Assembly (NCBI RefSeq): GCF_015482585.1
Contig: NZ_CP049742.1
Span: forward strand, 2,263,001-2,327,000
DNA: 64,000 nucleotides
Reading direction: 5' to 3'
From: Mangrovibacillus cuniculi
Lineage (GTDB): Bacteria > Bacillota > Bacilli > Bacillales > R1DC41
In this document: piece after piece, positions 1 through 64,000 of the stretch
How positions within the stretch are numbered: the stretch's first letter is position 1
How the letters are laid out: each line of letters starts with the position of its first letter
The notes under the pieces: model-generated
Told to the model about the DNA's origin: nothing
What the model saw: the letters and a program-made list of their open reading frames with translations, nothing else
The model's database searches: none
Translations under genes and position numbers: made by a program

Positions 1-3000
1 CCAGCTAAATCAGTAAGACGAAGTGTAAACTTATTTTCACCGTCTTTTAATTTCACTGTTTCCTTCACAGTTTCTTTCAATGTACGTGCTTCGTATGGAG
101 CAAGTAATTCATGATAATAAACCTCACTATCATTCAAATACAGGCGTGCTTCATCAAAGTTATCTGCAAGTGTGATCGCCAGTTCTGCTGTTGCTTCACT
201 TGTAAAGAACGGAGCATCTACTTCTAGAGTAGGTTGAGTAGAATCAACGAAAAGTTTACGTTGGAACGCAATCGCATTTCCTGATTTATCTGTTGCTTCG
301 AATTGGATTGTTTGGAAGCCGTCAGATTTAAATGTTACCTCTGCTTGGAATAGGTACGCTTTTTCTTTCGCATCCCAAGTTACTGTAGCTTCTTTTCCAT
401 TAATTTTTAGGCTCTTCGCTACCGTCTCGTCTACCATGTAACCGTACACCGGTACTGTAGTAGTAGATACTGTGCTTAAAGCAGCTGGGTATAGTGCAGA
501 AACGTAAGGAATCGTAGTATCTTCTCCAAATGCGTCTTCGCCAACGTTTCCGGCATAGTCAGTTGCTACAACTTTAACTGATTCGATTTCACCATCATAC
601 TTGCTTAAATCGTATTTCACTTTCTCTGCATCTAGAGGTGTTTCAAGTACGCTCTTACCGTTCACTAGTACATCAAAGTGAGCTACACCAACTCCTGCAT
701 CTGTTGCAGTCCACTGTAGATTTTTTGATTCTTCGTCAAATGTGACTGTTACTACTGGATCTTGCGTATCTACTTGGAATGGAATCTTAACTGATTGTGA
801 CTTTGCATCTGGGTAATCTACTACAGTAGCAATCTCATAGTAGTAATTTCCATCAGCAAGATTTTCACCATTTTGCTTTCCGTTCCAAGAAGCTTGAGTG
901 TATTCAGTGCTTTGAGCTCCAGCGCCACCATCGTAATAGTGTTTACGTACATTATTTTCATTTCTTAATGTAAGAAGCTTTTCGCCATTTGCATCTAGGA
1001 TATTAAATGTTGCTTTCTTCGCATTACGAAGGAACGATACGTTTGGATATAGAGAATCTTTTACACCATCTCCATCTGGAGAGAATGCCACTTTATCACC
1101 AAGGAACTCATCTGTTAAACTATTGATTCCTAGGTACTCACTTCCGTCAACACCTGGAGACATTAGTCCAGTTAAACCATAGAAAGATTTTTCGTCATAC
1201 ACTGTTCCATCTACAACAGGTGCTTTTGTCCAATCACCGTTGAATCCAACGTAAGGAACCGTTAGAGCTGGTGCATAGTCATTTACATCTTTAAACGTTA
1301 CAAACCCTTCTGCGAAGTAACCATTTTCAAACAGTTCTACTAGAGGTGCACCGTTCGCCCAGTCTACAACATCTGTTAAATCTAGTGATACTTCAACAGT
1401 TGCTTTACCATTTGCTGGAACCGTTACTTGGTAGCTTCCTTCCACATCCAAACCACTCGCAGACGAGAAGCTGATTGGGTACTCTCCTACTCCAGTTTCT
1501 TCGTCATAGGTATCAGCACTATAAACCTCATTGGCTTCTAATAGATTCTCTCCATCAAGTACTAGATCTGTTTGTACGTTACCAGTGGTTTCGTACACAA
1601 CAGCTTCATCAGTGAAGTTCTCCAGTTCTAATGTGAAAGTGGCTTTATTATTAAATTGACGAAGAGCTACTTTTCCTAATCCAGTAGTTGTTTCTGTAAC
1701 AACAATTGGTGTGCTAAGCGCAGCGTGTAAGTCCATTAAACCTGCACCTTGACGACGTGGAGAATATAGTCCTCCAGTTTTGTAATAGTCATTGTAAAGA
1801 CCTTTGTCTAATCTTGGCACAGAAGTGTTCATTAAGATATTTTTTGCAAGTGTCACACGGTCTTCACCTGTTAAACCAAAATCTTCGTCCACACGTTGAA
1901 GAACTAGCGCAGATCCACCTGCTACGTGTGGAGCAGCCATAGATGTACCGCTCATCATACCGTATTCACCGTTTTCTAGCGTAGATAAGATTTGCCCACC
2001 TGGTGCTGTGATTTCTGGCTTAAAGTCTAAGTTTGGAGTAGTACCCCAAGAAGTAAAGTTAGACATTTTATTGTTCTCAGGATTTAGAGACTTTACTGTT
2101 TCTCCTTTAAATGCTAATTGAACTTCTTTACCAGCCTCTAAGTCTGCCGATAACGTGTCACCAAAGTTCTTAAGTGTAAAGATATAAGGAATTGTAATGG
2201 CTGGGTCATTTACCATGTTTACATATCCTGATGTGTTGTTATAAATAATGACAGCCTTCGCACCAGCTGCTTGAGCATTAAGTGCTTTTGTTACAAACGC
2301 AATTTCTCCGCGTTGAATTAATGCCACTTTTCCTGTTAAATCTAATCCAGCGAAGTCATCCGCATCTGGATTAGCAGTAGAATCACCAGGAAGACGGCCT
2401 AATCCCACTTTCACCACTTCATAGCTTGTTTCACCTAATGAAGTTGGAGCGGTGTTACCAGAAGATACAAAAGACATAACTTCTGTTTCTTCCCCATCAA
2501 CCGTTACATTGAATCCTTCTAGATCTAGGAATTGATTTTCAAAAGATGCTACCTGTAGAGAATCTGTGGAAAGTCCAGGTGCTCCTACCAAACCAATATC
2601 AGGATTAGACGCTAGAGGATTTGCATGTCCAGAACCAAATCGATCAGAGTTACCTGCAGAAACAGACACTAGTACACCGTTATCAACAGCACGTTGGATT
2701 GCTTGATATTCTGGATCATTTTGGTCAACGAATGAAGCTGTTGAACCTAAAGACATATTGATCACATCTGCACCTAGAGCAATCGCGTCATCAATTGCTT
2801 TGATATAAATATCTCCGTAAGTGGATGGCATCTCTGGATCGTTACCGAAAACTTTCATACCTAGGATCTGAGCTTCTGGCGCTACCCCTTTTAATCCACC
2901 ATTCTCCTCATCACCATTTGCTCCTACTGTACCTGATACGTGCATACCATGCATAGAAGCATCTGGGCCTTTATCTTGAACTTCATTATTTTGATCTGCA

Positions 3001-3713
3001 TAGTTGTATGCAAATGGAACTTTTTCAGAGAAATATTTACCTTTTACTTTACCAGAAGCAACAGCTGCATCTACTTCTGTTTTTTCTAGTTCTACTTCTG
3101 TTCCGTCAGAAAGAACCATATCTTGGTGCGCAGGGTCAATTCCTGTATCAATAACAGCGATTGTCAGACCTTCACCTTTATAAGAGTAGTCCTGCCAAGC
3201 TTTTTGTGCATTTACTAGTTCTTTACTATAAAGCATCTCCGGCTTTGCTTCAGGGCGTTGATATTCATTTACAATATGTACCTTTTTAACGTTACTCATG
3301 GACTCTAGTAAACCAATATTCTTATAAGCTACTTGTCCACTAAATCCATTGTACACAGTTGTGAAGCTTTCGTTATATGTCATTGAGATTGCTTTACCTT
3401 TAATAGCAGCCTTTACTTCCTCTTGGTCTGCAAGGTTTTGTTTTTTGATTTCTTCTTTTTGTTTGTCCGTTAATTCTTGGTAGTTACTACCTAAACTTTG
3501 CGCTACTACTAGACCAGAATCAGACTCTAGTTCCACAATTACACGAACTTGGTCTTTAGCTTGATACGACTTCTGTACTAAAGGTGTCTTTTTCACTTGA
3601 TTGTCTTGTTTTGGTACCTCTAGACGATCTACCGCTGCATGGGCTGCAGATGGCAATACTAGAGACGCTGCTGCTACGGATAAAGCTGAACGTTTTAAAA
3701 ATCTTTTTTTCAC
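1..3713 (-). CDS. Cell-envelope subtilisin-like serine protease (S8) with PA and Fn3-like domains, 3' end outside window
   Basis: Secreted S8 protease of the lactocepin/C5a-peptidase type, expected to degrade proteins outside the cell. The start is GTG at 3713: GGGGG lies just upstream, and the ATG at 3719 reads into a stop after two codons. A signal peptide (KKR, hydrophobic core, AHA) is followed by an I9-like propeptide. The catalytic residues visible are D189 (VIDTGID), H255 (HGMHV, where the family usually has HGTHV), N355 (SAGNS) and S591 (GTSMAAPH). A protease-associated domain is inserted at about residues 440-510. After the catalytic domain come Fn3-like/Ig-like modules that still run in frame at base 1, so more than 1,230 codons are present and the C-terminus, possibly an anchor, is missing. 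It stands alone, divergent from the next gene. The family call is firm; the substrate is unknown. Confidence 0.93.
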   Translation of the reverse strand, partial: MKKRFLKRSALSVAAASLVLPSAAHAAVDRLEVPKQDNQVKKTPLVQKSYQAKDQVRVIVELESDSGLVVAQSLGSNYQELTDKQKEEIKKQNLADQEEVKAAIKGKAISMTYNESFTTVYNGFSGQVAYKNIGLLESMSNVKKVHIVNEYQRPEAKPEMLYSKELVNAQKAWQDYSYKGEGLTIAVIDTGIDPAHQDMVLSDGTEVELEKTEVDAAVASGKVKGKYFSEKVPFAYNYADQNNEVQDKGPDASMHGMHVSGTVGANGDEENGGLKGVAPEAQILGMKVFGNDPEMPSTYGDIYIKAIDDAIALGADVINMSLGSTASFVDQNDPEYQAIQRAVDNGVLVSVSAGNSDRFGSGHANPLASNPDIGLVGAPGLSTDSLQVASFENQFLDLEGFNVTVDGEETEVMSFVSSGNTAPTSLGETSYEVVKVGLGRLPGDSTANPDADDFAGLDLTGKVALIQRGEIAFVTKALNAQAAGAKAVIIYNNTSGYVNMVNDPAITIPYIFTLKNFGDTLSADLEAGKEVQLAFKGETVKSLNPENNKMSNFTSWGTTPNLDFKPEITAPGGQILSTLENGEYGMMSGTSMAAPHVAGGSALVLQRVDEDFGLTGEDRVTLAKNILMNTSVPRLDKGLYNDYYKTGGLYSPRRQGAGLMDLHAALSTPIVVTETTTGLGKVALRQFNNKATFTLELENFTDEAVVYETTGNVQTDLVLDGENLLEANEVYSADTYDEETGVGEYPISFSSASGLDVEGSYQVTVPANGKATVEVSLDLTDVVDWANGAPLVELFENGYFAEGFVTFKDVNDYAPALTVPYVGFNGDWTKAPVVDGTVYDEKSFYGLTGLMSPGVDGSEYLGINSLTDEFLGDKVAFSPDGDGVKDSLYPNVSFLRNAKKATFNILDANGEKLLTLRNENNVRKHYYDGGAGAQSTEYTQASWNGKQNGENLADGNYYYEIATVVDYPDAKSQSVKIPFQVDTQDPVVTVTFDEESKNLQWTATDAGVGVAHFDVLVNGKSVLETPLDAEKVKYDLSKYDGEIESVKVVATDYAGNVGEDAFGEDTTIPYVSALYPAALSTVSTTTVPVYGYMVDETVAKSLKINGKEATVTWDAKEKAYLFQAEVTFKSDGFQTIQFEATDKSGNAIAFQRKLFVDSTQPTLEVDAPFFTSEATAELAITLADNFDEARLYLNDSEVYYHELLAPYEARTLKETVKETVKLKDGENKFTLRLTDLA

Positions 3714-4017
3714 TTCATGACCCCCATAAAATTTATTACTTTCAACGATATCTTTCATTATATTGGAATCTAGTACTATATACAATGCGTTTTCTGAAAA
3801 TTCTTATTTAGTAGAATCCTTTATTATAGTAAAACATTGTTAGATCACGGCTCAGTATAGATTCGAGGGCCGAAATATTTTTACATTTTTTTCTCAACTA
3901 GAAGATATCAGAAAAATACAAATTTAGTTATATAGTAAATTATTCCTTTACTTGAAAATAAGTTTATTGTTACCATATTAAAGTACTAATACTTTATAAC
4001 TAAGGAGAGTGAAAATA
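3714..4017. other. Divergent intergenic region, no gene seen
   Basis: About 300 bases between the divergent protease and stalk-protein genes. It is AT-rich and must hold both promoters. I see no convincing consensus pair, hairpin or open frame. Confidence 0.5.
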
Positions 4018-4788
4018 ATGAAAGGTACAAAGAAATTCATCGCTGGCTTCGTCATTGGTGCCACATTATTCGGTTCAGTAGGAGCCATGGCAGCTGGTGG
4101 AAGTATGATTGAGATTTTCCATAACATCAAGGATATTAAGATTGATAGAGTATCCAAGATGCCTGCGGACACAAAACCATTCACTTACAACGGTAGTACA
4201 TATGTACCACTTCGATTCATCAGTGAGGCGTTAGGGGAAGATGTAAAATGGGATGGCGCTTCGCAAACTGTACATATTGGGGAAACTGATGGGGGATCGG
4301 TTACTTATCTTGGAGATTCTAAGATGAGTTATTTGACTTATCAGGAGAGTGATTCAGATTTTTATGCACGAGGTGTATATAATAATAAATTAGATCTCGG
4401 TAGTAGTTCTTCTAGTAACTATAGAATAAAAGATGTTTTAGGAAAGGAATACACTAACTATCTGTATATTGGAAGTAGTAAGTATAGTGACTTTGGTGAT
4501 TTTGCTTATGTAGAATACCCGTTAAATGGTCAGTACGAGAGGTTTTTATCAGATATATCATTAGATGCGGATTCCAAACTGTCTTCAGATAATTTCATAG
4601 TTGAAGTATTTGCTGATGACAAGTTAGTTTATTCCGAAGAGATTTCAGCAGGTATGTTACCTGAGAAAATTGAAGTAAATGTAAATAACGCTAACAAGTT
4701 AAAGATCCAATTGGTAGTAAACACTGAAACCAGCTATACCGTTGATTATACAACTGTCCTTTTTGGAAATCCAAGATTAACAAAATAG
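4018..4788 (+). CDS. Exported stalk-domain (copper amine oxidase N-like) protein with NPCBM-like C-terminus
   Basis: The start is ATG 4018, ten bases after AAGGAG (4002-4007); an upstream GTG at 4009 overlaps that site and is unlikely. The 256-residue product has a signal peptide (KGTKKFIAGF to AMA) and then one stalk repeat at about residues 40-85 (FTYNGSTYVPLRFISEALG, VKWDG). The remainder, about residues 95-256, resembles a carbohydrate-binding NPCBM module: DFYARGVY early, then VEVFADDKLVYSEEIS and a closing GNPRLTK strand. It is probably a surface protein binding a glycan; no enzyme domain is present. It stands alone between divergent and convergent neighbours and ends in a shared terminator. 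The stalk call is firm and the NPCBM call moderate. Confidence 0.85.
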   Translation: MKGTKKFIAGFVIGATLFGSVGAMAAGGSMIEIFHNIKDIKIDRVSKMPADTKPFTYNGSTYVPLRFISEALGEDVKWDGASQTVHIGETDGGSVTYLGDSKMSYLTYQESDSDFYARGVYNNKLDLGSSSSSNYRIKDVLGKEYTNYLYIGSSKYSDFGDFAYVEYPLNGQYERFLSDISLDADSKLSSDNFIVEVFADDKLVYSEEISAGMLPEKIEVNVNNANKLKIQLVVNTETSYTVDYTTVLFGNPRLTK

Positions 4789-4817
4789 TAGCTTAAATTA
4801 TAGTTAGTTAAATAGGT

Positions 4818-4849
4818 AAAAGACTGCTAAAATTTATTAGCAGTCTTTT
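4818..4849. terminator. Bidirectional intrinsic terminator
   Basis: Thirteen-base arms AAAAGACTGCTAA and TTAGCAGTCTTTT enclose a six-base loop, with A/T tracts on both sides. It closes the stalk gene and the small minus-strand frame. Confidence 0.85.
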
Positions 4850-5079
4850 GTCATATAATTTAAGCTATACCCTACAAAATACTCCTCAGTCCCCAAATCC
4901 TCATAAATAAACTTACCGTCTTTATATCCAGCATAGTAAGAGTAACCTAATTCGGCTAAAACATCCTTATCACTAGTACCAATTCCTGCTTGGCGATAGA
5001 TAGTTATTTCATAGTTTTCGTTACCACAGTGACAATAATGATATCCTTCTTTATGAAAAAATGGACGGCGACTACACAT
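4837..5079 (-). CDS. Small hypothetical protein, 80 residues
   Basis: Unrecognised soluble peptide with an early CHC/NE segment (HYCHCGNENYEIT) and many aromatic residues. It ends exactly in the terminator hairpin, as a real gene would, but no good ribosome binding site precedes ATG 5079. The composition looks coding (YAGYKDGKFIYEDLG). It may be an intact small protein or the 3' remnant of a longer gene. Confidence 0.4.
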   Translation of the reverse strand: MCSRRPFFHKEGYHYCHCGNENYEITIYRQAGIGTSDKDVLAELGYSYYAGYKDGKFIYEDLGTEEYFVGYSLNYMTKDC

Positions 5080-5505
5080 ATCACGTTAATAAATTTATGA
5101 ATCTCCCCAGCCTCGAGGTAAAAAATCCATTCCAACAACTTGAGAAATAAACCTTACTCTTCCATACCTTTCAGATAGCATTAGGTACAACAATCATTAC
5201 CAACATCATCTACTTAAGTTATCAAAATTTGCCACTACTTTGAATCCTGAAATGCACCAACTCTCCTCTTAATTATTAGCCCCCCACACAGATAACTACA
5301 CATCCCCAAAAGCAATGACCAAAACTACACCCATTGCATATGAGTGGTGTGGAGGGATTATTTCAGAAAAAATAGATTAAGAGTGTTGAAGGAAAAGCGT
5401 CATTCCACTCAGTGAGCATCATTGGACATATTTTGTATAAGAGAAAGATTTATTTTTCTACTACTTTTTCGTAGCTAACGGAACATATTTAAGCTTGATA
5501 CGCAC
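5080..5505. other. Intergenic stretch, no gene seen
   Basis: About 425 bases without a supported frame on either strand. No clear RNA structure apart from the terminator at its right edge. Possibly degraded sequence. Confidence 0.4.
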
Positions 5506-5507
5506 AC

Positions 5508-5536
5508 AAAAAGTGCACCCCAAGCGGTGCACTTTA
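5508..5536 (-). terminator. Intrinsic terminator of the SGNH gene
   Basis: GTGCAC arms extended by AAA/TTT; on the minus strand they are followed by a T run. The hairpin overlaps the stop codon. Confidence 0.85.
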
Positions 5537-6574
5537 GTTCAAACTATTTTCTACAGATTGCAAATGCTGCTCCAAATTCTCTTCTGTTACTATTAAACCG
5601 AAATCCTGCGGTACTGCCGAGGCATTAGCATCCGACATCCGCTGGGCAATCCACGTTCCAACATGCTCATAAGCGTGATGCCCATCGAAATAGTTCTGTT
5701 TCCAGTTTCTCGTCACTTCGTTTAATGTCATGAAGTTGTGTACCCCTCCGAAGACTTCTACCAATTCCGTAATCCATCTTTCATAGTCCGGCAATCGTCC
5801 TTCTTCGGCCATAGCTCGCAACAACGGCTCGGCTACAGGGGTTGTAAAAATCACAAATTCGGTATCAGGATACAATTCTACTAATTCTTTCATTACCTCC
5901 GCATACTCTGGGTTGTACTCATAACTATCACCATAGAACGTTTCCCTAAATCGACTCACTTTAGCTTCTGTGTCACGCGCTACTTGCTCCTCACTTAACT
6001 TCCAAGCAGTTGCCACATTATCCCTCGTGTAATTCCTTACAAATACATCTTCATCACGAGTGGATGCCCGATAATTTGTTCTAGCATAATCCAACACATC
6101 AAGCGAAACCTGTTGCTTCCAGCGATAGATAGGATTTCGGATTTCTTCCGCATATGCGACCATATCCCCGACTAGTTTACTCTCTTGTTTGCTGGTCTTA
6201 AAAAAATCTACACCTATATAGACTCGGTCAAAATGGCGACCATTCTCCTCCACGGCGACTTGCAAAAAACTTTTATATTCTAAAAAAGACATATCACTAA
6301 CGGCGAAATTATAAACATCGTCTCCCGCAAGGTCGTGCTGATTAATGTATGTCGCTCGACTACTCCCCAGTAACAAGGCATCGTATGAAAAAGGCTGATA
6401 CACCATGCGATTAACCTTTTGCTCACGCTCATTTATCGTTGTTTGTACATCATTATTCTCATGAGAAAAACCAAACATCCAAAGTGGATCTATATATATG
6501 TTAAAAGCTGCGACGCTACCAGTACTAATAATCACAATGGATAACACCAGGCTCGTCCACCAAGAAGATTTCAT
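5534..6574 (-). CDS. SGNH/GDSL-like acyltransferase partner protein, membrane-anchored
   Basis: Product of 346 residues if ATG 6574 is used, eight bases after AAGGTG; a GTG at 6583 overlaps that site. There is one N-terminal membrane segment (about residues 8-25) and a long extracellular part. A GSSR block at residues 70-73 takes the place of the GDSL motif, with S72 the likely nucleophile, and FDGHHAYEHVG near residue 300 supplies the Asp/His pair. Such proteins work with MBOAT channels (AlgI/AlgX, PatA/PatB, DltB/DltD): the MBOAT moves the acyl group across the membrane and the SGNH partner transfers it to a polymer. The MBOAT gene lies immediately upstream, 12 bases away, in the same operon. 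The target, perhaps an SLH-binding wall polysaccharide, is inferred. Confidence 0.82.
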   Translation of the reverse strand: MKSSWWTSLVLSIVIISTGSVAAFNIYIDPLWMFGFSHENNDVQTTINEREQKVNRMVYQPFSYDALLLGSSRATYINQHDLAGDDVYNFAVSDMSFLEYKSFLQVAVEENGRHFDRVYIGVDFFKTSKQESKLVGDMVAYAEEIRNPIYRWKQQVSLDVLDYARTNYRASTRDEDVFVRNYTRDNVATAWKLSEEQVARDTEAKVSRFRETFYGDSYEYNPEYAEVMKELVELYPDTEFVIFTTPVAEPLLRAMAEEGRLPDYERWITELVEVFGGVHNFMTLNEVTRNWKQNYFDGHHAYEHVGTWIAQRMSDANASAVPQDFGLIVTEENLEQHLQSVENSLN

Positions 6575-6586
6575 TTCAGTCACACC

Positions 6587-8080
6587 TTAAAAGTTAAAAT
6601 ATAAAAATTCGCTTACTCGTTGCAAATGGAAAATGGAAAACACGTACAAGCAAGCAATGAACAGTGCATTAAAGAACCCCGGTTTAAATGCATCCATTAA
6701 CTGCATCCCATTCTTCAAGAAAAGAGTGATTAATAAGCCGAACGCGACACATAACAACGCAGTTAATGATCCTGTCGTCAGAATGGAAGACACATAGTTT
6801 ACTGGTACATCACTTAAAAATGCCAACGACCATTCTGCAGGTAAATAGTTCTCTAATCCGAATAATTCCATCTGGCCTTGCAAAGAAGCTGGGAAAGTAA
6901 ATCCGTTCAATCCACTCATGCTTTTTAAAATCGAAAGAGCGTCTTGCACAGACTCAGCTCGGAAAAACACCCATGTTGCGTTAACAAATTGGAAGGTGAT
7001 GAACCAGGCGAGTAGCTTCGGTAACGAGAGGCCCAACCTACTCCAAGCACGATAAATGACACTGGCAATCCCGTGTAGCAATCCCCAAATAACAAACGTC
7101 CAGCCAGCACCATGCCAAATTCCGCTAACAGCAAAGATAATCAAAATATTAATATAGGTACGAGAAATGCCTTTACGACTACCACCTAATGGAATGTATA
7201 GATAATTGGTTAAAAACGTAGATAGGGTAATATGCCATCTTCTCCAAAAATCCTGAATCGATAGCGCTTTATACGGTGAGTTAAAGTTAATTGGTAGCTT
7301 AATATTGAATAATAAAGCTGCGCCAATGGCCATATCAGAGTATCCACTAAAGTCAAAATACAGTTGAAACGTATAAGCTAGAGAAACAATCCAAGAGTCA
7401 AAGAACGACAGCGCAGTCGGTTGACTAAATCCAGCATTGGCCCAAATTGCAAACGTGTCTGCGATAATTAGCTTTTTAAAAAGTCCAATTCCAAAAACGT
7501 AAATCCCGAGTGCCACATTGCTACTAATCCACCGCTTATTTCGCTCTTCTTCAAACTGCGGCATAACCGTACCGTGATGCACAATTGGTCCGGCAATTAA
7601 CTGGGGAAAGAAAGCAACGAATAAAGAGTAATTCAAGAAATTATACTCTTTTGTTTCATTTCTATACGAATCGACTAAATACGCAATTTGTTGAAAGGTG
7701 TAGAAACTAATCGCTAACGGCAGAGCCAGTTCTAGTAACGGTAAGTTTGTTTGAAAAAAAACATTGACATTTGATAAGAAAAAATCTGCATACTTATAAT
7801 AACCAAGCAACCCGACATTAAACAAAATCCCTACTGTTAGAAGCGCTTTACGTTTGAAATCATTTTCCCATTTTCCAAGCAAAGTCCCAACCGTGTAGTT
7901 AACTAACAGTGATGTTAAAATAAGTGGAAAATAATCTGGATTCCACCAACTATAAAAGAAGAAACTAGCTAAAAGCAACCAAACTTTAGCGCTTGTAGTG
8001 TGAAGTTTATTTAAGAAAAAGTAGCCTATTATAACAATAGGAAGGAATAAAAAAATAAATTCGAATGAGTTGAATAACAC
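6587..8080 (-). CDS. MBOAT family membrane O-acyltransferase (AlgI/PatA-like)
   Basis: 497-residue polytopic membrane protein of the MBOAT family. The start is GTG 8080, preceded by TAGGAG at nine bases. Family marks are FYTFQQIAYLVDSYR (about 127-140), DFSGYSDMAIG (243-253), FWRRWHITLS with H283, and the catalytic-site SGIWHGAGWTF with H323. Length and order match AlgI-type acyltransferases that carry acetyl groups to the outside for polymer O-acetylation. It is the first gene of a two-gene operon with the SGNH protein downstream. Related pairs (PatA/PatB) acetylate the SLH-anchoring polysaccharide in the Bacillus cereus group, which fits the many SLH proteins in this window; the assignment to that polymer is inferred. 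Confidence 0.92.
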   Translation of the reverse strand: MLFNSFEFIFLFLPIVIIGYFFLNKLHTTSAKVWLLLASFFFYSWWNPDYFPLILTSLLVNYTVGTLLGKWENDFKRKALLTVGILFNVGLLGYYKYADFFLSNVNVFFQTNLPLLELALPLAISFYTFQQIAYLVDSYRNETKEYNFLNYSLFVAFFPQLIAGPIVHHGTVMPQFEEERNKRWISSNVALGIYVFGIGLFKKLIIADTFAIWANAGFSQPTALSFFDSWIVSLAYTFQLYFDFSGYSDMAIGAALLFNIKLPINFNSPYKALSIQDFWRRWHITLSTFLTNYLYIPLGGSRKGISRTYINILIIFAVSGIWHGAGWTFVIWGLLHGIASVIYRAWSRLGLSLPKLLAWFITFQFVNATWVFFRAESVQDALSILKSMSGLNGFTFPASLQGQMELFGLENYLPAEWSLAFLSDVPVNYVSSILTTGSLTALLCVAFGLLITLFLKNGMQLMDAFKPGFFNALFIACLYVFSIFHLQRVSEFLYFNF

Positions 8081-8162
8081 GGTGTTAGTCTCCTATACTG
8101 AAATGCAATATGTCCCTAATTATATCAGAGATTAAATAAAGTAGAAAAACGTAATTCAAAGA

Positions 8163-8193
8163 AAGAAACCTTCTTTTTAAAAGAAGGTTTCTC
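8163..8193 (-). terminator. Intrinsic terminator of the second stalk-protein gene
   Basis: Arms GAAACCTTCTT and AAGAAGGTTTC around a short AT loop, with a T-rich tail on the minus strand. Confidence 0.85.
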
Positions 8194-8198
8194 CTTAT

Positions 8199-8963
8199 TT
8201 ACTTTTTAAATTCTGCAGTAACAACTTCACCGTCTAAATTAATGTATATTAGTGTTAATACATTTCCATTTAACTTTAGTACACCTCTATAGGTTGTTTG
8301 ATCGTCTTCATAAATATATTTAAACCATAAATACGCTGTATTGTTATCCACAACTTGCACTTGACCACTTAAGATATCATCGCCAGACCAAACACTTTGG
8401 TAGCCTAACCATACTTCTTTTTGGTCTTCAGTTAAGCCCATTACAAAATCACTAGAAAAAGAATAATACATTTGAATTTCATTAGTCTTAAAGAAATTAT
8501 GTACCCAAGAACTAGTGGATATCGTACCTTGAACAAAAACTTCTATTTGGGCAACACTGGTTTCAATAATTACTGTGTGTCGCTCTTTATTCCACTCAAC
8601 AGAACCACCAAGTTGTTCTGTCATAAAACGTACAGGCACGAGAGTAGCACCATCGTAAACTTTTGCAGGTACATCTATGGTTTGCATTTTGCCATTCACG
8701 GTAGCTGTGTTACTATTCACGGTTAAAACGATAGTAGTATTTTGCTTTACTACAGTAATCTTATTTGTTTTAGAGTCCCACGAAACTGTTGCATCTAATG
8801 CCTCAAACAATGATCTTAGTGGAAGTAGCGTTCTGTTTTCCACTAACTTACCACCAAACACAGTTATAAACTGTTTATCCGGACTCATGGCTGATAGACG
8901 TGGTGTTGAGATAAAACTTAATAAAAGTACCAACGTTGCAGCTATCGAGATAAGCTTTTTCAT
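8199..8963 (-). CDS. Exported protein with N-terminal stalk (copper amine oxidase N-like) domain
   Basis: The start is ATG 8963: GGAGG stands seven bases before it but only one base before the alternative ATG at 8969. The product has 254 residues, with a signal peptide (KKLISIAATLVLLLS) followed by a complete two-half stalk domain at about residues 30-140 (ENRTLLPLRSLFEAL, VSWDSKTNKITV, TLVPVRFMTEQLGG, VEWNKERHTVII). The C-terminal 110 residues carry no family I recognise. The next gene downstream of its promoter has the same layout, so the two may be old duplicates. A surface or secreted location is likely; the function is unknown. Confidence 0.87.
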   Translation of the reverse strand: MKKLISIAATLVLLLSFISTPRLSAMSPDKQFITVFGGKLVENRTLLPLRSLFEALDATVSWDSKTNKITVVKQNTTIVLTVNSNTATVNGKMQTIDVPAKVYDGATLVPVRFMTEQLGGSVEWNKERHTVIIETSVAQIEVFVQGTISTSSWVHNFFKTNEIQMYYSFSSDFVMGLTEDQKEVWLGYQSVWSGDDILSGQVQVVDNNTAYLWFKYIYEDDQTTYRGVLKLNGNVLTLIYINLDGEVVTAEFKK

Positions 8964-9202
8964 GTTCATTCCTCCTTTTCACTTTTATTTATTCATGAAA
9001 TTTTTTCCAACATTATGAATATACTTTACCATTTTATAATTGTATAGATATTTTTTTAGACAAATATTTACATAAATTATGTATTTGAGAGTGAGAACTA
9101 TCACACTACTCCTCTTCTACCTTTTCACGGTTTTTCTGTTTCATTCCGGCGTTGAGAACATTCCCCTCCACTTTAAGTAATAAATGTCCATTAAAACACA
9201 AA
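8964..9202. other. Intergenic region upstream of the second stalk-protein gene
   Basis: About 240 bases, AT-rich near the gene, which should contain its promoter. No other structure noted. Confidence 0.4.
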
Positions 9203-9232
9203 AAACCTTGTAAGTAACTTTCCACAAGGTCT
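9203..9232 (-). terminator. Intrinsic terminator of the third stalk-protein gene
   Basis: ACCTTGT/ACAAGGT arms around a 12-base loop, followed by six T on the minus strand. Confidence 0.85.
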
Positions 9233-9244
9233 TTGTTTCAAAGG

Positions 9245-10126
9245 TTAGGGTTTAAGAAATGTTAGAGTAGCTGAAGTATAATAATCCTCATCATCCACTG
9301 TTAAGATAACATTCCTAGTAGGCTGATCCCATGTAGTCCATATATTGTTCCAATCATCTGTAGAATAAAAGCCCGTTCCTAGTTCTGCACTAGCTTGAAA
9401 ATGGAAGAAGTCATGAATACTTTCCATCTCATTCCAACTGTGATACAACGTTTCATATGGAATAAAATCATACATCGCTGCAACTAAAGCGTCATTTTCA
9501 AAGTAATAATATAATACAGTATCCTGATTATATTTAGTCAGTGAATATGCTAGTATACTCTGACCAAACTCTCTGTCACTATACATGAATTCCGCTGTTT
9601 CCTTTTTCATTACCTCATTGACTGACATATCCCATTCCATTCCTCTTAGGGCCATCTTGCCAGCCGACACAACTCGTTTTTGTCCACTATAGTCACTGCT
9701 GTATATGTCAATCTCATTTACATTACCATGCCACATTACAGTAGAACCCGTTGATTCTCCTACAAAACGAAGCGGGATCATTGTACGTCCATTTACCGTT
9801 TTCGCTGCAACATCCAATGTCACTTTGTTCCCATTTATATAGGCTGTTTTACTACCAATTTGTAACTGAACCTTTAAATTTCCTTTTTGAGCTTTAATGA
9901 TTTTGCTACTAGATATGTATTCAAAAGAAATATTTAATGCTTCAAACAAAGAACGAAACTCTACTAACGTTACTCCATTATTTATGATTGGATTAACATC
10001 AAACTGTATTCTATCCGTATTTACATATACCTTCGCAGTGGTAGAAGCTGCTAAACTTTTTGTAGGCAAAGTTAATCCAACTAGAATAATAACGATGGAA
10101 ATAAAAATTTTTATAAATTGTTTCAT
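9245..10126 (-). CDS. Exported protein with N-terminal stalk (copper amine oxidase N-like) domain
   Basis: 293-residue secreted protein. ATG 10126 is preceded by GAGAGGA at a normal distance. A signal peptide (KQFIKIFISIVIILVG to SLAA) is followed by two stalk halves at about residues 45-150 (VTLVEFRSLFEALN and RTMIPLRFVGESTGS, VMWHGN). The C-terminal part has no recognised motif (GMEWDMSVNEVMKKE, later ASAELGTGFYSTDD), though the helix after the stalk is reminiscent of domains that sense or bind ligands. It has its own promoter region and terminator, so it is monocistronic. The domain call is firm; the role is unknown. Confidence 0.87.
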   Translation of the reverse strand: MKQFIKIFISIVIILVGLTLPTKSLAASTTAKVYVNTDRIQFDVNPIINNGVTLVEFRSLFEALNISFEYISSSKIIKAQKGNLKVQLQIGSKTAYINGNKVTLDVAAKTVNGRTMIPLRFVGESTGSTVMWHGNVNEIDIYSSDYSGQKRVVSAGKMALRGMEWDMSVNEVMKKETAEFMYSDREFGQSILAYSLTKYNQDTVLYYYFENDALVAAMYDFIPYETLYHSWNEMESIHDFFHFQASAELGTGFYSTDDWNNIWTTWDQPTRNVILTVDDEDYYTSATLTFLKP

Positions 10127-10284
10127 GATTGTATCCTCTCATATTTGAATAGTAAAAATATACTATAAGTTTACTATTTTGTCCAATTAATCAATATTTA
10201 TCCTTAAGAATTTTTCTTCAATTATATGTTTCTATAATAGTAACTACTTGCCATGTGTTTAAATTTAAATTCAGATATAAAAAA

Positions 10285-10377
10285 ACCCCGTAGAAAATAA
10301 TCTACGGGGTTTTCTACCACTATTTATCTACTAATCTTTCGACAAAATGTGGGAAGTGACAGGCACTCCTGATTATA
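10285..10377. repeat. 93-base direct repeat, copy 1
   Basis: It begins with a bidirectional terminator hairpin (CCCCGTAGA/TCTACGGGG) and continues through CTTTCGACAAAATG and GTGACAGGCACTCC to GATTATA. The copy at 27395-27487 differs at only three positions. Both lie at the 3' side of minus-strand S-layer-like genes. Confidence 0.93.
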
Positions 10378-10403
10378 GAGCCTATATAATCACTAAAATT
10401 AAA

Positions 10404-10446
10404 AGAAGCATTGTAGAGGTTTATTTCCACAATGCTTCCTTTTTTT
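10404..10446. terminator. Intrinsic terminator after the truncated S-layer gene
   Basis: Arms GAAGCATTGT and ACAATGCTTC, with A/T tracts on both sides. Confidence 0.82.
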
Positions 10447-10467
10447 AATATTTGAATAGATGTAAAA

Positions 10468-12723
10468 TTACTTAACTACAACACCCGTTACAGTTTTAGC
10501 CTCAACTACATTTAATCCAAATCCAGTTGTAGCAACTCCATCTTCATCCTTGATAGAACGATCTAGTACTTGAACTGTATAAGTTCCAGCAAACTCATCA
10601 TTTGAAGGAGTACCATCTTGAAGAGTTACTGTTAATACTGTTCTTGCTACGTTGAATGCTAGATCAGAAGTAGTAACAGATACTGTATTTCCATTCTTAT
10701 CCTTAACAATGATGTCGTTTAGGATAGATGCCATTGTGATGTCAGCGTCAATAGCTTCTGAGAATGTGATAGCGAATTCATCAGCATCACTTCCTGAAGT
10801 TGTACCTGCAATAGAACTAACTACTGGCTTAATACCATCAGCAACAGTTATAGCGTTAACTGAAGTAATATCTAATGCACGATTCATTGTATCTTTAATA
10901 GCTGTTTGACCAGATACAGTATGAAGTTTCAATGCAGTAGATCCAGATAAAGCATTATATGTTAAATTAGAGTTTAATGTCAAAGTAACCTTTGTTTGGT
11001 CACTGCTGATAGTAGCAGATGTTACATACATAGTTGTAGATGGGCTAGCAGCATCTACTAATACAAATTTGTTAGGATCTACACTTGCGAAGTTAAATCT
11101 AGAAGCAGCTGTAATTTCTACAGTATTTCTAGTCTTAGCAACTACAGATGCAATATTTGCATGAGTAAATTGACCTTGTGCACTAACAATTAAGTTAGTG
11201 TTGAATTTAGTTGAATCTAATCTTGTAGAACTAGCATCTTTAAGGTTTAATAATTTAAACACATCAGCAGCTTCTAATCCAGGTATAGTAATATCAACTG
11301 ACTTATTATCACCAGCAACAGCGATTACTACATCAGCAACGTTACTTAGAGATTCAAAAGTTCCAGTAGCATCTGCATCATACAGATAATTTGACTTGTC
11401 TAATAAAGTAGTAGCACTCATTGCTTCGTCAAATGTGATACGAGCTTTGTTAGTACCAACCATTGTAATATTACCAGTCACTAATGGTGCTTTTTTATCG
11501 TTTAAAGATACAGTAGTTGTAAACTTATCCATTGTATTTTCAACAACAGAATCATCTTTAACATCCTTAATTACTAGCTTATAAGCTTGAGCATCTACAT
11601 TTGCAGTTGCAAGATTAATCGTATATTTTTTGCCCGCAGTAACTGTAGAAACAGGTGTTGCTGCTAGTGCCACAACTGCATCATTAGAATCAGTTAACTC
11701 GATGTTAGAAGAAGTGAAACCTTGAACAGTTTCTGAGAATTCAACTGTAATTGTGTTGTCACTATTTACTTTAACACTTGCTGTAGGCTTTACATTGTCA
11801 TTTTTAGCGTAGTAATTGAATGTCTTACCATCAGTTGTGTTAACTTCATTGCCAAGTACATCTTTAATACCTTTATATGTCAATGTTTGTTGTAGGAATG
11901 CAGCAGCTGCAGTTAGAGGATCACCAGAGATATCGACAGTTACTTTATTACCACTTACTGAAACTGTTCCAGCTGATAGATTATAAACAGTACCGTCAAT
12001 TGTAATTGAACCAGCATTAGCATCCACATTTTCATTAAACGTTACCTCAACTTGAGTACGTCCAGCTTCAACTGATACAACTTCTGGAGCAGTAGTATCT
12101 TCTACAGCAGAAATAGTGAATTCTTTTTTAGTAGTTTTTAGGTTTGCAAAATCAGAAACCGGCTCAACAGAAAAGCCATATGCACCTGGATTTAACTTAG
12201 TGTTTAATACTAATGTAACAACATCACCTTTAGTATTTAAAGATGTTGTTCCAGCAACTTTATTTCCATCAATTAGGAATTCGCTAAACACTTTAGAGAT
12301 TGCTGAGAATTGTACAGGCTCACTAAATTTAACTTCAATTGTCTTTGCATTGATTGATCGTGCTTCAAGTACCTCTGGGAATGTAACGTCGTTTGCAGTA
12401 GCATATTTTGTACCACTGAATTCAACTCCGTTAACTGATTTTAGCTTTTCAGCTTTAACTGCAATATCAGTTCCTTGAGATAAAGTTGTTCCAAATACAA
12501 GAGTAACTGACTTCTTGTCATCAGATACAACATATCCAACTTCACCAGCACTTACACCACCTGTAAGAGTTGTGTCCACAGTAACAGCTGTGCTAGATCC
12601 ATCCAAGTAAACTTTAAGTGTACTTGAAGAAAGTGAATCTGTATCTATTTCTGTATTGAAATTAACAGTAACGTTTTTAAGGTTATTTGCACTTCCATTT
12701 GGGAGATAGGGGACAGCATACAA
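10468..12723 (-). pseudogene. 5'-truncated S-layer-like protein gene with Ig-like (Big_5/SbsA-type) repeats
   Basis: An open frame of 751 codons with repeated Ig-like modules, for example VTVNFNTEIDTDSL, IEVKFSEPVQFS, VEVTFNENVDA and ITVEFSETVQG, each about 100 residues. This is the architecture of the C-terminal part of S-layer proteins and of the complete paralogue at 27497-30604. The N-terminus is missing: there is no signal peptide and no SLH domain, the only in-frame start is a TTG without a ribosome binding site, and a terminator hairpin (12727-12776) ends right before it, leaving no room for a promoter. I read it as the surviving 3' part of an S-layer gene cut by deletion or recombination. 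The remaining frame has no stops, so the event may be recent or the part may serve as a recombination reservoir. Confidence 0.78.
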
Positions 12724-12726
12724 TAA

Positions 12727-12776
12727 AAAAAGCCTGTGTTGTTAATTACTTAGTAATTAGCGGTACAGGCTTTTTT
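12727..12776. terminator. Strong bidirectional terminator
   Basis: AAAAAAGCCTGT and ACAGGCTTTTTT arms with an inner TTACT/AGTAA stem. It closes the repeat-protein gene at 12788 and blocks transcription into the truncated S-layer frame. Confidence 0.88.
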
Positions 12777-12787
12777 GCTAGAATTCT

Positions 12788-13327
12788 TTATTCATAAACT
12801 TCCTTTTTCATCTTCTTCCAACTCCCATAATGACGAATAATAGTGGATGTGGATGGAAGGTCTTGTTCCTGTGAAATTTGTGTCCACTCTTGAACTGTTG
12901 GACTTTTGCTCGGAAAAACTTCTCGTAATATCTTTCCATAATCATCTATTACAAACTGTTTTTCTAGTACTTCTTCTATTAGCTCTCGTCCTAAACGTCT
13001 TTCTAGTGTTAGGAAAGGAGGGAGATTATTTAATGCTGCATATTGGTTCCAATGATTAATCGTTTTAAAGTGTTCTTTATGTAAGTTAATCACTTGATGT
13101 AGATTTTCGTCAGTGTATTCTTTTGGTCTATGTTGCTTATTAGTACTATTACCAATACTTTCTTTTACTTCATTCCACGTTCCAAATCGCTTTATATAAG
13201 TAGTTGCCAATGGAAGATCATTTTGCTTAGCAAAGGTATTCCATTTTGCAATAGAAGTAAACTGTTCTTTGTGCTTTTTGGCTGTATCTAATAAGTATTG
13301 ATTATCGTATTGAATGCCTTTACTCAT
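12788..13327 (-). CDS. Protein made of homing-endonuclease-associated repeats
   Basis: 179 residues; ATG 13327 follows AGGAGTTTTATT. It consists of about three degenerate 50-residue helical repeats with the pattern 'FxSIxxWNxFAxxNxLPxxxTxxxRFGTWxEVKE': residues about 14-57 (KWNTFAKQNDLPLATTYIKR), 80-115 (HWNQYAALNNLPPFLTLERR) and 140-178 (EWTQISQEQDLPSTSTIIRH). Such repeats are known as the homing endonuclease associated repeat, usually DNA-binding units beside an HNH or other nuclease. No nuclease motif is seen here, so this is a repeat-only DNA-binding candidate. It is monocistronic. Its location at the edge of a variable region fits a mobile origin; the exact role is unknown. Confidence 0.72.
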   Translation of the reverse strand: MSKGIQYDNQYLLDTAKKHKEQFTSIAKWNTFAKQNDLPLATTYIKRFGTWNEVKESIGNSTNKQHRPKEYTDENLHQVINLHKEHFKTINHWNQYAALNNLPPFLTLERRLGRELIEEVLEKQFVIDDYGKILREVFPSKSPTVQEWTQISQEQDLPSTSTIIRHYGSWKKMKKEVYE

Positions 13328-13390
13328 AATAAAACTCCTGTCTACAAAGATACCTCTATTCTCATGAATAGAGGATTCATCATAGATTTA

Positions 13391-13894
13391 TTATACTAAC
13401 TCCAAGTCATTAAGCCAATCTGTTGCAAAAGTATGTCCCTCTCTAGATAGTTTCCACATTTCCTCTTTGATGTAAGGTAAATACGTGTGATAGAGAACAT
13501 CTGAATTCGGTACATCATGTAGGATGTACAGGTATGGGTTAAGATAATGTTCTGTATTTCTTGTTAGGAATTCCTTTATAACATAATGTTTAACTACTTC
13601 TAGATGATAGAATTCTTTTAGTTCTGGGAATCCTTTAGCCATATTGTCAAAGTCTACAGCAAGGGAAAACCCATTGACTCGAAATCCAATATTATCCTTG
13701 TCAATACGTCCTATTGTTGTTCCAGTTATATTCTTATAAGAAAGCCCTAGTTTATCAATTTTATGTTCATCTTCTATAACTTCCACTGGTATTATCCTAA
13801 AAAGAGTAACTTCAGTCATTACTTGTTCGTGAGAATATTGATTCCTATTTACTCTTTCTAACCAGCTACTAAAATTTCTTTCAAAGCTAAACAC
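13391..13894 (-). CDS. Hypothetical protein, 167 residues
   Basis: Not recognised. A GTG at 13894 gives a 37-base overlap with the membrane-protein gene upstream, implying translational coupling; no canonical ribosome binding site is visible, and a later ATG at about 13818 is an alternative start. The sequence is soluble, mixed alpha/beta (GTTIGRIDKDNIGFRVNG, then VVKHYVIKEFLTRNTEH) and has no signal peptide. It forms a two-gene operon with 13858-14667, and the two proteins probably act together. No cysteine or histidine cluster suggests a metal site. Confidence 0.68.
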   Translation of the reverse strand: MFSFERNFSSWLERVNRNQYSHEQVMTEVTLFRIIPVEVIEDEHKIDKLGLSYKNITGTTIGRIDKDNIGFRVNGFSLAVDFDNMAKGFPELKEFYHLEVVKHYVIKEFLTRNTEHYLNPYLYILHDVPNSDVLYHTYLPYIKEEMWKLSREGHTFATDWLNDLELV

Positions 13895-14667
13895 CCCGGA
13901 TTCGGTGAGGGAAGTAGTGCATGTAATAAGTCAATTATGTTTGGATTATTTGACGGTGTGAACAATAACATAAAACGAGTATCTTCACTAAAAAAATCAG
14001 GGGACATCCTACATAGTATTTTTTCAATTTCTTCTTTTGTACTCTCAACTATTACGTCACATTCTAACTTAAGTTCTTTCCTACGTTGAGCATAGATCAT
14101 AGCTCTCGTTAGATTGTTCTTTCCATATTTATCATGTATTTCATCTATCCACTTTCTAAATATGGGATCTTGAATATGATCTCCATTTTGTCTATCCAAT
14201 CTCTTAAAATATGCCGCTGATTCTATTTGCCATTCTTTTTCCCTTTGTCGTTCTTTTAAAACACGCATTGGATAAGTTAATATCCTATTTAGGATAGAGA
14301 AAATATAAAAGAAGGGAAGTAGTGTAATGCCTAAAATAAGTGCGCCAATTTTTGACTGCGCAAATACCGCTAAAAACATAATTCCTATTAAGTACAGGAA
14401 TGCGGATACAGTAACAAGTAACATAAGGAACACAATTACAGCTACTACGTTAATCACCGACATGACCGGCATATCAGGATGTAGCATACCAGTCCGTTCA
14501 GCGAAAGCTACTAGTCCTAGAGAATCTAAAACTGGATAAAACCAATCGTTCCATTTCCACACAATTAAAAGTACCGATAAAATTCCTACTAGACCTGCCA
14601 TTCCTTGATTTTTTTGCATATCGTACATCTGTTTAGCATGGAGGTAATGCAATATTTGATTAACCAT
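13858..14667 (-). CDS. Hypothetical membrane protein with cytoplasmic C-terminal domain
   Basis: 269 residues. Three hydrophobic spans are visible, at about 24-40, 70-96 and 104-128, followed by a basic linker (RVLKERQREKEW) and a soluble domain of about 130 residues (AAYFKRLDRQNGDH, MSPDFFSEDTRFMLLF). No known domain is recognised. It is the first gene of a pair with the overlapping 13391-13894 gene. It sits between HU and the repeat protein inside the accessory region. Membrane-anchored pairs of unknown proteins in such islands are sometimes defence effectors, but nothing here proves that. Confidence 0.72.
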   Translation of the reverse strand: MVNQILHYLHAKQMYDMQKNQGMAGLVGILSVLLIVWKWNDWFYPVLDSLGLVAFAERTGMLHPDMPVMSVINVVAVIVFLMLLVTVSAFLYLIGIMFLAVFAQSKIGALILGITLLPFFYIFSILNRILTYPMRVLKERQREKEWQIESAAYFKRLDRQNGDHIQDPIFRKWIDEIHDKYGKNNLTRAMIYAQRRKELKLECDVIVESTKEEIEKILCRMSPDFFSEDTRFMLLFTPSNNPNIIDLLHALLPSPNPGCLALKEILVAG

Positions 14668-14756
14668 GGTTTCACCCCTTATACCTTAAGTGATATTGTT
14701 TTGTTATATATGACAATTTTATAACAAAATGGCTTATATGTCAATGTATTACAAAG

Positions 14757-14785
14757 AAAAAACCCCCACAATATGGAGGTTTTTC
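14757..14785 (-). terminator. Intrinsic terminator of the HU gene
   Basis: On the minus strand, ACCTCC pairs with GGGGGT (one wobble), followed by six T. Confidence 0.82.
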
Positions 14786-14810
14786 CTGTCTATACTTATG
14801 TAAATAATGA

Positions 14811-15083
14811 TTACTTAACGGAATCTTTCAATTGTTTACCTGGTTTAAAGGAAGGGTTCTTTGATGCAGCTATTTCAATCTCTTCACCTGTTTGAGGATT
14901 GCGTCCTTTACGAGCTGCTCTTTCTTTTACTTCAAAGTTCCCGAATCCAATAAGTTGTACTTTGTCACCTTTTGCTAAAGTAGTTTGAATGCTATCAAAA
15001 ATAGCGTCTACAGCTGCTGCAGCGTCTTTCTTTGAAAGTTCAGCAGACTCCATAACATTACTGACTAAATCTGTTTTGTTCAT
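14811..15083 (-). CDS. hup: HU family DNA-binding protein
   Basis: 90-residue nucleoid protein, clearly HBsu-like. The start is ATG 15083, eight bases after AGGAGG; the open frame reaches further upstream but lacks an initiation site there. The whole family pattern is present: N-terminal helices ([20 protein letters not shown]), the dimer core [17 protein letters not shown], the DNA-binding arm [16 protein letters not shown] and the closing helix [14 protein letters not shown] bends DNA without strong sequence specificity and assists recombination and replication. Bacillus chromosomes usually have a main copy elsewhere, so this may be a paralogue within the island that assists the neighbouring recombinases; that is inference. 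Confidence 0.96.
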
Positions 15084-15267
15084 GATAAATCCTCCTAAGA
15101 AATACTTCTCGTCTATATTAACATCATAAAGGCAAAAAATACTAACGATCTCCATATTGCTAAATCATATTAAGATGATATTATTTGTTGGTCCATATGA
15201 GGGAGGGGGATAATTGAAAACAGATAATAAAGTTGTTTAATTTCGTTCTTACTAATGCAATAACCAC

Positions 15268-15296
15268 CTATCGCTAAATTTGATAGGTGGCATTAA
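15268..15296. other. Perfect hairpin in the gap before the AbiH gene
   Basis: Arms CCACCTATC and GATAGGTGG enclose a nine-base loop, without a clear T run. It could be a weak terminator or a protein-binding site. The rest of the 15084-15384 gap shows nothing else. Confidence 0.5.
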
Positions 15297-15384
15297 AGTT
15301 GTTTAATAATAAGATATTCGCATTGGTTAAACTGTTCAAATAAAATAATAAAGTCATTTAAATTACATGTACTCAGTATAATTA

Positions 15385-16341
15385 TTAATGAATTTCAGTA
15401 ATTTCTTCATTTGAAATACTAAAAGTACTAAAATCACCCTTGAATCCACACTGCATTAAAACATCCATATATATATGATGATTCGATTTATCAAAATCAT
15501 TAAAATACCATGTGAGTTTTTTTGTATCAATCCGTTTACAAATCGCTTTTAAATATATCATATCTACTTCGCTAAATGAGAACCCAAAGGAATATATTTC
15601 ACTGATATTTGAATATGTTATAGTTTCAAAAAAATGGATTTTATTTTTTAAAGCTATTTCAGTTTTCTTTCGTAGTTGTTTATGAATTTCAAATAGACCA
15701 TTCTCCGATCCAATATAATTCTCCATATAATAATCTGTTTTATCAACAGTATTCCCATGACCAAAATAAATCTCCTCATTCTGTTTTCCATGGATATAGC
15801 AGATTCTGTCTTTTGATACCTCATAAATTTTTTCTAATGTGTCTGTGTAATTGAACGTTAAAACTAAATCTTGTTCATCTATTAATTTTAAGAAATCACT
15901 CTTCGCTTTTGCACAATTAATATCTATTGTATTAATCCAATCTGAAAATAGTTGTTGAATTGTTAATGTAGGGATTACAAGATTTGATGCAATATCTTCA
16001 TTATTATATGATGTTTTCCATAAATCTAAGTCTCCATCTTCGTCTAAAACTTCAGAATAATCAAAGGCTTTATCAAAATTTAGATTAGCCAAAGAAGCTT
16101 CAATATTACTCCATTTCTCAGTATTAGATTCAGCTTCACTAATTAAGAAAAATAACATAGATAAAATTTCTGTTTCATCATATGTAATCTCTCCGTCTGG
16201 CATATGTGTCGATTCTGGAATAACTAAACTATCCATTTCAATTTCTGTATCTGAAATTAGATGTTGTCGAAAATCATCATATGATGTTTTTAAGTCATGA
16301 GCCATATCAAAACCATTTCCAACAATAAATAGTTTGTTCAA
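15385..16341 (-). CDS. AbiH-like abortive phage infection protein
   Basis: About 318 residues. TTG 16341 is nine bases after GGAG and is preferred over the TTG at 16356, which overlaps that site. The N-terminus, NKLFIVGNGFDMAHDLKTSYDDF, carries the AbiH family signature (GNGFD, then KTSYxxF). Further family-like pieces are LVLTFNYTDTLEKIY (about residues 163-177), ICYIHGK, YFGHGN and, near the end, IYSFGFSFSEVDMIYL. AbiH was described in Lactococcus as a single-gene abortive infection system whose mechanism is unresolved. It stands alone, AT-rich, among recombination genes, which fits a defence island. The family call is good; anti-phage activity is inferred. Confidence 0.85.
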   Translation of the reverse strand: MNKLFIVGNGFDMAHDLKTSYDDFRQHLISDTEIEMDSLVIPESTHMPDGEITYDETEILSMLFFLISEAESNTEKWSNIEASLANLNFDKAFDYSEVLDEDGDLDLWKTSYNNEDIASNLVIPTLTIQQLFSDWINTIDINCAKAKSDFLKLIDEQDLVLTFNYTDTLEKIYEVSKDRICYIHGKQNEEIYFGHGNTVDKTDYYMENYIGSENGLFEIHKQLRKKTEIALKNKIHFFETITYSNISEIYSFGFSFSEVDMIYLKAICKRIDTKKLTWYFNDFDKSNHHIYMDVLMQCGFKGDFSTFSISNEEITEIH

Positions 16342-16423
16342 ATTTGCTATCTCCAATCTATACTTTTATAAAGATTTACTACAAATATTAAAACCACAAA
16401 GCTTCCCGATTATCTTTAAAACG

Positions 16424-16788
16424 AACTACTACTCCGTATTAAACTGCTTACAAACACCATAGAAAGAGATATATCGTCACAGCAAGTTCCAAATATACTA
16501 GATGAAATTGCCGAGACTACTCTAACTGCTAAACAGCTTTGGTCATCTATCCCTTCAAACTTTGTGAAAGATGACGTACAACATAAATTATACTTACTCT
16601 GTAAGCAATATAAAAACGAGTTTAATGAGATGGGGATTTATGATGGCCCTATGGAAGTACAAAGAAAGCTTTCGGCATCATTAAAAACTCAGGAGATTCA
16701 ATCTATCCTATTTGATGTACACACAATAGAAGAGAGAGAAGGGTGTCCTAATGTTTCCCTTCTCATTCTTCATCCATCTTATTCATAA
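16424..16788 (+). pseudogene. Possible remnant of an unknown gene
   Basis: A stop-free frame from about 16424 continues through GTG 16564 to a stop at 16788. Its residues look coding (AKQLWSSIPSNF, NEFNEMGIYDGPMEV) but there is no initiation site upstream, and the 3' end overlaps the recombinase gene tail on the other strand. It may be a fragment; chance cannot be excluded. Confidence 0.28.
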
Positions 16789-17902
16789 TTCTCCTTGCTT
16801 CATCTAAAGAAATATTAGTGTATAGAGAAGTCGTTTCAATAGAATTTTGTCCTAGTTGGTCACGTAAAGTAACGAGATCCCCACCATTTAGAATCCATTC
16901 GCTTGCGAAGGAGTGTCTAAGTTTGTGCGGACTAATACTTTTCCCAGTCTCGTTAAAAGCCGTTGTGTGCCGTTTTAAGCTACTCTGAACGGTTCTAGGG
17001 GAGATAGGGTTAGCTTTACCGTTATACTTGGTTAGAAAGACGTATTTGTTCTCTTTTGCAGGCTTATACCGTTCCTGTCTTATAGATAAATACTTGTTTA
17101 AGTATTCAAGCCCTAACTTGCTAATTAAGATAGTGTCACGCTTATTTCCTTTACGAATGACATCTATTGTTTCTTTCTTAAAATCAATATCAGAAAGCGT
17201 AATGTTACATAACTCCGATACTCGAACACCGCTTCCGAAAGCCACCGCATACAGCGCCATAAACCTTTCTTTGTCACGTTCATACAATTTCTTTTCCCGT
17301 TCACTTAACAGCAGATTATCGTTATTGTCACGAAGTGTAACGTATTCCTTATCTAAAAACTCCATGAACTCAATAAAAACATTCCTACTAATCATATCGC
17401 TGCTTATACGCTTAGCACGACTACTTTTCGTTTCTGCTTTTTTCTTTGTCTTTATCTTAGCCATTACATTGCGATAGAAGTAGCATTCTCCTTGATTCTC
17501 ACCAGTCTCAATTTCCGTTTCGGTAGTTAAGTAGTTAAAGAGGGATTTAAGGGCATTTTGGATGCGTAGGACACGTTCTGAACTTCTTGTAATAGTTTCA
17601 TATTCATTCTTCTTATAAGGCTCTCTAAGGTAGTCAAAGAAAGATTCTACTTCAGCCTTCTTTAACGATTCCAGAACAGTGTAAGGGATCTCTTTTATTT
17701 CTTTGCAATCCTTTGCTATTGATTCTGTAATTAACCACTGGAAGAACAGTTGAAAGTCATGCATATATCCAAGAAGAGAAGAAGGGGAGTAGTCCAAGCG
17801 TTTTTTTGCTTGAACATACTCCCACACATAGTCTGGCATGTGTTCGACTAACTCTTCTAATCTATGACTATGCTTTAATCGTTCTCTAGATTGTTGAGCC
17901 AT
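16763..17902 (-). CDS. XerS-like tyrosine recombinase
   Basis: 379-residue site-specific recombinase. The length and the long basic linker (KTKKKAETKSSRAKR, about 151-165) match the single-protein XerS group of Firmicutes rather than phage integrases. The SAM-like core-binding domain covers about 20-150 and the catalytic domain 170-379. Active-site residues are R227 (GSGVRVSEL), K251, H326 and R329 (HKLRHSF), and Y361 (TTSLYTN). The usual second His of LGH is Q352 (LGQNS). ATG 17902 is preceded by AAGGTG. It is not next to an obvious prophage. It may act on its own chromosomal or island site; two near-palindromic GCGCGAAA sites flank the next gene upstream. Confidence 0.88.
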   Translation of the reverse strand: MAQQSRERLKHSHRLEELVEHMPDYVWEYVQAKKRLDYSPSSLLGYMHDFQLFFQWLITESIAKDCKEIKEIPYTVLESLKKAEVESFFDYLREPYKKNEYETITRSSERVLRIQNALKSLFNYLTTETEIETGENQGECYFYRNVMAKIKTKKKAETKSSRAKRISSDMISRNVFIEFMEFLDKEYVTLRDNNDNLLLSEREKKLYERDKERFMALYAVAFGSGVRVSELCNITLSDIDFKKETIDVIRKGNKRDTILISKLGLEYLNKYLSIRQERYKPAKENKYVFLTKYNGKANPISPRTVQSSLKRHTTAFNETGKSISPHKLRHSFASEWILNGGDLVTLRDQLGQNSIETTSLYTNISLDEARRIMNKMDEE

Positions 17903-17931
17903 ATGACCACACCTTTATGTCGTATTTTGTC

Positions 17932-17948
17932 GAAGTTTGCGCGAAATA
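17932..17948 (+). repeat. Left copy of a GAAnTTTGCGCGAAAT site
   Basis: GAAGTTTGCGCGAAAT on the plus strand; fifteen of sixteen bases match the inverted copy at 18675-18690. It lies between the XerS-like start and the preceding gene's stop. Confidence 0.6.
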
Positions 17949-17970
17949 CAATTTTAACGTAAATTAATTT

Positions 17971-18594
17971 CTATGGACTAATTGTTCCACTTAGTCTAGA
18001 TATTAGTGAATTTAGAGAAAAGAAAGGAAATTTTTTAAGAGTTTCAAGTTGCTGTTCCATTAAGTAGAATTCCGTTAACCATTCAGGAAGGTTACCATCG
18101 TGTGATTCTTTCCATAACTTTGTACGTTCTAATGCTAGATATACAGGCATTTTAACCCACATTAAATGATTAAAAATACTAGGTACGAATTCTGTACTAA
18201 CTTTCCCACCCTCTGACAAAACCGTATCAAAATAAGGAAATTGTATACCTTTATGACTAGTGTTCCGAACCCAGATTAGCTCTTGAGTAGGGATGTAGGC
18301 AATATTTTTTTTATCGTTCAATCTAAATTTCAAACTTTCTCTAAATCTATCATTATCGAACTCATCTAAGAAGCAGAAGCAGCCAACGAGCGGCTTGGAA
18401 TCGTATTTTATAATGGAACTTTCGTTTACCTTTTGTTTATAGGTATGTAGAGAATCAATTTTACTATTAATTAAGTTAAAACTATTTGTATAGCCTCTTG
18501 TCTGTCGATTCGCAGTATGAAAATTGTTAATATAGTAAGGTTTGCAATTAAATCCATAATCATCAAAACGAATTATCTTAGCATAACTACCCAT
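17971..18594 (-). CDS. Hypothetical protein, 207 residues
   Basis: Not recognised. ATG 18594 follows AGGAGAATATT, a good initiation site. It is a soluble protein with no signal peptide and aromatic and basic patches (NCKPYYINNFHTANRQTRGY, TQELIWVRNTSHKGIQFPYF). It lies 68 bases upstream of the XerS-like gene on the same strand, so co-transcription is possible. Each side of the gene carries a GCGCGAAA-type site in inverted orientation (17932-17948 and 18674-18690). It may be a cargo gene of the recombinase locus. Confidence 0.66.
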   Translation of the reverse strand: MGSYAKIIRFDDYGFNCKPYYINNFHTANRQTRGYTNSFNLINSKIDSLHTYKQKVNESSIIKYDSKPLVGCFCFLDEFDNDRFRESLKFRLNDKKNIAYIPTQELIWVRNTSHKGIQFPYFDTVLSEGGKVSTEFVPSIFNHLMWVKMPVYLALERTKLWKESHDGNLPEWLTEFYLMEQQLETLKKFPFFSLNSLISRLSGTISP

Positions 18595-18673
18595 TAATAT
18601 TCTCCTGTTAATCCCACAATATTTTACATAAGTATATAGTATAATACGTTCATAATCAACTCTTTGCTAAATC

Positions 18674-18690
18674 AGAATTTCGCGCAAAGT
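18674..18690 (-). repeat. Right, inverted copy of the GAAnTTTGCGCGAAAT site
   Basis: Reads GAACTTTGCGCGAAAT on the minus strand. The core TTTGCGCGAAA is itself nearly palindromic, so an operator is as possible as a recombination site. Confidence 0.6.
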
Positions 18691-18856
18691 TCTATTTGTA
18701 GTAGTGAAGGTTAACACCCCCATCCACTCGCTTCTTCTTTAGTATGCTACAAATAACTTGAGTTATCCTACTTATATAATGTACTGAAACAAAATTTTTC
18801 ACAAATACGAAACTTTTATCCCGCATAAATAGTACTATTATTTAGGAGGTGATTTC

Positions 18857-19663
18857 TTGGAAATTATGAAGTCTATAGAAAGCTTATTCACAGCCTTAGG
18901 AATCGATACCCTAACAGGAGCACTATATATTATAATTGTTTTTTCTCTTTTAGCTACAGCAAAAATCTTTAAAGAACAAAACGAACAATCTACTCTTCAA
19001 AAGGAACAATTTAAAGATAGGTACCAGGAAGCACTTTACCTACTTTGGCAAAAGCTTGATCATGAACAGTATCGTTTGTCCAAAGACTTTTATGACATTA
19101 TGCTTTCTAGAAGTACAAGCCTTAATGCATACTTCTTTACCACTTTAAAGGAGCACGTATTGGCTACGACCAATGATAAGGAAAAATACGACAATATACG
19201 AAATCTACTAGCATCGGAATTGGAATTTCTTTCTCCCGCTAATGACATGACAAAAGTCGATAGAAGGTTAATTGACCAACTTCCAGACAAAACAGCCACA
19301 TTTTTGCGTGTGTTTGTACCCTATCTACAAGCCTGTGCATTTTTATTGGTAGTATCCATCTTACTTTTAACTATTAGTAATGAATTTATGGTGATGGTAC
19401 TTTTAGGATTAACCGTTTGTATCATTACGGTTATTGCATTGTTTGATGTATTAAAAAATTCAAGTGACCGGAAGAAAATCGAATTACTTGTAACTCTAGG
19501 TCTCTCTTTCCTTCTTGGTGTTGCCGTCATCATTACAGCTCCATGGCAGCTATTCGTTTCTTACGGCTTATTCTCCGTCTATTTCTTCGGAATGATGTTT
19601 GCTGTGATAAGAAGAGGAAATCAAATGAAAAAATCATCCAATCAACAAAGTATTGCTTCCTAG
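18857..19663 (+). CDS. Hypothetical membrane protein, 268 residues
   Basis: Start TTG 18857, preceded by AGGAGGTGAT, an almost complete anti-16S match that decides this unusual start. It has an N-terminal membrane span (about residues 20-36) and a long cytoplasmic helical part rich in charged residues (KEQNEQSTLQKEQFKDRYQE and on to about residue 150). Four hydrophobic spans follow, at about 158-175, 178-195, 208-226 and 230-248. No family is recognised. It is flanked by recombinase genes and ends in a long terminator shared with the converging recombinase operon. The topology, with a membrane bundle after a coiled region, resembles some defence membrane effectors, but this is only a resemblance. 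Confidence 0.72.
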   Translation: MEIMKSIESLFTALGIDTLTGALYIIIVFSLLATAKIFKEQNEQSTLQKEQFKDRYQEALYLLWQKLDHEQYRLSKDFYDIMLSRSTSLNAYFFTTLKEHVLATTNDKEKYDNIRNLLASELEFLSPANDMTKVDRRLIDQLPDKTATFLRVFVPYLQACAFLLVVSILLLTISNEFMVMVLLGLTVCIITVIALFDVLKNSSDRKKIELLVTLGLSFLLGVAVIITAPWQLFVSYGLFSVYFFGMMFAVIRRGNQMKKSSNQQSIAS

Positions 19664-19685
19664 CATCATCAATATGAAGAATAGA

Positions 19686-19738
19686 AAAATCCCGTCCTTT
19701 TTGGGTTCAATTGACCGAAAAGAGGTGGGATTTTTTTA
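19686..19738. terminator. Long bidirectional terminator
   Basis: AATCCC/GGGATT, CCT/AGG, TTTT/AAAA and GG/CC segments form one interrupted stem, with seven T on the plus side. It separates the converging membrane protein and recombinase operon. Confidence 0.75.
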
Positions 19739-19749
19739 TAAGATTTGTT

Positions 19750-20595
19750 TCACATAAGCACATCATAAATTTCCTTACGAGCATGATGATAGAGCCTTGC
19801 ATATGTTTCTGTTTGTCTTGGATCTACATGTCCCAGTAAAGTTTGAATTCCTATTAATGGCATTCCTTTTTCTGCTAGATGTGCAGCAAACGTATGTCTT
19901 AACACATGCGGACTTACATGAAAGTCTACAAGTTGAGAATATCCTTGGAACCACACCTGAATAGTTCGTGCATGTAGTGCATTAGTACTGTATGAGTTGA
20001 TGTATAGGTATGGTAAACCATCCTTTCGATTATCTACATAACTTCGTAAATATTCCGCACAAACAGCCGTATAAACTACTATCCTTCCCTTCTTTCTCTT
20101 CCCAGAACGAATGTGTATAGTACGCAACTCCCAATCAATATCCTCTAGTTGTATTTTTACCAGTTCACTAATCCTCACCCCTGATGAATAGAGTAATTCT
20201 ATAATAGAACGCTCCATTATATTTTCTTCTGTTAAATTACGCAATTTCTGTACCTGAAATTTGTCTAAATAATACGGTATATTGTCTGGAATTTTGGGAG
20301 GTTTAAAAGAGTGAGCAGGATTCTTCACACAGATTTTTTCTTCCACACAGAATTGAAATAATAGTTTGATTGCGAACAATTCTCGTGCAATAGTTGCTGG
20401 TTGATACCCTTTTGTTTCTAAATGGACCATCCAATTTCGAATGTCTTTTGGCATAATAGTTGAAATAGGGCTATCTTGATACCTCAGGAAATAAGAAATG
20501 GAACTACTATAAATTTTTAGAGTTTTCTCATCTAATCTTGCTTGATAGCTATTTTTAAATGTCCGAATAAACGAAACTATCTCTTCTGTTTTCAC
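19750..20595 (-). CDS. Tyrosine recombinase B2, fourth gene of the recombinase operon
   Basis: 281 residues, GTG start 20595. Complete catalytic set: R141 (SGVRISEL), K in GKRKKGR (about 166-169), H230 and R233 (HVLRHTF), H256 (LGHVD) and Y265 (TETYARL). The N-terminal SAM-like domain spans about 1-95. It resembles gene 21499-22338 much more than its immediate neighbour (shared pattern PYYL, LYxSGVRxSEL, AAHLAEK, LLGHV), so it is the B copy of a second A-B pair. It starts four bases after the A2 stop, in a junction laid out like the A1-B1 junction. Both pairs probably act as hetero-recombinases; the site is unknown. Confidence 0.92.
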   Translation of the reverse strand: MKTEEIVSFIRTFKNSYQARLDEKTLKIYSSSISYFLRYQDSPISTIMPKDIRNWMVHLETKGYQPATIARELFAIKLLFQFCVEEKICVKNPAHSFKPPKIPDNIPYYLDKFQVQKLRNLTEENIMERSIIELLYSSGVRISELVKIQLEDIDWELRTIHIRSGKRKKGRIVVYTAVCAEYLRSYVDNRKDGLPYLYINSYSTNALHARTIQVWFQGYSQLVDFHVSPHVLRHTFAAHLAEKGMPLIGIQTLLGHVDPRQTETYARLYHHARKEIYDVLM

Positions 20596-20599
20596 CCTA

Positions 20600-21484
20600 C
20601 TACCCCATGTATTTCTTGTATAAGGAGATTATACTTTTATCCGGTAATCTAGCATAGATTTGAGTTGTAGATAGATCGGAGTGCCCTAGTTCTTCTGAAA
20701 TGAAAGAAATTTCAGCTCCTTTTGCTAATAAGTTTGTAGCAAACGTATGACGCAAACGGTGTGGATACACTCTTGTTCCAATAGTGTCACCGACAGTTTT
20801 CATATTTGTTTGTATGGCTCTAATACCGAGCCTCTTACCCGTAGAAGTAACAAACAATGATTGAGGTGAGATGTTCTTTGTTGCCTCTAAGTATTTTTCT
20901 AAGAGTAACGCTGCTTTTTCAGAAAAATGTACAAATCGTATCTTCTTTCCCTTTCCTGTTACTTTGGCTGTACGAGATTCAAGGTCAATATCTTCTCTAT
21001 TTAAACTACTTACTTCTCCTACCCTACACCCCGATGATAAAATAAACTCAAATAATGTTCTTTCTCTAAGTGAAAAATTCTCTATTCCATGACGAACTTT
21101 AGCCTCTTCTCCATTAGTAAGGTAACGTGGAACAGGTTGTGGTAATCGTGGAAACCATCTAAATTTCATTGGACTGCTTTCTATATAGTCTTCCTGAATA
21201 CAAAATACATAAAAAGATGAAAGGATACTAAGTCGCAAGCTCAACGTCGTTTCTTTCACATGATTTTGCTTTCTTTGATACCATTCCCAAATCTCTTCTG
21301 AGGATATATTTTTATACGACTCTGTAAAATCAGAAAAGAAATGTGTTAAAAAGCGTCTATAGACAATAATAGATCCTTTTGAGTGGTTTTTAATCTTCAT
21401 ATTAAGCAAAAAATCATTCACTATCTCTTCCGTTTCTTCATTAGGTAGCACTACTGCTAATTTCCAATAGGTTTCATTACTCAT
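20600..21484 (-). CDS. Tyrosine recombinase A2, third gene of the recombinase operon
   Basis: 294 residues; ATG 21484 lies nine bases after GGAGG. Complete catalytic set: R154 (SSGCRVGEVSSL), K178 (TGKGKKIR), H242 and R245 (HRLRHTFATNLLAKGA), H268 (LGHSD) and Y277 (TTQIYARLPD). It matches the A1 protein at 22335-23210 in the same blocks (SGCR, EVSSL, GKGKKIR, HF, FATN, ARxP) and ends in the same MG dipeptide. It follows B1 by 14 bases in one transcription unit. The A proteins differ from the B proteins at the C-terminus (FATNxLAxGA against FAAHLAEK), so each pair contributes two distinct recombinase types. Confidence 0.92.
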   Translation of the reverse strand: MSNETYWKLAVVLPNEETEEIVNDFLLNMKIKNHSKGSIIVYRRFLTHFFSDFTESYKNISSEEIWEWYQRKQNHVKETTLSLRLSILSSFYVFCIQEDYIESSPMKFRWFPRLPQPVPRYLTNGEEAKVRHGIENFSLRERTLFEFILSSGCRVGEVSSLNREDIDLESRTAKVTGKGKKIRFVHFSEKAALLLEKYLEATKNISPQSLFVTSTGKRLGIRAIQTNMKTVGDTIGTRVYPHRLRHTFATNLLAKGAEISFISEELGHSDLSTTQIYARLPDKSIISLYKKYMG

Positions 21485-21498
21485 TACACCATTCCTCC

Positions 21499-22338
21499 TT
21501 ATTGATAAAGATCATACTGCTTCTTTCTCGCATGTTCCATTAATCTCGTATAGATTCGTGTTGAGTTTATATTGACATGGCCTAGTAATTCTTGAATATA
21601 GGTATACGGCATTTGTTTTTCTGCTAAATGTGCAGCAAACGTATGTCTCATCGTATGTGGGACTACTCTAAAACCTAAAGCAGCTGAGTACCCTTGAAAT
21701 TTCTTCTCTACGAAAATTCTACTGAGAGGGTTACCTCGTTGATTGCAAAACAGATAGTTACTTTCGATTTCTCTGTTTTCCAAATAGACTTGCAGTCGAA
21801 CAGCACATTCATATGTAAACAACACAAACCTTTCTTTATTCCCTTTCCCTTTACGAATCCAAATTTGTCTAGTGTCCCATTTTATATCTTCTAGTAAAAT
21901 ATTTAATAACTCACTGACACGTACTCCAGTGGCATATAAAGCTTCTAACATCGCTCTATCTCGTATGTCTTGTAAAGTATACTCTTGTAATTCTGCTACT
22001 TGTCGTTTGGTTAAATAATATGGAAGGGAATCATCTTTCTTTGGAGTATGAATCGTAGAAGTAGGGTTTTTAATGAGCTTATTTTCCTCCATAAGGTATC
22101 GATAGAAGGATTTAATTGCTGATAATTTTAAATGAATAGTTCTTGGCTTTAGCCCTTTCTCTTCCAATGAAGATAACCAAGATCGGATATCAGTTGCTTT
22201 TACTTCATCAACAGGTTTCTCGCAATAAGTAAAAAACTGTTGTAAGGATATCTTGTAGCTCCTAACTGTGTCTTGACTAAAACGAGTTTCATGGTCAACA
22301 AAAAAAGCTTCTATACTAGAGTAGTCCACGTCCTTCAC
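21499..22338 (-). CDS. Tyrosine recombinase B1, second gene of the recombinase operon
   Basis: 279 residues, GTG start at 22338 overlapping the A1 stop by four bases (GTGA), which implies coupled translation. Catalytic residues: R140 (TGVRVSEL), K165 (RKGKGNKER), H228 and R231 (HTMRHTF), H254 (LGHVN) and Y263 (TRIYTRL). It is closest in the window to B2. The domain order is SAM-like (about 1-95), then catalytic (about 105-279), the XerC/XerD size class. No excisionase or replication gene accompanies it. Confidence 0.92.
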   Translation of the reverse strand: MKDVDYSSIEAFFVDHETRFSQDTVRSYKISLQQFFTYCEKPVDEVKATDIRSWLSSLEEKGLKPRTIHLKLSAIKSFYRYLMEENKLIKNPTSTIHTPKKDDSLPYYLTKRQVAELQEYTLQDIRDRAMLEALYATGVRVSELLNILLEDIKWDTRQIWIRKGKGNKERFVLFTYECAVRLQVYLENREIESNYLFCNQRGNPLSRIFVEKKFQGYSAALGFRVVPHTMRHTFAAHLAEKQMPYTYIQELLGHVNINSTRIYTRLMEHARKKQYDLYQ

Positions 22339-23210
22339 CCCATTTTATTTTGATACTGTGTTCTCATTTCTTCCGTTGGAATTCTTGCATATACTCTAGT
22401 TGTATTTAAATCTGCATGACCTAATTCATCTGCGATAAATTCAATACTCGCACCTCTGGCTAACATGTTTGTAGCAAATGTGTGTCTACAACAATGTGGA
22501 TGAAGAGTGAAAGAAAGTTCTGCCCTTTTCCCGATCTTACGAACTACTTCATAAATACCATCCGGTTTTAATTGTTGGTTTCGTCTATTTAAAAACAAAT
22601 AGTCCTCGTCTTGTATCTCTCTAGTATCCAAATATTCTTCTAATAATAGTAAACATTCTACAGAGAAGTGAACCTGCCTAATCTTCTTACCTTTTCCTAC
22701 AACATCTGCAGTTCGCTTCGAAAGAACAACATCTTTTATTTTTAAGCTAGATACTTCTGCACTTCGACATCCAGAGGAGAAAAGAAACAGCAATAAGGCT
22801 CTATCACGTGTAGAGAAGGATTCAGAAGCCTTTTTAACTCTAGCAAACTCTTCTTCTGACAAGTATTTTGGTAAGGAATGAGGTATTTTCGGTTTCCATC
22901 GTTTTTTCATAACTACTCTATCCATGTATCCCTCTAGCAAGCAGAATTGAAAGAAAGATGATAATACACATAGAAACAAATCGATCGTACGTGCTTTCTT
23001 TCCCTTAGAAAATTCTTGTAGCCATTGATGTACATGTAAAGAAGTAAGCTCGTCTAAAGTTACTGTAACTTCTCGAAAAAACCGATTTAACACCCATTCA
23101 TACTTTTGAAGAGTTTGTTCAGCTTTATTAGATAGTTTTAGACTTAACAAATACTCGTCTATTAATTTTTGCAGACTAGTATTCACTGTTTTATTTTCTA
23201 GATTTCCCAT
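22335..23210 (-). CDS. Tyrosine recombinase A1, first gene of the recombinase operon
   Basis: 291 residues; ATG 23210 follows AGGTGATAGA. Catalytic residues: R149 (SSGCRSAEVSSL), K173/K175 (VGKGKKIR), H239 and R242 (HCCRHTFATNMLARGA), H265 (LGHAD) and Y274 (TTRVYARIPTE). It leads the four-gene operon A1-B1-A2-B2, all on the minus strand with gaps or overlaps of 15 bases or less. A near-perfect 28-base palindrome lies 15 bases upstream of the start, where it could be an operator or the recombination core site. Confidence 0.92.
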   Translation of the reverse strand: MGNLENKTVNTSLQKLIDEYLLSLKLSNKAEQTLQKYEWVLNRFFREVTVTLDELTSLHVHQWLQEFSKGKKARTIDLFLCVLSSFFQFCLLEGYMDRVVMKKRWKPKIPHSLPKYLSEEEFARVKKASESFSTRDRALLLFLFSSGCRSAEVSSLKIKDVVLSKRTADVVGKGKKIRQVHFSVECLLLLEEYLDTREIQDEDYLFLNRRNQQLKPDGIYEVVRKIGKRAELSFTLHPHCCRHTFATNMLARGASIEFIADELGHADLNTTRVYARIPTEEMRTQYQNKMG

Positions 23211-23224
23211 TCTATCACCTAACT

Positions 23225-23252
23225 TTGACTAGAATACTAGTATTATGGTCAA
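23225..23252. promoter_or_regulatory. 28-base palindrome upstream of the recombinase operon
   Basis: Outer arms TTGAC and GTCAA and a perfect 12-base centre AATACTAGTATT share one centre at 23238.5; twelve of fourteen pairs match. The size and two-arm layout resemble a tyrosine recombinase core site, and the position also suits an operator. Confidence 0.7.
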
Positions 23253-23364
23253 CTTGACGGTATTGTATTCAGTACAAATAGTGTATATATTTCTGTAAGC
23301 CTACATCTTTCAGTAAACTATGATTCATTATTAGAGAATCAGTGATCCTCTTACAAATTTTGAA

Positions 23365-23462
23365 TAGCGATGTTAGCTCCATTCGCTGACGGCAGTCGCA
23401 TAAATATTCCTACATGAATAGTAAAAGCCCTATAACAGCATGAGAATTAGGGCTTTTTGTAT
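23365..23462. repeat. Diverged repeat block, left copy, with terminator
   Basis: Starts GATGTTAGCTCCATTCGCTG and ends in a hairpin (AAGCCCTA/TTAGGGCTT plus T run, 23428-23462). A diverged counterpart in the same orientation is at 27240-27331. The 23253-23596 gap holds nothing else. Confidence 0.5.
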
Positions 23463-23596
23463 CATTAACTCATACTCTAGATGTCACCATCCTTTCCCCT
23501 TATATTGAAAATTTTAGGATGTGAACTTATCCAGTATTTCTTTAAAGACCTACTGCTCTATAAAAATTTTCGCTGGTGAGTTCAATTCCTTGAACC

Positions 23597-24169
23597 ATGT
23601 TTAGCTGGTGCCTTACGGATTGGGTAGTTGACGATGAGTGTGAGATAGGTATTGAAACAGATGAAAACTATCAAGGAAATGGATGGGCACGAAAAACAGC
23701 ATTAGGAACACTAACCATCGCAAAACAAAGGGGCATCAAAAAAGTTGGTTGGCAATGCTGGTCTAACAACATTGCTTCTCAACGAACTGCTCTGTCTGTT
23801 GGTTTCAAGCCGCTTGCGGATTTCCCTGTTCTGTTTGGATGGAATCATCCTTTAAACAACCTCCTTGTCAACGGAAACCATTATATGCGTGGTGATCGTA
23901 AGTATGAGGTAGAGAAAGATTATCCCCGCGCGGCTTAGAGTTATGCCCAAACAATTGATGAAGGCTGGGACTGGAATGGTGATATGGCATTATACTGGAA
24001 TGCAGCTTGTATGTTATATTTGACCGGCAAAATGGACCAATCGAGTCATTATTACAAAAAGGCTATAGAAATAGGATGGAAAGATATTCATCAACCACAT
24101 TATCATGAATATGTTTATAGAGAAGAGGATAGCGATCAGATCGCACGCATACTTTCAGAGTCAGTATAA
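23597..24169 (+). pseudogene. Broken GNAT acetyltransferase gene
   Basis: A single reading frame interrupted by an in-frame TAG at 23936-23938. Before it, residues such as IGIETDENYQGNGWARKTAL and GWQCWSNNIASQRTALSVGF show acetyl-CoA binding motif A (Q/RxxGxG/A, here YQGNGWA) and motif B of GNAT enzymes. After it the same frame continues with SYAQTIDEGWDWNGDMALYWNAA and a TPR-like helical pair. The N-terminal half of motif C/D is missing, since nothing comparable precedes ATG 23597. With a truncated start and a nonsense codon it is most simply a pseudogene. Confidence 0.8.
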
Positions 24170-24354
24170 AATTAGTATTGTTATACTGCCTTATCGACTT
24201 AGCTTCTAGAATCAAAATAAACATACTGTAGCCAAAATTTCAGCAGTTTTTGTACCAATAAAAGCTAGAGCCCCAGGTAATCTAGTTGAACTAAACCGTA
24301 AGGGATCATACCTGCGAATTTTTGCAGTTAATTTAAGTTAATTGTTAAGGATAG

Positions 24355-24390
24355 GGGTTGCTCTTGTTAATTCAGAGCAACCTCTTTTTT
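24355..24390 (+). terminator. Intrinsic terminator after the GNAT pseudogene
   Basis: GGTTGCTCT and AGAGCAACC arms, nine-base loop, followed by CTCTTTTTTC. Confidence 0.85.
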
Positions 24391-24403
24391 CTTCTCTATT
24401 ACT

Positions 24404-24422
24404 TCAACAATCTGGCCCTTTA
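24404..24422 (+). repeat. Short direct repeat, left copy
   Basis: TTCAACAATCTGGCCCTTT. The same sequence with one change lies at 26766-26784; the two copies bracket the two-gene unit. Confidence 0.55.
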
Positions 24423-24722
24423 ATGAAACGAGGCTAATTCTTTTGAAAGAATTGCGCGTGATTATTGAAGTTGTTCAATAAAACCTTCGTTTGTTGATCA
24501 ACGAGTTTATTATTCACTATGATGAATTTCAAGAAGTAACCAAAATGCAAGTCTTATTCTTTTAATTTCATTACTAATTCCACAATTCCCATTCAATTTA
24601 CATTATAATCTAATATTTCTATAAATGTGATTTATGGTGATAATTAACAAAGATTAATTGTTCATTTATGTTAATATGACAATAAGGATTCAAGTAAAGC
24701 ACTTAACAAGGGAAGAGAGTAT

Positions 24723-25985
24723 ATGAATTTTAATTTACATTTAAAATGTGAAGTTTGTAGTAATACAATTCGATTAAAAGTATATGCAGGATATGAACCA
24801 AAAAATAGTTTTAGCTATTCTTGTCCAGAGTGTAAAATTAGAATTACTGGTCACTTGATATGGAATGATAACCTAGAAGAAAGTTTTATTAAAGAGTTTT
24901 CTTGCATTAATGCAAAAAATACAGTGGAATTCGAAAAAGAAAGTCACGTTCTCCAAGTGGCAACAGAATTTTATACGGATAAAATTAAAAAATTTGATCC
25001 AAATGATCCGACTTTATATCTCTCTCCTTTCATGATGGAGAGTATTTCATTCGAACTTAAAAGGAGAAAACAAAGGTTTGTAAGTAATGTTACAGAAAAT
25101 TTTTCTAATGATTATAAGGTTAGTAACAGATTATGGCAATTGTATAAAATGGAAAACTATAAATATCTAAACAGACAACTTCTTTCAAATAAATTTGTTG
25201 AACCTGTATTACTAGGTGAAATATTGAAGATAGATTATTCCGATAAATTGCTAGAAGTCCTTTATAAGCCATTTTTACCTTTCCTCATCGAGAGTAAAAA
25301 AATCCCTGAATTAATAAATATTAGAAATCAATTATCTTATCTAAAGAAAAATCATAGTGCAGAACTACATCAATTAAAAATAGATTTAGAAGAGTTACTA
25401 AATTATTCCGAGGCCGAGCTTATTCTTTTATTAGATAATTTTTCAAAGTACTATAGTTATATCTGGCCAATTATACTTTCTACTTCACTTAATACCGAAG
25501 ATATAGATGAAATAAAAGAAAAAAAAGGCATTCTAACCACTGATTTTCAGGATTTAAAGAATTATTATGTTGAAGCATTTGAGGTTTTAGCATCGGCCCT
25601 ACCAATACTATTAGGGATTCAAAATATCAAGTTTAGAAAAAGTCGAAATATATTTCATGAAAGCAATGTAAAAAAATTCAAGAATATTAATTCAATTATA
25701 GATTATCATCACAATGTTAGAAAAAAAGGTTACAAAATTCAATTCTTTGAAGAAGAAAATATGTTTTCTTCCTACGATATAACAAAAGTTTTAAATAATG
25801 AAATTAGAAATAGTATAGGTCACTATTCTTATAATGTTGAATCAGATCAACAGTTAATTCATTTTATAGATGGTAAAAAAACATGTAATTTGTACCTAAT
25901 TGAATTTGCAGATTTATTATTACAAACATTTTATGCTACTTTTTTTACTTTTGAAGTAGTATTCTTTTTAAAGAATAATGTTTAG
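24723..25985 (+). CDS. Zinc ribbon protein with C-terminal HEPN-like motif
   Basis: 420 residues, ATG 24723 after GGGAAGAGAG. The N-terminus has a two-CxxC ribbon (C9, C12 and C34, C37). The long middle is helical and lysine-rich. Near the C-terminus, NEIRNSIGHYSYN holds R362-N363 and H367, the R-N-x3-H (Rx4H) signature of HEPN ribonucleases, in a helical context typical for them. HEPN proteins act as RNases in toxin-antitoxin and phage-defence systems. The next gene follows by 66 bases on the same strand. Base composition is markedly AT-rich against the flanking envelope genes, suggesting transfer. The motif is visible; nuclease activity is inferred. Confidence 0.7.
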   Translation: MNFNLHLKCEVCSNTIRLKVYAGYEPKNSFSYSCPECKIRITGHLIWNDNLEESFIKEFSCINAKNTVEFEKESHVLQVATEFYTDKIKKFDPNDPTLYLSPFMMESISFELKRRKQRFVSNVTENFSNDYKVSNRLWQLYKMENYKYLNRQLLSNKFVEPVLLGEILKIDYSDKLLEVLYKPFLPFLIESKKIPELINIRNQLSYLKKNHSAELHQLKIDLEELLNYSEAELILLLDNFSKYYSYIWPIILSTSLNTEDIDEIKEKKGILTTDFQDLKNYYVEAFEVLASALPILLGIQNIKFRKSRNIFHESNVKKFKNINSIIDYHHNVRKKGYKIQFFEEENMFSSYDITKVLNNEIRNSIGHYSYNVESDQQLIHFIDGKKTCNLYLIEFADLLLQTFYATFFTFEVVFFLKNNV

Positions 25986-26051
25986 AAATTTTTGTAAAAA
26001 AATAAATGCTATAAACTATAGAATACTCAGAAATCTAATGGAGGTACAATC

Positions 26052-26669
26052 ATGACTCATACTTCTAGTAAATTAAATGAAGCAAAATTTTTTAATAAAC
26101 TCCTAAAAGATCACTATTTAAAATATCCGGACTTCAATTATTATTTAAATGCATTTTTAAGCTCATCTCGTGCTGTTACATGGGTAATGAATAGTGAGTA
26201 TGACAAAACCAAAGGTTATCATGAATGGTTTGAAAATGAAAAACCAAGCGATGAAATACATGGACTATTAAAAAAAATAAATGACTTAAGAATTCAAACA
26301 AATAAAATTAAACCAGTTAGAGCAAATCCCAATGCCTTATTTACTATTGATGAAACAACAATCACTGATGAAATCAGAGAGCAATTAATAAAAATTGATA
26401 AAAAGAAAGTTTCCATTACTCTATCAGTAGCTAGCGCCGCAAGTGATGAAAAATCAAATGATGAAATTACTTTTAAAGGTAAAATCGAAAATGTCTTTAA
26501 TAGTGTCGATGAGTTTCCAGATGAAAATATTTTAGAGGTCTGTGAGAAATATGTTGAAGAGCTTGAACGTGTTGTATTAGAGTGTGAGAAAAGATTTAAA
26601 CATCTTTTGCCAGAAACTAAATATAAAGGACTTACTATTAATTTTACAAATGGTGATGTTTTAAAATAA
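26052..26669 (+). CDS. Partner protein of the zinc ribbon-HEPN gene
   Basis: 205 residues, ATG 26052 seven bases after GGAGG. Not firmly recognised. The N-terminal helix block FNYYLNAFLSSSRAVTWVM with WFENEKP resembles a widespread helical family of small cytoplasmic proteins often linked to HEPN-type folds, but no R-x4-6-H motif is present (KINDLRIQTNK stands where one might be), so it could be a catalytically dead partner. The C-terminal half is beta-rich (ISITLSVASAAS-like, then FKGKIENVFNSVDEF). It is co-directional with, and 66 bases after, the HEPN-like gene, and shares its AT-rich composition. Confidence 0.62.
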   Translation: MTHTSSKLNEAKFFNKLLKDHYLKYPDFNYYLNAFLSSSRAVTWVMNSEYDKTKGYHEWFENEKPSDEIHGLLKKINDLRIQTNKIKPVRANPNALFTIDETTITDEIREQLIKIDKKKVSITLSVASAASDEKSNDEITFKGKIENVFNSVDEFPDENILEVCEKYVEELERVVLECEKRFKHLLPETKYKGLTINFTNGDVLK

Positions 26670-26765
26670 GTATTTAATTATTGGATATGAGCAATATCTG
26701 CGGAAATTTTTTTAACGTTGTTATCCATAAAATACTTTATAATTTCACTGTATATTTAAAAAAGT

Positions 26766-26784
26766 TGTTCAACAATCTGGTCCT
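26766..26784 (+). repeat. Short direct repeat, right copy
   Basis: TTCAACAATCTGGTCCTTT, one base different from the copy at 24404, in the same orientation. Confidence 0.55.
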
Positions 26785-26957
26785 TTTCTGGAATAGCACC
26801 GTCGGTGTTATTGATTAAACTGAGGGGGAAACTACCTCTCCTCATATCCAACTACCGTTAAGATATGGTGGGCAGCTGTTCCTGTCCCCTCTGTCCAACA
26901 ACTGCCTTCGCGGATCGGGACTCTCACCCTATAGACTCCATCCATGCCGGACACACC

Positions 26958-26994
26958 AAAAAAAGTGAAATCGCAGGTGCGATCTCACTTTTTT
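26958..26994. terminator. Bidirectional terminator hairpin
   Basis: AAAAAAGTGA and TCACTTTTTT outer arms, ATCGC/GCGAT inner arms. It probably closes the two-gene unit. Confidence 0.8.
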
Positions 26995-27048
26995 CTTGTA
27001 TCAAAGCTAGTTTTGTCCCACCCTCTTTAATATCTTTGTCAATTTGCA

Positions 27049-27080
27049 TTCGACAAAGTATGAGAAGTGACAGGCACTCC
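27049..27080 (+). repeat. Partial third copy of the 93-base repeat
   Basis: TTCGACAAAG, then AGAAGTGACAGGCACTCC: 29 of 32 bases match the internal part of the 93-base repeats. CAGGCACTCC recurs once more 8 bases later. Confidence 0.65.
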
Positions 27081-27239
27081 GAATTACAGGCACTCCTATT
27101 TATTTCAAGACAAGGTTTCTGTCTTCGTTATCACTAGTAATTTTTTTTTACTGTTCTAAGACATCCAATCCATATTTCGGCAAATTAATACTTCTTTAAT
27201 TTTAGATAATTGATGATTCTTTCATTAGTTATATACTGA

Positions 27240-27331
27240 CGATGTTGGCTCTTTTCGCTGGATGATGCGGTGTGGGTATCCTCCATAAAATAGTATAAAC
27301 CCTAACTCCACATGGGAATTAGGGCTTACAA
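27240..27331. repeat. Diverged repeat block, right copy, with terminator
   Basis: Starts GATGTTGGCTCTTTTCGCTG and ends in the hairpin ACCCTAA/TTAGGGCTT. It is the same-orientation counterpart of 23365-23462; the ends match well and the middle poorly. Confidence 0.45.
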
Positions 27332-27394
27332 TATGTCTCAATATAATAATATCTTTTCCATTTACATTTTATCACAAATAAATGTATAAAGAAG

Positions 27395-27487
27395 ACCCCG
27401 TAGAAATTAATCTACGGGGTTTTTTACCACTATTTATCTACTAATCTTTCGACAAAATGTAGGAAGTGACAGGCACTCCTGATTATA
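27395..27487. repeat. 93-base direct repeat, copy 2
   Basis: Same orientation and 90 of 93 bases identical to 10285-10377. It begins with the CCCCGTAGA/TCTACGGGG terminator and reaches to ten bases from the S-layer stop codon. Confidence 0.93.
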
Positions 27488-27496
27488 CACTTAGAT

Positions 27497-30400
27497 TTAG
27501 TTAATAGTAACTTCTTTAGCTGTAGTGAAAGCTTTAGCTTTATTACTATTAGCATCATCTTTAATGTATGTTACTGATTCTTTAGATTTAACGTTATACT
27601 TTTTGCCATCTCCATTTACAACAGTTACTACTAATAGAGAAGCATCAACTGCATCTACAGCTGTAGTGTAATCCACACCTGCAACTAGTACGTTACCATT
27701 TACATCAGTAATTACTAAGTCTTGAGCAAAGAACGTTTCATTTGTTGTTGTTAAATCTTCTGTGAAGTTAATAGTGAAAGTATTGTCATCCGCCGCAACA
27801 CCATCAGCAATAGCTGAAGTTCCCTCTAACTCAGGAGCACGGAAATCTGCAATTAGTCCAGAAACATCACTTGCAGCCATCTTAACTCCCGTTTCAGAAA
27901 CTAAGATATCAGCAGCTACGTTAAACGCAGTTAGAATATCAGCAGTATTAGTAGCTGAAGAAGCATCAGCTCCTAACACAGTCGCTTTAATTACTGTTTC
28001 GTTACTAGAATTAATTGACCAGCTATCAATAGATGCTAATGCACCATTTGTTGTTGTGAAACCTGAAGCTAAAACTACTTTCAAAGGTTTATTAACAACG
28101 ATTTCAACTGTATTAGCACCTGTTTGTTTAACTGCTGTAACAGTTGGTGCAGATTCAGTACCTACTACTCTATCATAAGCAAGTTTAGTTGTAGTGTTAC
28201 CAGCCAAGTCAGCTACACGTCCAACAGTTAGCGTTCCACCTACAACAGTTTGTTGGTCAGCTTTAGGAATAGTAATCTTTACAACCTTACCAGTTGTACC
28301 AAATAACTCTAAAGTACTATTAGCTGGTAAAGCAGCTCCTGCAAGAAGATAATTAGCAGCATTTAAAACTGAGTATTGTCCAGTAGTAGACATTTTTTCA
28401 GCATATGTTACATAGATGATATCTGAATTATCAGCAGCTGATTCTTCTACAGCTGTTACAACAACATCAGTAGCATTAGCATCTGGATCAATAGGAGTCT
28501 TATCAGTAATTGTAAATGGTAATGTTACAGTTGCTAACGCATTTGCAGTAAGAGCAGTATCTTCTTGACCTTTTACTTCTACTGTATAATTACCACCAGT
28601 TAGTTTAGAATCGAAAGTTAATGTAACTTTCTTATTAACAGCATCATAACTGTTAGTAAATCCAGTAGCAACTGCTTTACCTTCAGCATCTACAACTTTA
28701 AAGTTAGTTTCATCTTCAACTTTAGAAACGTTCATAGATTCAGAGAAGTATAATTCAACAGTTTTTTCATTAGTTACTTTAACACTATCAACTGTTGGAG
28801 ATGTTTTATCCGCAGTAACTGTAACAGGTAAAGTAATGTTTGACTCTAACTTGTTACCCCAAGCATCTTTAATTTCAGAACTTGCTGCTAGACCTTTATT
28901 TTTAACAACTAAATTAGTTGTACCTTCAGGAATTGGATAAGTTGTGAAAGTTAAAGTGAATGTTTTGTTATCAGTTGTTGTAACTGTGTCAGGGCTCCAA
29001 GCACTGAAAGTGTGATAGAAATAATCTTTTAAACTATTAGTTGCATCAAGAGTTACTTCTCTATCAAACGTTACTTTAACTTCAGTTTGTGAAGCTGATG
29101 TAACTGTTGCCGTAGGAATAGAAGTTTCTTTAGCGTAGTTTAATGTAAGTTCAGTCGCATCAATTTGGAAACCAGCATAATCTTTGAATCCAGCTAATGA
29201 GATAGTGTAATCTCCATTAGGTAAAGATGAAGCAGCTAGAGTAACTGTTACTACGTTAGAACCATTTAATGGTGATACTGTCGCAGCATACGTACCGTTA
29301 TTTACTTTAACAGTACCTGCAGTTTTTACTGGCTCATTAAAAGTGATTTCAAACTTATTAGGTCCAACTAATTTCACAGCGCTAGCAGTAGGAACTGTGT
29401 TATCAAAAACTTTTAAATTTTCTGTATATTTAACAATTGCTTCACCTTTAGCTGATTTTACATCCTTAACAACTACTGCATAGCTGGCAGGTTGTACAGA
29501 AGATACATTAGCATCAGCGATTACAACTTTAACAGATTTTTTATCTTCAGATAAAACTACATCAGCAGCATTATTTCCACCGATAGTAAAGTTAGCTTCA
29601 ACTACAGTATCAGCGTCAACTGCTTGGTTGAAGCTTACAGTAAACTCTTTAAGGTTAGTTGCACTTACCCCAGTAACCTCAGGAAGAGCACTCTCAACAG
29701 TAACTGTGATAACTAATTCTTCAGAAACGTTACCAGCAGCATCTTCTGCAAAGTAAGTTAACGTATACTCACCAGCAATTAAAGTATCGATTGCTTCAAG
29801 ATCGTTACCTTCAGCGTCTGTTAGTGTGTAGAATACTTCAACTTCTTCATCAACATTGTCAGTAGCAGTTACTTCTGGAAGAGTGAACTCAGCACCGTTA
29901 GCTACAGTTAACTCAAGTTCTCCATCATAAGCTAGTACTGGAGCTTCTTCGTCCATTACTGGCTTCTCAAGAAGATCACCGAAAGCGATATCAGCTTTGT
30001 AAGCCATTAACGCTACGTGTTGACGTTGCATTTTACCATCTACTCCGAATTTACCATCGCCAGTACCTAGGATGATTTCGTGAGAAGCAAGGATATTTAC
30101 AGCTTCCTCATAATAAGCACCTGCTGGTACGTCAGAGAAAGAACCTTCATAACCTTCTTTAAGCTCAAGCGCGTAAGCTTTTGCCATGATTACAGCGAAG
30201 TCTTGACGAGTTAGAACGTCGCTAGGGTTGAATTTGCCGTTGTATCCAGCAATGATTCCAGCTTCAGCAGCTGCGTTGATGTATCCAGTCCACCATTGGC
30301 CTTCTTTAACATCAGAGAACTTAGAAGCAGAAGTAGTATCTTCTTCTAAACCTAAAAGTTTAGAAACGATAACTGCAGCTTCAGCACGAGTTAAAGATCC

Positions 30401-30604
30401 AGTTGGATTGAAAGTTCCATCGCTGTTTCCTGTTAATACTCCTGCTTCAACTAGAGCAGAGATTTGCTCGAAGAATTGGTTGCTCTCATCTAGATCTGAG
30501 AAGTTAGCTGCGAATCCAGCTACTGGTGCTACTGCAGATGCTACCATTGCAGCAGATAATGATGTTGCTAAGAACTTACGGTGTTTTTTTGGTTGGTAAG
30601 CCAT
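27497..30604 (-). CDS. S-layer protein: three SLH domains plus Ig-like repeats
   Basis: 1,035 residues starting at ATG 30604 (MAYQPKKHRKFL), ten bases after GGGAGG; the frame extends 30 bases upstream without a start site. A signal peptide (to about GFAA) is followed by three SLH domains at about residues 30-200, with the motifs LTRAEAAVIVSKLLG, LTRQDFAVIMAKAYAL and a weaker third. Then come a cadherin/DUF5011-like module (LPEVTATDNVDEEVEVFYTL) and a series of Big_5/SbsA-type Ig domains (FTVSFNQAVDADTV, FEITFNEPVKTA, VELYFSESMNVS). SLH domains hold the protein on pyruvylated wall polysaccharide. A strong promoter and long leader support high expression. It is the complete paralogue of the truncated frame at 10468-12723. 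Probably the main, or a major, S-layer protein. Confidence 0.92.
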   Translation of the reverse strand: MAYQPKKHRKFLATSLSAAMVASAVAPVAGFAANFSDLDESNQFFEQISALVEAGVLTGNSDGTFNPTGSLTRAEAAVIVSKLLGLEEDTTSASKFSDVKEGQWWTGYINAAAEAGIIAGYNGKFNPSDVLTRQDFAVIMAKAYALELKEGYEGSFSDVPAGAYYEEAVNILASHEIILGTGDGKFGVDGKMQRQHVALMAYKADIAFGDLLEKPVMDEEAPVLAYDGELELTVANGAEFTLPEVTATDNVDEEVEVFYTLTDAEGNDLEAIDTLIAGEYTLTYFAEDAAGNVSEELVITVTVESALPEVTGVSATNLKEFTVSFNQAVDADTVVEANFTIGGNNAADVVLSEDKKSVKVVIADANVSSVQPASYAVVVKDVKSAKGEAIVKYTENLKVFDNTVPTASAVKLVGPNKFEITFNEPVKTAGTVKVNNGTYAATVSPLNGSNVVTVTLAASSLPNGDYTISLAGFKDYAGFQIDATELTLNYAKETSIPTATVTSASQTEVKVTFDREVTLDATNSLKDYFYHTFSAWSPDTVTTTDNKTFTLTFTTYPIPEGTTNLVVKNKGLAASSEIKDAWGNKLESNITLPVTVTADKTSPTVDSVKVTNEKTVELYFSESMNVSKVEDETNFKVVDAEGKAVATGFTNSYDAVNKKVTLTFDSKLTGGNYTVEVKGQEDTALTANALATVTLPFTITDKTPIDPDANATDVVVTAVEESAADNSDIIYVTYAEKMSTTGQYSVLNAANYLLAGAALPANSTLELFGTTGKVVKITIPKADQQTVVGGTLTVGRVADLAGNTTTKLAYDRVVGTESAPTVTAVKQTGANTVEIVVNKPLKVVLASGFTTTNGALASIDSWSINSSNETVIKATVLGADASSATNTADILTAFNVAADILVSETGVKMAASDVSGLIADFRAPELEGTSAIADGVAADDNTFTINFTEDLTTTNETFFAQDLVITDVNGNVLVAGVDYTTAVDAVDASLLVVTVVNGDGKKYNVKSKESVTYIKDDANSNKAKAFTTAKEVTIN

Positions 30605-31127
30605 TAGTCCTGTTCCTCCCTTAATTAGGTACATTTATTCTACTATCCTAGAGAAATCATAGTATCTATTTGGAACTATGTAGCAAAAAGCGACAAATCC
30701 CTTATGTAATTACCTACTATTCTCATAGTCTAGCGAAATATAAGTTTTTGAACACTAGTTCAAAGAATAGTATAAATGACAGTAATTGGTCAGTCAACCA
30801 TTATTACCAACTCTTTCATACATTTTCTTTAATTGTGTGTCCAATTCCTATAATTCCATTCTACATCTTTACAGACAAATTTCAACAGTAATATTACAGG
30901 AAAAACTATCCAATGTCTAAAAATGTTAGTTTTTCTGCTTTTCTTACTCCCACTTCAATTATCGGCAACATAACAAACATTTTTACTATATTCTTTAATA
31001 TTTTGAATTATGACAACAAGTTATAATATTGTTACATAACTGTAACCTACCAGTTTCTACTTATATGGTATTCTATTTTCAGAATATATCGTCGAAAAAT
31101 AGTCGATTTGAGTGGAGGAATACGAAA
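30605..31127. other. Divergent intergenic region between S-layer and NlpC/P60 genes
   Basis: 523 bases. It holds the S-layer promoter and leader on the minus strand and, in its right half, AT-rich DNA expected to drive the NlpC/P60 gene. No gene seen. Confidence 0.55.
30747..30797 (-). promoter_or_regulatory. Strong SigA-type promoter and 18-base palindrome of the S-layer gene
   Basis: On the minus strand, TTGACT (30792-30797), a 17-base spacer and TATACT (30769-30774). Just downstream, around the expected start of transcription, TTTGAAC and GTTCAAA flank four bases (30747-30764). The leader would be about 160 bases long, as is common for S-layer mRNAs. Confidence 0.75.
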
Positions 31128-32135
31128 TTGAAGAAACTTGTCACATTCGTGACTCTTTTCCTATTTTCTATCTCGTTCTATTCAGTAGGACATGCGAAAG
31201 AATCTCAGGGTGAGAGTTTAGTAGAGTATGCAAAGAAGTTTATTGGAGTACCATATGCCTTCGGAGGAACCACTCCAAGTGCATTTGATTGTTCAGGATT
31301 TATGCTATATGTATACAAAGAATTTGGTATTAGCTTACCTAGAACCTCTGCATCTCAATCTCTTGAGGGACAAGCTGTAGCAAAAAGCGATCTTCAACCT
31401 GGAGACTTAGTTTTTTTTGCAAATACATATAAATCAGGAGTTTCACACGCCGGTATATACATTGGAGATAACAAGTTTATATCTGCTACTTCCTCAAAAG
31501 GAGTAAAGATAGATTCCATCAACGATCCATATTATTGGGGAAGCCGTTACCATAGTGCTCGCCGAGTATTATCAGATGTATCATTCTCTGCATCAGATTT
31601 ACCTACGTTGCCAGCCGGACAATATCATGATGTAACTTCTAAACATTGGGCATTTTCAGCTATTACTTCATTAGGTCAACAAGGTATCATTTCTGGATAC
31701 GATCACAGCATCTTTGAGCCTTCAAATGATATTAAGCGTTCTGAAGTGGCAAAGATGATTGCAGACAAGTTAAATTTAAAACCTAGCTCTTCATCTCAAT
31801 TTTCTGATGTACCATCAACTCATTGGGCATTTGGATACATTAACACTTTGGCTGAACAAGGCTTAATGGGTGGTTATGGAAATGATCGTTTCCTACCTAA
31901 CCAAGCTATCACTCGTGGTGAAATAGCAGCGTTATTCACAAGAGTTTTTGCTTTTTCCGCTAACAATGCTGGTAAAGCAAAGAACTTTCATGACATATCA
32001 AATCATTGGGCAAAGAATTCTATTTCAGAATTAAGCTCTCACAATATTGTTACAGGATACAACGACGGAACATTTAAACCGAATAATTCTTCTACACGTG
32101 CAGAGTTCTCTGTATTCTTATATCGTGTACAATAA
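31128..32135 (+). CDS. NlpC/P60 peptidoglycan hydrolase with three SLH domains
   Basis: 335 residues. The start is TTG 31128, nine bases after GGAGG; the longer frame from 31029 lacks a start site. A signal peptide (KKLVTFVTLFLFSISF) precedes the NlpC/P60 catalytic domain at about 28-150, with C55 (FDCSGF), H107 (VSHAGIYIG) and a following polar residue in the ISATSS strand. Three SLH domains lie at about 165-335 (SEVAKMIADKL, ITRGEIAALFTRVF, STRAEFSVFLYRV). NlpC/P60 enzymes cut peptide stems of peptidoglycan, and the SLH part anchors the enzyme in the wall. It diverges from the S-layer gene. Confidence 0.95.
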   Translation: MKKLVTFVTLFLFSISFYSVGHAKESQGESLVEYAKKFIGVPYAFGGTTPSAFDCSGFMLYVYKEFGISLPRTSASQSLEGQAVAKSDLQPGDLVFFANTYKSGVSHAGIYIGDNKFISATSSKGVKIDSINDPYYWGSRYHSARRVLSDVSFSASDLPTLPAGQYHDVTSKHWAFSAITSLGQQGIISGYDHSIFEPSNDIKRSEVAKMIADKLNLKPSSSSQFSDVPSTHWAFGYINTLAEQGLMGGYGNDRFLPNQAITRGEIAALFTRVFAFSANNAGKAKNFHDISNHWAKNSISELSSHNIVTGYNDGTFKPNNSSTRAEFSVFLYRVQ

Positions 32136-32140
32136 TAGTC

Positions 32141-32172
32141 AACCTATTGAGAACTTCTCGGTAGGTTTTTTT
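32141..32172 (+). terminator. Intrinsic terminator of the NlpC/P60 gene
   Basis: AACCTA and GAGA pair with TCTC and TAGGTT, followed by seven T. Confidence 0.85.
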
Positions 32173-32200
32173 AGTTCCCTTTATTAAGACGAAATGAAAC

Positions 32201-32242
32201 AAAAAAAGTTACTCAAATACTTCCATTTGAGTAACTTTTTTC
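32201..32242. terminator. Bidirectional terminator between converging genes
   Basis: AAAGTTACTCAAAT and ATTTGAGTAACTTT arms with A and T runs outside; it also ends the subtilase-SLH gene. Confidence 0.88.
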
Positions 32243-32245
32243 TTA

Positions 32246-33901
32246 TTATAATAAATTTACAATCATAACAGCTAATTCCGCTCTTGTTACAAATTCATTA
32301 GGTCGGAAAGTTCCATCTTTATATCCAGTAATTATTTGTGACTTAGATAACCCTAAGACTGCAGGAGTATAGAATTTATTTGCTGGAACATCAGAAAAAG
32401 GATTTTCCTTCCCCTCTTGAATTTCATACGCATTCTTTAAAACGGTAGCAACTTCCCCTCGTGTCATGGGCAATCCTGGCCTAAATGTTCCATCTGGGTA
32501 TCCATATAACCAAAGACGATTAGTCCCTTCTCGAATATAACCAGAAGCAAAGTGATCATTTGGGACATCTTTATAAACAGTCGCTGTTTGTGGTGTATTT
32601 AACCCTAAAGCTCGTCCTATCATCGCAACAGCTTCCGCTCGAGTTACTGCTTGATCAGGTCTAACCATTTTATCCTTATATCCAAATAGAATTTGCATTT
32701 CTATCAATTGACGAACGGAAGATTCATACCAACTTCCCTTCACAATATCCGAATAAGGTTCATTAGGCATTGGCGACTGTTTGATTGGCGCTTTCACTAA
32801 ACCAAAACCGTACTCTCGATCCTTTCCTGCAGGTCCTAAATCATACGCATTCTTACGCATTAAAGCTCTTATTTCCTTGTTTGATAATTCAGGATATGCT
32901 TCCTTGTATAGTGCAGCTGTTGCTGCCAAGAAAGGAGAAGCCATGGAAGTTCCGGTAGAATAGCCGTAATCATCATTTTTATCTGTAAGTGAATCTTGAG
33001 TCGTACTATAAATGCCATCTCCTGGAGCTACAAATTCAAGATTTTCACCAAAGTAAGAAAACACCGATCTACTTTGATCTCTTCCTATTGAGCCTACTGC
33101 TATTACTTCTGGATAACGTGCAGGATATAAAACTTCTGTATTAGATGGCAAACTTGAGGAACTGTTACCAGATGCTGCAACAACTATCATTCCTTGCTCA
33201 TATGCTTTTTCAATTATTTCTCTTAATGCACTAGATCCTTGAGAAGTTGTAACACTTAAATTAATTATATCTAACCCTTGTTTGATGGCCCAGTCAACAC
33301 CAGCCACGATATCAGATTGATTACCATATCCATTACTCGCTAGTGATCGAATAGCAAACAATTCAACATCTGGTGCTATTCCAACAACGCCTATTGTATT
33401 ATCCAGTGCTGCAATAATACCAGCAACATGTGTACCGTGCCCATTTGGATCATCATAGGAATTAACACCTTCAATAAAGCTAATCCCTCCAGCAATTTTT
33501 AAGTCTGGATGATTTTTATTTATTCCTGTATCAATTACCCCTACTTTGACACCTGCTCCAGTATATCGTTTTCCTTTATCTACGTTATGTTGTGATTGAA
33601 CTACTGTGTAACCCCAATCTTTCTGTTGCGCAGTTAATTGGACAGTTGTATCTTCCTCTATCCATTTAATAAATGCATCATTCTCTAATGTTACTTTTTG
33701 TTCTGCTGTTACTTCTGCAGTGGCTACTGAAATACTATCAAATTCATGAATAACCTTAATCCCTTTTTCAGAGAGGTACGAAGCTGTAACAGACTCTTGA
33801 AAAGCTACGTTAATACGAATGGTCTCTTCTCCTTTTGCAGTAGGCACCAATCCTAACCCTATAAGCAACAGAAGAGTTGCGGTTGTCATCCATTTTTTCA
33901 T
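32246..33901 (-). CDS. Subtilisin-like protease (S8) with C-terminal SLH domains
   Basis: 551 residues from ATG 33901, eight bases after AAGGAG; the frame runs upstream without a good start. Signal peptide, then a short I9 propeptide (about 28-90). Catalytic residues: D124 (GVIDTGIN), H155 (HGTHVAG), N246 (ASGNSS) and S319 (GTSMASP). Three SLH domains follow at about 383-551 (VTRAEAVAMIGRALG, MTRGEVATVLKNAYE, VTRAELAVMIVNL). It is a wall-anchored protease, perhaps processing other surface proteins, with no PA domain. It lies downstream of the SLH-amidase gene with a terminator between, so it is probably separately transcribed. Confidence 0.95.
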   Translation of the reverse strand: MKKWMTTATLLLLIGLGLVPTAKGEETIRINVAFQESVTASYLSEKGIKVIHEFDSISVATAEVTAEQKVTLENDAFIKWIEEDTTVQLTAQQKDWGYTVVQSQHNVDKGKRYTGAGVKVGVIDTGINKNHPDLKIAGGISFIEGVNSYDDPNGHGTHVAGIIAALDNTIGVVGIAPDVELFAIRSLASNGYGNQSDIVAGVDWAIKQGLDIINLSVTTSQGSSALREIIEKAYEQGMIVVAASGNSSSSLPSNTEVLYPARYPEVIAVGSIGRDQSRSVFSYFGENLEFVAPGDGIYSTTQDSLTDKNDDYGYSTGTSMASPFLAATAALYKEAYPELSNKEIRALMRKNAYDLGPAGKDREYGFGLVKAPIKQSPMPNEPYSDIVKGSWYESSVRQLIEMQILFGYKDKMVRPDQAVTRAEAVAMIGRALGLNTPQTATVYKDVPNDHFASGYIREGTNRLWLYGYPDGTFRPGLPMTRGEVATVLKNAYEIQEGKENPFSDVPANKFYTPAVLGLSKSQIITGYKDGTFRPNEFVTRAELAVMIVNLL

Positions 33902-33955
33902 TGTGAATGCTCCTTTAAGCTTCTTTCTGAAAGACTCTAACACTATTCATTATAA

Positions 33956-33984
33956 AGAAAACGGACTATGAAGTCCGTTTTCTC
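33956..33984 (-). terminator. Intrinsic terminator of the SLH-amidase gene
   Basis: GAAAACGGACT and AGTCCGTTTTC arms with a four-base loop. Confidence 0.85.
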
Positions 33985-33987
33985 ACA

Positions 33988-35424
33988 TTATTTTAATTTC
34001 CAATTATAGTAATCTTCAATTCCACCAGCAATTGCTTCTGCAGCCGCATTACGATATGCTTGCGAAGCTAGTTTTTGGGCATCATTAACATTAGAAATAA
34101 ACGCCAGCTCTACTAGTGCAGCTGGTACTGGGATTGTGCTAATAACTCGGAAATTAGCGTCTTTTACTCCACGGTCGTTTGTCTTTAATGCTTTAACTAA
34201 TCTCGTTTGAATAAACGTAGCTAATTGCTTACTGTCCTCAGCTCTTTGAGAAAGTGCAGCAGCAGAATAATAAGTTTCAGTTCCATTTGCAGATGAGTTA
34301 GTAAAACTGTTTGCATGAATACTAACAAACGTATCTACTTTGGCATTAACTGCTTTTTTCACACGGTCATCTAATGAAACAAACGTATTATCCGGTCTGG
34401 TTAAGTAGACCTTAATACCTTTTTTCTCTAGTATCGCTTGAACTTTCTTCGTTACGTCCAAAACTATTTCAGATTCGTGAAGGTTGTTTCCAACCGCCCC
34501 AGGGTCTGTTCCACCGTGTCCAGCGTCTAAAGCTATGTATCTAGATATTTCAGGATTCGATGGTTGAGAAACCGGTGCTAAATAAGATGTGGAAACATAT
34601 CCCGTTAACGTACCTAAACTAATGTATGCCCAACTTCCTTCTACCTTTAACACTTGAACACTCGTTCCCATCAGTAGTTTCCCAACAATATCATAACTTG
34701 TACTCGGCCCACTTCTTACATTTAATACATCAGCCGTTACTGTCCTTGTTTCAGATGCAATCTCTGGTACTGCTACTCGAAACGAATCATTTAAGGCTCT
34801 TGCTACAAATAAGGCGAATTCTTCTCTTGTTACGTAGTTATCAGGTCTAAATGTTAAATCTGGATAACCGACTGTTATTCCGTTACCTAATAGTTTTGCC
34901 ACAGAGGACTCCCACATACTTCCTTTAGGTACATCCTTAAACATGACAGATATTGATCTAGATAAACTAGGGTATGCTCGAGTTAGAAGAGCTGCCATCT
35001 CACCACGAGTAATTTGTTTGTAAGGGCGATATGTTCCGTCATTATATCCACCAATCACCTTAGCTTCCGCTGCTTGTGCAATATAACCGGACGCAAAGTA
35101 CGATACAGGCACATCTGGGAAGGTAGTCTTTCTTTTATCAGAAGAGTATCCCAATGAATTCCCAATCAATGTAGCAGCTTCTCCCCTTGTTACATATTGA
35201 GATGGTCTAAATGTATTATCTGGATAACCAGTGATAATCGAACGAGTCAATAAATAATCAATTTCCTTCTTTGAACGTGTTGGAATGTCTGTTAACAATG
35301 GGGCATTCGCAACTTCCGTGACAGTATTATCATTGGCGTGAACTTCTACTAGATTCCCATTATACGAAGCTAGCGTCAAAGTTAGTGCCAACCCAGCGAC
35401 AAGCGTCCTCGACATTTTTTTCAT
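33988..35424 (-). CDS. N-acetylmuramoyl-L-alanine amidase with SLH and SH3 domains
   Basis: 478 residues. Signal peptide, three SLH domains at about 45-212 (VTRGEAATLIGNSLG, ITRGEMAALLTRAY, VTREEFALFVARAL), a bacterial SH3 domain at about 227-283 (LNVRSGPSTSYDIVGKL) and an Amidase_3 domain at about 295-475. Zinc and catalytic residues visible: H303 (DAGHGG), E317 (HESEI), H370 (SIHANS) and E439 (LVELAFISN). It cleaves the bond between MurNAc and the stem peptide. AGGAGG precedes ATG 35424 at a long spacing of 14 bases, which may lower translation. The anchor at the N-terminus, rather than at the C-terminus as in the neighbouring protease, shows domain shuffling. Confidence 0.95.
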   Translation of the reverse strand: MKKMSRTLVAGLALTLTLASYNGNLVEVHANDNTVTEVANAPLLTDIPTRSKKEIDYLLTRSIITGYPDNTFRPSQYVTRGEAATLIGNSLGYSSDKRKTTFPDVPVSYFASGYIAQAAEAKVIGGYNDGTYRPYKQITRGEMAALLTRAYPSLSRSISVMFKDVPKGSMWESSVAKLLGNGITVGYPDLTFRPDNYVTREEFALFVARALNDSFRVAVPEIASETRTVTADVLNVRSGPSTSYDIVGKLLMGTSVQVLKVEGSWAYISLGTLTGYVSTSYLAPVSQPSNPEISRYIALDAGHGGTDPGAVGNNLHESEIVLDVTKKVQAILEKKGIKVYLTRPDNTFVSLDDRVKKAVNAKVDTFVSIHANSFTNSSANGTETYYSAAALSQRAEDSKQLATFIQTRLVKALKTNDRGVKDANFRVISTIPVPAALVELAFISNVNDAQKLASQAYRNAAAEAIAGGIEDYYNWKLK

Positions 35425-35633
35425 GTTTACGTTTTAATCCTCCTGGGTAAAGTAGTATTTTGTCACATTGTACCATAGTTTGATGAAAAATTTACCTCCC
35501 ATTTTGAAAGTTCTAACTTTCGACTCATAAAATTCTTATTAACTAGAAATAGAAATTTTTTCTAAATCCTTACACCTGTCTGTTCATTTATTTTGTATAC
35601 TAATGATAGTTTGATATATTAGGAGGAATATGA

Positions 35634-37001
35634 TTGAAAAAGAAACTATTAATTAGTTTTTTCTCTTTAACGTTGTGGTTTTTACTGTTTAATGAGGAAG
35701 ATATAAAAGCATCTGGAATAGTTAACCCTGACCAAATGTACACGTACGAACAAATGGAGAAAGATCTACACAAGTTGGTAGAACGATATCCCAACTTGAT
35801 GGAGTTGCATGTTATAGGAGAGAGTGTTTATAAACGAAAGCTTTACGCAATAAGTGTCGGGAAAGGGACACCAACTATTTTTGTTAATGGCTCTCACCAT
35901 GCGAGAGAGTGGATGACAACTACGTTAAATATGTACTACATAGAAAAATACGCCGAAACATATTATGGAAAACAGTATTTAGATAAATACAACATCCGTC
36001 AACTATTAAATGACACCACTATATGGTTTGTTCCAATGGTAAATCCGGACGGAGTAACCTTACAACAAAAAGGGTTATCAGCTTTCCCAAGTACTAGCCA
36101 TGCTTCCTTAAAACAAATTAACAATGGAAGTACTAACTTTACTAGTTGGAAAGCAAATGGACGTGGTGTTGATCTCAACAGACAATACGATGCACTTTGG
36201 AGTGCCATACCTGCTAATCCTGGGAAACCATCTTATATGAACTACAAAGGACCAGCTCCGTATAGTGAGCCAGAAGCGCAAGCTATCCGTGATTTTACAA
36301 TTAAAATTGACCCAGAAGTAGCTATCGCATACCACAGTTCTGGGAAAATCATCTATTGGAATTTCCTTCAAACAGGTAGTATTTACAGCCGTGATCATGT
36401 TTACGCTAACCAAATGGCATCATTAACTGGCTATAACCTTGTATATCCTAAAAGAATTACTTCTGGAGGTGGATATACAGATTGGTTCGTGTCTCACTTT
36501 AAACGACCAGGTTATACACCGGAAATCGGTAACTACCCTGGACAACGCCATCTACCGCTAAGTGAATTTACAACTGTATGGAAAGAAAATCGCTTAGTGC
36601 CCGCTCATGCTGCCACAATGGCAATTGACTTATACAAAAAACGTTTTGGACTACTTGGGTTACCTATCCCTCTAATTAAAGATGGTGAGCCTGTTACAAC
36701 TGATGTACCAGCACAAATAATTAACGGAAAAACGTTTGTACCTCTTAGATTCTTCTCAGAACAAATGGGAGCTACTATTAAATGGGAGCAAACAAAGAAA
36801 AGAGTTACATTAATCAGAGATAAAACGCAATTAATTTTATCTGTTGGAAATAAGCACGGAGCAATTAATGGAACAGCGAAGATTTGGGGTGAGGCTCCTG
36901 TAGAAGTAAACGGAAGAGTACTAGTACCAATACGTACAATATCTGAATCTTTCGGGGTAACCATTTTTTGGGATGCAAAAACAAATACAGTTCATTTCTA
37001 A
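35634..37001 (+). CDS. M14 zinc carboxypeptidase fused to a stalk domain
   Basis: 455 residues. TTG 35634 lies seven bases after AGGAGG; the ATG at 35630 stops at once. Signal peptide-like start, then the M14 domain (about 35-335): H89 and E92 (HHAREW), NPDG at 137-140, the substrate-binding LNRQY at 181-185, third zinc ligand H234 (AYHSSG) and catalytic E297 (TPEIGNYP). The C-terminal 100 residues are a complete stalk domain (KTFVPLRFFSEQMGA, IKWEQ, RVLVPIRTISESFGV, IFWDAK). This fusion puts a peptidase on what is usually a surface-attachment or ligand domain. It probably trims peptides or the stem peptides of peptidoglycan outside the cell. Confidence 0.94.
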   Translation: MKKKLLISFFSLTLWFLLFNEEDIKASGIVNPDQMYTYEQMEKDLHKLVERYPNLMELHVIGESVYKRKLYAISVGKGTPTIFVNGSHHAREWMTTTLNMYYIEKYAETYYGKQYLDKYNIRQLLNDTTIWFVPMVNPDGVTLQQKGLSAFPSTSHASLKQINNGSTNFTSWKANGRGVDLNRQYDALWSAIPANPGKPSYMNYKGPAPYSEPEAQAIRDFTIKIDPEVAIAYHSSGKIIYWNFLQTGSIYSRDHVYANQMASLTGYNLVYPKRITSGGGYTDWFVSHFKRPGYTPEIGNYPGQRHLPLSEFTTVWKENRLVPAHAATMAIDLYKKRFGLLGLPIPLIKDGEPVTTDVPAQIINGKTFVPLRFFSEQMGATIKWEQTKKRVTLIRDKTQLILSVGNKHGAINGTAKIWGEAPVEVNGRVLVPIRTISESFGVTIFWDAKTNTVHF

Positions 37002-37041
37002 TTTAAACCTAGTTTATCTTAATTTTATATAATAATAGAAG

Positions 37042-37076
37042 AAAGCCATCTGAAATAATTCAGATGGCTTATTTTT
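37042..37076. terminator. Bidirectional terminator
   Basis: AAGCCATCTG and CAGATGGCTT arms; A/T tracts on both sides serve the converging genes. Confidence 0.87.
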
Positions 37077-37083
37077 TAAACTA

Positions 37084-40000
37084 CTATTTAACAAATACAC
37101 GCAATTGATATGGTAATGCAGAACCTTGACCCAATGCGTCTTTCACCTTAACAACATAAGTACCTTTCTCCAAATTAACGTGAAGGACTTCATCATCGTT
37201 CATCGGATAGTAATCTGCTGTTTTTAGCAATTTACCATCTTTATACAATTCAATAACTCCATCAATCCCAACAGGAGCATCCAATCTTACAATACCTTCT
37301 GCGTGTTTATCTAAAGTAAATGTATACCAATCAGCATCTGGTTGACCTTCAACGGCAGTTAAATAACCATCCGCTTTCCATAATTGACTGTAAACCTTTG
37401 TCATTGATAAAGGCTTTGCATCCTTAATGGACCTACCTGTATTCTCTGCATCTTCGTCTTTCATAAGTGCAGGAGAAATCTCTAAGTCATAAGGAACTAC
37501 CGAGAATCTTGTATTTGAATCAAAGAAGTTAAATACCTCTACAAAGTAGCTAGCACCTTCTTTTGCTTTAAAGGAACCATAAGAGTAGCCTTCATATATA
37601 CCCTTATCAAACAAAATTGCAGACTCATACTCTTCTGGATCTAGTTGCTTATTCTTATTTACGTCCTCAATAACACCTGCAACTGCGTAATAAGGTGATA
37701 AAATTTCTTTCGGGTACAATTTTTTCATTTCGTTTGTTACTTCTTGACGCTTTAAAGAGAACCCATAAATATCTGCTTTTGTATTTTCTAAATAATAAAT
37801 ATCATTGTCATTATTTGTTGAGAATAGGCCAGTTACTTTGCCATCTTTTAAAGGAGTTGCTTCTTCAAACGAATTGTTCGGCTCCCATTCTTCACGAGGT
37901 AAAGGACCTTTTTCTGATTTTGAAATACTGTATGATCCCTCTTCTAATTTTGGCTGGTAATAGCTATTCATTACATTCAAGAAATACTCTTTACCTTCTT
38001 CAACCGATAAATACATCTTTTCTTTCATTGTAAGAGAAGTCCAACCCCAGTGAACATTATCTCCTAAATAACGAAAATCTTCACGCGTCACTTCTTCTTC
38101 ATTTTCATCCATGTACGTATATTCTCCCAATTCATATACCTCTACAAGGGGAACAAAAGTACCTTTAGCCAAGTCTAACTCCAAAAGACCAGTTTCTTTA
38201 GCAGTGAATTTGAACCAATCATTATCATAGAGATTTTGTAAGAAAGCCGTATCTACTTCTTCTAAAGATAACGCATTGTTTTTAATTACATGTACGTAGT
38301 CCATTTCTTCTGAAGAGTCCTCCTGAGGCATTTCTGGATTCATCATTTCATCTAAAGCTTGTGGTAATCCATCTTCATCTTCAGGAAGACTTATCTCTTT
38401 CATAGACAAAGAATAAGGTTTTAATGATTCCGTATGCGCACCATTAAAGTCCATCATAAAGAAGTATGGATCAAAGAAGAAATCATAGAATCCACCAAAA
38501 AACTCCGATTTATTTGTTACTTTTAGATAATATTCCATTCCAGGCATAGCTTCAAATACTAAACTTTCTTCTGTATCTACTCCTCCACCTGATGAAAATT
38601 CCATAGGGTAAACAGGTTCCTCAGAAGTTAGTGATACAGAAGCAGCCTCCATAGTTTCTTCAGTTATTTCTCCTTCTGGAAATAAAGAGAACTTATCATA
38701 AATTGCAAAGGAAGTATCTACACCCGGGATAGCACTTAAAGAAATCTTAAGTGTAGTAGGTTCATCGACAGTAAATGTGTAGAAGTCCTCATCAGCTTGA
38801 TCTTCTATTCCTGTAAATAACGTTTCTGTTTCAATGTTAAAAGGCAAAGCTGTTACAGCGTATGGTTTTTCTAAGGTCAATTTATCTTCAGGTAACGTTT
38901 CTGGTACATACAAAGTTAATGAAGCTTCGGATTCATTACGTGCTTTATTTGCATAGTGTCCATAGGTATCCTTCATTCCTACTAATAAAGTAGTATCTTT
39001 ATCTGCTTTCAACAGAATAGATTCATTTTTACCTTGACGAGTTCCATTTACTGTTTGTAAATCTCCATCTTCCCATTTATATAGTAGAGAGTAATCGAAT
39101 GCATCAGAACCTTTTAACGTTAATTCAATAGTCTCACCTTTTTTTAACGAAACTTTTGCCCAATGTTCTTCATTTGGCTTTGTAAATCGCTCTGTCCATA
39201 CTTCTTTTCCATCAACAGTTAACTCAGAAGCATTTTTTATAAAATCTTCAGAACTTAACGGATTTTTAATGTGGTCAGGAACATACGCACGATTATATTT
39301 AAGAGCAGCTACTGGGTTTATTAATCCATACGCAAATTCATTATCAAATCCTGTTGGCCCTAAATCGTCTGTTGTTTGTTTTAAAATGTAATCCACTTCA
39401 GCTGGAGACATATCTGGGTACTTTGATAGTAGTAATGACGCCACTCCCGCCACAATTGGAGACGCCATCGAAGTACCAGTTAGTTTTTGAAAACTAGATT
39501 TCTTTTCATAATCATAAATGGGAGCATATACATCCTCTCCATACGCTACTAAATCGACTGACGGTCCACGTGAAGAAGTCTCAGATAGTTCTTTTTTACT
39601 ATTAACATTTCCTACAGAAATAACCCCTTCATACGATGCAGGATAGTTAGCGTGCTCATCAAAACCATTGCCAGCTGCTGCTACCACTGTGATACCAGCA
39701 TCAACTGCTTTTTGAACTGCATCTTTTAATACGGTAGATGGAAAATACCCACCTAAACTCATATTGATAACATCAACATCTTTTTCAATTGCATGTAGGA
39801 TCCCTTCCGCAATGATGTAATCCGAAGTTCCCCAAGAACGATCAAATACATCAATCGGAACTATTTCCACATTAGGATTTATCCCGTATCCCCCTACACC
39901 ATTACCTTTTTCCGCACCAATAATCCCTGCAACATGAGTACCATGATAATCCGGTGTTGGAGAACTAACTGGGTTAATAGCGTTATATCCGTTTAGTAAT

Positions 40001-40536
40001 TTATCTTTTAACTCAGGATGATTAGTATCGATACCTTGGTCAATAACACCTACACGAATTTTTTTATCGCCAGCTAATTTTTGCGCTTCTAGAATATTTA
40101 ACATTTCTAAGTGATAGATTTCCGTAGCTTTCGGATCACCATAACTGGCAGGTTGGTACATTGCACTAGGCTGGATACTTTTTATCTTCGGTAAATTAGT
40201 TAAGAAACGTAGCGCTTTCGTTGCATCTTCTTTTTTTGATAGTTTTACTGTAATAGATTTAAGTTGAGGAAGGTGTCTTACAACTTTTAATCCTACTCTA
40301 TTTAGTTCAGATGTAGACAAAGGCTTATCATATTGAATGACAAGAGTGTCTTCACTCACTAATTTATGCTTTTCTTGATCCATCATCTTTTGTAACTGTG
40401 AGTTATTAATTGAAATAGCAGCCGTTCTAATAGGTGATTCAGATTTCCCCTCTGCACTTATGTATGTTCCTAATGGTGATGTGAGAATTGCGAGCCCTGA
40501 CGTTACAGCCAAAACCTTTTTTGATAGCTTTTTCAT
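37084..40536 (-). CDS. Large secreted subtilisin-like protease (S8) with PPC-type C-terminal domains
   Basis: 1,150 residues, ATG 40536 after GGGGAACGAGAC. Signal peptide, then an I9-like propeptide to about residue 135. Catalytic residues: D166 in VIDQGID (most relatives have DTG), H198 (HGTHVAG), N290 (AAGNG) and S356 (GTSMASP). The rest, about 420-1150, is a chain of beta-sandwich segments of the prepeptidase C-terminal type (DWFKFTAKETGLLELDL, DWYTFTLDKHAEG, YVVKVKDALGQ) in several copies. It has no SLH or PA domain. Low cysteine content and acidic repeats point to a mature extracellular protein. Flanking terminators suggest its own transcript. Confidence 0.94.
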   Translation of the reverse strand: MKKLSKKVLAVTSGLAILTSPLGTYISAEGKSESPIRTAAISINNSQLQKMMDQEKHKLVSEDTLVIQYDKPLSTSELNRVGLKVVRHLPQLKSITVKLSKKEDATKALRFLTNLPKIKSIQPSAMYQPASYGDPKATEIYHLEMLNILEAQKLAGDKKIRVGVIDQGIDTNHPELKDKLLNGYNAINPVSSPTPDYHGTHVAGIIGAEKGNGVGGYGINPNVEIVPIDVFDRSWGTSDYIIAEGILHAIEKDVDVINMSLGGYFPSTVLKDAVQKAVDAGITVVAAAGNGFDEHANYPASYEGVISVGNVNSKKELSETSSRGPSVDLVAYGEDVYAPIYDYEKKSSFQKLTGTSMASPIVAGVASLLLSKYPDMSPAEVDYILKQTTDDLGPTGFDNEFAYGLINPVAALKYNRAYVPDHIKNPLSSEDFIKNASELTVDGKEVWTERFTKPNEEHWAKVSLKKGETIELTLKGSDAFDYSLLYKWEDGDLQTVNGTRQGKNESILLKADKDTTLLVGMKDTYGHYANKARNESEASLTLYVPETLPEDKLTLEKPYAVTALPFNIETETLFTGIEDQADEDFYTFTVDEPTTLKISLSAIPGVDTSFAIYDKFSLFPEGEITEETMEAASVSLTSEEPVYPMEFSSGGGVDTEESLVFEAMPGMEYYLKVTNKSEFFGGFYDFFFDPYFFMMDFNGAHTESLKPYSLSMKEISLPEDEDGLPQALDEMMNPEMPQEDSSEEMDYVHVIKNNALSLEEVDTAFLQNLYDNDWFKFTAKETGLLELDLAKGTFVPLVEVYELGEYTYMDENEEEVTREDFRYLGDNVHWGWTSLTMKEKMYLSVEEGKEYFLNVMNSYYQPKLEEGSYSISKSEKGPLPREEWEPNNSFEEATPLKDGKVTGLFSTNNDNDIYYLENTKADIYGFSLKRQEVTNEMKKLYPKEILSPYYAVAGVIEDVNKNKQLDPEEYESAILFDKGIYEGYSYGSFKAKEGASYFVEVFNFFDSNTRFSVVPYDLEISPALMKDEDAENTGRSIKDAKPLSMTKVYSQLWKADGYLTAVEGQPDADWYTFTLDKHAEGIVRLDAPVGIDGVIELYKDGKLLKTADYYPMNDDEVLHVNLEKGTYVVKVKDALGQGSALPYQLRVFVK

Positions 40537-40996
40537 GTCTCGTTCCCCTTTTCTCTCTTAATATACTTTTTACCTAATATACTTTACCATAAATACCAAT
40601 TAATAGAAATATATACATCTATCTTTAGACTAACTCTCTTTAAATCACCTCCTAAAAAGAAACAATACTTTCTACTCAAGGAATATTTTCATATAAAAAG
40701 TATTTTTGCATAGATTAACCAGTGAAAATTATGGTAATATTAGAGCATAAGTGAAAACTTAAAGCCTTCATGTCCTGGCTTCCTCTTAACCATATATATG
40801 TAAATCGTGTTTTCGGTTGGGCATGATTTACTTTCGAGTAAGAGGTAGAACAAGCGGTGTGGTCTCCTGATAAAATGCAGGAGATCTTTTTTTAATTAGT
40901 CTCTATATCAGACGTATATTTATGGAAAAAGTTTCATCATAATATAATATTTACAATTTATTTTCAAAATAATAGTAGATACCTCATAGGAATCTA
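40537..40996. other. Intergenic region holding the candidate small RNA
   Basis: 460 bases with no protein gene. The left part should carry the promoter of the large protease on the minus strand; the right part holds a plus-strand RNA gene candidate with its own promoter and terminator. Confidence 0.6.
40742..40893 (+). ncRNA. Candidate structured small RNA with promoter and terminator
   Basis: A promoter-like pair TTGCAT (40706) and TATGGT (40730), 18 bases apart, precedes it. In order: AAGT-GAAA-ACTT tetraloop hairpin (40749-40760), AAGCC/GGCTT hairpin (40762-40781), outer stem CCTCTTA/TAAGAGG (40782 and 40839) around a ten-pair inner stem from GTAAATCGTG and CATGATTTAC (40800-40831), and a terminator GGTCTCCTG/CAGGAGATC plus seven T. 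AACC before the inner stem can pair with GGTT in its loop, so a pseudoknot is possible. No gene follows on this strand, so it is not an obvious leader. It does not match any riboswitch consensus I know. Confidence 0.6.
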
Positions 40997-41001
40997 CTAT
41001 T
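40971..41001 (-). terminator. Terminator hairpin overlapping the L,D-transpeptidase stop
   Basis: AATAGTAGAT and ATCTACTATT arms with an 11-base loop, overlapping the stop codon. Confidence 0.75.
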
Positions 41002-41701
41002 TTAGAGCACTTATAATATCTGTCTCACTACCCATAACAATGACTACACGACGATTAGGATCGAGCCTTTTTAACAAATCCACCACGTTTTTTTCTTCTA
41101 ATGCTACACACCCTATCGTAGAACTATTTTCATCTCTCCAAACGTGTAGAAAAATGGCACTTCCTCCGTTTGGTATTACTGGATTACGGTTATGATTGAT
41201 GACCAAAGCATATTTATAAAGAGGATGATTCATCCTCTCAAAGGATTTCCATTTTTTATGAGGATCACCGGATTCATACATCCATTGGTTGTAATCAGAG
41301 GAGACAGGATCATCAATCCAGTAATCATTCTTTCCAACCTTCGTATATGTCCAAGTCATGGTAGATGGTTTCTCCGCATATCCAAAGGCCATTCCAATCG
41401 AGTATTTCCCTATTGGAGTTTTAGTATCTCCCTCCTTCTTTGAAGGTGTAAAACCCCCTTTACCAATAACTCCTTGATAGGACACTTTACCTATCCAGTG
41501 ACTTCGTTCTTTTTCATACAAAGACACAATCGCTTTAAAATTTTCTGCTGGGCCAGTATTCCTAACTACAATTACTTGTTCAATATCCTTAGAGGTATAG
41601 AGTACTTTGTACAAAGAGCTTTTATAGGAAGCAGATACTTCTAGGCTTATAGAAAAGAACATTACTAGCAACATAGGTATAACTTTATGAATTAATTTCA
41701 T
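40997..41701 (-). CDS. L,D-transpeptidase family protein (YkuD/YafK-like)
   Basis: 234 residues, ATG 41701 after GGGGAGAG. Signal peptide (KVIPMLLVMFFSISLEVSA). The YkuD-type catalytic region covers about 45-223: GKGGFTPSKKEGDTKTPIG, then FLHVW with H186 and STIGCVAL with C198, the H-x-S/T-x-G-C motif of the family. L,D-transpeptidases cross-link peptidoglycan 3-3 or attach proteins to it. No LysM or other anchor is present. It fits the wall-remodelling cluster. Confidence 0.92.
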   Translation of the reverse strand: MKLIHKVIPMLLVMFFSISLEVSASYKSSLYKVLYTSKDIEQVIVVRNTGPAENFKAIVSLYEKERSHWIGKVSYQGVIGKGGFTPSKKEGDTKTPIGKYSIGMAFGYAEKPSTMTWTYTKVGKNDYWIDDPVSSDYNQWMYESGDPHKKWKSFERMNHPLYKYALVINHNRNPVIPNGGSAIFLHVWRDENSSTIGCVALEEKNVVDLLKRLDPNRRVVIVMGSETDIISALK

Positions 41702-41736
41702 CAGCTGCTCTCCCCACCCTTTTATTTGTTATTAAA

Positions 41737-41771
41737 AACTCCTCTATACTTCAATAGTGTATAGAGGAGTT
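41737..41771 (-). terminator. Intrinsic terminator of the 687-residue SLH protein gene
   Basis: Thirteen-base perfect arms AACTCCTCTATAC and GTATAGAGGAGTT. Confidence 0.88.
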
Positions 41772-41778
41772 ATGTTGA

Positions 41779-43842
41779 TTAGTTCATAAATTTAATTTTT
41801 TGTAACATCAAGTCTAACATTCTAGCCATTTGATCACGAGTCGTGTTTGCACGAGGAGATAGTGTATTATCTGCATATCCAGTAATAATACCAGATTGAA
41901 CAAGTAATTCCATTTCTTCTAGATGAACAGTTGGAATATTTGCAAAATCCTTATAGTCTTCTAGTTTCTTTGTTTCATCTATTTCCAATTCTGCTCCGAC
42001 AAAATCAATTGCTCTTGCCATCATAAGAACAGCTTCTGTACGGGTAATCTTTGCGTTTGGATCAAACACATTATTTCCACGACCAAAAATAATTCCAGCT
42101 TCTACAGCAGCGTTGATTTCACCATTTTTATTAATCAATAACGTTTTAGGTACGTCCGCAAACGTTTTACCTGCTGGTGTATCTACTAGACCTAAACTAC
42201 GAGAGATTAGTGCAGCAAACTCAGCACGTGTCATCTCATCTTTAGGAGCGTATGCCGTAGTACTCTTTCCTTTTATGATCTGTTTCGAAGCTAATTTCTC
42301 AATGTGCTCTTCTGCCCAGTTTGCACCATCGTTCACATCTGCAAACGTAACATTTTCACTAATTAACGTATACTTAGAGTTTGTAAGAGATAAAATCGTC
42401 ACTACATTTTCTTTGTTAATATATGTTGGAATCGGCGTTAAACTGCCATCTTCATTGATCCGAACAGCCGTAGCTTTTGTCACATCTAGTGTTGCAGTAG
42501 GAGTAATTGTTCTAGCTACGTAAGAAGAGAACTTCTCTTTTACAATCGAAATTGTTTTGCCATTAGCAGAAGCAGTTACTTCAAACTCAATAACAGGTCC
42601 TACTACATTATTTTTCTCTAAAGCTCCCGTCGTATCTTCCACTTCTTTAATCACGAAATTAATAGAAACCTTCGAAACTGCCACTCCTAACTCACGAGCT
42701 AGTGAAGATAAGCCAACTTCTTTAACAGGTAAAGAATAACTTCCGCTGTCTGTTTCTACTACTAATGCTGCCTCTGGATTGTTTGCAATTAAAGCAGCTA
42801 CAATTGATTGAGGAACAGTAACTTCTGCTTCTTTTCCAGTTTGCTTGATTGCGATTTTTTCTACTTTATCTGTACCTTTAAGGGATTCCACGATTTTGTC
42901 AGCCTGTTTTGCGATATCCTCAGCTTCTACTTTTACTTCGCCTTCTTCTACTCCAATTTCTACTGGAATTTCAGGGTCTGTTGGGTCTTCAGGATCTATA
43001 GGGTCGACTGGTGGAGGTGTCACGTTACCAGAGCCGTCGCCTGGGTTATTATTATTCCCGCCTTGATCTTCTTCCTCATCTTCAGGGTTATTAATATAGT
43101 CTGCTAATTGCTTATCAAAGTTACTAATACCAACAATAACTGATTGTGAAGCATTTCTAAATGAGTTTTTAAGTTCGACGTTTTCATCTAATAATTCTTC
43201 TAATTTAAAAGCGAGTTCTAAATCAGAAATTAAATTATTTGTCAATGTAGTATATATCGTATTGAATTTCGAACTTTCTGCCGACGGGAAAGCCATACTA
43301 TCTAAAACGTATATAAGCATAGCCCTATGTGATAGATCTCTGTCTACATTATCTTCAAAATACGAGTAGGATTCGCCTAAAACTGCAGCAGAATAATCTA
43401 TCAAGTCTTGTCCACTAATAGCCCCACCAAAAACTTCATTAAGTTTACCTTCTTCAATATTTTTAAATCCATCTATTTGTTCTTCAAAATTAAGTGAAGT
43501 ACTTCCTAGAATTAATGTAATTAGTTCTGAGATAACTAATTTAGTTGCTTCCTTTTTTTCTTGGTCAGAACTGTTAACAATTTCATTTAAGAACTCATCA
43601 TAGCCTACACTGTTTTGAAAAGTATTTAAGGTTGTTTTCAAATGACTGACGTGCTCTTTTTGTTCTGTAGTTAAACTATCATGTAAATCACTTAGATATG
43701 CTGTGATTACTTCCTCAGTGTAGTCTGATGTAGCAGCTTTTACTTTACTTTCTACAACAAAGCCAGCCGCAGCAGAAGATACCGCTAAAGTTGTAACCAT
43801 TGCCAATTTTGCATATTTACCAGCTAATGATTTCTTTGTCAT
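41779..43842 (-). CDS. SLH-domain surface protein with helical N-terminus
   Basis: 687 residues, ATG 43842 after AGAGGTGC. Signal peptide to about ESKVKA. About 40-255 is helical and acidic, with no family I know (HDSLTTEQKEHVSHLKTTL). About 255-295 is a Pro/Asp/Asn-rich linker (NNNNPGDGSG, PVDPIDPEDPTDPE). About 300-500 is a beta-rich module (VTVPQSIVAALIANNPEAAL) that resembles domains common in Paenibacillus and Bacillus SLH proteins. The last 180 residues carry three SLH domains (MTRAEFAALISRSLG, ITRTEAVLMMARAI, TTRDQMARMLDLML). It is probably a structural or adhesive surface protein. Confidence 0.9.
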   Translation of the reverse strand: MTKKSLAGKYAKLAMVTTLAVSSAAAGFVVESKVKAATSDYTEEVITAYLSDLHDSLTTEQKEHVSHLKTTLNTFQNSVGYDEFLNEIVNSSDQEKKEATKLVISELITLILGSTSLNFEEQIDGFKNIEEGKLNEVFGGAISGQDLIDYSAAVLGESYSYFEDNVDRDLSHRAMLIYVLDSMAFPSAESSKFNTIYTTLTNNLISDLELAFKLEELLDENVELKNSFRNASQSVIVGISNFDKQLADYINNPEDEEEDQGGNNNNPGDGSGNVTPPPVDPIDPEDPTDPEIPVEIGVEEGEVKVEAEDIAKQADKIVESLKGTDKVEKIAIKQTGKEAEVTVPQSIVAALIANNPEAALVVETDSGSYSLPVKEVGLSSLARELGVAVSKVSINFVIKEVEDTTGALEKNNVVGPVIEFEVTASANGKTISIVKEKFSSYVARTITPTATLDVTKATAVRINEDGSLTPIPTYINKENVVTILSLTNSKYTLISENVTFADVNDGANWAEEHIEKLASKQIIKGKSTTAYAPKDEMTRAEFAALISRSLGLVDTPAGKTFADVPKTLLINKNGEINAAVEAGIIFGRGNNVFDPNAKITRTEAVLMMARAIDFVGAELEIDETKKLEDYKDFANIPTVHLEEMELLVQSGIITGYADNTLSPRANTTRDQMARMLDLMLQKIKFMN

Positions 43843-44077
43843 TCTGCACCTCTTCTTCCAATGTGTTAGACTTTTTTCCTATTGTATCTAGGTTATAAAT
43901 GCCGTTATTTTTTCCAACTCTTTACTATAATACTGATTATAGCACTTTTTTTCAATCGAAAATTGGAAATTTACTATTTTGTTACCAATTTATAATAGTA
44001 TTTACATATATATGATTCTTTCGAATACCAAACTATGATAATATATAGGAAATTATGTGAAATATGGAGGTACCTTG

Positions 44078-44851
44078 ATGAAAAAATGGTTAAAGGTAAT
44101 TCTTCTAGTTGCCTTAATTGCAGTTGTTGGAGCAGGTAGCTGGATTTATTATATTTTAGAAGTAAAAGAGTATGAAGTTGCCGATGTGAAAGTGGCAGAA
44201 ATTACTGAAGAAGCGTATGACATAGTACTTCCTTCCCCAATTGGAGAAGAAACAGAGGAGACAAATGATCAAAGTAGTATATCTGTTTCCGGAAATACGA
44301 GTACTGTTTCGGGCGAAGGAACTGATACCACTTCAGCTTTATCCAGTAGTACTTCAAATAATTCAGCAGAAACTAATGGAAGTGAAGGAACATCAGATGA
44401 TAATGAGGGTTCACAAACTGAATCTAGTACAGATAACTCTGATTCTGAAAGCTCTATCCAAGAAGATGGTGAGGATAACGAAGAGACCGACCCTGAAGTT
44501 ACGGTTGCTTTCATAAAAAATCGTTATGCACCTTCTTTTGAGAATCTTCAAGCTCAAGCTAACGAAAAAATTGACGGTATTGTTGGACGAGCCTTCGATG
44601 AATATAAAGAAAAGAAGGCTAGCGGAGAATCTATCTCTTATAGTTACTTTTACAGCAAGTATAAAGGTGCCGCAGATAACTTAGAAGCTAATACGGATAG
44701 TGCCTTCCAGGTAATCTATGGAGCCTTGCAATCGGAGTTAAAACAATATGGGTTTTCTCCAAGTCATGCGGAAGAATTTAAAGAACAATATGAGACTGCA
44801 AAAAGCGCGCGACAGTCAGCACTTCTGTCAAAAGCTCGCGAGGCACTTTAA
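44078..44851 (+). CDS. Membrane-anchored protein with Ser/Glu-rich disordered linker
   Basis: 257 residues; ATG 44078 lies seven bases after GGAGG. One N-terminal membrane helix (VILLVALIAVVGAGSWIYYI), then about 85 residues of Ser/Thr/Glu/Asp-rich, clearly disordered chain, and a C-terminal helical domain (YAPSFENLQAQANEKIDGIV, ALQSELKQYGFSPSHAEEFK). It is likely extracytoplasmic. Not recognised. Monocistronic, divergent from the SLH gene. Confidence 0.8.
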   Translation: MKKWLKVILLVALIAVVGAGSWIYYILEVKEYEVADVKVAEITEEAYDIVLPSPIGEETEETNDQSSISVSGNTSTVSGEGTDTTSALSSSTSNNSAETNGSEGTSDDNEGSQTESSTDNSDSESSIQEDGEDNEETDPEVTVAFIKNRYAPSFENLQAQANEKIDGIVGRAFDEYKEKKASGESISYSYFYSKYKGAADNLEANTDSAFQVIYGALQSELKQYGFSPSHAEEFKEQYETAKSARQSALLSKAREAL

Positions 44852-44880
44852 AACTCCAATTGTTTCTGGAGTTTTTTTAT
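44850..44880 (+). terminator. Intrinsic terminator of the membrane-anchored protein gene
   Basis: AAACTCCA and TGGAGTTT arms followed by a T run. Confidence 0.87.
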
Positions 44881-45102
44881 TGGTGATGAATAGGTAGGGC
44901 TCCTTTTATCCCCTTCGCAAATACTTCTTCGTTCGGGCAGTGACACGATTCTTGTCTTACCAATCCATGCGATGCCTGCTAAAACTACTGGCTTCTTCTT
45001 TCACTACCTCTCTCAGTTTTTTGACCATAACTTCCATAATAAAGTAGATCCTCAACACCATTTACCGCCTAGGTGTGTTCCTATCACTCTTTATCATAGA
45101 AA
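44881..45102. other. Intergenic, no gene seen
   Basis: Short gap between two terminators; a shadow frame on the plus strand has no initiation site. Confidence 0.4.
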
Positions 45103-45131
45103 AAAAACAAGCAGCACTAAGCTGCTTGCTC
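45103..45131 (-). terminator. Intrinsic terminator of the DUF2339 gene
   Basis: CAAGCAGC and GCTGCTTG arms; seven T on the minus strand. Confidence 0.87.
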
Positions 45132-45133
45132 CC

Positions 45134-47641
45134 CTACTCCTTATTACTCATCCTCTGATACAAGTAAGAAATCCCAATCAACGCGATTCCATACAGGAAG
45201 TAAGCAAAGATCTTACTTAACTCACTCAGGAAAGTTAAATCTACCAAAATCAATTTACCTGTCGACAGCAACGTCACCGCCAACCCAACTCGTCGCAAGT
45301 AGACGTGCCCTTTTCGGAATCCATATAATAAATAGCCAATCGCTAATACCAGATATACGGAGCTCAAAACAAAGCTGACATCCCCTAACTGGAATTGCTG
45401 CGTCACGATTGCCCCTACCACCACTAGCATATAGGCAGCCAAGATTAGTACGTACCACTCGCCATATCCATTGATGCGAACCATTTTAGCACGTAACAGA
45501 TCTTTACCAAGCATAAATGTAATGGCGTTTAGTCCTAACAATAGGACAATGGCTAAATAGTTAGCTAAATTATTTTCTCCCCACGTGCTCTCTAGCGTTG
45601 GCATGCCAAGTGTTGTCGCCAAACTTCCCACAGTTGCTAAGACAAACAATCCTAGTGAAATGTAGTGAACATTTCGATCATACAGTTTCGGCAGCTTTGG
45701 CACTACGTATGACACCCCAAGCGTTAAGAAAATCAACAACATCACGCGGAAGAATTCATACTGCGTTAACGTTGTTGGTACAATTTTAATGAAATAGCGA
45801 TTTGCTTCGTATACGACGAAGAACCACATGTTAACTAATGCCACATATTTCAACCCTCTGATAAACACATCTAAACGTGCGAAAATCCACTCTGTTTGCG
45901 GAGCTCTTTCCATCTCTAATAGATACCAGTACACGATGAATAGTAGACTAGCCGTCGGAACGAAGTAGTCTAATGTAGAGATTCTTGATTCCACTAACAA
46001 AGGACTAATCATCACTTTAATGCCAAACACGACCAGGCTTAACGCGTAAATAATCCAACCTGCACGCTCTAATAAGCGAACTTTTTCTCTTAGACTATAA
46101 ACGATTAGCGCAACTGCTTGAATCGTCCAGCCAATCGCCAGCCAATCTTGATTAAATTGGAATGGAACGAACAAAGCAAAGAACGTTACCGACACCGATT
46201 GGAATAAGACGATGGCGGATTTGTCTTCTGTCAGTCGTTGTTTTGTATACCAACCCAAGCCAAAATATAAAGCGGCGAAACCTAACGCAACAATCCCTCT
46301 GAAATCTAGTAAGCCCACTTCAGCAATTAAAGTATAGACTACCATGCTGTTCACTAACGTATTGGCACCAAGAAGTAGCAAGTCCACCCACCAAACTTTT
46401 TGACGATAGCGGAATGCGTAAGCTAATGTGACGACTAAGTATAATGCGAACGTCGCGATGCTATATAGAACGTCCATCCATGCATTTTCACTAATATTGA
46501 TCAGTACCAGCATCGATGGAATATGGAATAAAAAGCTTACATAATAAATGAGACTCCAACGGCGCTGGAACGAAATGGCCATCACGGTTCCGTTTAATAA
46601 CAAGAGATAGGCCATTGCGATGTATACGCTGGTCCCTTCAAGTCCGAAGAACCCAATGTAGGAATACAAGGGAATATATCCTCCGACTAATCCAAGCGAT
46701 CCGATCGTTTTCGAATTATATCGCAGGGATAAAAAGATTGCCCCCGCTGTAATGAATATTGATAATGCTAACGCAACTGTTAATGATAAAATATCTAATA
46801 AGAAGTAACTGAAGAACGTTGCCCCGTATAAGACACCAATTCCCCCACCAACTAAACCATAAGCAAACACTTCTCTCTTTTTACGATAGAACCATTCTCC
46901 TGCTACTAACATGGCAGCACCTAAAATAAAGAATGAGATTCCACGAACGGTTGGCGAGAACCACGATACATAAGAATATCTTGCAGCCGCAGCTACGCCT
47001 AATATAATAAGAAGAATTCCGATTTTATTAATCCAATTCAAGCCGATTTTAAGTTCGAGCTGGTTTTCTTTCACCCGGTGTTGAATCGTTGCGTCATCTA
47101 CACCTTCCGCTTCCAGTACTTGATACCCAGCATTCGTCTCTTGTCGAAGTGCTTCCTCTTGCACTTTCATTTCCTCTCGATGTGCAGCAATTCTGTCTTT
47201 CAATTCTAAAGAGAAATTAGTAATCTTGGCACGAAAATCGCTGGCAAAACCACCTAGCTCTTCGTTAGAAAGTCTTTGTAGCTCCTCTAACTTCCGTTTT
47301 GTTGCTTGTTCAAGAGCAGCTAATCGATTTCCTTTTCCGTCTCTAGCAAAATAAGAATCTACTTTTCTTTTAGAAAGTCGAATAATCTGTAGCTTTTCAT
47401 CAACCAATTGCTCCTGCAAGGCTAACTTTGTCTTTCGGTGCTCCTCTTGCAAGCGCTCATATTTTGTTGTTGTCTCACGTAACTCTTTTTTCATTGTCTG
47501 AAGTTGTTGTTTTAATTCTTCATTTTCTTTTAAATCATCTCGTGCTTCCAATTCCTTTTGCAGTGCTTTCAGTTCTGCTGCAAATGCCTCTTGCTGCTCT
47601 GAAAGCTTACCGAGATGATTTTTCCACGGTGAGTTGGCCAT
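45134..47641 (-). CDS. DUF2339-type polytopic membrane protein with coiled-coil N-terminus
   Basis: 835 residues. ATG 47641 is preferred over the GTG nine bases upstream because AGGTGG stands five bases before it. The first 190 residues form a long charged coiled coil (KALQKELEARDDLKENEELK, LQEQLVDEKLQIIRLSKRK) without a signal peptide. After a conserved KIGLNWINKIGILLIILGVA segment come more than twenty hydrophobic spans with repeated short loops, the hallmark of the DUF2339 predicted membrane protein family. Family function is unknown. It is monocistronic. Confidence 0.87.
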   Translation of the reverse strand: MANSPWKNHLGKLSEQQEAFAAELKALQKELEARDDLKENEELKQQLQTMKKELRETTTKYERLQEEHRKTKLALQEQLVDEKLQIIRLSKRKVDSYFARDGKGNRLAALEQATKRKLEELQRLSNEELGGFASDFRAKITNFSLELKDRIAAHREEMKVQEEALRQETNAGYQVLEAEGVDDATIQHRVKENQLELKIGLNWINKIGILLIILGVAAAARYSYVSWFSPTVRGISFFILGAAMLVAGEWFYRKKREVFAYGLVGGGIGVLYGATFFSYFLLDILSLTVALALSIFITAGAIFLSLRYNSKTIGSLGLVGGYIPLYSYIGFFGLEGTSVYIAMAYLLLLNGTVMAISFQRRWSLIYYVSFLFHIPSMLVLINISENAWMDVLYSIATFALYLVVTLAYAFRYRQKVWWVDLLLLGANTLVNSMVVYTLIAEVGLLDFRGIVALGFAALYFGLGWYTKQRLTEDKSAIVLFQSVSVTFFALFVPFQFNQDWLAIGWTIQAVALIVYSLREKVRLLERAGWIIYALSLVVFGIKVMISPLLVESRISTLDYFVPTASLLFIVYWYLLEMERAPQTEWIFARLDVFIRGLKYVALVNMWFFVVYEANRYFIKIVPTTLTQYEFFRVMLLIFLTLGVSYVVPKLPKLYDRNVHYISLGLFVLATVGSLATTLGMPTLESTWGENNLANYLAIVLLLGLNAITFMLGKDLLRAKMVRINGYGEWYVLILAAYMLVVVGAIVTQQFQLGDVSFVLSSVYLVLAIGYLLYGFRKGHVYLRRVGLAVTLLSTGKLILVDLTFLSELSKIFAYFLYGIALIGISYLYQRMSNKE

Positions 47642-47862
47642 AGGAGCCACCTTTCTTTTCTAAATATTTACATAATCATACCATATTACGACATTGATTA
47701 GTAGTAGGTGATAATTATAGCTACTAGTTTAGTTTATACCTGGCACGCTTATCCTATGATAGGCTGTCACAGAATTAAAGGAGACTCAGTTAAAAGCAGG
47801 CCACATCACGTGGCCCTACTTGTGTTATTACAGGTCACGTAACAAAAAATCGCCCAAGAGTT
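47642..47862. other. Intergenic with a hairpin
   Basis: About 220 bases. GGCCAC and GTGGCC (47799-47815) form a hairpin without a T run; the helicase terminator is on its right edge. No gene seen. Confidence 0.45.
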
Positions 47863-47878
47863 TTACTCCTGAACGATT
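47843..47878 (-). terminator. Intrinsic terminator overlapping the helicase 3' end
   Basis: AAATCG/CGATTT and CAGGAGT/ACTCTTG (one wobble) with U-G pairs between; six T follow on the minus strand. The stem begins inside the coding region. Confidence 0.82.
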
Positions 47879-50013
47879 TCAATTAATGCCATTTCCAACA
47901 AAATTGACATAGATAATCTTTTTCTTCCTTTTGGAAATACGATTACCACAGCATCATCTTCTAAAGATTGTATTTCTCCATGGCCGAAAACCTTATGTCG
48001 TATGGTCATCCCCGCTTCCAGTTCCTCCGCTTGTCGCACTGCATTTGGGTTAAACACTGGCTTTACAACTTTGGCACGACGTTGTTTTTGCTCTTCTGGC
48101 ACTTCTCTCGGTGGATGAATGATATGCTCCACGTTTTGTACAAACTCAGACTTTTTCGTTTCTTTTCCGTCTTTTTTTGCGTAGGATAGCAAGGTTAACT
48201 CCCGTCTGGCACGCGTCATACCTACATAAAAAAGACGTACCTCTTCTTCCATATTAGTAACTTTCCCTTGATTCGTCGCCGGAATGACCGATTGAATCAG
48301 ATCCACCATGTATACTCTGTCGAACTCCAGACCTTTGGCACTATGGAAAGTCGACAACGTAACCGCGTTTTCCTCACGTTTCCACTTAGCACTTCGCAAC
48401 TCTTCATCTAAATGCTTTAAATGGTTGGCGAAGTCTGGAATACTCGCAATGTCACCCGCAATATCTTCAAGCGTTTGTAAGATGGAGAGTAAGTGATCCA
48501 TCTGGAATCCAAGTCTTGCACACATATTCTCCAGCGCTTTCTCATACCCCAATTCCAAGCGAATGCGTTGAATCGCTGTCTTTGGTCTCAACTCCCGCAA
48601 ACCTTGCAGCGTCTTCTTCACTTCTGGAATTAATCGTTGCTGATAATCTTTTAGGGCTATATTTTGTAAAAGAAGATCAAAAACATTGCCCTGTAAAGGT
48701 AGTGAATGCAACTCTTTCATTTGGGCTTTGGTAATGTAGCCTAGCAACTTCGTGTGTACTTTTTCGAGAAGATCCACACGGTGATCCGCATACGCTAGCC
48801 TCATGATATTTACAATATCCTGCACCACCCAGTGGGAGAAAAAGCGTAAATCGGCATCTTTCATGAAGAATGGAATACCAGCTTTATCAAGTAGATGGAT
48901 AATAGGTAGTGCTGAAAAATTATTTCGGAAGAGTACGGCCACTTCCTTTAAATCTGGAGCTTGCTGTATTTCTTGAACGACAAAAGCCGCTTGCTCTGCG
49001 TGGTCTAATAAGTGTTTAAACGCTATCGGCTTAAAGGTGCCGTTCTCTGTAAACATCTTCTTCGGATACCGCTCTTGGTTTCGTTGGATAAATTGATTCG
49101 ACACAGAGACGATATCTTGCGTTGATCGATAATTTTGTTCCATATAAAGAATCATGGCATCTTTATAGACATCTCGAAATGTCATCAGATAAGCTGGATC
49201 TGCACCTCTCCAAGAATAGATACTTTGATCATCATCCGCTACCACACAGATATTTTGATGAGGCTTCACCAACTTTTCTATAATTTGATGTTGGACAAGC
49301 GACGTATCTTGACTCTCATCGGTTAAGACATAGTCGTATCGATTTTGATACTGCTGTAGTAACTCTTTGTCATACGCCAACGCTTCATTCGCAATGAGTA
49401 ACATATCGTCAAAGTCGATATATCGTTTGGAGAAATGGGCTCTCTTCTTCTCTTCATACTTTTCTAAAATATCAGCTGCCCGTGGCACGTCACATGACAC
49501 AGTTCGCCACTCTTCCTTAGGGATAAGACGGTTCTTTACAAAACTAATGTACGTAGCAAGCTTTTCATATTCATCGTCTTGAAGAGGTTCTTTCATGATT
49601 CCTTGATAAATATCCTTAATAATCCCTTTTTTATGAATGTCGTCTTGATTCTTTACACCTTCAATTAATTGAAATTGCATCTGCGTTTTAAAAAAATGGT
49701 GACGAACGACTTCAAAAGCTAAGCTGTGAATAGTCGAAAAATCCACTGGGGGTAACTTTGGAAAGAAGCGCTCGAACCGCTCTGTCATGTCTTGAGCGGA
49801 AGCTTTACTGAAGGTCACAGCTTTTATACGACTTGGATTTACACTTTTTTCTTCTATTAAATAGCCGATTCTCATAATCAGCGTGGTAGTTTTACCAGAA
49901 CCTGGTGAAGCAAGCAGCAGCATTGGTCCTTCCGTTTCTTGGACCGCTTGTTGCTGTACTTCATTTAAGCGAACGCCCAGCTCCTCCGCTTTCCTTTGTA
50001 AAAATGTTGGCAT
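47863..50013 (-). CDS. UvrD/Rep-type ATP-dependent DNA helicase (YjcD-like)
   Basis: 716 residues. ATG 50013 is chosen because AGAGGAG lies five bases before it and overlaps the frame of the earlier ATG at 50031. Superfamily 1 motifs: Walker A ASPGSGKTT (residues about 36-43), motif Ia AVTFSKASA, motif II TDESQDTS, motif III VVADDDQSIYSWRGA, motif IV LYMEQNYRS, motif V STFHSAKGLEFDRVY and motif VI FYVGMTRARREL. A short C-terminal extension ends in a PcrA-like RNA-polymerase-binding fold (VFGHGEIQSLEDD, VVIVFP). It unwinds DNA 3' to 5' in repair. B. subtilis YjcD has the same size and layout. Monocistronic, divergent from the MutS2-like gene. Confidence 0.93.
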   Translation of the reverse strand: MPTFLQRKAEELGVRLNEVQQQAVQETEGPMLLLASPGSGKTTTLIMRIGYLIEEKSVNPSRIKAVTFSKASAQDMTERFERFFPKLPPVDFSTIHSLAFEVVRHHFFKTQMQFQLIEGVKNQDDIHKKGIIKDIYQGIMKEPLQDDEYEKLATYISFVKNRLIPKEEWRTVSCDVPRAADILEKYEEKKRAHFSKRYIDFDDMLLIANEALAYDKELLQQYQNRYDYVLTDESQDTSLVQHQIIEKLVKPHQNICVVADDDQSIYSWRGADPAYLMTFRDVYKDAMILYMEQNYRSTQDIVSVSNQFIQRNQERYPKKMFTENGTFKPIAFKHLLDHAEQAAFVVQEIQQAPDLKEVAVLFRNNFSALPIIHLLDKAGIPFFMKDADLRFFSHWVVQDIVNIMRLAYADHRVDLLEKVHTKLLGYITKAQMKELHSLPLQGNVFDLLLQNIALKDYQQRLIPEVKKTLQGLRELRPKTAIQRIRLELGYEKALENMCARLGFQMDHLLSILQTLEDIAGDIASIPDFANHLKHLDEELRSAKWKREENAVTLSTFHSAKGLEFDRVYMVDLIQSVIPATNQGKVTNMEEEVRLFYVGMTRARRELTLLSYAKKDGKETKKSEFVQNVEHIIHPPREVPEEQKQRRAKVVKPVFNPNAVRQAEELEAGMTIRHKVFGHGEIQSLEDDAVVIVFPKGRKRLSMSILLEMALIEIVQE

Positions 50014-50424
50014 ACGAACTCCTCTTTGCATACGTTATGATGGTATAAGCATATCATCTTTACTTTTCAAATGACACGTAGTATGATTTTCCTGATAACA
50101 GATTTTAATGAGTAACCAATATAACTTTTAGAGGTGCTTTTATGAGTGCGGTAGTTGTTTCTTAAATAGGAAAAGTAAATAGAGATAAGTTTTAAAAAGA
50201 GTGCTTTAGGCACCTTTATTTTGCTATGGACTTATTTCTACCTATGAAGATACCTACCAAACTTGAAAAGCAAAGAGCATTCTAGCCATTTTTATGGTTA
50301 TTTTCTGCTACCCTCTTTGCCTGTAAAGCTGTGGTGTCTGCCACGGCTTTTTTGTATGCTTGTTGAAATCTTTATCTAGGTGTCTTCATTGTCGATTAAA
50401 AACATCACAGTGAGGAGAAAAAAA
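50014..50424. other. Divergent intergenic region with a structured plus-strand leader
   Basis: 411 bases. It contains the helicase promoter on the minus strand and, on the plus strand, a GCAAAGAG/CTCTTTGC stem (50270-50320) with an inner AGCCAT/ATGGTT hairpin, followed at once by a terminator. Confidence 0.55.
50327..50353 (+). terminator. Intrinsic terminator upstream of the MutS2-like gene
   Basis: AGCTGTGG and CCACGGCT arms (one wobble) with a six-base loop and a T run. It ends a plus-strand transcript 70 bases before the coding region, so it may be an attenuator or the end of a small RNA. Confidence 0.8.
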
Positions 50425-52329
50425 ATGAATACAAGTACTTTTGAAAAATTACAATATATCGAACTAAAAGAAATCGTAAAGACCTATTGCGTGAGTGGTT
50501 TAGGCAAGCAGTTGATAGAAAAGTTGATACCGAGCTCTTCGATAAAAGTAGTTCAAAACCGTTTAAACGAAACAACGGAAGGCCGTCGCATACTGGATGC
50601 AGAAGGCCATGTACCTTTTGCCGGTGTTTCTAATGTAGAACACCTTGTGCATAAGGTGGAAAAAGGGATGATCTTGGATCCCGAAGAGTTAGTCCAACTT
50701 TCCGATTTCTTGCGCGGTTGTAGAAGGATTAAGCGTTTTATGAGTGAAAGAGAATTCTCTGCACCTGTTCTAGCTAGCTACGCGAATTCCATGACAGAAT
50801 TAATGGAGATCGAAGAAGAAATTAATTTCTCCATTAAAGGAAGTAAGGTCTCTTCAGACGCAAGTCGTGAATTGAAGCGAATTCGCAATCATATCGAGTT
50901 AACAGAAGAAAAAGTAAAAGATCGTTTAAATAAGTTTTTAAATAATAGTGGAAACAGCAAGTATATACAAGAGTTCTTCATCAGTAAGAAAGACGAGCGT
51001 TACACCATTCCAATTAAGGCTTCGTTTAAGAATCACGTACAAGGCGTGGTAGTGGAAGTTTCATCTAAAGGATCCACCGTATTTATGGAACCTAGTTCTG
51101 TTTCGAAGTTAAGTGCGGAGCTTGCAATGTTACAAGCGGAAGAAGCTATGGTGGAGTATCAAATACTGGCCACACTTACTGGAATGATAACAGAACAGTT
51201 GCCGACAATTAGTGTCAATATGGAATTAATCGCACAGTACGACATGGTGTTTGCAAAAGCAAAGTTCAGTCGTCAAATCGATGGTATTGCACCTCGTGTG
51301 AATGATTATGGTAAGGTAAACCTCGTTGCCTGCAAGCATCCGTTGTTAACTGGTGCGGTAGTGCCGCTAGATTTCGAGATTGGAGAAAATTATCGGAGCT
51401 TAGTGATAACCGGGCCTAATGCAGGTGGTAAAACAATTGTGTTGAAGACGATAGGACTCGTGACGTTGGCGGTGATGTCCGGCTTCCATGTGCATGCAGA
51501 TCCGGCGAGCGAAGTGGCCATTTTTGACCAAGTTTTCGTAGATATTGGGGATAATCAAAGTTTAGAGAATGCTCTTAGTACCTTTTCGTCTCATATGAAA
51601 AACTTATCGGAAGTTTTACGTGTTGCAAATAATAATACGTTGTTGCTGTTCGATGAGATTGGTAGTGGAACAGAACCGAATGAAGGTGCTGCCTTGGCTA
51701 TTGCTATTTTAGAAGAGTTTTACTTGAAAGGCTGTATCACAGTTGCCACCACTCATTACGGAGAAATCAAACGTTATTCCGAGGAGCATCCAGATTTCAT
51801 GAACGCCGCAATGCAGTTTAACAACGAAACACTGGAACCTTTGTATCGATTAATGATTGGTCGTTCAGGAGACAGTAATGCGTTATGGATCTCTAGGAAA
51901 ATGGAGATCCCTGCTGGAGTGTTGGCGAAGGCGGAGAGATATATCACAGAGAAGAAGTATGAATATGCGTTGGTGAATGAAAGCAAAAAGAGAAAACCTC
52001 GTTCAGCTGTTGTGGAGAAAGAAAATGTGGTCGAGGTTGCTAAAGGGGACAGAGTGAAACTGCTGGATCGTAACGAAATTGGGATCGTGTACGAAGAACG
52101 AGACCAATATCGAAATGTAAAAGTCTTTTTGGAAGGCGATGTGGTGGAAATCAATGAGAGAAGATTGTCTTTGGAGGCAAAAGCGGCAGATTTATATCCA
52201 GAGGGGTATGACTTAAATACCTTATTTGTAGATTATAAAACAAGAAAGCTGAATCATGATATTACACGAGGATCCAAGAAGGTGTTGCGAAAGATTCACA
52301 AGGAAATTCGTGATAGCAAGAAGAACTGA
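50425..52329 (+). CDS. MutS2-like ATPase without Smr domain
   Basis: 634 residues from ATG 50425, seven bases after GAGGAG. The N-terminal and lever regions follow MutS2 (KLQYIELKEIV, RILDAEGHVPFAGVSNVEHL, SSKGSTVFMEPSSV). The ATPase domain has Walker A TGPNAGGKT (about 328-336), FSSHMKNLSEVL, Walker B FDEIGSGTEPNEGAALA (about 407-423) and ATTHYGEIK. It lacks the KOW-like tail and Smr nuclease domain that complete MutS2, being about 150 residues shorter; the end (GDRVKLLDRNEIGIV, VDYKTRKLNHD) still carries the beta domain. Short MutS2-like proteins exist in the B. cereus group. MutS2 proteins act on recombination intermediates or collided ribosomes; without Smr it would have to act without cleavage. 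Confidence 0.88.
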   Translation: MNTSTFEKLQYIELKEIVKTYCVSGLGKQLIEKLIPSSSIKVVQNRLNETTEGRRILDAEGHVPFAGVSNVEHLVHKVEKGMILDPEELVQLSDFLRGCRRIKRFMSEREFSAPVLASYANSMTELMEIEEEINFSIKGSKVSSDASRELKRIRNHIELTEEKVKDRLNKFLNNSGNSKYIQEFFISKKDERYTIPIKASFKNHVQGVVVEVSSKGSTVFMEPSSVSKLSAELAMLQAEEAMVEYQILATLTGMITEQLPTISVNMELIAQYDMVFAKAKFSRQIDGIAPRVNDYGKVNLVACKHPLLTGAVVPLDFEIGENYRSLVITGPNAGGKTIVLKTIGLVTLAVMSGFHVHADPASEVAIFDQVFVDIGDNQSLENALSTFSSHMKNLSEVLRVANNNTLLLFDEIGSGTEPNEGAALAIAILEEFYLKGCITVATTHYGEIKRYSEEHPDFMNAAMQFNNETLEPLYRLMIGRSGDSNALWISRKMEIPAGVLAKAERYITEKKYEYALVNESKKRKPRSAVVEKENVVEVAKGDRVKLLDRNEIGIVYEERDQYRNVKVFLEGDVVEINERRLSLEAKAADLYPEGYDLNTLFVDYKTRKLNHDITRGSKKVLRKIHKEIRDSKKN

Positions 52330-52349
52330 TGGCGAATATAGACTCACCA

Positions 52350-52378
52350 AAAAGCCCAATTTAATTGGGCTTTTTGTG
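52350..52378 (+). terminator. Intrinsic terminator of the MutS2-like gene
   Basis: AAAGCCCAAT and ATTGGGCTTT arms, three-base loop, T run. Confidence 0.88.
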
Positions 52379-52384
52379 TTGAGG

Positions 52385-52953
52385 GGCGACTTTCCCGCTT
52401 TGTCGCCTTCTTCTCACGACAGACATGGCGACTTTCTCGCTTTGTCGCCTTCTCCTCACGACAGACGTGGCGACTTTCTCGCTTTGTCGCCTTCTCCTCA
52501 CAACTGCCGTGACGGCTTTCCCGCTTTGTCGCCTTCACCTCACGACAGGCGTGGCGACTTTCTCGCTTTGTCGATTTCTTCTCACGACAGACGTGGCGAC
52601 TTTCCCGCTTTGTCGCCTTCTCATCACGACAGACGTGGCGACTTTCCCGCTTTGTCGCCTTCTCATCACGACAGACATGGCGACTTTCTCGCTTTGTCGC
52701 CTTCTCCTCACGACAGGCGTGGCGACTTTCCCGCTTTGTCGTCTTCTTCTCACGACAGACGTGGCGACTTTCCCGCTTTGTCGCCTTCACTTCACGACAG
52801 GCGTGGCGACTTTCCCGCTTTGTCGCCTTCTCCCCACAACAGGCGTGGCGACTTTCTCGCTTTGTCGCCTTCTCCTCACGACAGATGTGGCGACTTTCTC
52901 GCTTTGTCGCCTTCTCCTCACGACAGATGTGGCGACTTTCCCGCTTTGTCGCT
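52385..52953. repeat. 42-base tandem repeat array, 13 full units plus a partial one
   Basis: Units begin with GGCGACTTTC at 52385 and recur every 42 bases exactly to 52931, without any insertion or deletion. Each unit contains GGCGAC and GTCGCC as arms of a hairpin around CGCTTTG, then a TTCTCCTCACGACAG-like spacer with a few substitutions. Unit length divides by three and there are no stops, so several long frames exist on both strands, but none has a start site. It is not CRISPR, because the whole 42-base unit is repeated and there is no unique spacer. Confidence 0.93.
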
Positions 52954-53001
52954 ATCTAAAAAATACTTTACTAACAAACAACTCTTTGACTTTAAACGCG
53001 C

Positions 53002-53865
53002 TTAATATATTTCTTTAAGTAAAATCTCCGTCACATTAGAGTGTTTGGTTCTGGATGAAAAGTAAGCTTCAAAGTTTCCAGATCGATAGTTTACGAAATA
53101 TCTACCATCCATTTCACTTATGCCTTCTGAATAAGGGCTTCCTAATATCTTCTTAACTTCAGCAGGATTTTTATTAATTTTACTTTCTCCATTTACCACT
53201 ATAGCAGTTAAATATATATCACGAATATGAAAGTCTTGCTCTCGAATATTCCAATTAACGTAATAAGTAAACGGTGAGTATTTTAATCCATATCCACCTT
53301 CCCAATACCCTTCTGCATAAGGTTCACCGTACGATGATAATATTTCATCGGCTGATGTTTTATCACTCAAACTATACGGACTACCCTTTATTTTCCCTAC
53401 ATTAACTAATGACAAGAACTCACTATCTACTTCAAACTTAGGTAAGCTAACGACAGATAACGCCTTATCTTGTAGTGAGAAAGTGGCTTTTTTTTCATTT
53501 GAATCCCAAGAAACTTTAGCTCCAAACATTTCTGCTATAAATCGAGCAGGTAGATACGTTTTATTATTTATTAGGATAGGGGGGTGAGTTATTGAGACAT
53601 TCTCCCCGTTAACTATTGCTACTTGGCTACCAATAGTTAATTCTATTAAGTTACTATCTCGTTTAATTAACAACTTCTTTTTACTTTGATTCCAACTGAT
53701 ATTTGCTTCATAAAACTTCGATACTTCTCGGACAGGGACTAAAGTTGTTCCCTTTCTTATTTCTCCGCTGTAAGTAGTTTTGGAACTTGCGATTGAGGCT
53801 AAGGTACCACTTCCAGTAAACGTTGCAAAGAGTACAATAATACATAAAATGATTCTCCACTTCAT
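53002..53865 (-). CDS. Exported stalk-domain (copper amine oxidase N-like) protein
   Basis: 287 residues; ATG 53865 is 11 bases after GGAGG. Signal peptide (WRIILCIIVLFATFTGSGTLA), then stalk halves at about 38-135 (TTLVPVREVSKFYEAN, ISWNQSKKKLLI, KTYLPARFIAEMFGA, VSWDSNEKKATF). The C-terminal half contains KGSPYSLSDKTSADEILSSYG and, later, ILGSPYSEGISEMDGRYFVNY, a duplicated short motif that may form a small repeat domain of unknown function. Monocistronic; the tandem repeat array lies past its 3' end. Confidence 0.87.
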   Translation of the reverse strand: MKWRIILCIIVLFATFTGSGTLASIASSKTTYSGEIRKGTTLVPVREVSKFYEANISWNQSKKKLLIKRDSNLIELTIGSQVAIVNGENVSITHPPILINNKTYLPARFIAEMFGAKVSWDSNEKKATFSLQDKALSVVSLPKFEVDSEFLSLVNVGKIKGSPYSLSDKTSADEILSSYGEPYAEGYWEGGYGLKYSPFTYYVNWNIREQDFHIRDIYLTAIVVNGESKINKNPAEVKKILGSPYSEGISEMDGRYFVNYRSGNFEAYFSSRTKHSNVTEILLKEIY

Positions 53866-53958
53866 CCTGACAACATCCTCCTATCGCATGCACTTAAATC
53901 AATTATTATGCATGTCGTTATAGAAAATAGTATAGTCAGATTTTCATAGTACTAAACA

Positions 53959-55248
53959 TTATTTTAAAGAACCTTCTATTCTAACCAACTCCGACAACAC
54001 CAATATCCCTCTCACACAATCCCCTAAATCCGTCCACTCTTCCGGAGAATGCGATTTTCCATTTTTACTTGGCACAAATATCATTGCACCACGTGTGTAT
54101 TTCCCTAAGTTCATCATGTCATGCCCAGCACCACTTGGGAGTGTGATGCTTTTCAACTCATTAGACTTGGAGATTTCATGGATAGCATCTTGCAAGTCTT
54201 GCGGAACAGGTACTGGGTCTACTTTAATACCTGGTTTTATCTCTATCGTTAAACCTCTTTTTCTAGCAATTTTGTGTGCCGCTCCTACGATGTCCTCTAA
54301 CAAAGCGTCTCTCGTTTCTTTTTGGATATCACGAACATCCACATCTGCTGAAACCTTCCCTGCCACAACGTTAGTACCATTTGGAAACGCTTGGATTTTC
54401 CCAACGGTCGCTACTGCAGTATCACTATGCTTTGCTGGTAGACTCTCTACTTCCACGATCCATTCCGCACAAGCAACCATAGCATCTGTTCTTTCTGTCA
54501 TCGGCGTGTTTCCAGCATGATCCGTCTGCCCTAAGAAGGTGACATTCACCCAAGAAGGACCTGCTATTCCACTCACCACACCAATTGGAGCACCTGCACG
54601 TTCTAGTTTTTTCCCCTGTTCAATGTGCAGTTCTAAAAAACTATGAATTTGCTTAGGATCCCAAGCTGAATCACCAACTTTGGCTGGATTATATCCAAAT
54701 TGTTCTAAAGCGGAATACATATCTAACCCACTATCATCAACAAACTCTTTTAATCTATCTGATTTTACTTCTCCCATAATTGCCTGGCTACCGAAAAGTC
54801 CATGACCAAATCTTGACCCCTCTTCATCTAAAAATACAACTAAAACAATAGAGCGTTCTGGTTGAAAACCTAATCGTTGTAATCGTTTAATTGCTAATAA
54901 ACTACTCAAACACCCTAGCGCCCCATCGAATGCTCCTCCATTTGGAACCGTATCTAAATGGCTACCAGTCATAACAACAGGTAATGCAGGATCCGTCCCT
55001 TCCCATTTAGCAAATACATTACCGACATGATCCTCCCAAACTAATAGACCAAGATCTTTTGCCCAACTGATAAACTGTCTTACTGCTCCTCGTTCCTCTG
55101 GTGTCAAAGGTGCTCTAGTAAAGCCACCTTCAGAAGTTCTTCCGAAAGCATTCAGTGCTGCAAGTTTTTCTGCCACTTCTTGCGCATTAATTCCCTCATA
55201 CTGTTCTATTTCTTCTACTTTCTCTACTAATCTACTGTACGTAAACAT
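53959..55248 (-). CDS. M20-type hydantoinase/carbamoylase (amidohydrolase)
   Basis: 429 residues. ATG 55248 is preferred over the GTG at 55260. Zinc amidohydrolase of the carbamoylase/allantoate amidohydrolase group: LNAFGRTSEGGFTR, metal ligands in TGSHLDTVPNGGAFDGALG, LDEEGSRFG, LELHIEQG and SGAGHDM. It removes a carbamoyl or similar group from an amino acid or ureide. It lies downstream of the AbgT transporter gene, with a terminator between the two, and near an M20 amidohydrolase and a PucR-type regulator, which suggests uptake and breakdown of N-substituted amino acids. The exact substrate is unknown. Confidence 0.9.
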   Translation of the reverse strand: MFTYSRLVEKVEEIEQYEGINAQEVAEKLAALNAFGRTSEGGFTRAPLTPEERGAVRQFISWAKDLGLLVWEDHVGNVFAKWEGTDPALPVVMTGSHLDTVPNGGAFDGALGCLSSLLAIKRLQRLGFQPERSIVLVVFLDEEGSRFGHGLFGSQAIMGEVKSDRLKEFVDDSGLDMYSALEQFGYNPAKVGDSAWDPKQIHSFLELHIEQGKKLERAGAPIGVVSGIAGPSWVNVTFLGQTDHAGNTPMTERTDAMVACAEWIVEVESLPAKHSDTAVATVGKIQAFPNGTNVVAGKVSADVDVRDIQKETRDALLEDIVGAAHKIARKRGLTIEIKPGIKVDPVPVPQDLQDAIHEISKSNELKSITLPSGAGHDMMNLGKYTRGAMIFVPSKNGKSHSPEEWTDLGDCVRGILVLSELVRIEGSLK

Positions 55249-55272
55249 GTGTAGTAACACCCTTTCTGAAAA

Positions 55273-55297
55273 GAACCCTAGATTTCTCTAGGGTTCG
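55273..55297 (-). terminator. Terminator between transporter and carbamoylase genes
   Basis: GAACCCTAGA and TCTAGGGTTC arms with a four-base loop and TTCTTTT on the minus strand; it probably limits read-through. Confidence 0.78.
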
Positions 55298-55330
55298 ACT
55301 TTTTCTATAATCATTTCTCAAACTCCGACA

Positions 55331-56869
55331 TTATTCCCCAAGAAATATTCCCTCTCCAGGACCCAAAGGTAGTCCTAAAACAAACCAAATTCCAAAGAAT
55401 AGTAACCAACCTATGGCGAAAAAGATAGAATACGGCAGCATGACAGCAATCAATGAACCTAATCCCATGTTTTTGTCGTATTTTTTTGCCATCGCAAGTA
55501 AAATGGCGAAATACGCGAACATTGGCGTAATAGGGTTTGTGATAGAATCCCCAATTCGATAGATTAATTGCGTCACCGCTGGGCTGTAATCTAGATAATA
55601 GAACATCGGTACGAATACCGGCCCTACTAGAGCCCATTTCGCTGAAGAGCTTGCAATAAATAAATTGAGTGTTGCACAGATAAAGATAAAACCTAGCAAC
55701 AACGGTAAACCAGTTAGGTTCATACTTTTCAGTAGATCTGCACCACTGATGGCCATTACTACTCCCATGTTACTCCAGTTAAAATAAGCAATAAATTGCG
55801 CTGCGAAGAACGCTAAGATGATGTACATCCCCATTCCACTCATTGCAGTAGACATTAAATTTGCCATATCTTTATCGGACTTCAGTTCTTTTGTCTTAAT
55901 TCCGTATGCTAATGCAGGGAATAAAAACATCCCCATAATAAATGGAACCAGTGAGCTCATAAATGGAGATACAATGACCCCTCCATCCTCTGCTCGTAAT
56001 GCACCATTTTCCGGCACAATTGTCAGTGCAATTAAGGCAAAGTAGACTACAGTTACTAGTCCTGCCCACTTCAGACCACTATTCTCTTTCTCCGATAGCT
56101 TTTCCATTTTAATTTGAGGCCCTGTATAGGTTGGTAAGCGCGGTTCCACAACTTTATCTGTCACCCACACTGCAAGAGGTACAATAAATAGACAGGATGC
56201 CGCCATGAAATACCAGTTCATCGCAGGATTTGCTACGTAACCAGGCATTGCGATTTCCGCAGAACTTTGTGTGATCCCCGCCAGCAGGGCATCGAGCATA
56301 TTCACCGTGATGTTCGCACTAAACCCACCTGCTACTGAAGCATATGCCGCAACCATTCCAGCTACCGGATGACGACCAACACTTGCAAAAATTAATGCGG
56401 CAAGTGGTGGTAAGACGATAAATCCTGCATCCCCAGCCATGTTTGCTAGTATTCCAGCTACCACAATCGAGACTGTGATTAGTCTTTTTGATGTAGATAA
56501 CACAATTTTCTTCAATAATGCAGAAATTAGCCCAACACCTTCAGCCAATCCAACACCAATCATGGTTACTAACACTAGACCTAGTGGTGGGAACTGAGCA
56601 AAGTTGCTAACCATTTTGGTTAAAATATCTTGTAATCCCGCTTTCGTTAATAGACTAGTAACAACCACTTCTTCTCCTGTACCTGGATTTGTTGCACTCC
56701 ATCCAAGTTTTGCTCCAATAAAAGATAATACTAAAGTTGCTACCGCAAAGATGATGAATAGAGTTACTGGATCAGGTAATTTGTTCCCGTATTTCTCAAC
56801 TATATCGAGACCCCTCTGAAATAATCCACGTTTTGATTCTTCTTGAACTGTTACTGTGTTTGGCTCCAT
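55331..56869 (-). CDS. abgT: AbgT family transporter
   Basis: 512 residues from ATG 56869, preceded by GAGGTGATGAA; the frame upstream is not initiated. About a dozen membrane spans with family blocks: KLPDPVTLFIIFA at the start, VLVTMIGVGLAEGVGLISAL, NMAGDAGFIVLPPLAALIF, the AGGFSANITVNMLDALLAGI loop, and ASSSAKWALVGPVFVPMF near the end. AbgT proteins import p-aminobenzoyl-glutamate and related compounds; some relatives export sulfonamides. The adjacent amidohydrolases support uptake of amide-linked substrates. Confidence 0.93.
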   Translation of the reverse strand: MEPNTVTVQEESKRGLFQRGLDIVEKYGNKLPDPVTLFIIFAVATLVLSFIGAKLGWSATNPGTGEEVVVTSLLTKAGLQDILTKMVSNFAQFPPLGLVLVTMIGVGLAEGVGLISALLKKIVLSTSKRLITVSIVVAGILANMAGDAGFIVLPPLAALIFASVGRHPVAGMVAAYASVAGGFSANITVNMLDALLAGITQSSAEIAMPGYVANPAMNWYFMAASCLFIVPLAVWVTDKVVEPRLPTYTGPQIKMEKLSEKENSGLKWAGLVTVVYFALIALTIVPENGALRAEDGGVIVSPFMSSLVPFIMGMFLFPALAYGIKTKELKSDKDMANLMSTAMSGMGMYIILAFFAAQFIAYFNWSNMGVVMAISGADLLKSMNLTGLPLLLGFIFICATLNLFIASSSAKWALVGPVFVPMFYYLDYSPAVTQLIYRIGDSITNPITPMFAYFAILLAMAKKYDKNMGLGSLIAVMLPYSIFFAIGWLLFFGIWFVLGLPLGPGEGIFLGE

Positions 56870-56967
56870 TTCATCACCTCTTTCAATATTCTGAAAATTA
56901 TATTTTTTATAGATTAACAGGTAATGAGAGTTCAAGCTATAGCACTTTCTACAAATATAAATAATAT

Positions 56968-56989
56968 TTTTTGTGTATTTACACAAAAA
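56968..56989. promoter_or_regulatory. 22-base perfect palindrome between the divergent abgT and M20 genes
   Basis: Ten-base arms TTTTTGTGTA and TACACAAAAA are separated by TT. A further half site TACACAAATT lies at 57016-57025. It is the likely operator for the PucR-type regulator encoded downstream. Confidence 0.65.
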
Positions 56990-57114
56990 TACGCTTCCAA
57001 CTTTATTTGGGTACATACACAAATTTCATCAAGAAAGTTTGATCATTCCTCTATAGTTTTTTATTTTCAGATAACTTATACTCTTTTCAATCTATTAAAA
57101 GGAGTCGAACACTC

Positions 57115-58314
57115 ATGAAAGAACTGTTTGTAGAAGTTGATCGTTATTATGAAGAAATGGTATCTCTTCGCCGTTACCTTCACGAAAGACCAGAATTATC
57201 ATACGAGGAAGTACATACCCCAGCATTCATTGCAACGTACTTACAAGAGTTAGGCATTGACGTAAGAACTGGGGTTGGTGGACGTGGAGTAGTTGGTACG
57301 ATTCGTGGTGGGAAACCTGGGAAAACAGTCGCTTTACGAGCAGACTTTGATGCCCTTGCCCTCCAAGATGAGAAAGATGTTCCTTATCGCTCGAAAGTAG
57401 ATGGTGCAATGCACGCATGCGGACACGATGGTCACACAGCGACACTTCTTGTAGTAGCAAAAATTCTGGCTGAAAAGAGAGAGACATTAAGCGGAAACGT
57501 TGTACTTATACATCAGTTCGGGGAAGAGTTAGCACCAGGTGGAGCAAAACCGATGATAGAAGATGGTTGTTTAGATGGTGTGGATGTTGTTTTTGGCGCA
57601 CACCTTTGGGCTTCTATGCCAACTGGTTTCGTTAGTGTTAGACCAGGACCGGTGATGGCTGCTGCTGATAAATTCACCATCAAAGTACATGGGCGTGGCG
57701 GCCACGGTGCTTCCCCTCACGAAACAGTTGATAGCATCATGCTTGGAACTTCTTATATTCAACAGGTGCAGCAAGTCGTGAGCAGACGCATCAACCCGTT
57801 GCAACCAGCTGTGGTAACGGTAGCAGCTTTCCACGCAGGTGGTGCCTTTAATGTCATCGCAGATAGCGCAGAAATTCTAGGTACTGTTCGAACGTTTGAT
57901 AAAGCGACACAAGAACATATTATTGTGGAGATGGAACGATTATTAAGTGGCCTATGTGACGGGTATGGTGCAACATATAAGTTTGAATATGAAAAAGGAT
58001 ATCCCGCAGTGGTAAACCATATAACGGAAACAATGCACTTAGAGGAGCAGGCAGTCGAAATCATTGGGAGAAAGAATGTTGTACACCAGGAGCCGATTAT
58101 GGGCGGAGAAGACTTTGCTTATTACACCGAAAAAGTACCTGGAAGTTTCTTTTTCGTCGGAGCAGGCAATCCAGCGAAAGGTGCAAGTTATCCTCATCAC
58201 CACCCAAAATTTGATTTTGATGAGGAAGCGATGCGCGTGGCAGCGAAAGTATTCCTTTCCACCACCGTATCATATTTGGAAAATGCCTGTAAAAGTGAAA
58301 CAACCGTAGTATAA
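57115..58314 (+). CDS. M20 family amidohydrolase (hippurate/aminoacylase-like)
   Basis: 399 residues, ATG 57115 ten bases after AAGGAG. The M20D pattern is complete: RRYLHERPELSYEE at the start, ALRADFDALALQDE, MHACGHDGHTATLL, GEELAPGGAKPMIEDG, GRGGHGASPHETVDSI and, near the end, MGGEDFAYY. It hydrolyses an N-acyl amino acid such as hippurate, N-acetyl amino acid or p-aminobenzoyl-glutamate. Divergent from abgT and probably co-transcribed with the regulator 29 bases downstream. Confidence 0.94.
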   Translation: MKELFVEVDRYYEEMVSLRRYLHERPELSYEEVHTPAFIATYLQELGIDVRTGVGGRGVVGTIRGGKPGKTVALRADFDALALQDEKDVPYRSKVDGAMHACGHDGHTATLLVVAKILAEKRETLSGNVVLIHQFGEELAPGGAKPMIEDGCLDGVDVVFGAHLWASMPTGFVSVRPGPVMAAADKFTIKVHGRGGHGASPHETVDSIMLGTSYIQQVQQVVSRRINPLQPAVVTVAAFHAGGAFNVIADSAEILGTVRTFDKATQEHIIVEMERLLSGLCDGYGATYKFEYEKGYPAVVNHITETMHLEEQAVEIIGRKNVVHQEPIMGGEDFAYYTEKVPGSFFFVGAGNPAKGASYPHHHPKFDFDEEAMRVAAKVFLSTTVSYLENACKSETTVV

Positions 58315-58343
58315 TAGATAAAAATGCAAAGGACTTGATCGAG

Positions 58344-60152
58344 ATGAACGAGACGCTTAGTACCAGACAACTTCATTCGTTAATGTACGTGACGAACGTC
58401 GTAAACAGTTCGCTTGATATTGAGGAAATTTTAAATTCGATACTACACACCACACTGTCCGTTATTGATGCTGCGGACGGTGGTGTTCTTTTTATATATG
58501 ATAAAGAACAGAAGTGCTTAGTGGCAAAAGCAACTTCAGGGTTTGATACACTTATATTAAATCAAATTAGACTAGAGCCAGGAGAGTCTATGACAGGAGA
58601 AACATTCGTCAAAGAGACTTGCCAGTTGTTCACGAATGTCCATGAAAAGAAGAGCACTCTTTCGCCAGCCAATTTAAAGTTGATGGAAGACTCCATTCCC
58701 CACTACCCCTATTCTACTTTGTGTGCACCAATTTTCTTGAAAGAGCAATGCATCGGTGTTATTACCATTGACTCATTTCAAGAAGATAAGGAATTCTCAG
58801 ATGAGGATATCCCATTACTTCAAGCCATTTCAGACCAAGCTGCAATTGCGATAGAAAAAGGTAACTTTTATCAAGAAAAGTTGAGGAGTATTCAAGAATT
58901 TAAGCGTTTAAATGAAGAAATTTTGCGACAGAATGTTCTGTTGACCAAATCTGTACATCTTCACCGAGAATTAGCCGATTTAGTGTTACAAGGAAGATCC
59001 ATTCAAGATATTGTCGATTACTTACGAGATGCAATTGGTGTAAACTTTATCTTGTTAGACCGAAATGCAGACCTTCTGGCAAAGAGTTTTCTTCCCGAGA
59101 CAAGCGAAAAGGTGACGGAAGCAATTCGTTTAAGCTATTTAGAAGGTCGTAAAGAAAATACTGGACGACGCCAGGTGCTTTATATAAAAGAAGAAAATCA
59201 AACATACAGCGCACGTGTGTTACCCCTTGGCATTCAACTAGATTCGTACGGAGTGTTAATACCTTTTGGGACAAGCCCTCTGCACGAAGTAGAGGCTGCT
59301 GCGTTAGAACATGCCTGTACGGTGTTGTCGCTCGAAATGGTGAAAGAAGAAGTCATTACTGATGCTACGGTAAAACTGCGCGGTGCATTCTTGGAGGAAT
59401 TAATGCAGGGTAAAATGACGGATTCTTTGTATCAACAAGCTAGACAGCTTTCCTTAACAGAAAAGAGATGGTATCAAGTTGCTCATTTCTATTTAGTAGA
59501 GGTGAAAGAAGCCCCATTACTAGAAAGAAGGCGACTAATCCAAACGGTGTACCGGCGTTGTCAGGAAGATTTTCCAGGCTCTATTATTCAAGTACAACAC
59601 CATCATGTGACAGCCTTATTCCCTTGTGAAAAAGAAGGACATCAGGAGAAAGAAGGCGTAAGAATTCGACACTTTTTGGAACAGATGGTGCGCCTGGTAG
59701 AGGAACAATCCGCCGTTTTCCACGCTATTGCAGGGCTTGGAAGATGGAAAAAAGGGTTGTCCTCTGTCCAAACGTCTGGAAAAGAAGCAAATCAAGTCAT
59801 TCAATTTTTGAAGCAACACCCTGACTTGGAATCTATTATGCATTATTCAGAGCTAGGCATGTATCGATTATTAATGACGACACCTGAAGAGGATATCAAT
59901 AGTTTTATTGACGATCAAATTGGCCCTCTGCTTGATGGTGGAAAAAAACGAAGCGAACTTTTTCAAACGTTGGTCTGTTACCTAGACCATAATCGAAATG
60001 TGAAAGAAACGGCAGAGAATTTGCATATTCATCCTAATACGCTACATTACAGACTAGGAAACATCTATCAATTGTTAGGGGCAGAGCAACCCACCCCTGA
60101 CTACTGGTTAAACGTGCATCTAGCGATAAAATTGCGGGAGTTAAAAAGTTAA
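58344..60152 (+). CDS. PucR/CdaR-type transcriptional regulator with N-terminal GAF domain
   Basis: 602 residues. ATG 58344 follows AAAGGA at ten bases. The N-terminal GAF-type sensor covers about 10-180 (VNSSLDIEEILNSILHTTLS, CAPIFLKEQCIGVITIDSF, LLQAISDQAAIAIEKG), with a middle linker and CdaR-like region about 200-480, and the C-terminal PucR helix-turn-helix about 545-595 (YLDHNRNVKETAENLHIHPN, then TLHYRLGNI). Regulators of this type sense metabolites and control purine or amino acid catabolism. It follows the M20 gene by 29 bases. Its likely targets are the divergent abgT and M20 promoters, via the palindrome at 56968. Confidence 0.9.
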   Translation: MNETLSTRQLHSLMYVTNVVNSSLDIEEILNSILHTTLSVIDAADGGVLFIYDKEQKCLVAKATSGFDTLILNQIRLEPGESMTGETFVKETCQLFTNVHEKKSTLSPANLKLMEDSIPHYPYSTLCAPIFLKEQCIGVITIDSFQEDKEFSDEDIPLLQAISDQAAIAIEKGNFYQEKLRSIQEFKRLNEEILRQNVLLTKSVHLHRELADLVLQGRSIQDIVDYLRDAIGVNFILLDRNADLLAKSFLPETSEKVTEAIRLSYLEGRKENTGRRQVLYIKEENQTYSARVLPLGIQLDSYGVLIPFGTSPLHEVEAAALEHACTVLSLEMVKEEVITDATVKLRGAFLEELMQGKMTDSLYQQARQLSLTEKRWYQVAHFYLVEVKEAPLLERRRLIQTVYRRCQEDFPGSIIQVQHHHVTALFPCEKEGHQEKEGVRIRHFLEQMVRLVEEQSAVFHAIAGLGRWKKGLSSVQTSGKEANQVIQFLKQHPDLESIMHYSELGMYRLLMTTPEEDINSFIDDQIGPLLDGGKKRSELFQTLVCYLDHNRNVKETAENLHIHPNTLHYRLGNIYQLLGAEQPTPDYWLNVHLAIKLRELKS

Positions 60153-60167
60153 CGTTATATATGAGAA

Positions 60168-60200
60168 ATCTCGTTGTCGTAAAATTGGCAGCGAGTTTTT
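60168..60200 (+). terminator. Intrinsic terminator of the regulator gene
   Basis: CTCGTTG and CAGCGAG arms (one wobble), then six T. Confidence 0.82.
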
Positions 60201-60254
60201 TATATAGAAAAAGAGACCGAAGCAAAACCCACCAAGTTTCTCTTCCGCCTCTAT

Positions 60255-60359
60255 TTAAAACAGGATTCTGGCCCAACCAACCATGGACATCCAAAGTGGG
60301 ATACTGAGCGCAATTGCCCAGAGCAACCCACGAAAGAAGGAGGATTCTCTTTCTTCCAT
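60255..60359 (-). CDS. Small membrane peptide, 34 residues
   Basis: ATG 60359 lies eight bases after GGGAGG. The product has an acidic start (MEERESSFFR), one membrane helix (GLLWAIALSIPLWMSMVGW) and a short ARILF tail. Start site, hydrophobic pattern and clean stop make this a convincing small gene, missed by long-frame searches. Function unknown. Confidence 0.72.
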   Translation of the reverse strand: MEERESSFFRGLLWAIALSIPLWMSMVGWARILF

Positions 60360-60423
60360 CGATATGCCCTCCCTTACTATTTTGTAACAATATGGTCAGA
60401 AAACGGCCAAATTATTCATCATA

Positions 60424-60452
60424 ATAAAAAACTCCCGATTTCTCGAGAGTCC
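60424..60452 (-). terminator. Intrinsic terminator of the 271-residue protein gene
   Basis: On the minus strand ACTCTCGA, a GAAA loop and TCGGGAGT (one wobble), then six T. Confidence 0.87.
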
Positions 60453-61267
60453 TAATTAGACGCTGCGATTACAGATGATCTTGATGATTTCTCATTTAAT
60501 TCTTTGGATTCAAGTAATTTTATGTTTTCTAATGATTTTTGCACAACAGATACCCCAGTAAATGAAAAAGAATTTTTCTTTGTTACCTGACAATTCTCTT
60601 TGGTGTAAATCACCTGATCCAACACCACAAAACTTGTGTTATTCATATTATGGTCATCACCTCGGTCCATTCTTCCTAGCTTGTTTATACAATCCTCTAA
60701 TTTTGCTTGATACTCTTTTAATCCATCGATAATTCTTTCTACTTCTTTATTAATCAATGATAAATACTCCATTTTTTCATTAACTAGCAATGGAATTTTA
60801 TGTTGAAACTTCTCATTGTTTTTACTAATTAGTTCTTGTGTATTCCTTCCTTGTTTCAGAAGGTTTTCGTAATATCTTATAGATGAAGATAAGAGGTAAT
60901 ATTTCTTATAACACTCAGTTATTCTGACTTTAATAGGTTTAGGAAACTGACTATACATACTGATCTTATCCTTGAAGTTACTATCATTAACAGGTGTTAG
61001 TTCTTCGTTTATGGTAGTAGGACAAAAAAGAAACCGATTACATGAAACCGTTTGATAGTTATAGTATTTATTGTATAGGCTATAAAATTCATTAATTACC
61101 TTTCGATACTCTATAAAGTTATTTTTTTGTTCCCTTTTCGACATCCCAATACTATGGAAATATCCATACACCTCAGAGTCTAATGCATAATTTCTTATTA
61201 AAAGACTCATCCAAATAAAAATAATTAAAGCAGATAAAATCATGATTACAAGTAAGATTTCCAGCAA
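60452..61267 (-). CDS. Hypothetical protein with N-terminal membrane helix
   Basis: 271 residues; start TTG 61267, nine bases after AAGGGG. Membrane helix at about 2-24 (EILLVIMILSALIIFIWMSL), then a helical domain with long stretches of charged residues (KNNFIEYRKVINEFYSLYNK, VNEKMEYLSLINKEVERIID). Two cysteines (CNRF and CPTT) lie close together after the helix. Not recognised. It is AT-rich and monocistronic, between the small peptide and vpr. Confidence 0.75.
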   Translation of the reverse strand: MLEILLVIMILSALIIFIWMSLLIRNYALDSEVYGYFHSIGMSKREQKNNFIEYRKVINEFYSLYNKYYNYQTVSCNRFLFCPTTINEELTPVNDSNFKDKISMYSQFPKPIKVRITECYKKYYLLSSSIRYYENLLKQGRNTQELISKNNEKFQHKIPLLVNEKMEYLSLINKEVERIIDGLKEYQAKLEDCINKLGRMDRGDDHNMNNTSFVVLDQVIYTKENCQVTKKNSFSFTGVSVVQKSLENIKLLESKELNEKSSRSSVIAASN

Positions 61268-61493
61268 GACATTTAACCCCTTCTTATATAGTTTATCGAT
61301 TAACTAACCTATTCTAATTATAGTTAATTTTACCAAATTTGTTAATAGATACTGCTAAAATATTTTATTTAACAATTAAGTAAACCTTAATACCCATTTA
61401 CGAAAATAAGTAATTTTAACCAGGGAATTTCTGATAAATTACTAGAATATCATAATAGTCTGAATTTTAACAAAAAGGGGAGAGAATTTAATA

Positions 61494-63911
61494 ATGGCAA
61501 AGAAAAAGTTTAACTACTCATCTATCGTTCTATCTACTCTTGTATTAGCAATGTCTTCCTTCAGCGCTGGTGCCGGTGCTCAAGAGACTACTACTAGTAC
61601 TCCTCAAGAATTAGCTAAGCTGTACGGAAACATCAATGTTCAATCTTCCGCTCCAACTTCCGTAATCGTAGAATTAACTGCAGAATCTTTAGTAGAAGCT
61701 AAAACTAAAGGAAAATCACAAACACAAGGCAATCTAGCAAAAGAGCGTCAAAAAGTAAAAGATGCGGTAAAAAAAGCATCTAAATCTTCTAAAGTAAATA
61801 AAGAATACGACTATGTATTCTCTGGGTTCTCTGTAGAGCTTCCTGCTAGTGAAGTTCCTGCACTACTTGCTATTCCTGGTGTAAAAGCAGTTTATCCAAA
61901 TGTTGAGTATACAATTACTAGTACAGAAGGAACTGCTGTAAGCGCAGAAGAGTTCTCTCCTTTAATGGCAAATAGTGCACCATTCATTGGATCAAATGAT
62001 GCTTGGGAAGCAGGTTTCACTGGTAAAGGGGTAACAGTTGCAGTCCTTGATACTGGAGTAGATTATACTCATCCTGATTTAGACCAAGCTTTCGGAGATT
62101 ACAAGGGTTGGGATTTAGTAGATAACGATAACGATCCACAAGAAACGCCAGTTGGAGATTCACGTGGTGGAGCAACAACTCACGGTACACACGTAGCTGG
62201 AACTGTAGCAGCTGACGGTAAAATTAAAGGGGTTGCTCCAGATGCAACGTTACTTGCATACCGTGTTCTTGGACCAGGTGGAAGTGGATCGACAGAAAAT
62301 GTGGTGGCAGGTATTGAAAAAGCTGTAGAGGATGGCGCTGAAATTATGAACCTTTCTCTAGGTAATAGCTTAAATAACCCTGACTGGGCTACAAGTATTG
62401 CACTTGACTGGGCAATGGCTGAAGGTGTTGTGGCAGTAACGTCTAACGGAAACTCTGGTCCTAATAATTGGACAGTAGGATCTCCTGGTACTTCTCGTGA
62501 AGCGATTTCTGTTGGAGCAACTCAACTTCCATTTAACTTATATAATGCTGCTCTTACAACCGATGCTGGTACATATGATTCAGCTGAAATGATGGGATAC
62601 GCGGATTATAAAGACATGGAAGCACTTAACGGTCAAACATTAGAGCTTGTAGATGCAGGATTAGGACAAGCTGCTGACTTTGAAGGAAAAGATGTTAAAG
62701 GGAAAGTTGCATTAATTTCCCGTGGAGCTATTCCGTTCGTAGACAAAGCACAAGCTGCAAAAGATGCTGGTGCAGTAGCAGCGATTATTTACAATAGTTC
62801 TGCAGGTCAGATTCCATTTGTCATCCCTGGAATGGCAGTACCTACCGTGAAATTAACTCAAGAAGATGGACAGAAGCTTGTTGCTGATGTAAAAGCTGGA
62901 AATACAACTGTAAAACTAGATTTACCATACGCTGGTCAACAACCTGAGCTAGTAGCAGACTTCTCTTCTCGTGGTCCAGTTGTTGATACTTGGATGATCA
63001 AACCAGACGTTTCTGCTCCTGGTGTAGATATTGTAAGTACAGTTCCAGGTAATGGCTACGGTTCTAAACAAGGTACAAGTATGGCATCTCCTCACGTTGC
63101 TGGTGCGGCTGCGTTAATTTTAGAAGCTCATCCAACTTGGAACGTGGACGATGTGAAAGCTGCGTTAATGAATACTGCTGTGAATTTAGTAGATGCAGAA
63201 GGTAACGAGTATCCTCACAACACGCAAGGTGCAGGAAGTATTCGTCCATTAGATGCAATTAATACTACTACTCTAGTAACTCCTGGTAGCCATTCTTATG
63301 GAGTGTTTAGCAAGAACAAAGGTAAACAAGTGGAGAAACAACACTTTGAGTTGAAGAATCTATCAAATGAGCGTAAAACGTATACGTTCGATGTGAAGTT
63401 TGACGGTGAGCCTTCTGCTATCAAAGTTAAAGCAAGTAATAACTTAAAAGTAAATGCTGGTAAATCTCAAAAGGTTAACCTAAACGTGCAGGTTGATGCT
63501 AGTAAACTAGCTCCTGGTTACTATGAAGGAACGATCGTCGTATCTGACGGTGAGAGCACGTATGATCTTCCTACTATTTTATTTGTAAAAGAGCCTGATT
63601 ATCCTCGTGTATCTTCAGTTGGTGTTGCTGTAAATGCGGATGGTAGTCTTGAGCTTAGCGGCTATTTCCCTAATGGTGCGGAAACAGTAGAATGGTTCGT
63701 CTATTCATCTAACGCAGCTGGTTCTCCAGTTGCTTACCTAGGAGACGTTGGTGTATTTGAAAATGTTAGTGAAGGATTCCAAGGGTTTGAGTGGGATGGA
63801 ACGCTTACTAATGGCGTTAAGTTAGAAAAGGGTAAATACTACAATGTGTATGCTTATGCTACGTATAAAGGAGTTACTTCCCTAAGTGGTGGAAACTTCT
63901 TATATGAATAA
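61494..63911 (+). CDS. vpr: Minor extracellular serine protease Vpr (S8, PA domain)
   Basis: 805 residues, practically the length of B. subtilis Vpr (806). ATG 61494 follows GGGGAGAG. Signal peptide (KKKFNYSSIVLSTLVLAMSS), I9 propeptide about 55-142 with the family's VFSGFSVELPA and VYPNVEY. Catalytic residues D186 (VLDTGVD), H230 (THGTHVAG), N320 (SNGNSG) and S529 (GTSMASPH). A PA domain sits about 365-480 (GKVALISRGAIPFVDKAQAA). Long blocks match Vpr almost residue for residue from memory (GVAPDATLLAYRVLGPGGSG, DFSSRGPV and WMIKPD). The C-terminal beta domains end in the family's EWDGTLTNG. It is secreted; in B. subtilis Vpr also matures other exported proteins. Confidence 0.97.
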   Translation: MAKKKFNYSSIVLSTLVLAMSSFSAGAGAQETTTSTPQELAKLYGNINVQSSAPTSVIVELTAESLVEAKTKGKSQTQGNLAKERQKVKDAVKKASKSSKVNKEYDYVFSGFSVELPASEVPALLAIPGVKAVYPNVEYTITSTEGTAVSAEEFSPLMANSAPFIGSNDAWEAGFTGKGVTVAVLDTGVDYTHPDLDQAFGDYKGWDLVDNDNDPQETPVGDSRGGATTHGTHVAGTVAADGKIKGVAPDATLLAYRVLGPGGSGSTENVVAGIEKAVEDGAEIMNLSLGNSLNNPDWATSIALDWAMAEGVVAVTSNGNSGPNNWTVGSPGTSREAISVGATQLPFNLYNAALTTDAGTYDSAEMMGYADYKDMEALNGQTLELVDAGLGQAADFEGKDVKGKVALISRGAIPFVDKAQAAKDAGAVAAIIYNSSAGQIPFVIPGMAVPTVKLTQEDGQKLVADVKAGNTTVKLDLPYAGQQPELVADFSSRGPVVDTWMIKPDVSAPGVDIVSTVPGNGYGSKQGTSMASPHVAGAAALILEAHPTWNVDDVKAALMNTAVNLVDAEGNEYPHNTQGAGSIRPLDAINTTTLVTPGSHSYGVFSKNKGKQVEKQHFELKNLSNERKTYTFDVKFDGEPSAIKVKASNNLKVNAGKSQKVNLNVQVDASKLAPGYYEGTIVVSDGESTYDLPTILFVKEPDYPRVSSVGVAVNADGSLELSGYFPNGAETVEWFVYSSNAAGSPVAYLGDVGVFENVSEGFQGFEWDGTLTNGVKLEKGKYYNVYAYATYKGVTSLSGGNFLYE

Positions 63912-63925
63912 GTAGATAATTAGAC

Positions 63926-63966
63926 TACTCCGGGGTAGCTGCGGCTGCCTTGGGGTGGTTTTTTCT
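63926..63966 (+). terminator. Intrinsic terminator of vpr
   Basis: A sixteen-pair stem of ACTACTCCGGGGTAGC with GCTGCCTTGGGGTGGT (several G-U), followed by six T. Confidence 0.87.
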
Positions 63967-64000
63967 ATGTTTTCAAGAGGGTTATTCTCTCTTTCGCTTG

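Follow-up and report, generated by a model that had tools for sequence, protein, structure and literature searches.

A quartet of tyrosine recombinases that probably integrates and excises a family of genomic islands in Bacillota

The window analysed here, a stretch of 64,000 nucleotides from the genome of Mangrovibacillus cuniculi (contig NZ_CP049742.1, positions 2,263,001 to 2,327,000), carries four intact tyrosine recombinase genes, which are located head to tail on the minus strand (23210-19750) in the order A1-B1-A2-B2. It probably serves a family of integrative islands in Bacillota as the module for their integration and excision.

The four genes encode proteins of 291 aa (A1, 22335-23210), 279 aa (B1, 21499-22338), 294 aa (A2, 20600-21484) and 281 aa (B2, 19750-20595), each assigned on the basis of its open reading frame, Pfam matches, pairwise identity, position in the tree and catalytic residues. 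A1 and B1 share 4 bases, where the end of the former runs into the start of the latter. All four proteins match the catalytic domain PF00589 (E 6.9e-32 or better) and the N-terminal SAM-like domain PF02899, and some A2 proteins of the quartet family contain three or four core-binding domains. The first-pass annotation had described a one-strand operon of four recombinases, with GTG starts for both B genes and a complete R-K-H-R-H-Y set in every protein; the ORF coordinates and an alignment of 69 quartet rows bear out each of these points, and place all four window proteins among the tyrosine recombinases. The catalytic set is complete in 68 of the 69 rows, the window proteins included (A1 18/18, A2 17/17, B2 16/16, B1 17/18), the single exception being the B1 protein of locus L066, in which M replaces the second R.

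The proposed duplication of an A-B module is supported by pairwise identities of 39.8% for A1/A2 and 43.5% for B1/B2, compared with 27.7-29.6% for the four cross pairs, and by a corrected tree of 80 rows comprising the quartet proteins together with Xer (six rows), XerS and plasmid sequences. A1 groups with A2 (support 100/100) and B1 with B2 (100/99), the sister relationships on which the idea had been staked beforehand, and A and B together are separated from the Xer, XerS and plasmid rows (97/89). A2 alone does not form a clade, because the A2 rows of L072 and L073 (family f35) group with A1, and on the corrected tree too A2 requires two changes. Of the NCBIfam models, NF040815, which describes XerA-type tyrosine recombinases/integron integrases, has an equivalog cut-off of 220 bits; B1 reaches it with 230.3 bits, and A1 (218.9), A2 (199.1) and B2 (195.3) score below it. 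None of the four reaches the equivalog cut-offs for XerC (335.15 bits; best B1, 230.5) or XerD (329.6 bits; best B1, 223.2), or the cut-off of 265 bits for the integron integrase TIGR02249 (best 105.6).

Complete quartets were found in at least 12 of the 397 genomes searched in the order, a count that may fall short of the true number, as no more than six first-look candidates were scored per genome. Their distribution is patchy and extends over nine families, and two other genomes of the phylum carry an A-B pair only (intact in G468, with a split A in G492). The A-B-A-B arrangement, earlier noted as unusual, is thus uncommon and not unique. In the order-wide search the relatives of B1 were 60-75% identical to it. 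A plasmid or phage origin of the quartet was considered and rejected: a tblastn search of B1 against plasmids and phages returned matches below 60% identity only, and IMG/VR contained no B1 relative.

The mobility of quartet islands is best illustrated by the quartet relative G130, in which a precise insertion with direct att repeats and a common spacer can be compared with the empty site. The island is 31.9 kb in length, carries the core AATTCCCATTAACGA at each end, the left copy lying 31.9 kb off on the same strand, and both its flanks match congeners without a quartet; the quartet was absent from all 19 congeners searched (E<=1e-48). Flanks were compared at 8 of the 20 congener loci listed. 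On the right, homology sets in ahead of the predicted spacer, by 2 bases in seven of these eight loci and by 8 bases in the remaining one; on the left, the match extends up to the core in seven of eight, over 1.0-1.1 kb in two and over 50-216 bp in five. The target is non-coding, non-S-layer DNA, the right end being marked by a TTAACG core behind a hairpin, and in 5 of the 20 congener loci the left arm resembles the right end of an island, an observation that speaks against the model.

The corresponding island of the window is predicted to span 12.68-29.66 kb. Its putative attL core copy, AGTGCAACTAACCTTAAA (29648-29665, minus strand), lies inside an S-layer protein gene just after the anchor, and its putative attR copy, AGTGCAAATAACCTTAAA (12676-12693, minus strand), lies near the start of a headless S-layer tail; both have the 6-bp spacer GTGCAA, and they differ by one base beside it (CTAACC vs ATAACC). 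An Ig-like domain begins at each of the two copies, and conservation of the protein may explain part of their likeness. AGTGCNANTAACNNTAAA occurs exactly at these two places in the window genome and nowhere else, and with one mismatch allowed the site has four matches, against two for a reversed-pattern control. A terminator-like hairpin (12725-12776, minus strand; z -2.7, 3 of 200 shuffles folding as well) is located just inside the presumed right end. The quartet lies 7 kb from this end in the window, and less than 0.4 kb from it in L061, L062, L065 and L066. Several islands have a second site, of the form GCGTNAA-N7-TTAACGC, after B2. The genome sample includes no member of the window's genus or family, and the empty-site comparison comes from relatives.

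The S-layer gene (27497-30634, minus strand) encodes a protein of 1045 aa with three SLH domains and Ig-like domains, and its reading frame is continuous through the core; the 722 aa that follow residue 323 or so would be of island origin. The presumed displaced tail (10468-12723, minus strand) is an ORF of 751 codons that contains Ig-like repeats (Big_5, CopC) and lacks an SLH match. A 93-bp repeat just past the S-layer stop codon (27395-27487, plus strand) is 97% identical to a second copy beyond the displaced tail (10285-10377, plus strand). The core copy inside the neighbouring S-layer gene had been overlooked in the first-pass annotation.

The same organization was found at loci L061, L062, L063 and L066: as in the window, one core copy lies in frame within an S-layer-type gene, and its direct counterpart is found past the quartet, in frame of a tail. 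The spacers agree within each of the five pairs (GTGCAA in one, GTGCGA in three, CTGCAA in one), and the copies are 16,972 bp (window), 27,588 bp (L061), 6,304 bp (L062), 10,017 bp (L063) and 6,153 bp (L066) apart; in L066 the frame of the displaced tail stops after 29 codons. Both strands were examined for the site in 18 loci. In the seven loci with two core copies these are direct repeats, an orientation that predicts excision and integration. DNA inversion was therefore rejected, the site pairs that fit the model all being direct, and the suggestion of a dedicated inversion machine finds no support. Copies of att were recognized at both ends of six of the 12 complete quartets (the five S-layer loci and G130); in L064, L067, L068, L069, L071 and L073 the pair was not established at one or both ends. 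Locus L076 retains a B2 remnant, flanked by copies of a gene end whose spacer is GTACGG. In G295, which belongs to the genus of L063 (genome G206), a syntenic left flank leads into an S-layer gene that runs uninterrupted through the same core; its right flank is not syntenic. To judge by its handle, this genome was covered by the order-wide quartet search, and it is not among the 55 matches. When an island-free S-layer gene was sought using L062 (genome G116), the tail matched one of 40 family genomes and the anchor one of four genus genomes, in each case its own.

Loci L067 and L068, from two species, have in common 8,148 bp at 99.1% identity comprising a Tmn-like NTPase gene and the quartet, with unrelated DNA alongside in the stretches compared. 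The left end of this block lies in an intergenic stretch (CAATCTAGGAGC...) without a TTAACG site; this edge may therefore stem from homologous recombination. Element mobility, the other role suggested at first, is supported by this common block and by the flanks of G130 compared with its quartet-less relatives.

In the mechanism that we propose, the quartet recombinases would join a site on the circular island to a chromosomal site composed of a left arm, a 6-bp spacer and TTAACG or a near form, yielding direct att copies at both island ends with the quartet usually near the right (attR) end. For the window and the four other S-layer loci, this site would be the part of an S-layer gene, directly following the cell-wall anchor, in which V-S/T-A-x-N or a similar sequence is encoded. 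Integration in frame would fuse the resident anchor to an island-carried tail, from which the outer 620-722 residues of the S-layer protein would derive, so that acquisition of the island would change the outer coat; the old tail would be left headless beyond the island, probably silent, and clean excision would bring the old coat back. Excision, transfer, present activity, reversibility, an effect on phages and the assignment of recombinases to arms are inferred parts of this model, as are the ends of the window island.

The quartet element works like several known systems and by gene content is none of them. RIT elements are three-gene units with three recombinase types. The quartet has four genes of two types, which sets it apart from these elements and from the TnpA-TnpB-TnpC unit of Tn554. 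Like the quartet, Tn554 has several tyrosine recombinases acting on one element, according to the part of PMC10214605 consulted, and RitA, in the portion of PMC8138268 used, has two core-binding domains compared with three or four in some A2 proteins. Strand-biased circularizing elements (SEs), as far as the available description goes, resemble the quartet in their four-gene core with two catalytic tyrosine recombinases and in their 6-bp footprint; however, they occur in Gammaproteobacteria, have the gene order intA-tfp-intB-srap and imperfect inverted repeats of 13-19 bp, form no empty site, and possess one recombinase-like protein without the catalytic motif, whereas all four window genes are catalytic by residue check. 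IME8 of Lysinibacillus sphaericus, from the partial account taken from PMC13239906, is likewise a Bacillota island with a multi-gene excision unit including two tyrosine recombinases and inserts within a coding gene, there yolD; its int1-int2-hp3 unit has recombinases with altered catalytic sets and a different target, and that part of the account does not mention S-layers.

GInts are likewise similar, and the quartet could be read as a divergent GInt or Tn554-like element whose gene content has drifted beyond recognition, which we consider unlikely. The sections of PMC5385486 drawn on here describe, as in quartet islands, a multi-integrase operon at one end with variable cargo, integration at a gene, and short, imperfect direct att copies with a 6-nt spacer, for which 6-nt staggered cuts were proposed; defence genes are carried by GInts in E. 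coli (PMC10121019, in part). The same sections, which do not mention replacement of an S-layer tail, define GInts by ginABCD, three integrases and the small HLH protein GinD, with a GinC that lacks the first Arg. The quartet instead consists of two sister pairs of catalytic recombinases with the six residues complete in all but one of the aligned rows, the distinction being drawn from the description of GInts. No small gene follows B2 among the ORFs listed (>70-80 codons), and the genes at this position vary between loci.

Alternatively, the quartet may have evolved as a resident, non-mobile switch for phase or antigenic variation that exchanges expressed and silent S-layer tails, mobility being secondary. 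In five genomes alternative tails do flank the quartet, with one of these tails broken, and the near-identical 3' flanks of the two window tails look as if they came from one S-layer locus lineage. This explanation is nevertheless improbable in view of the island in non-S-layer DNA of G130, the B2 remnant at a different gene end in L076 and the quartet block found in different surroundings in two species; moreover, the sites being direct, one exchange would delete the quartet and not flip a tail. Switching of S-layer or cell-wall proteins by DNA rearrangement is described for Geobacillus stearothermophilus, Campylobacter and Clostridium difficile (PMC3919590, consulted in part); the outcome, a different surface protein, is the same, but there it results from rearrangements between resident loci or from inversions, whereas here an incoming island would supply the tail.

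It is very improbable that unrelated recombinase genes merely lie beside a tandem S-layer duplication, with the site being a conserved start of Ig-like domains. The site does encode S/T-A-I-N-A or G in four of the five loci, and its loose forms match other places, in S-layer genes and elsewhere. However, an anchorless tail ORF contains the downstream copy among its first 50 codons, behind a hairpin (window, L061, L062 and L093), spacers that depart from GTGCGA do so jointly in both copies (window, L063 and L076), and a TTAACG core with a like hairpin marks the right end at the non-coding target of G130. A system for resolving chromosome or plasmid dimers of the XerCD type is suggested by the Xer-like character of all four proteins and is scarcely credible given the XerC and XerD cut-offs, missed by far, two further Xer-like genes elsewhere in the window genome and the patchy occurrence of the quartet.

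The integrative-island explanation has a tentative extension, possible but somewhat short of probable, in which islands of the S-layer type are coat-swapping elements that keep the resident anchor and promoter, exchange the outward 620-722 residues for a tail of their own and bring in an anti-phage gene (AbiH in the window). Their target would be a coding motif that directly follows the S-layer anchor. A single integration would then both alter a likely phage receptor and add an intracellular defence, and the old tail, kept behind the island, would be a spare to which the cell could return. With the A-B pair duplicated, each of the four arms of attL and attR could be bound by a different recombinase, which would give direction control without a separate factor. 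Neither a four-recombinase A-B-A-B integration module nor an island swapping S-layer tails is reported among the literature matches listed, most subscription journals and bioRxiv being outside the search. If true, S-layer tails would be exchangeable in one event, receptor change and phage defence would be joined on one mobile unit, and the question of why four enzymes are needed for one recombination could be studied in a natural system. Given the rigid grammar of the site (arm - N6 - TTAACG), such islands can be searched for and tested.

Other genes within the presumed window island include, on the minus strand, putative cargo encoding an AbiH-family abortive-infection protein (15385-16356; PF14253 E 4.7e-54, PADLOC AbiH E 9.4e-27) and a protein with homing-endonuclease-associated repeats (12788-13327; PF18780 E 8.2e-10), and an HU-type DNA-binding protein that may be cargo or accessory (14811-15155; PF00216 E 2.7e-36). 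On the plus strand are a GNAT-like ORF (23597-23938) and two proteins without a Pfam match, of 420 aa (24723-25985) and 205 aa (26052-26669). As to conjugation or virion genes of an ICE or prophage, the domain matches listed for the island offer one sub-threshold Mob_Pre match (13858-14667, E 0.0022). The region had been described as free of other mobile genes, which does not hold: the presumed island includes, as cargo or accessory, a fifth tyrosine recombinase gene (16763-17902, minus strand, 379 aa), which belongs to the XerS family (NCBIfam 372.7 bits, cut-off 267). In L092 an XerS-like gene adjoins B2.

Four complete tyrosine recombinase genes lie in the order A1-B1-A2-B2 on the minus strand of the window (23210-19750). 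Pairwise identity of the window proteins is 39.8% for A1/A2 and 43.5% for B1/B2, and 27.7-29.6% for the cross pairs. In the corrected 80-row tree, A1 and A2 form one group (100/100) and B1 and B2 another (100/99), and A and B together are separate from the 11 Xer, XerS and plasmid rows (97/89). The alignment retains the full catalytic set of six residues in 68 of the 69 quartet rows. The four-recombinase observation of the first-pass annotation is borne out. A1, B1 and B2 are clades in this tree; A2 is not, the A2 rows of loci L072 and L073 grouping with A1. Several sub-groups (L064 with L094; L067-L069) reappear in the portions of the tree for A1, B1, A2 and B2, as is expected if the quartet is a unit inherited together. 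A2 is 514-635 aa long in L061 (9768-11312, minus strand), L063 (9074-10636, minus), L071 (9173-11080, minus) and L093 (5411-7306, plus), because in the alignment its one catalytic domain is preceded by tandem core-binding-like units, three in L061 and L063 and four in L071 and L093; PF02899 matched four stretches in L093, three in L071, three in L061 and two in L063. RitA, in the excerpted published classification (PMC8138268), has two such core-binding domains.

A search of 397 genomes of the order with B1 as query, in which six candidates per genome were scored and counts may be low, found a complete quartet in 12 genomes spanning nine families (G000, G342, G116, G206, G362, G130, G284, G091, G289, G330, G258 and G159). 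A contig end falls inside B2 in G106, and decayed remains are present in G378, G262, G307 and G100. Among the matches listed in a scan of named species, further complete quartets occur in Gracilibacillus, Sporosarcina, Neobacillus niacini and Metabacillus litoralis; those of Desulfosporosinus, a Peptococcaceae genome, Desulforamulus and Cytobacillus are cut, broken or fragmentary. At phylum level, 6 of 398 genomes were matched, including the window's own; G535 has a quartet, G590 a broken one, and G445 two in tandem, with one A gene shortened and stops read in two B matches. An A-B pair alone, with no second pair, is found in G468 (L247) and G492 (L250, with A split), so the pair may be the older, possibly ancestral form.

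The quartet belongs to a mobile island. Loci L067 and L068, from two species of one genus, have in common an 8,148-bp block of 99.1% identity comprising a Tmn-like NTPase gene and the quartet, outside of which the 19 and 40 kb compared are unrelated save one 91-bp match. The island of G130, compared at sequence level with its congeners, was inserted precisely and has direct copies of the core AATTCCCATTAACGA, which consists of a left arm, a 6-bp spacer and a TTAACG-type right arm. No quartet was found in the 19 congeners searched at E<=1e-48. The right flank is intergenic DNA ahead of a putative sigL, which we take to be this gene from its position ahead of cggR and gap, and is conserved in congeners, 28 of the 31 genomes of the genus being matched. 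Flanks were compared for 8 of the 20 congener loci listed: right-flank homology begins 2 bases ahead of the predicted spacer in seven and 8 bases ahead in one. A pattern search located the predicted left core copy on the same strand at a distance of 31.9 kb. Its left flank aligns with seven of the eight congener loci as far as the core: with L173 and L181 over 1,006 and 1,143 bases, and with the other five over 50-216, alongside additional piecemeal matches. The joined site ACCA(A/G)CGAATTCCCATTAACGAAC is present in 11 of the 20 listed loci and a variant in 4; in 5 (L182, L185, L186, L188, L190) the left arm resembles an island right end and is perhaps a scar or another island.

In the window, the putative island would span 12.68-29.66 kb. 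One core copy, AGTGCAACTAACCTTAAA (29648-29665), lies in an S-layer protein gene (27497-30634, minus strand; 1045 aa, three SLH and several Ig-like domains), whose frame, read directly, is continuous through the core; the other, a direct copy, AGTGCAAATAACCTTAAA (12676-12693), lies in a 751-codon tail ORF with Ig-like repeats and no SLH match (10468-12723, minus strand). Both genes adjoin the quartet region. The copies differ at one base and part of their likeness could be protein conservation; exact genome matches to AGTGCNANTAACNNTAAA are these two only, and with one mismatch there are four, versus two for the reversed pattern. A 93-bp repeat of 97% identity beyond both tails suggests that the island tail comes from the same S-layer lineage; it would also suit a resident switch of S-layer tails. 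Under island insertion, the tail would have arrived with the island, would be displayed on the surface, and would be lost upon excision. Resemblance between the island tail and the displaced one is remote at best (local matches of 24-44%; for the window, the first 397 codons of the displaced tail entered the comparison), so the change of coat would be a real one.

The same layout is found in L061, L062, L063 and L066, with one core in frame in an S-layer-type gene and a second beyond the quartet, in frame of a tail whose open frame begins 48 codons ahead of the site in L061 and is broken after 29 codons in L066. At each locus the spacer is equal in both copies, even where it is not the usual GTGCGA (CTGCAA in L063, GTGCAA in the window). 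In G295, a congener of G206 (which carries L063), synteny holds on the left flank and the S-layer gene is uninterrupted across the same core; its right flank is non-syntenic with G206, and the 397-genome B1 search found no quartet there. The remnant L076 has a similar arrangement, with spacer GTACGG, at the end of another gene, presumably ywbE. In L093 just the right copy and the tail are present, and in L074 just the S-layer copy and a broken quartet. For 6 of the order's 12 complete quartets, core copies were found at both ends; a copy at one or both ends was not found for L064, L067, L068, L069, L071 and L073. Since the loose core pattern matched other places too, we place weight on position, on the co-changing spacers and on G130. 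In L061 and L062, from two different families, the S-layer insertions are downstream of genes that we take, from their sequences, to be galU-like and UDP-glucose dehydrogenase-like.

The window quartet is located mid-island, 7 kb from the presumed right end; this distance is <0.4 kb in L061, L062, L065 and L066, and 2.5 kb in L063. The putative window island encodes AbiH (PF14253, E 4.7e-54; PADLOC, E 9.4e-27), an XerS-family recombinase, HU and a homing-endonuclease-repeat protein. PADLOC matched one of the eight window island proteins submitted and assigned one L067 protein, picked for its size and upstream place, to Tmn (E 1e-94). Three-gene recombinase-like sets (about 365 + 660 + 128 aa), which by size only we take to be Tn554-like, adjoin the quartet or its remnant in L068 (11378-14853, oriented) and L099 (11344-14797).

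The right end is ordered as a terminator-like hairpin, about 28 bp, the left arm (GGAAA or similar), the 6-bp spacer and TTAACG. Inspection by eye shows a second site, closer to a palindrome (GCGTNAA-N7-TTAACGC), in the interval from B2 to the hairpin of L065 and L069; near forms of it occur in L064, L066, L068, L092, L094 and L096. Since the 99% block of L067 stops within it, crossover may take place there too; conceivably, each A-B pair serves one of the two sites. In L096 (Metabacillus litoralis) the second-site module occurs three times (3406-3470, 12594-12658 and 15575-15610), once directly after B2, and is perhaps another tandem array. G428, in which no quartet was found at E<=1e-48, has four contigs (L222-L227) with, in all, five junctions at which the hairpin, TTCCCA-TTAACG and an island left end meet, two of these junctions 15.5 kb apart on one strand and four with a visible second site; these are quartet-less islands.

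Most likely, by analogy with GInts (as excerpted from PMC5385486) and tyrosine recombinases generally, the quartet would pair the site of the circular island with a chromosomal site, cut on either side of the spacer and exchange strands; judging by gene linkage and intact catalytic sets, the acting form may be a heteromer of the four different proteins. The island would work like GInts, SEs and Tn554, but is set apart by gene content, judged by the available extracts on these families. IME8 of Lysinibacillus works similarly and is nearer by host, yet gene content, as partially described, rules out membership. S-layer or cell-wall protein switching elsewhere, via rearrangement or inversion, as cited in the extract of PMC3919590, reaches a similar end by a different route. 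Among the matches listed, the literature on multiple recombinases, S-layer islands and S-layer rearrangement yielded no description of the quartet island.

At L249 (G445), secreted-type proteins with common first residues and different tails alternate with the two tandem quartets. Near the S-layer 3' ends of the window, a short repeat with GTGACAGGCACTCC or close forms is located at 27049-27103, 27448-27486 and 10338-10378. The segment 52385-52957 is strongly repetitive internally (89-94% identity at offsets that are multiples of 42 bp) and overlaps predicted ORFs.
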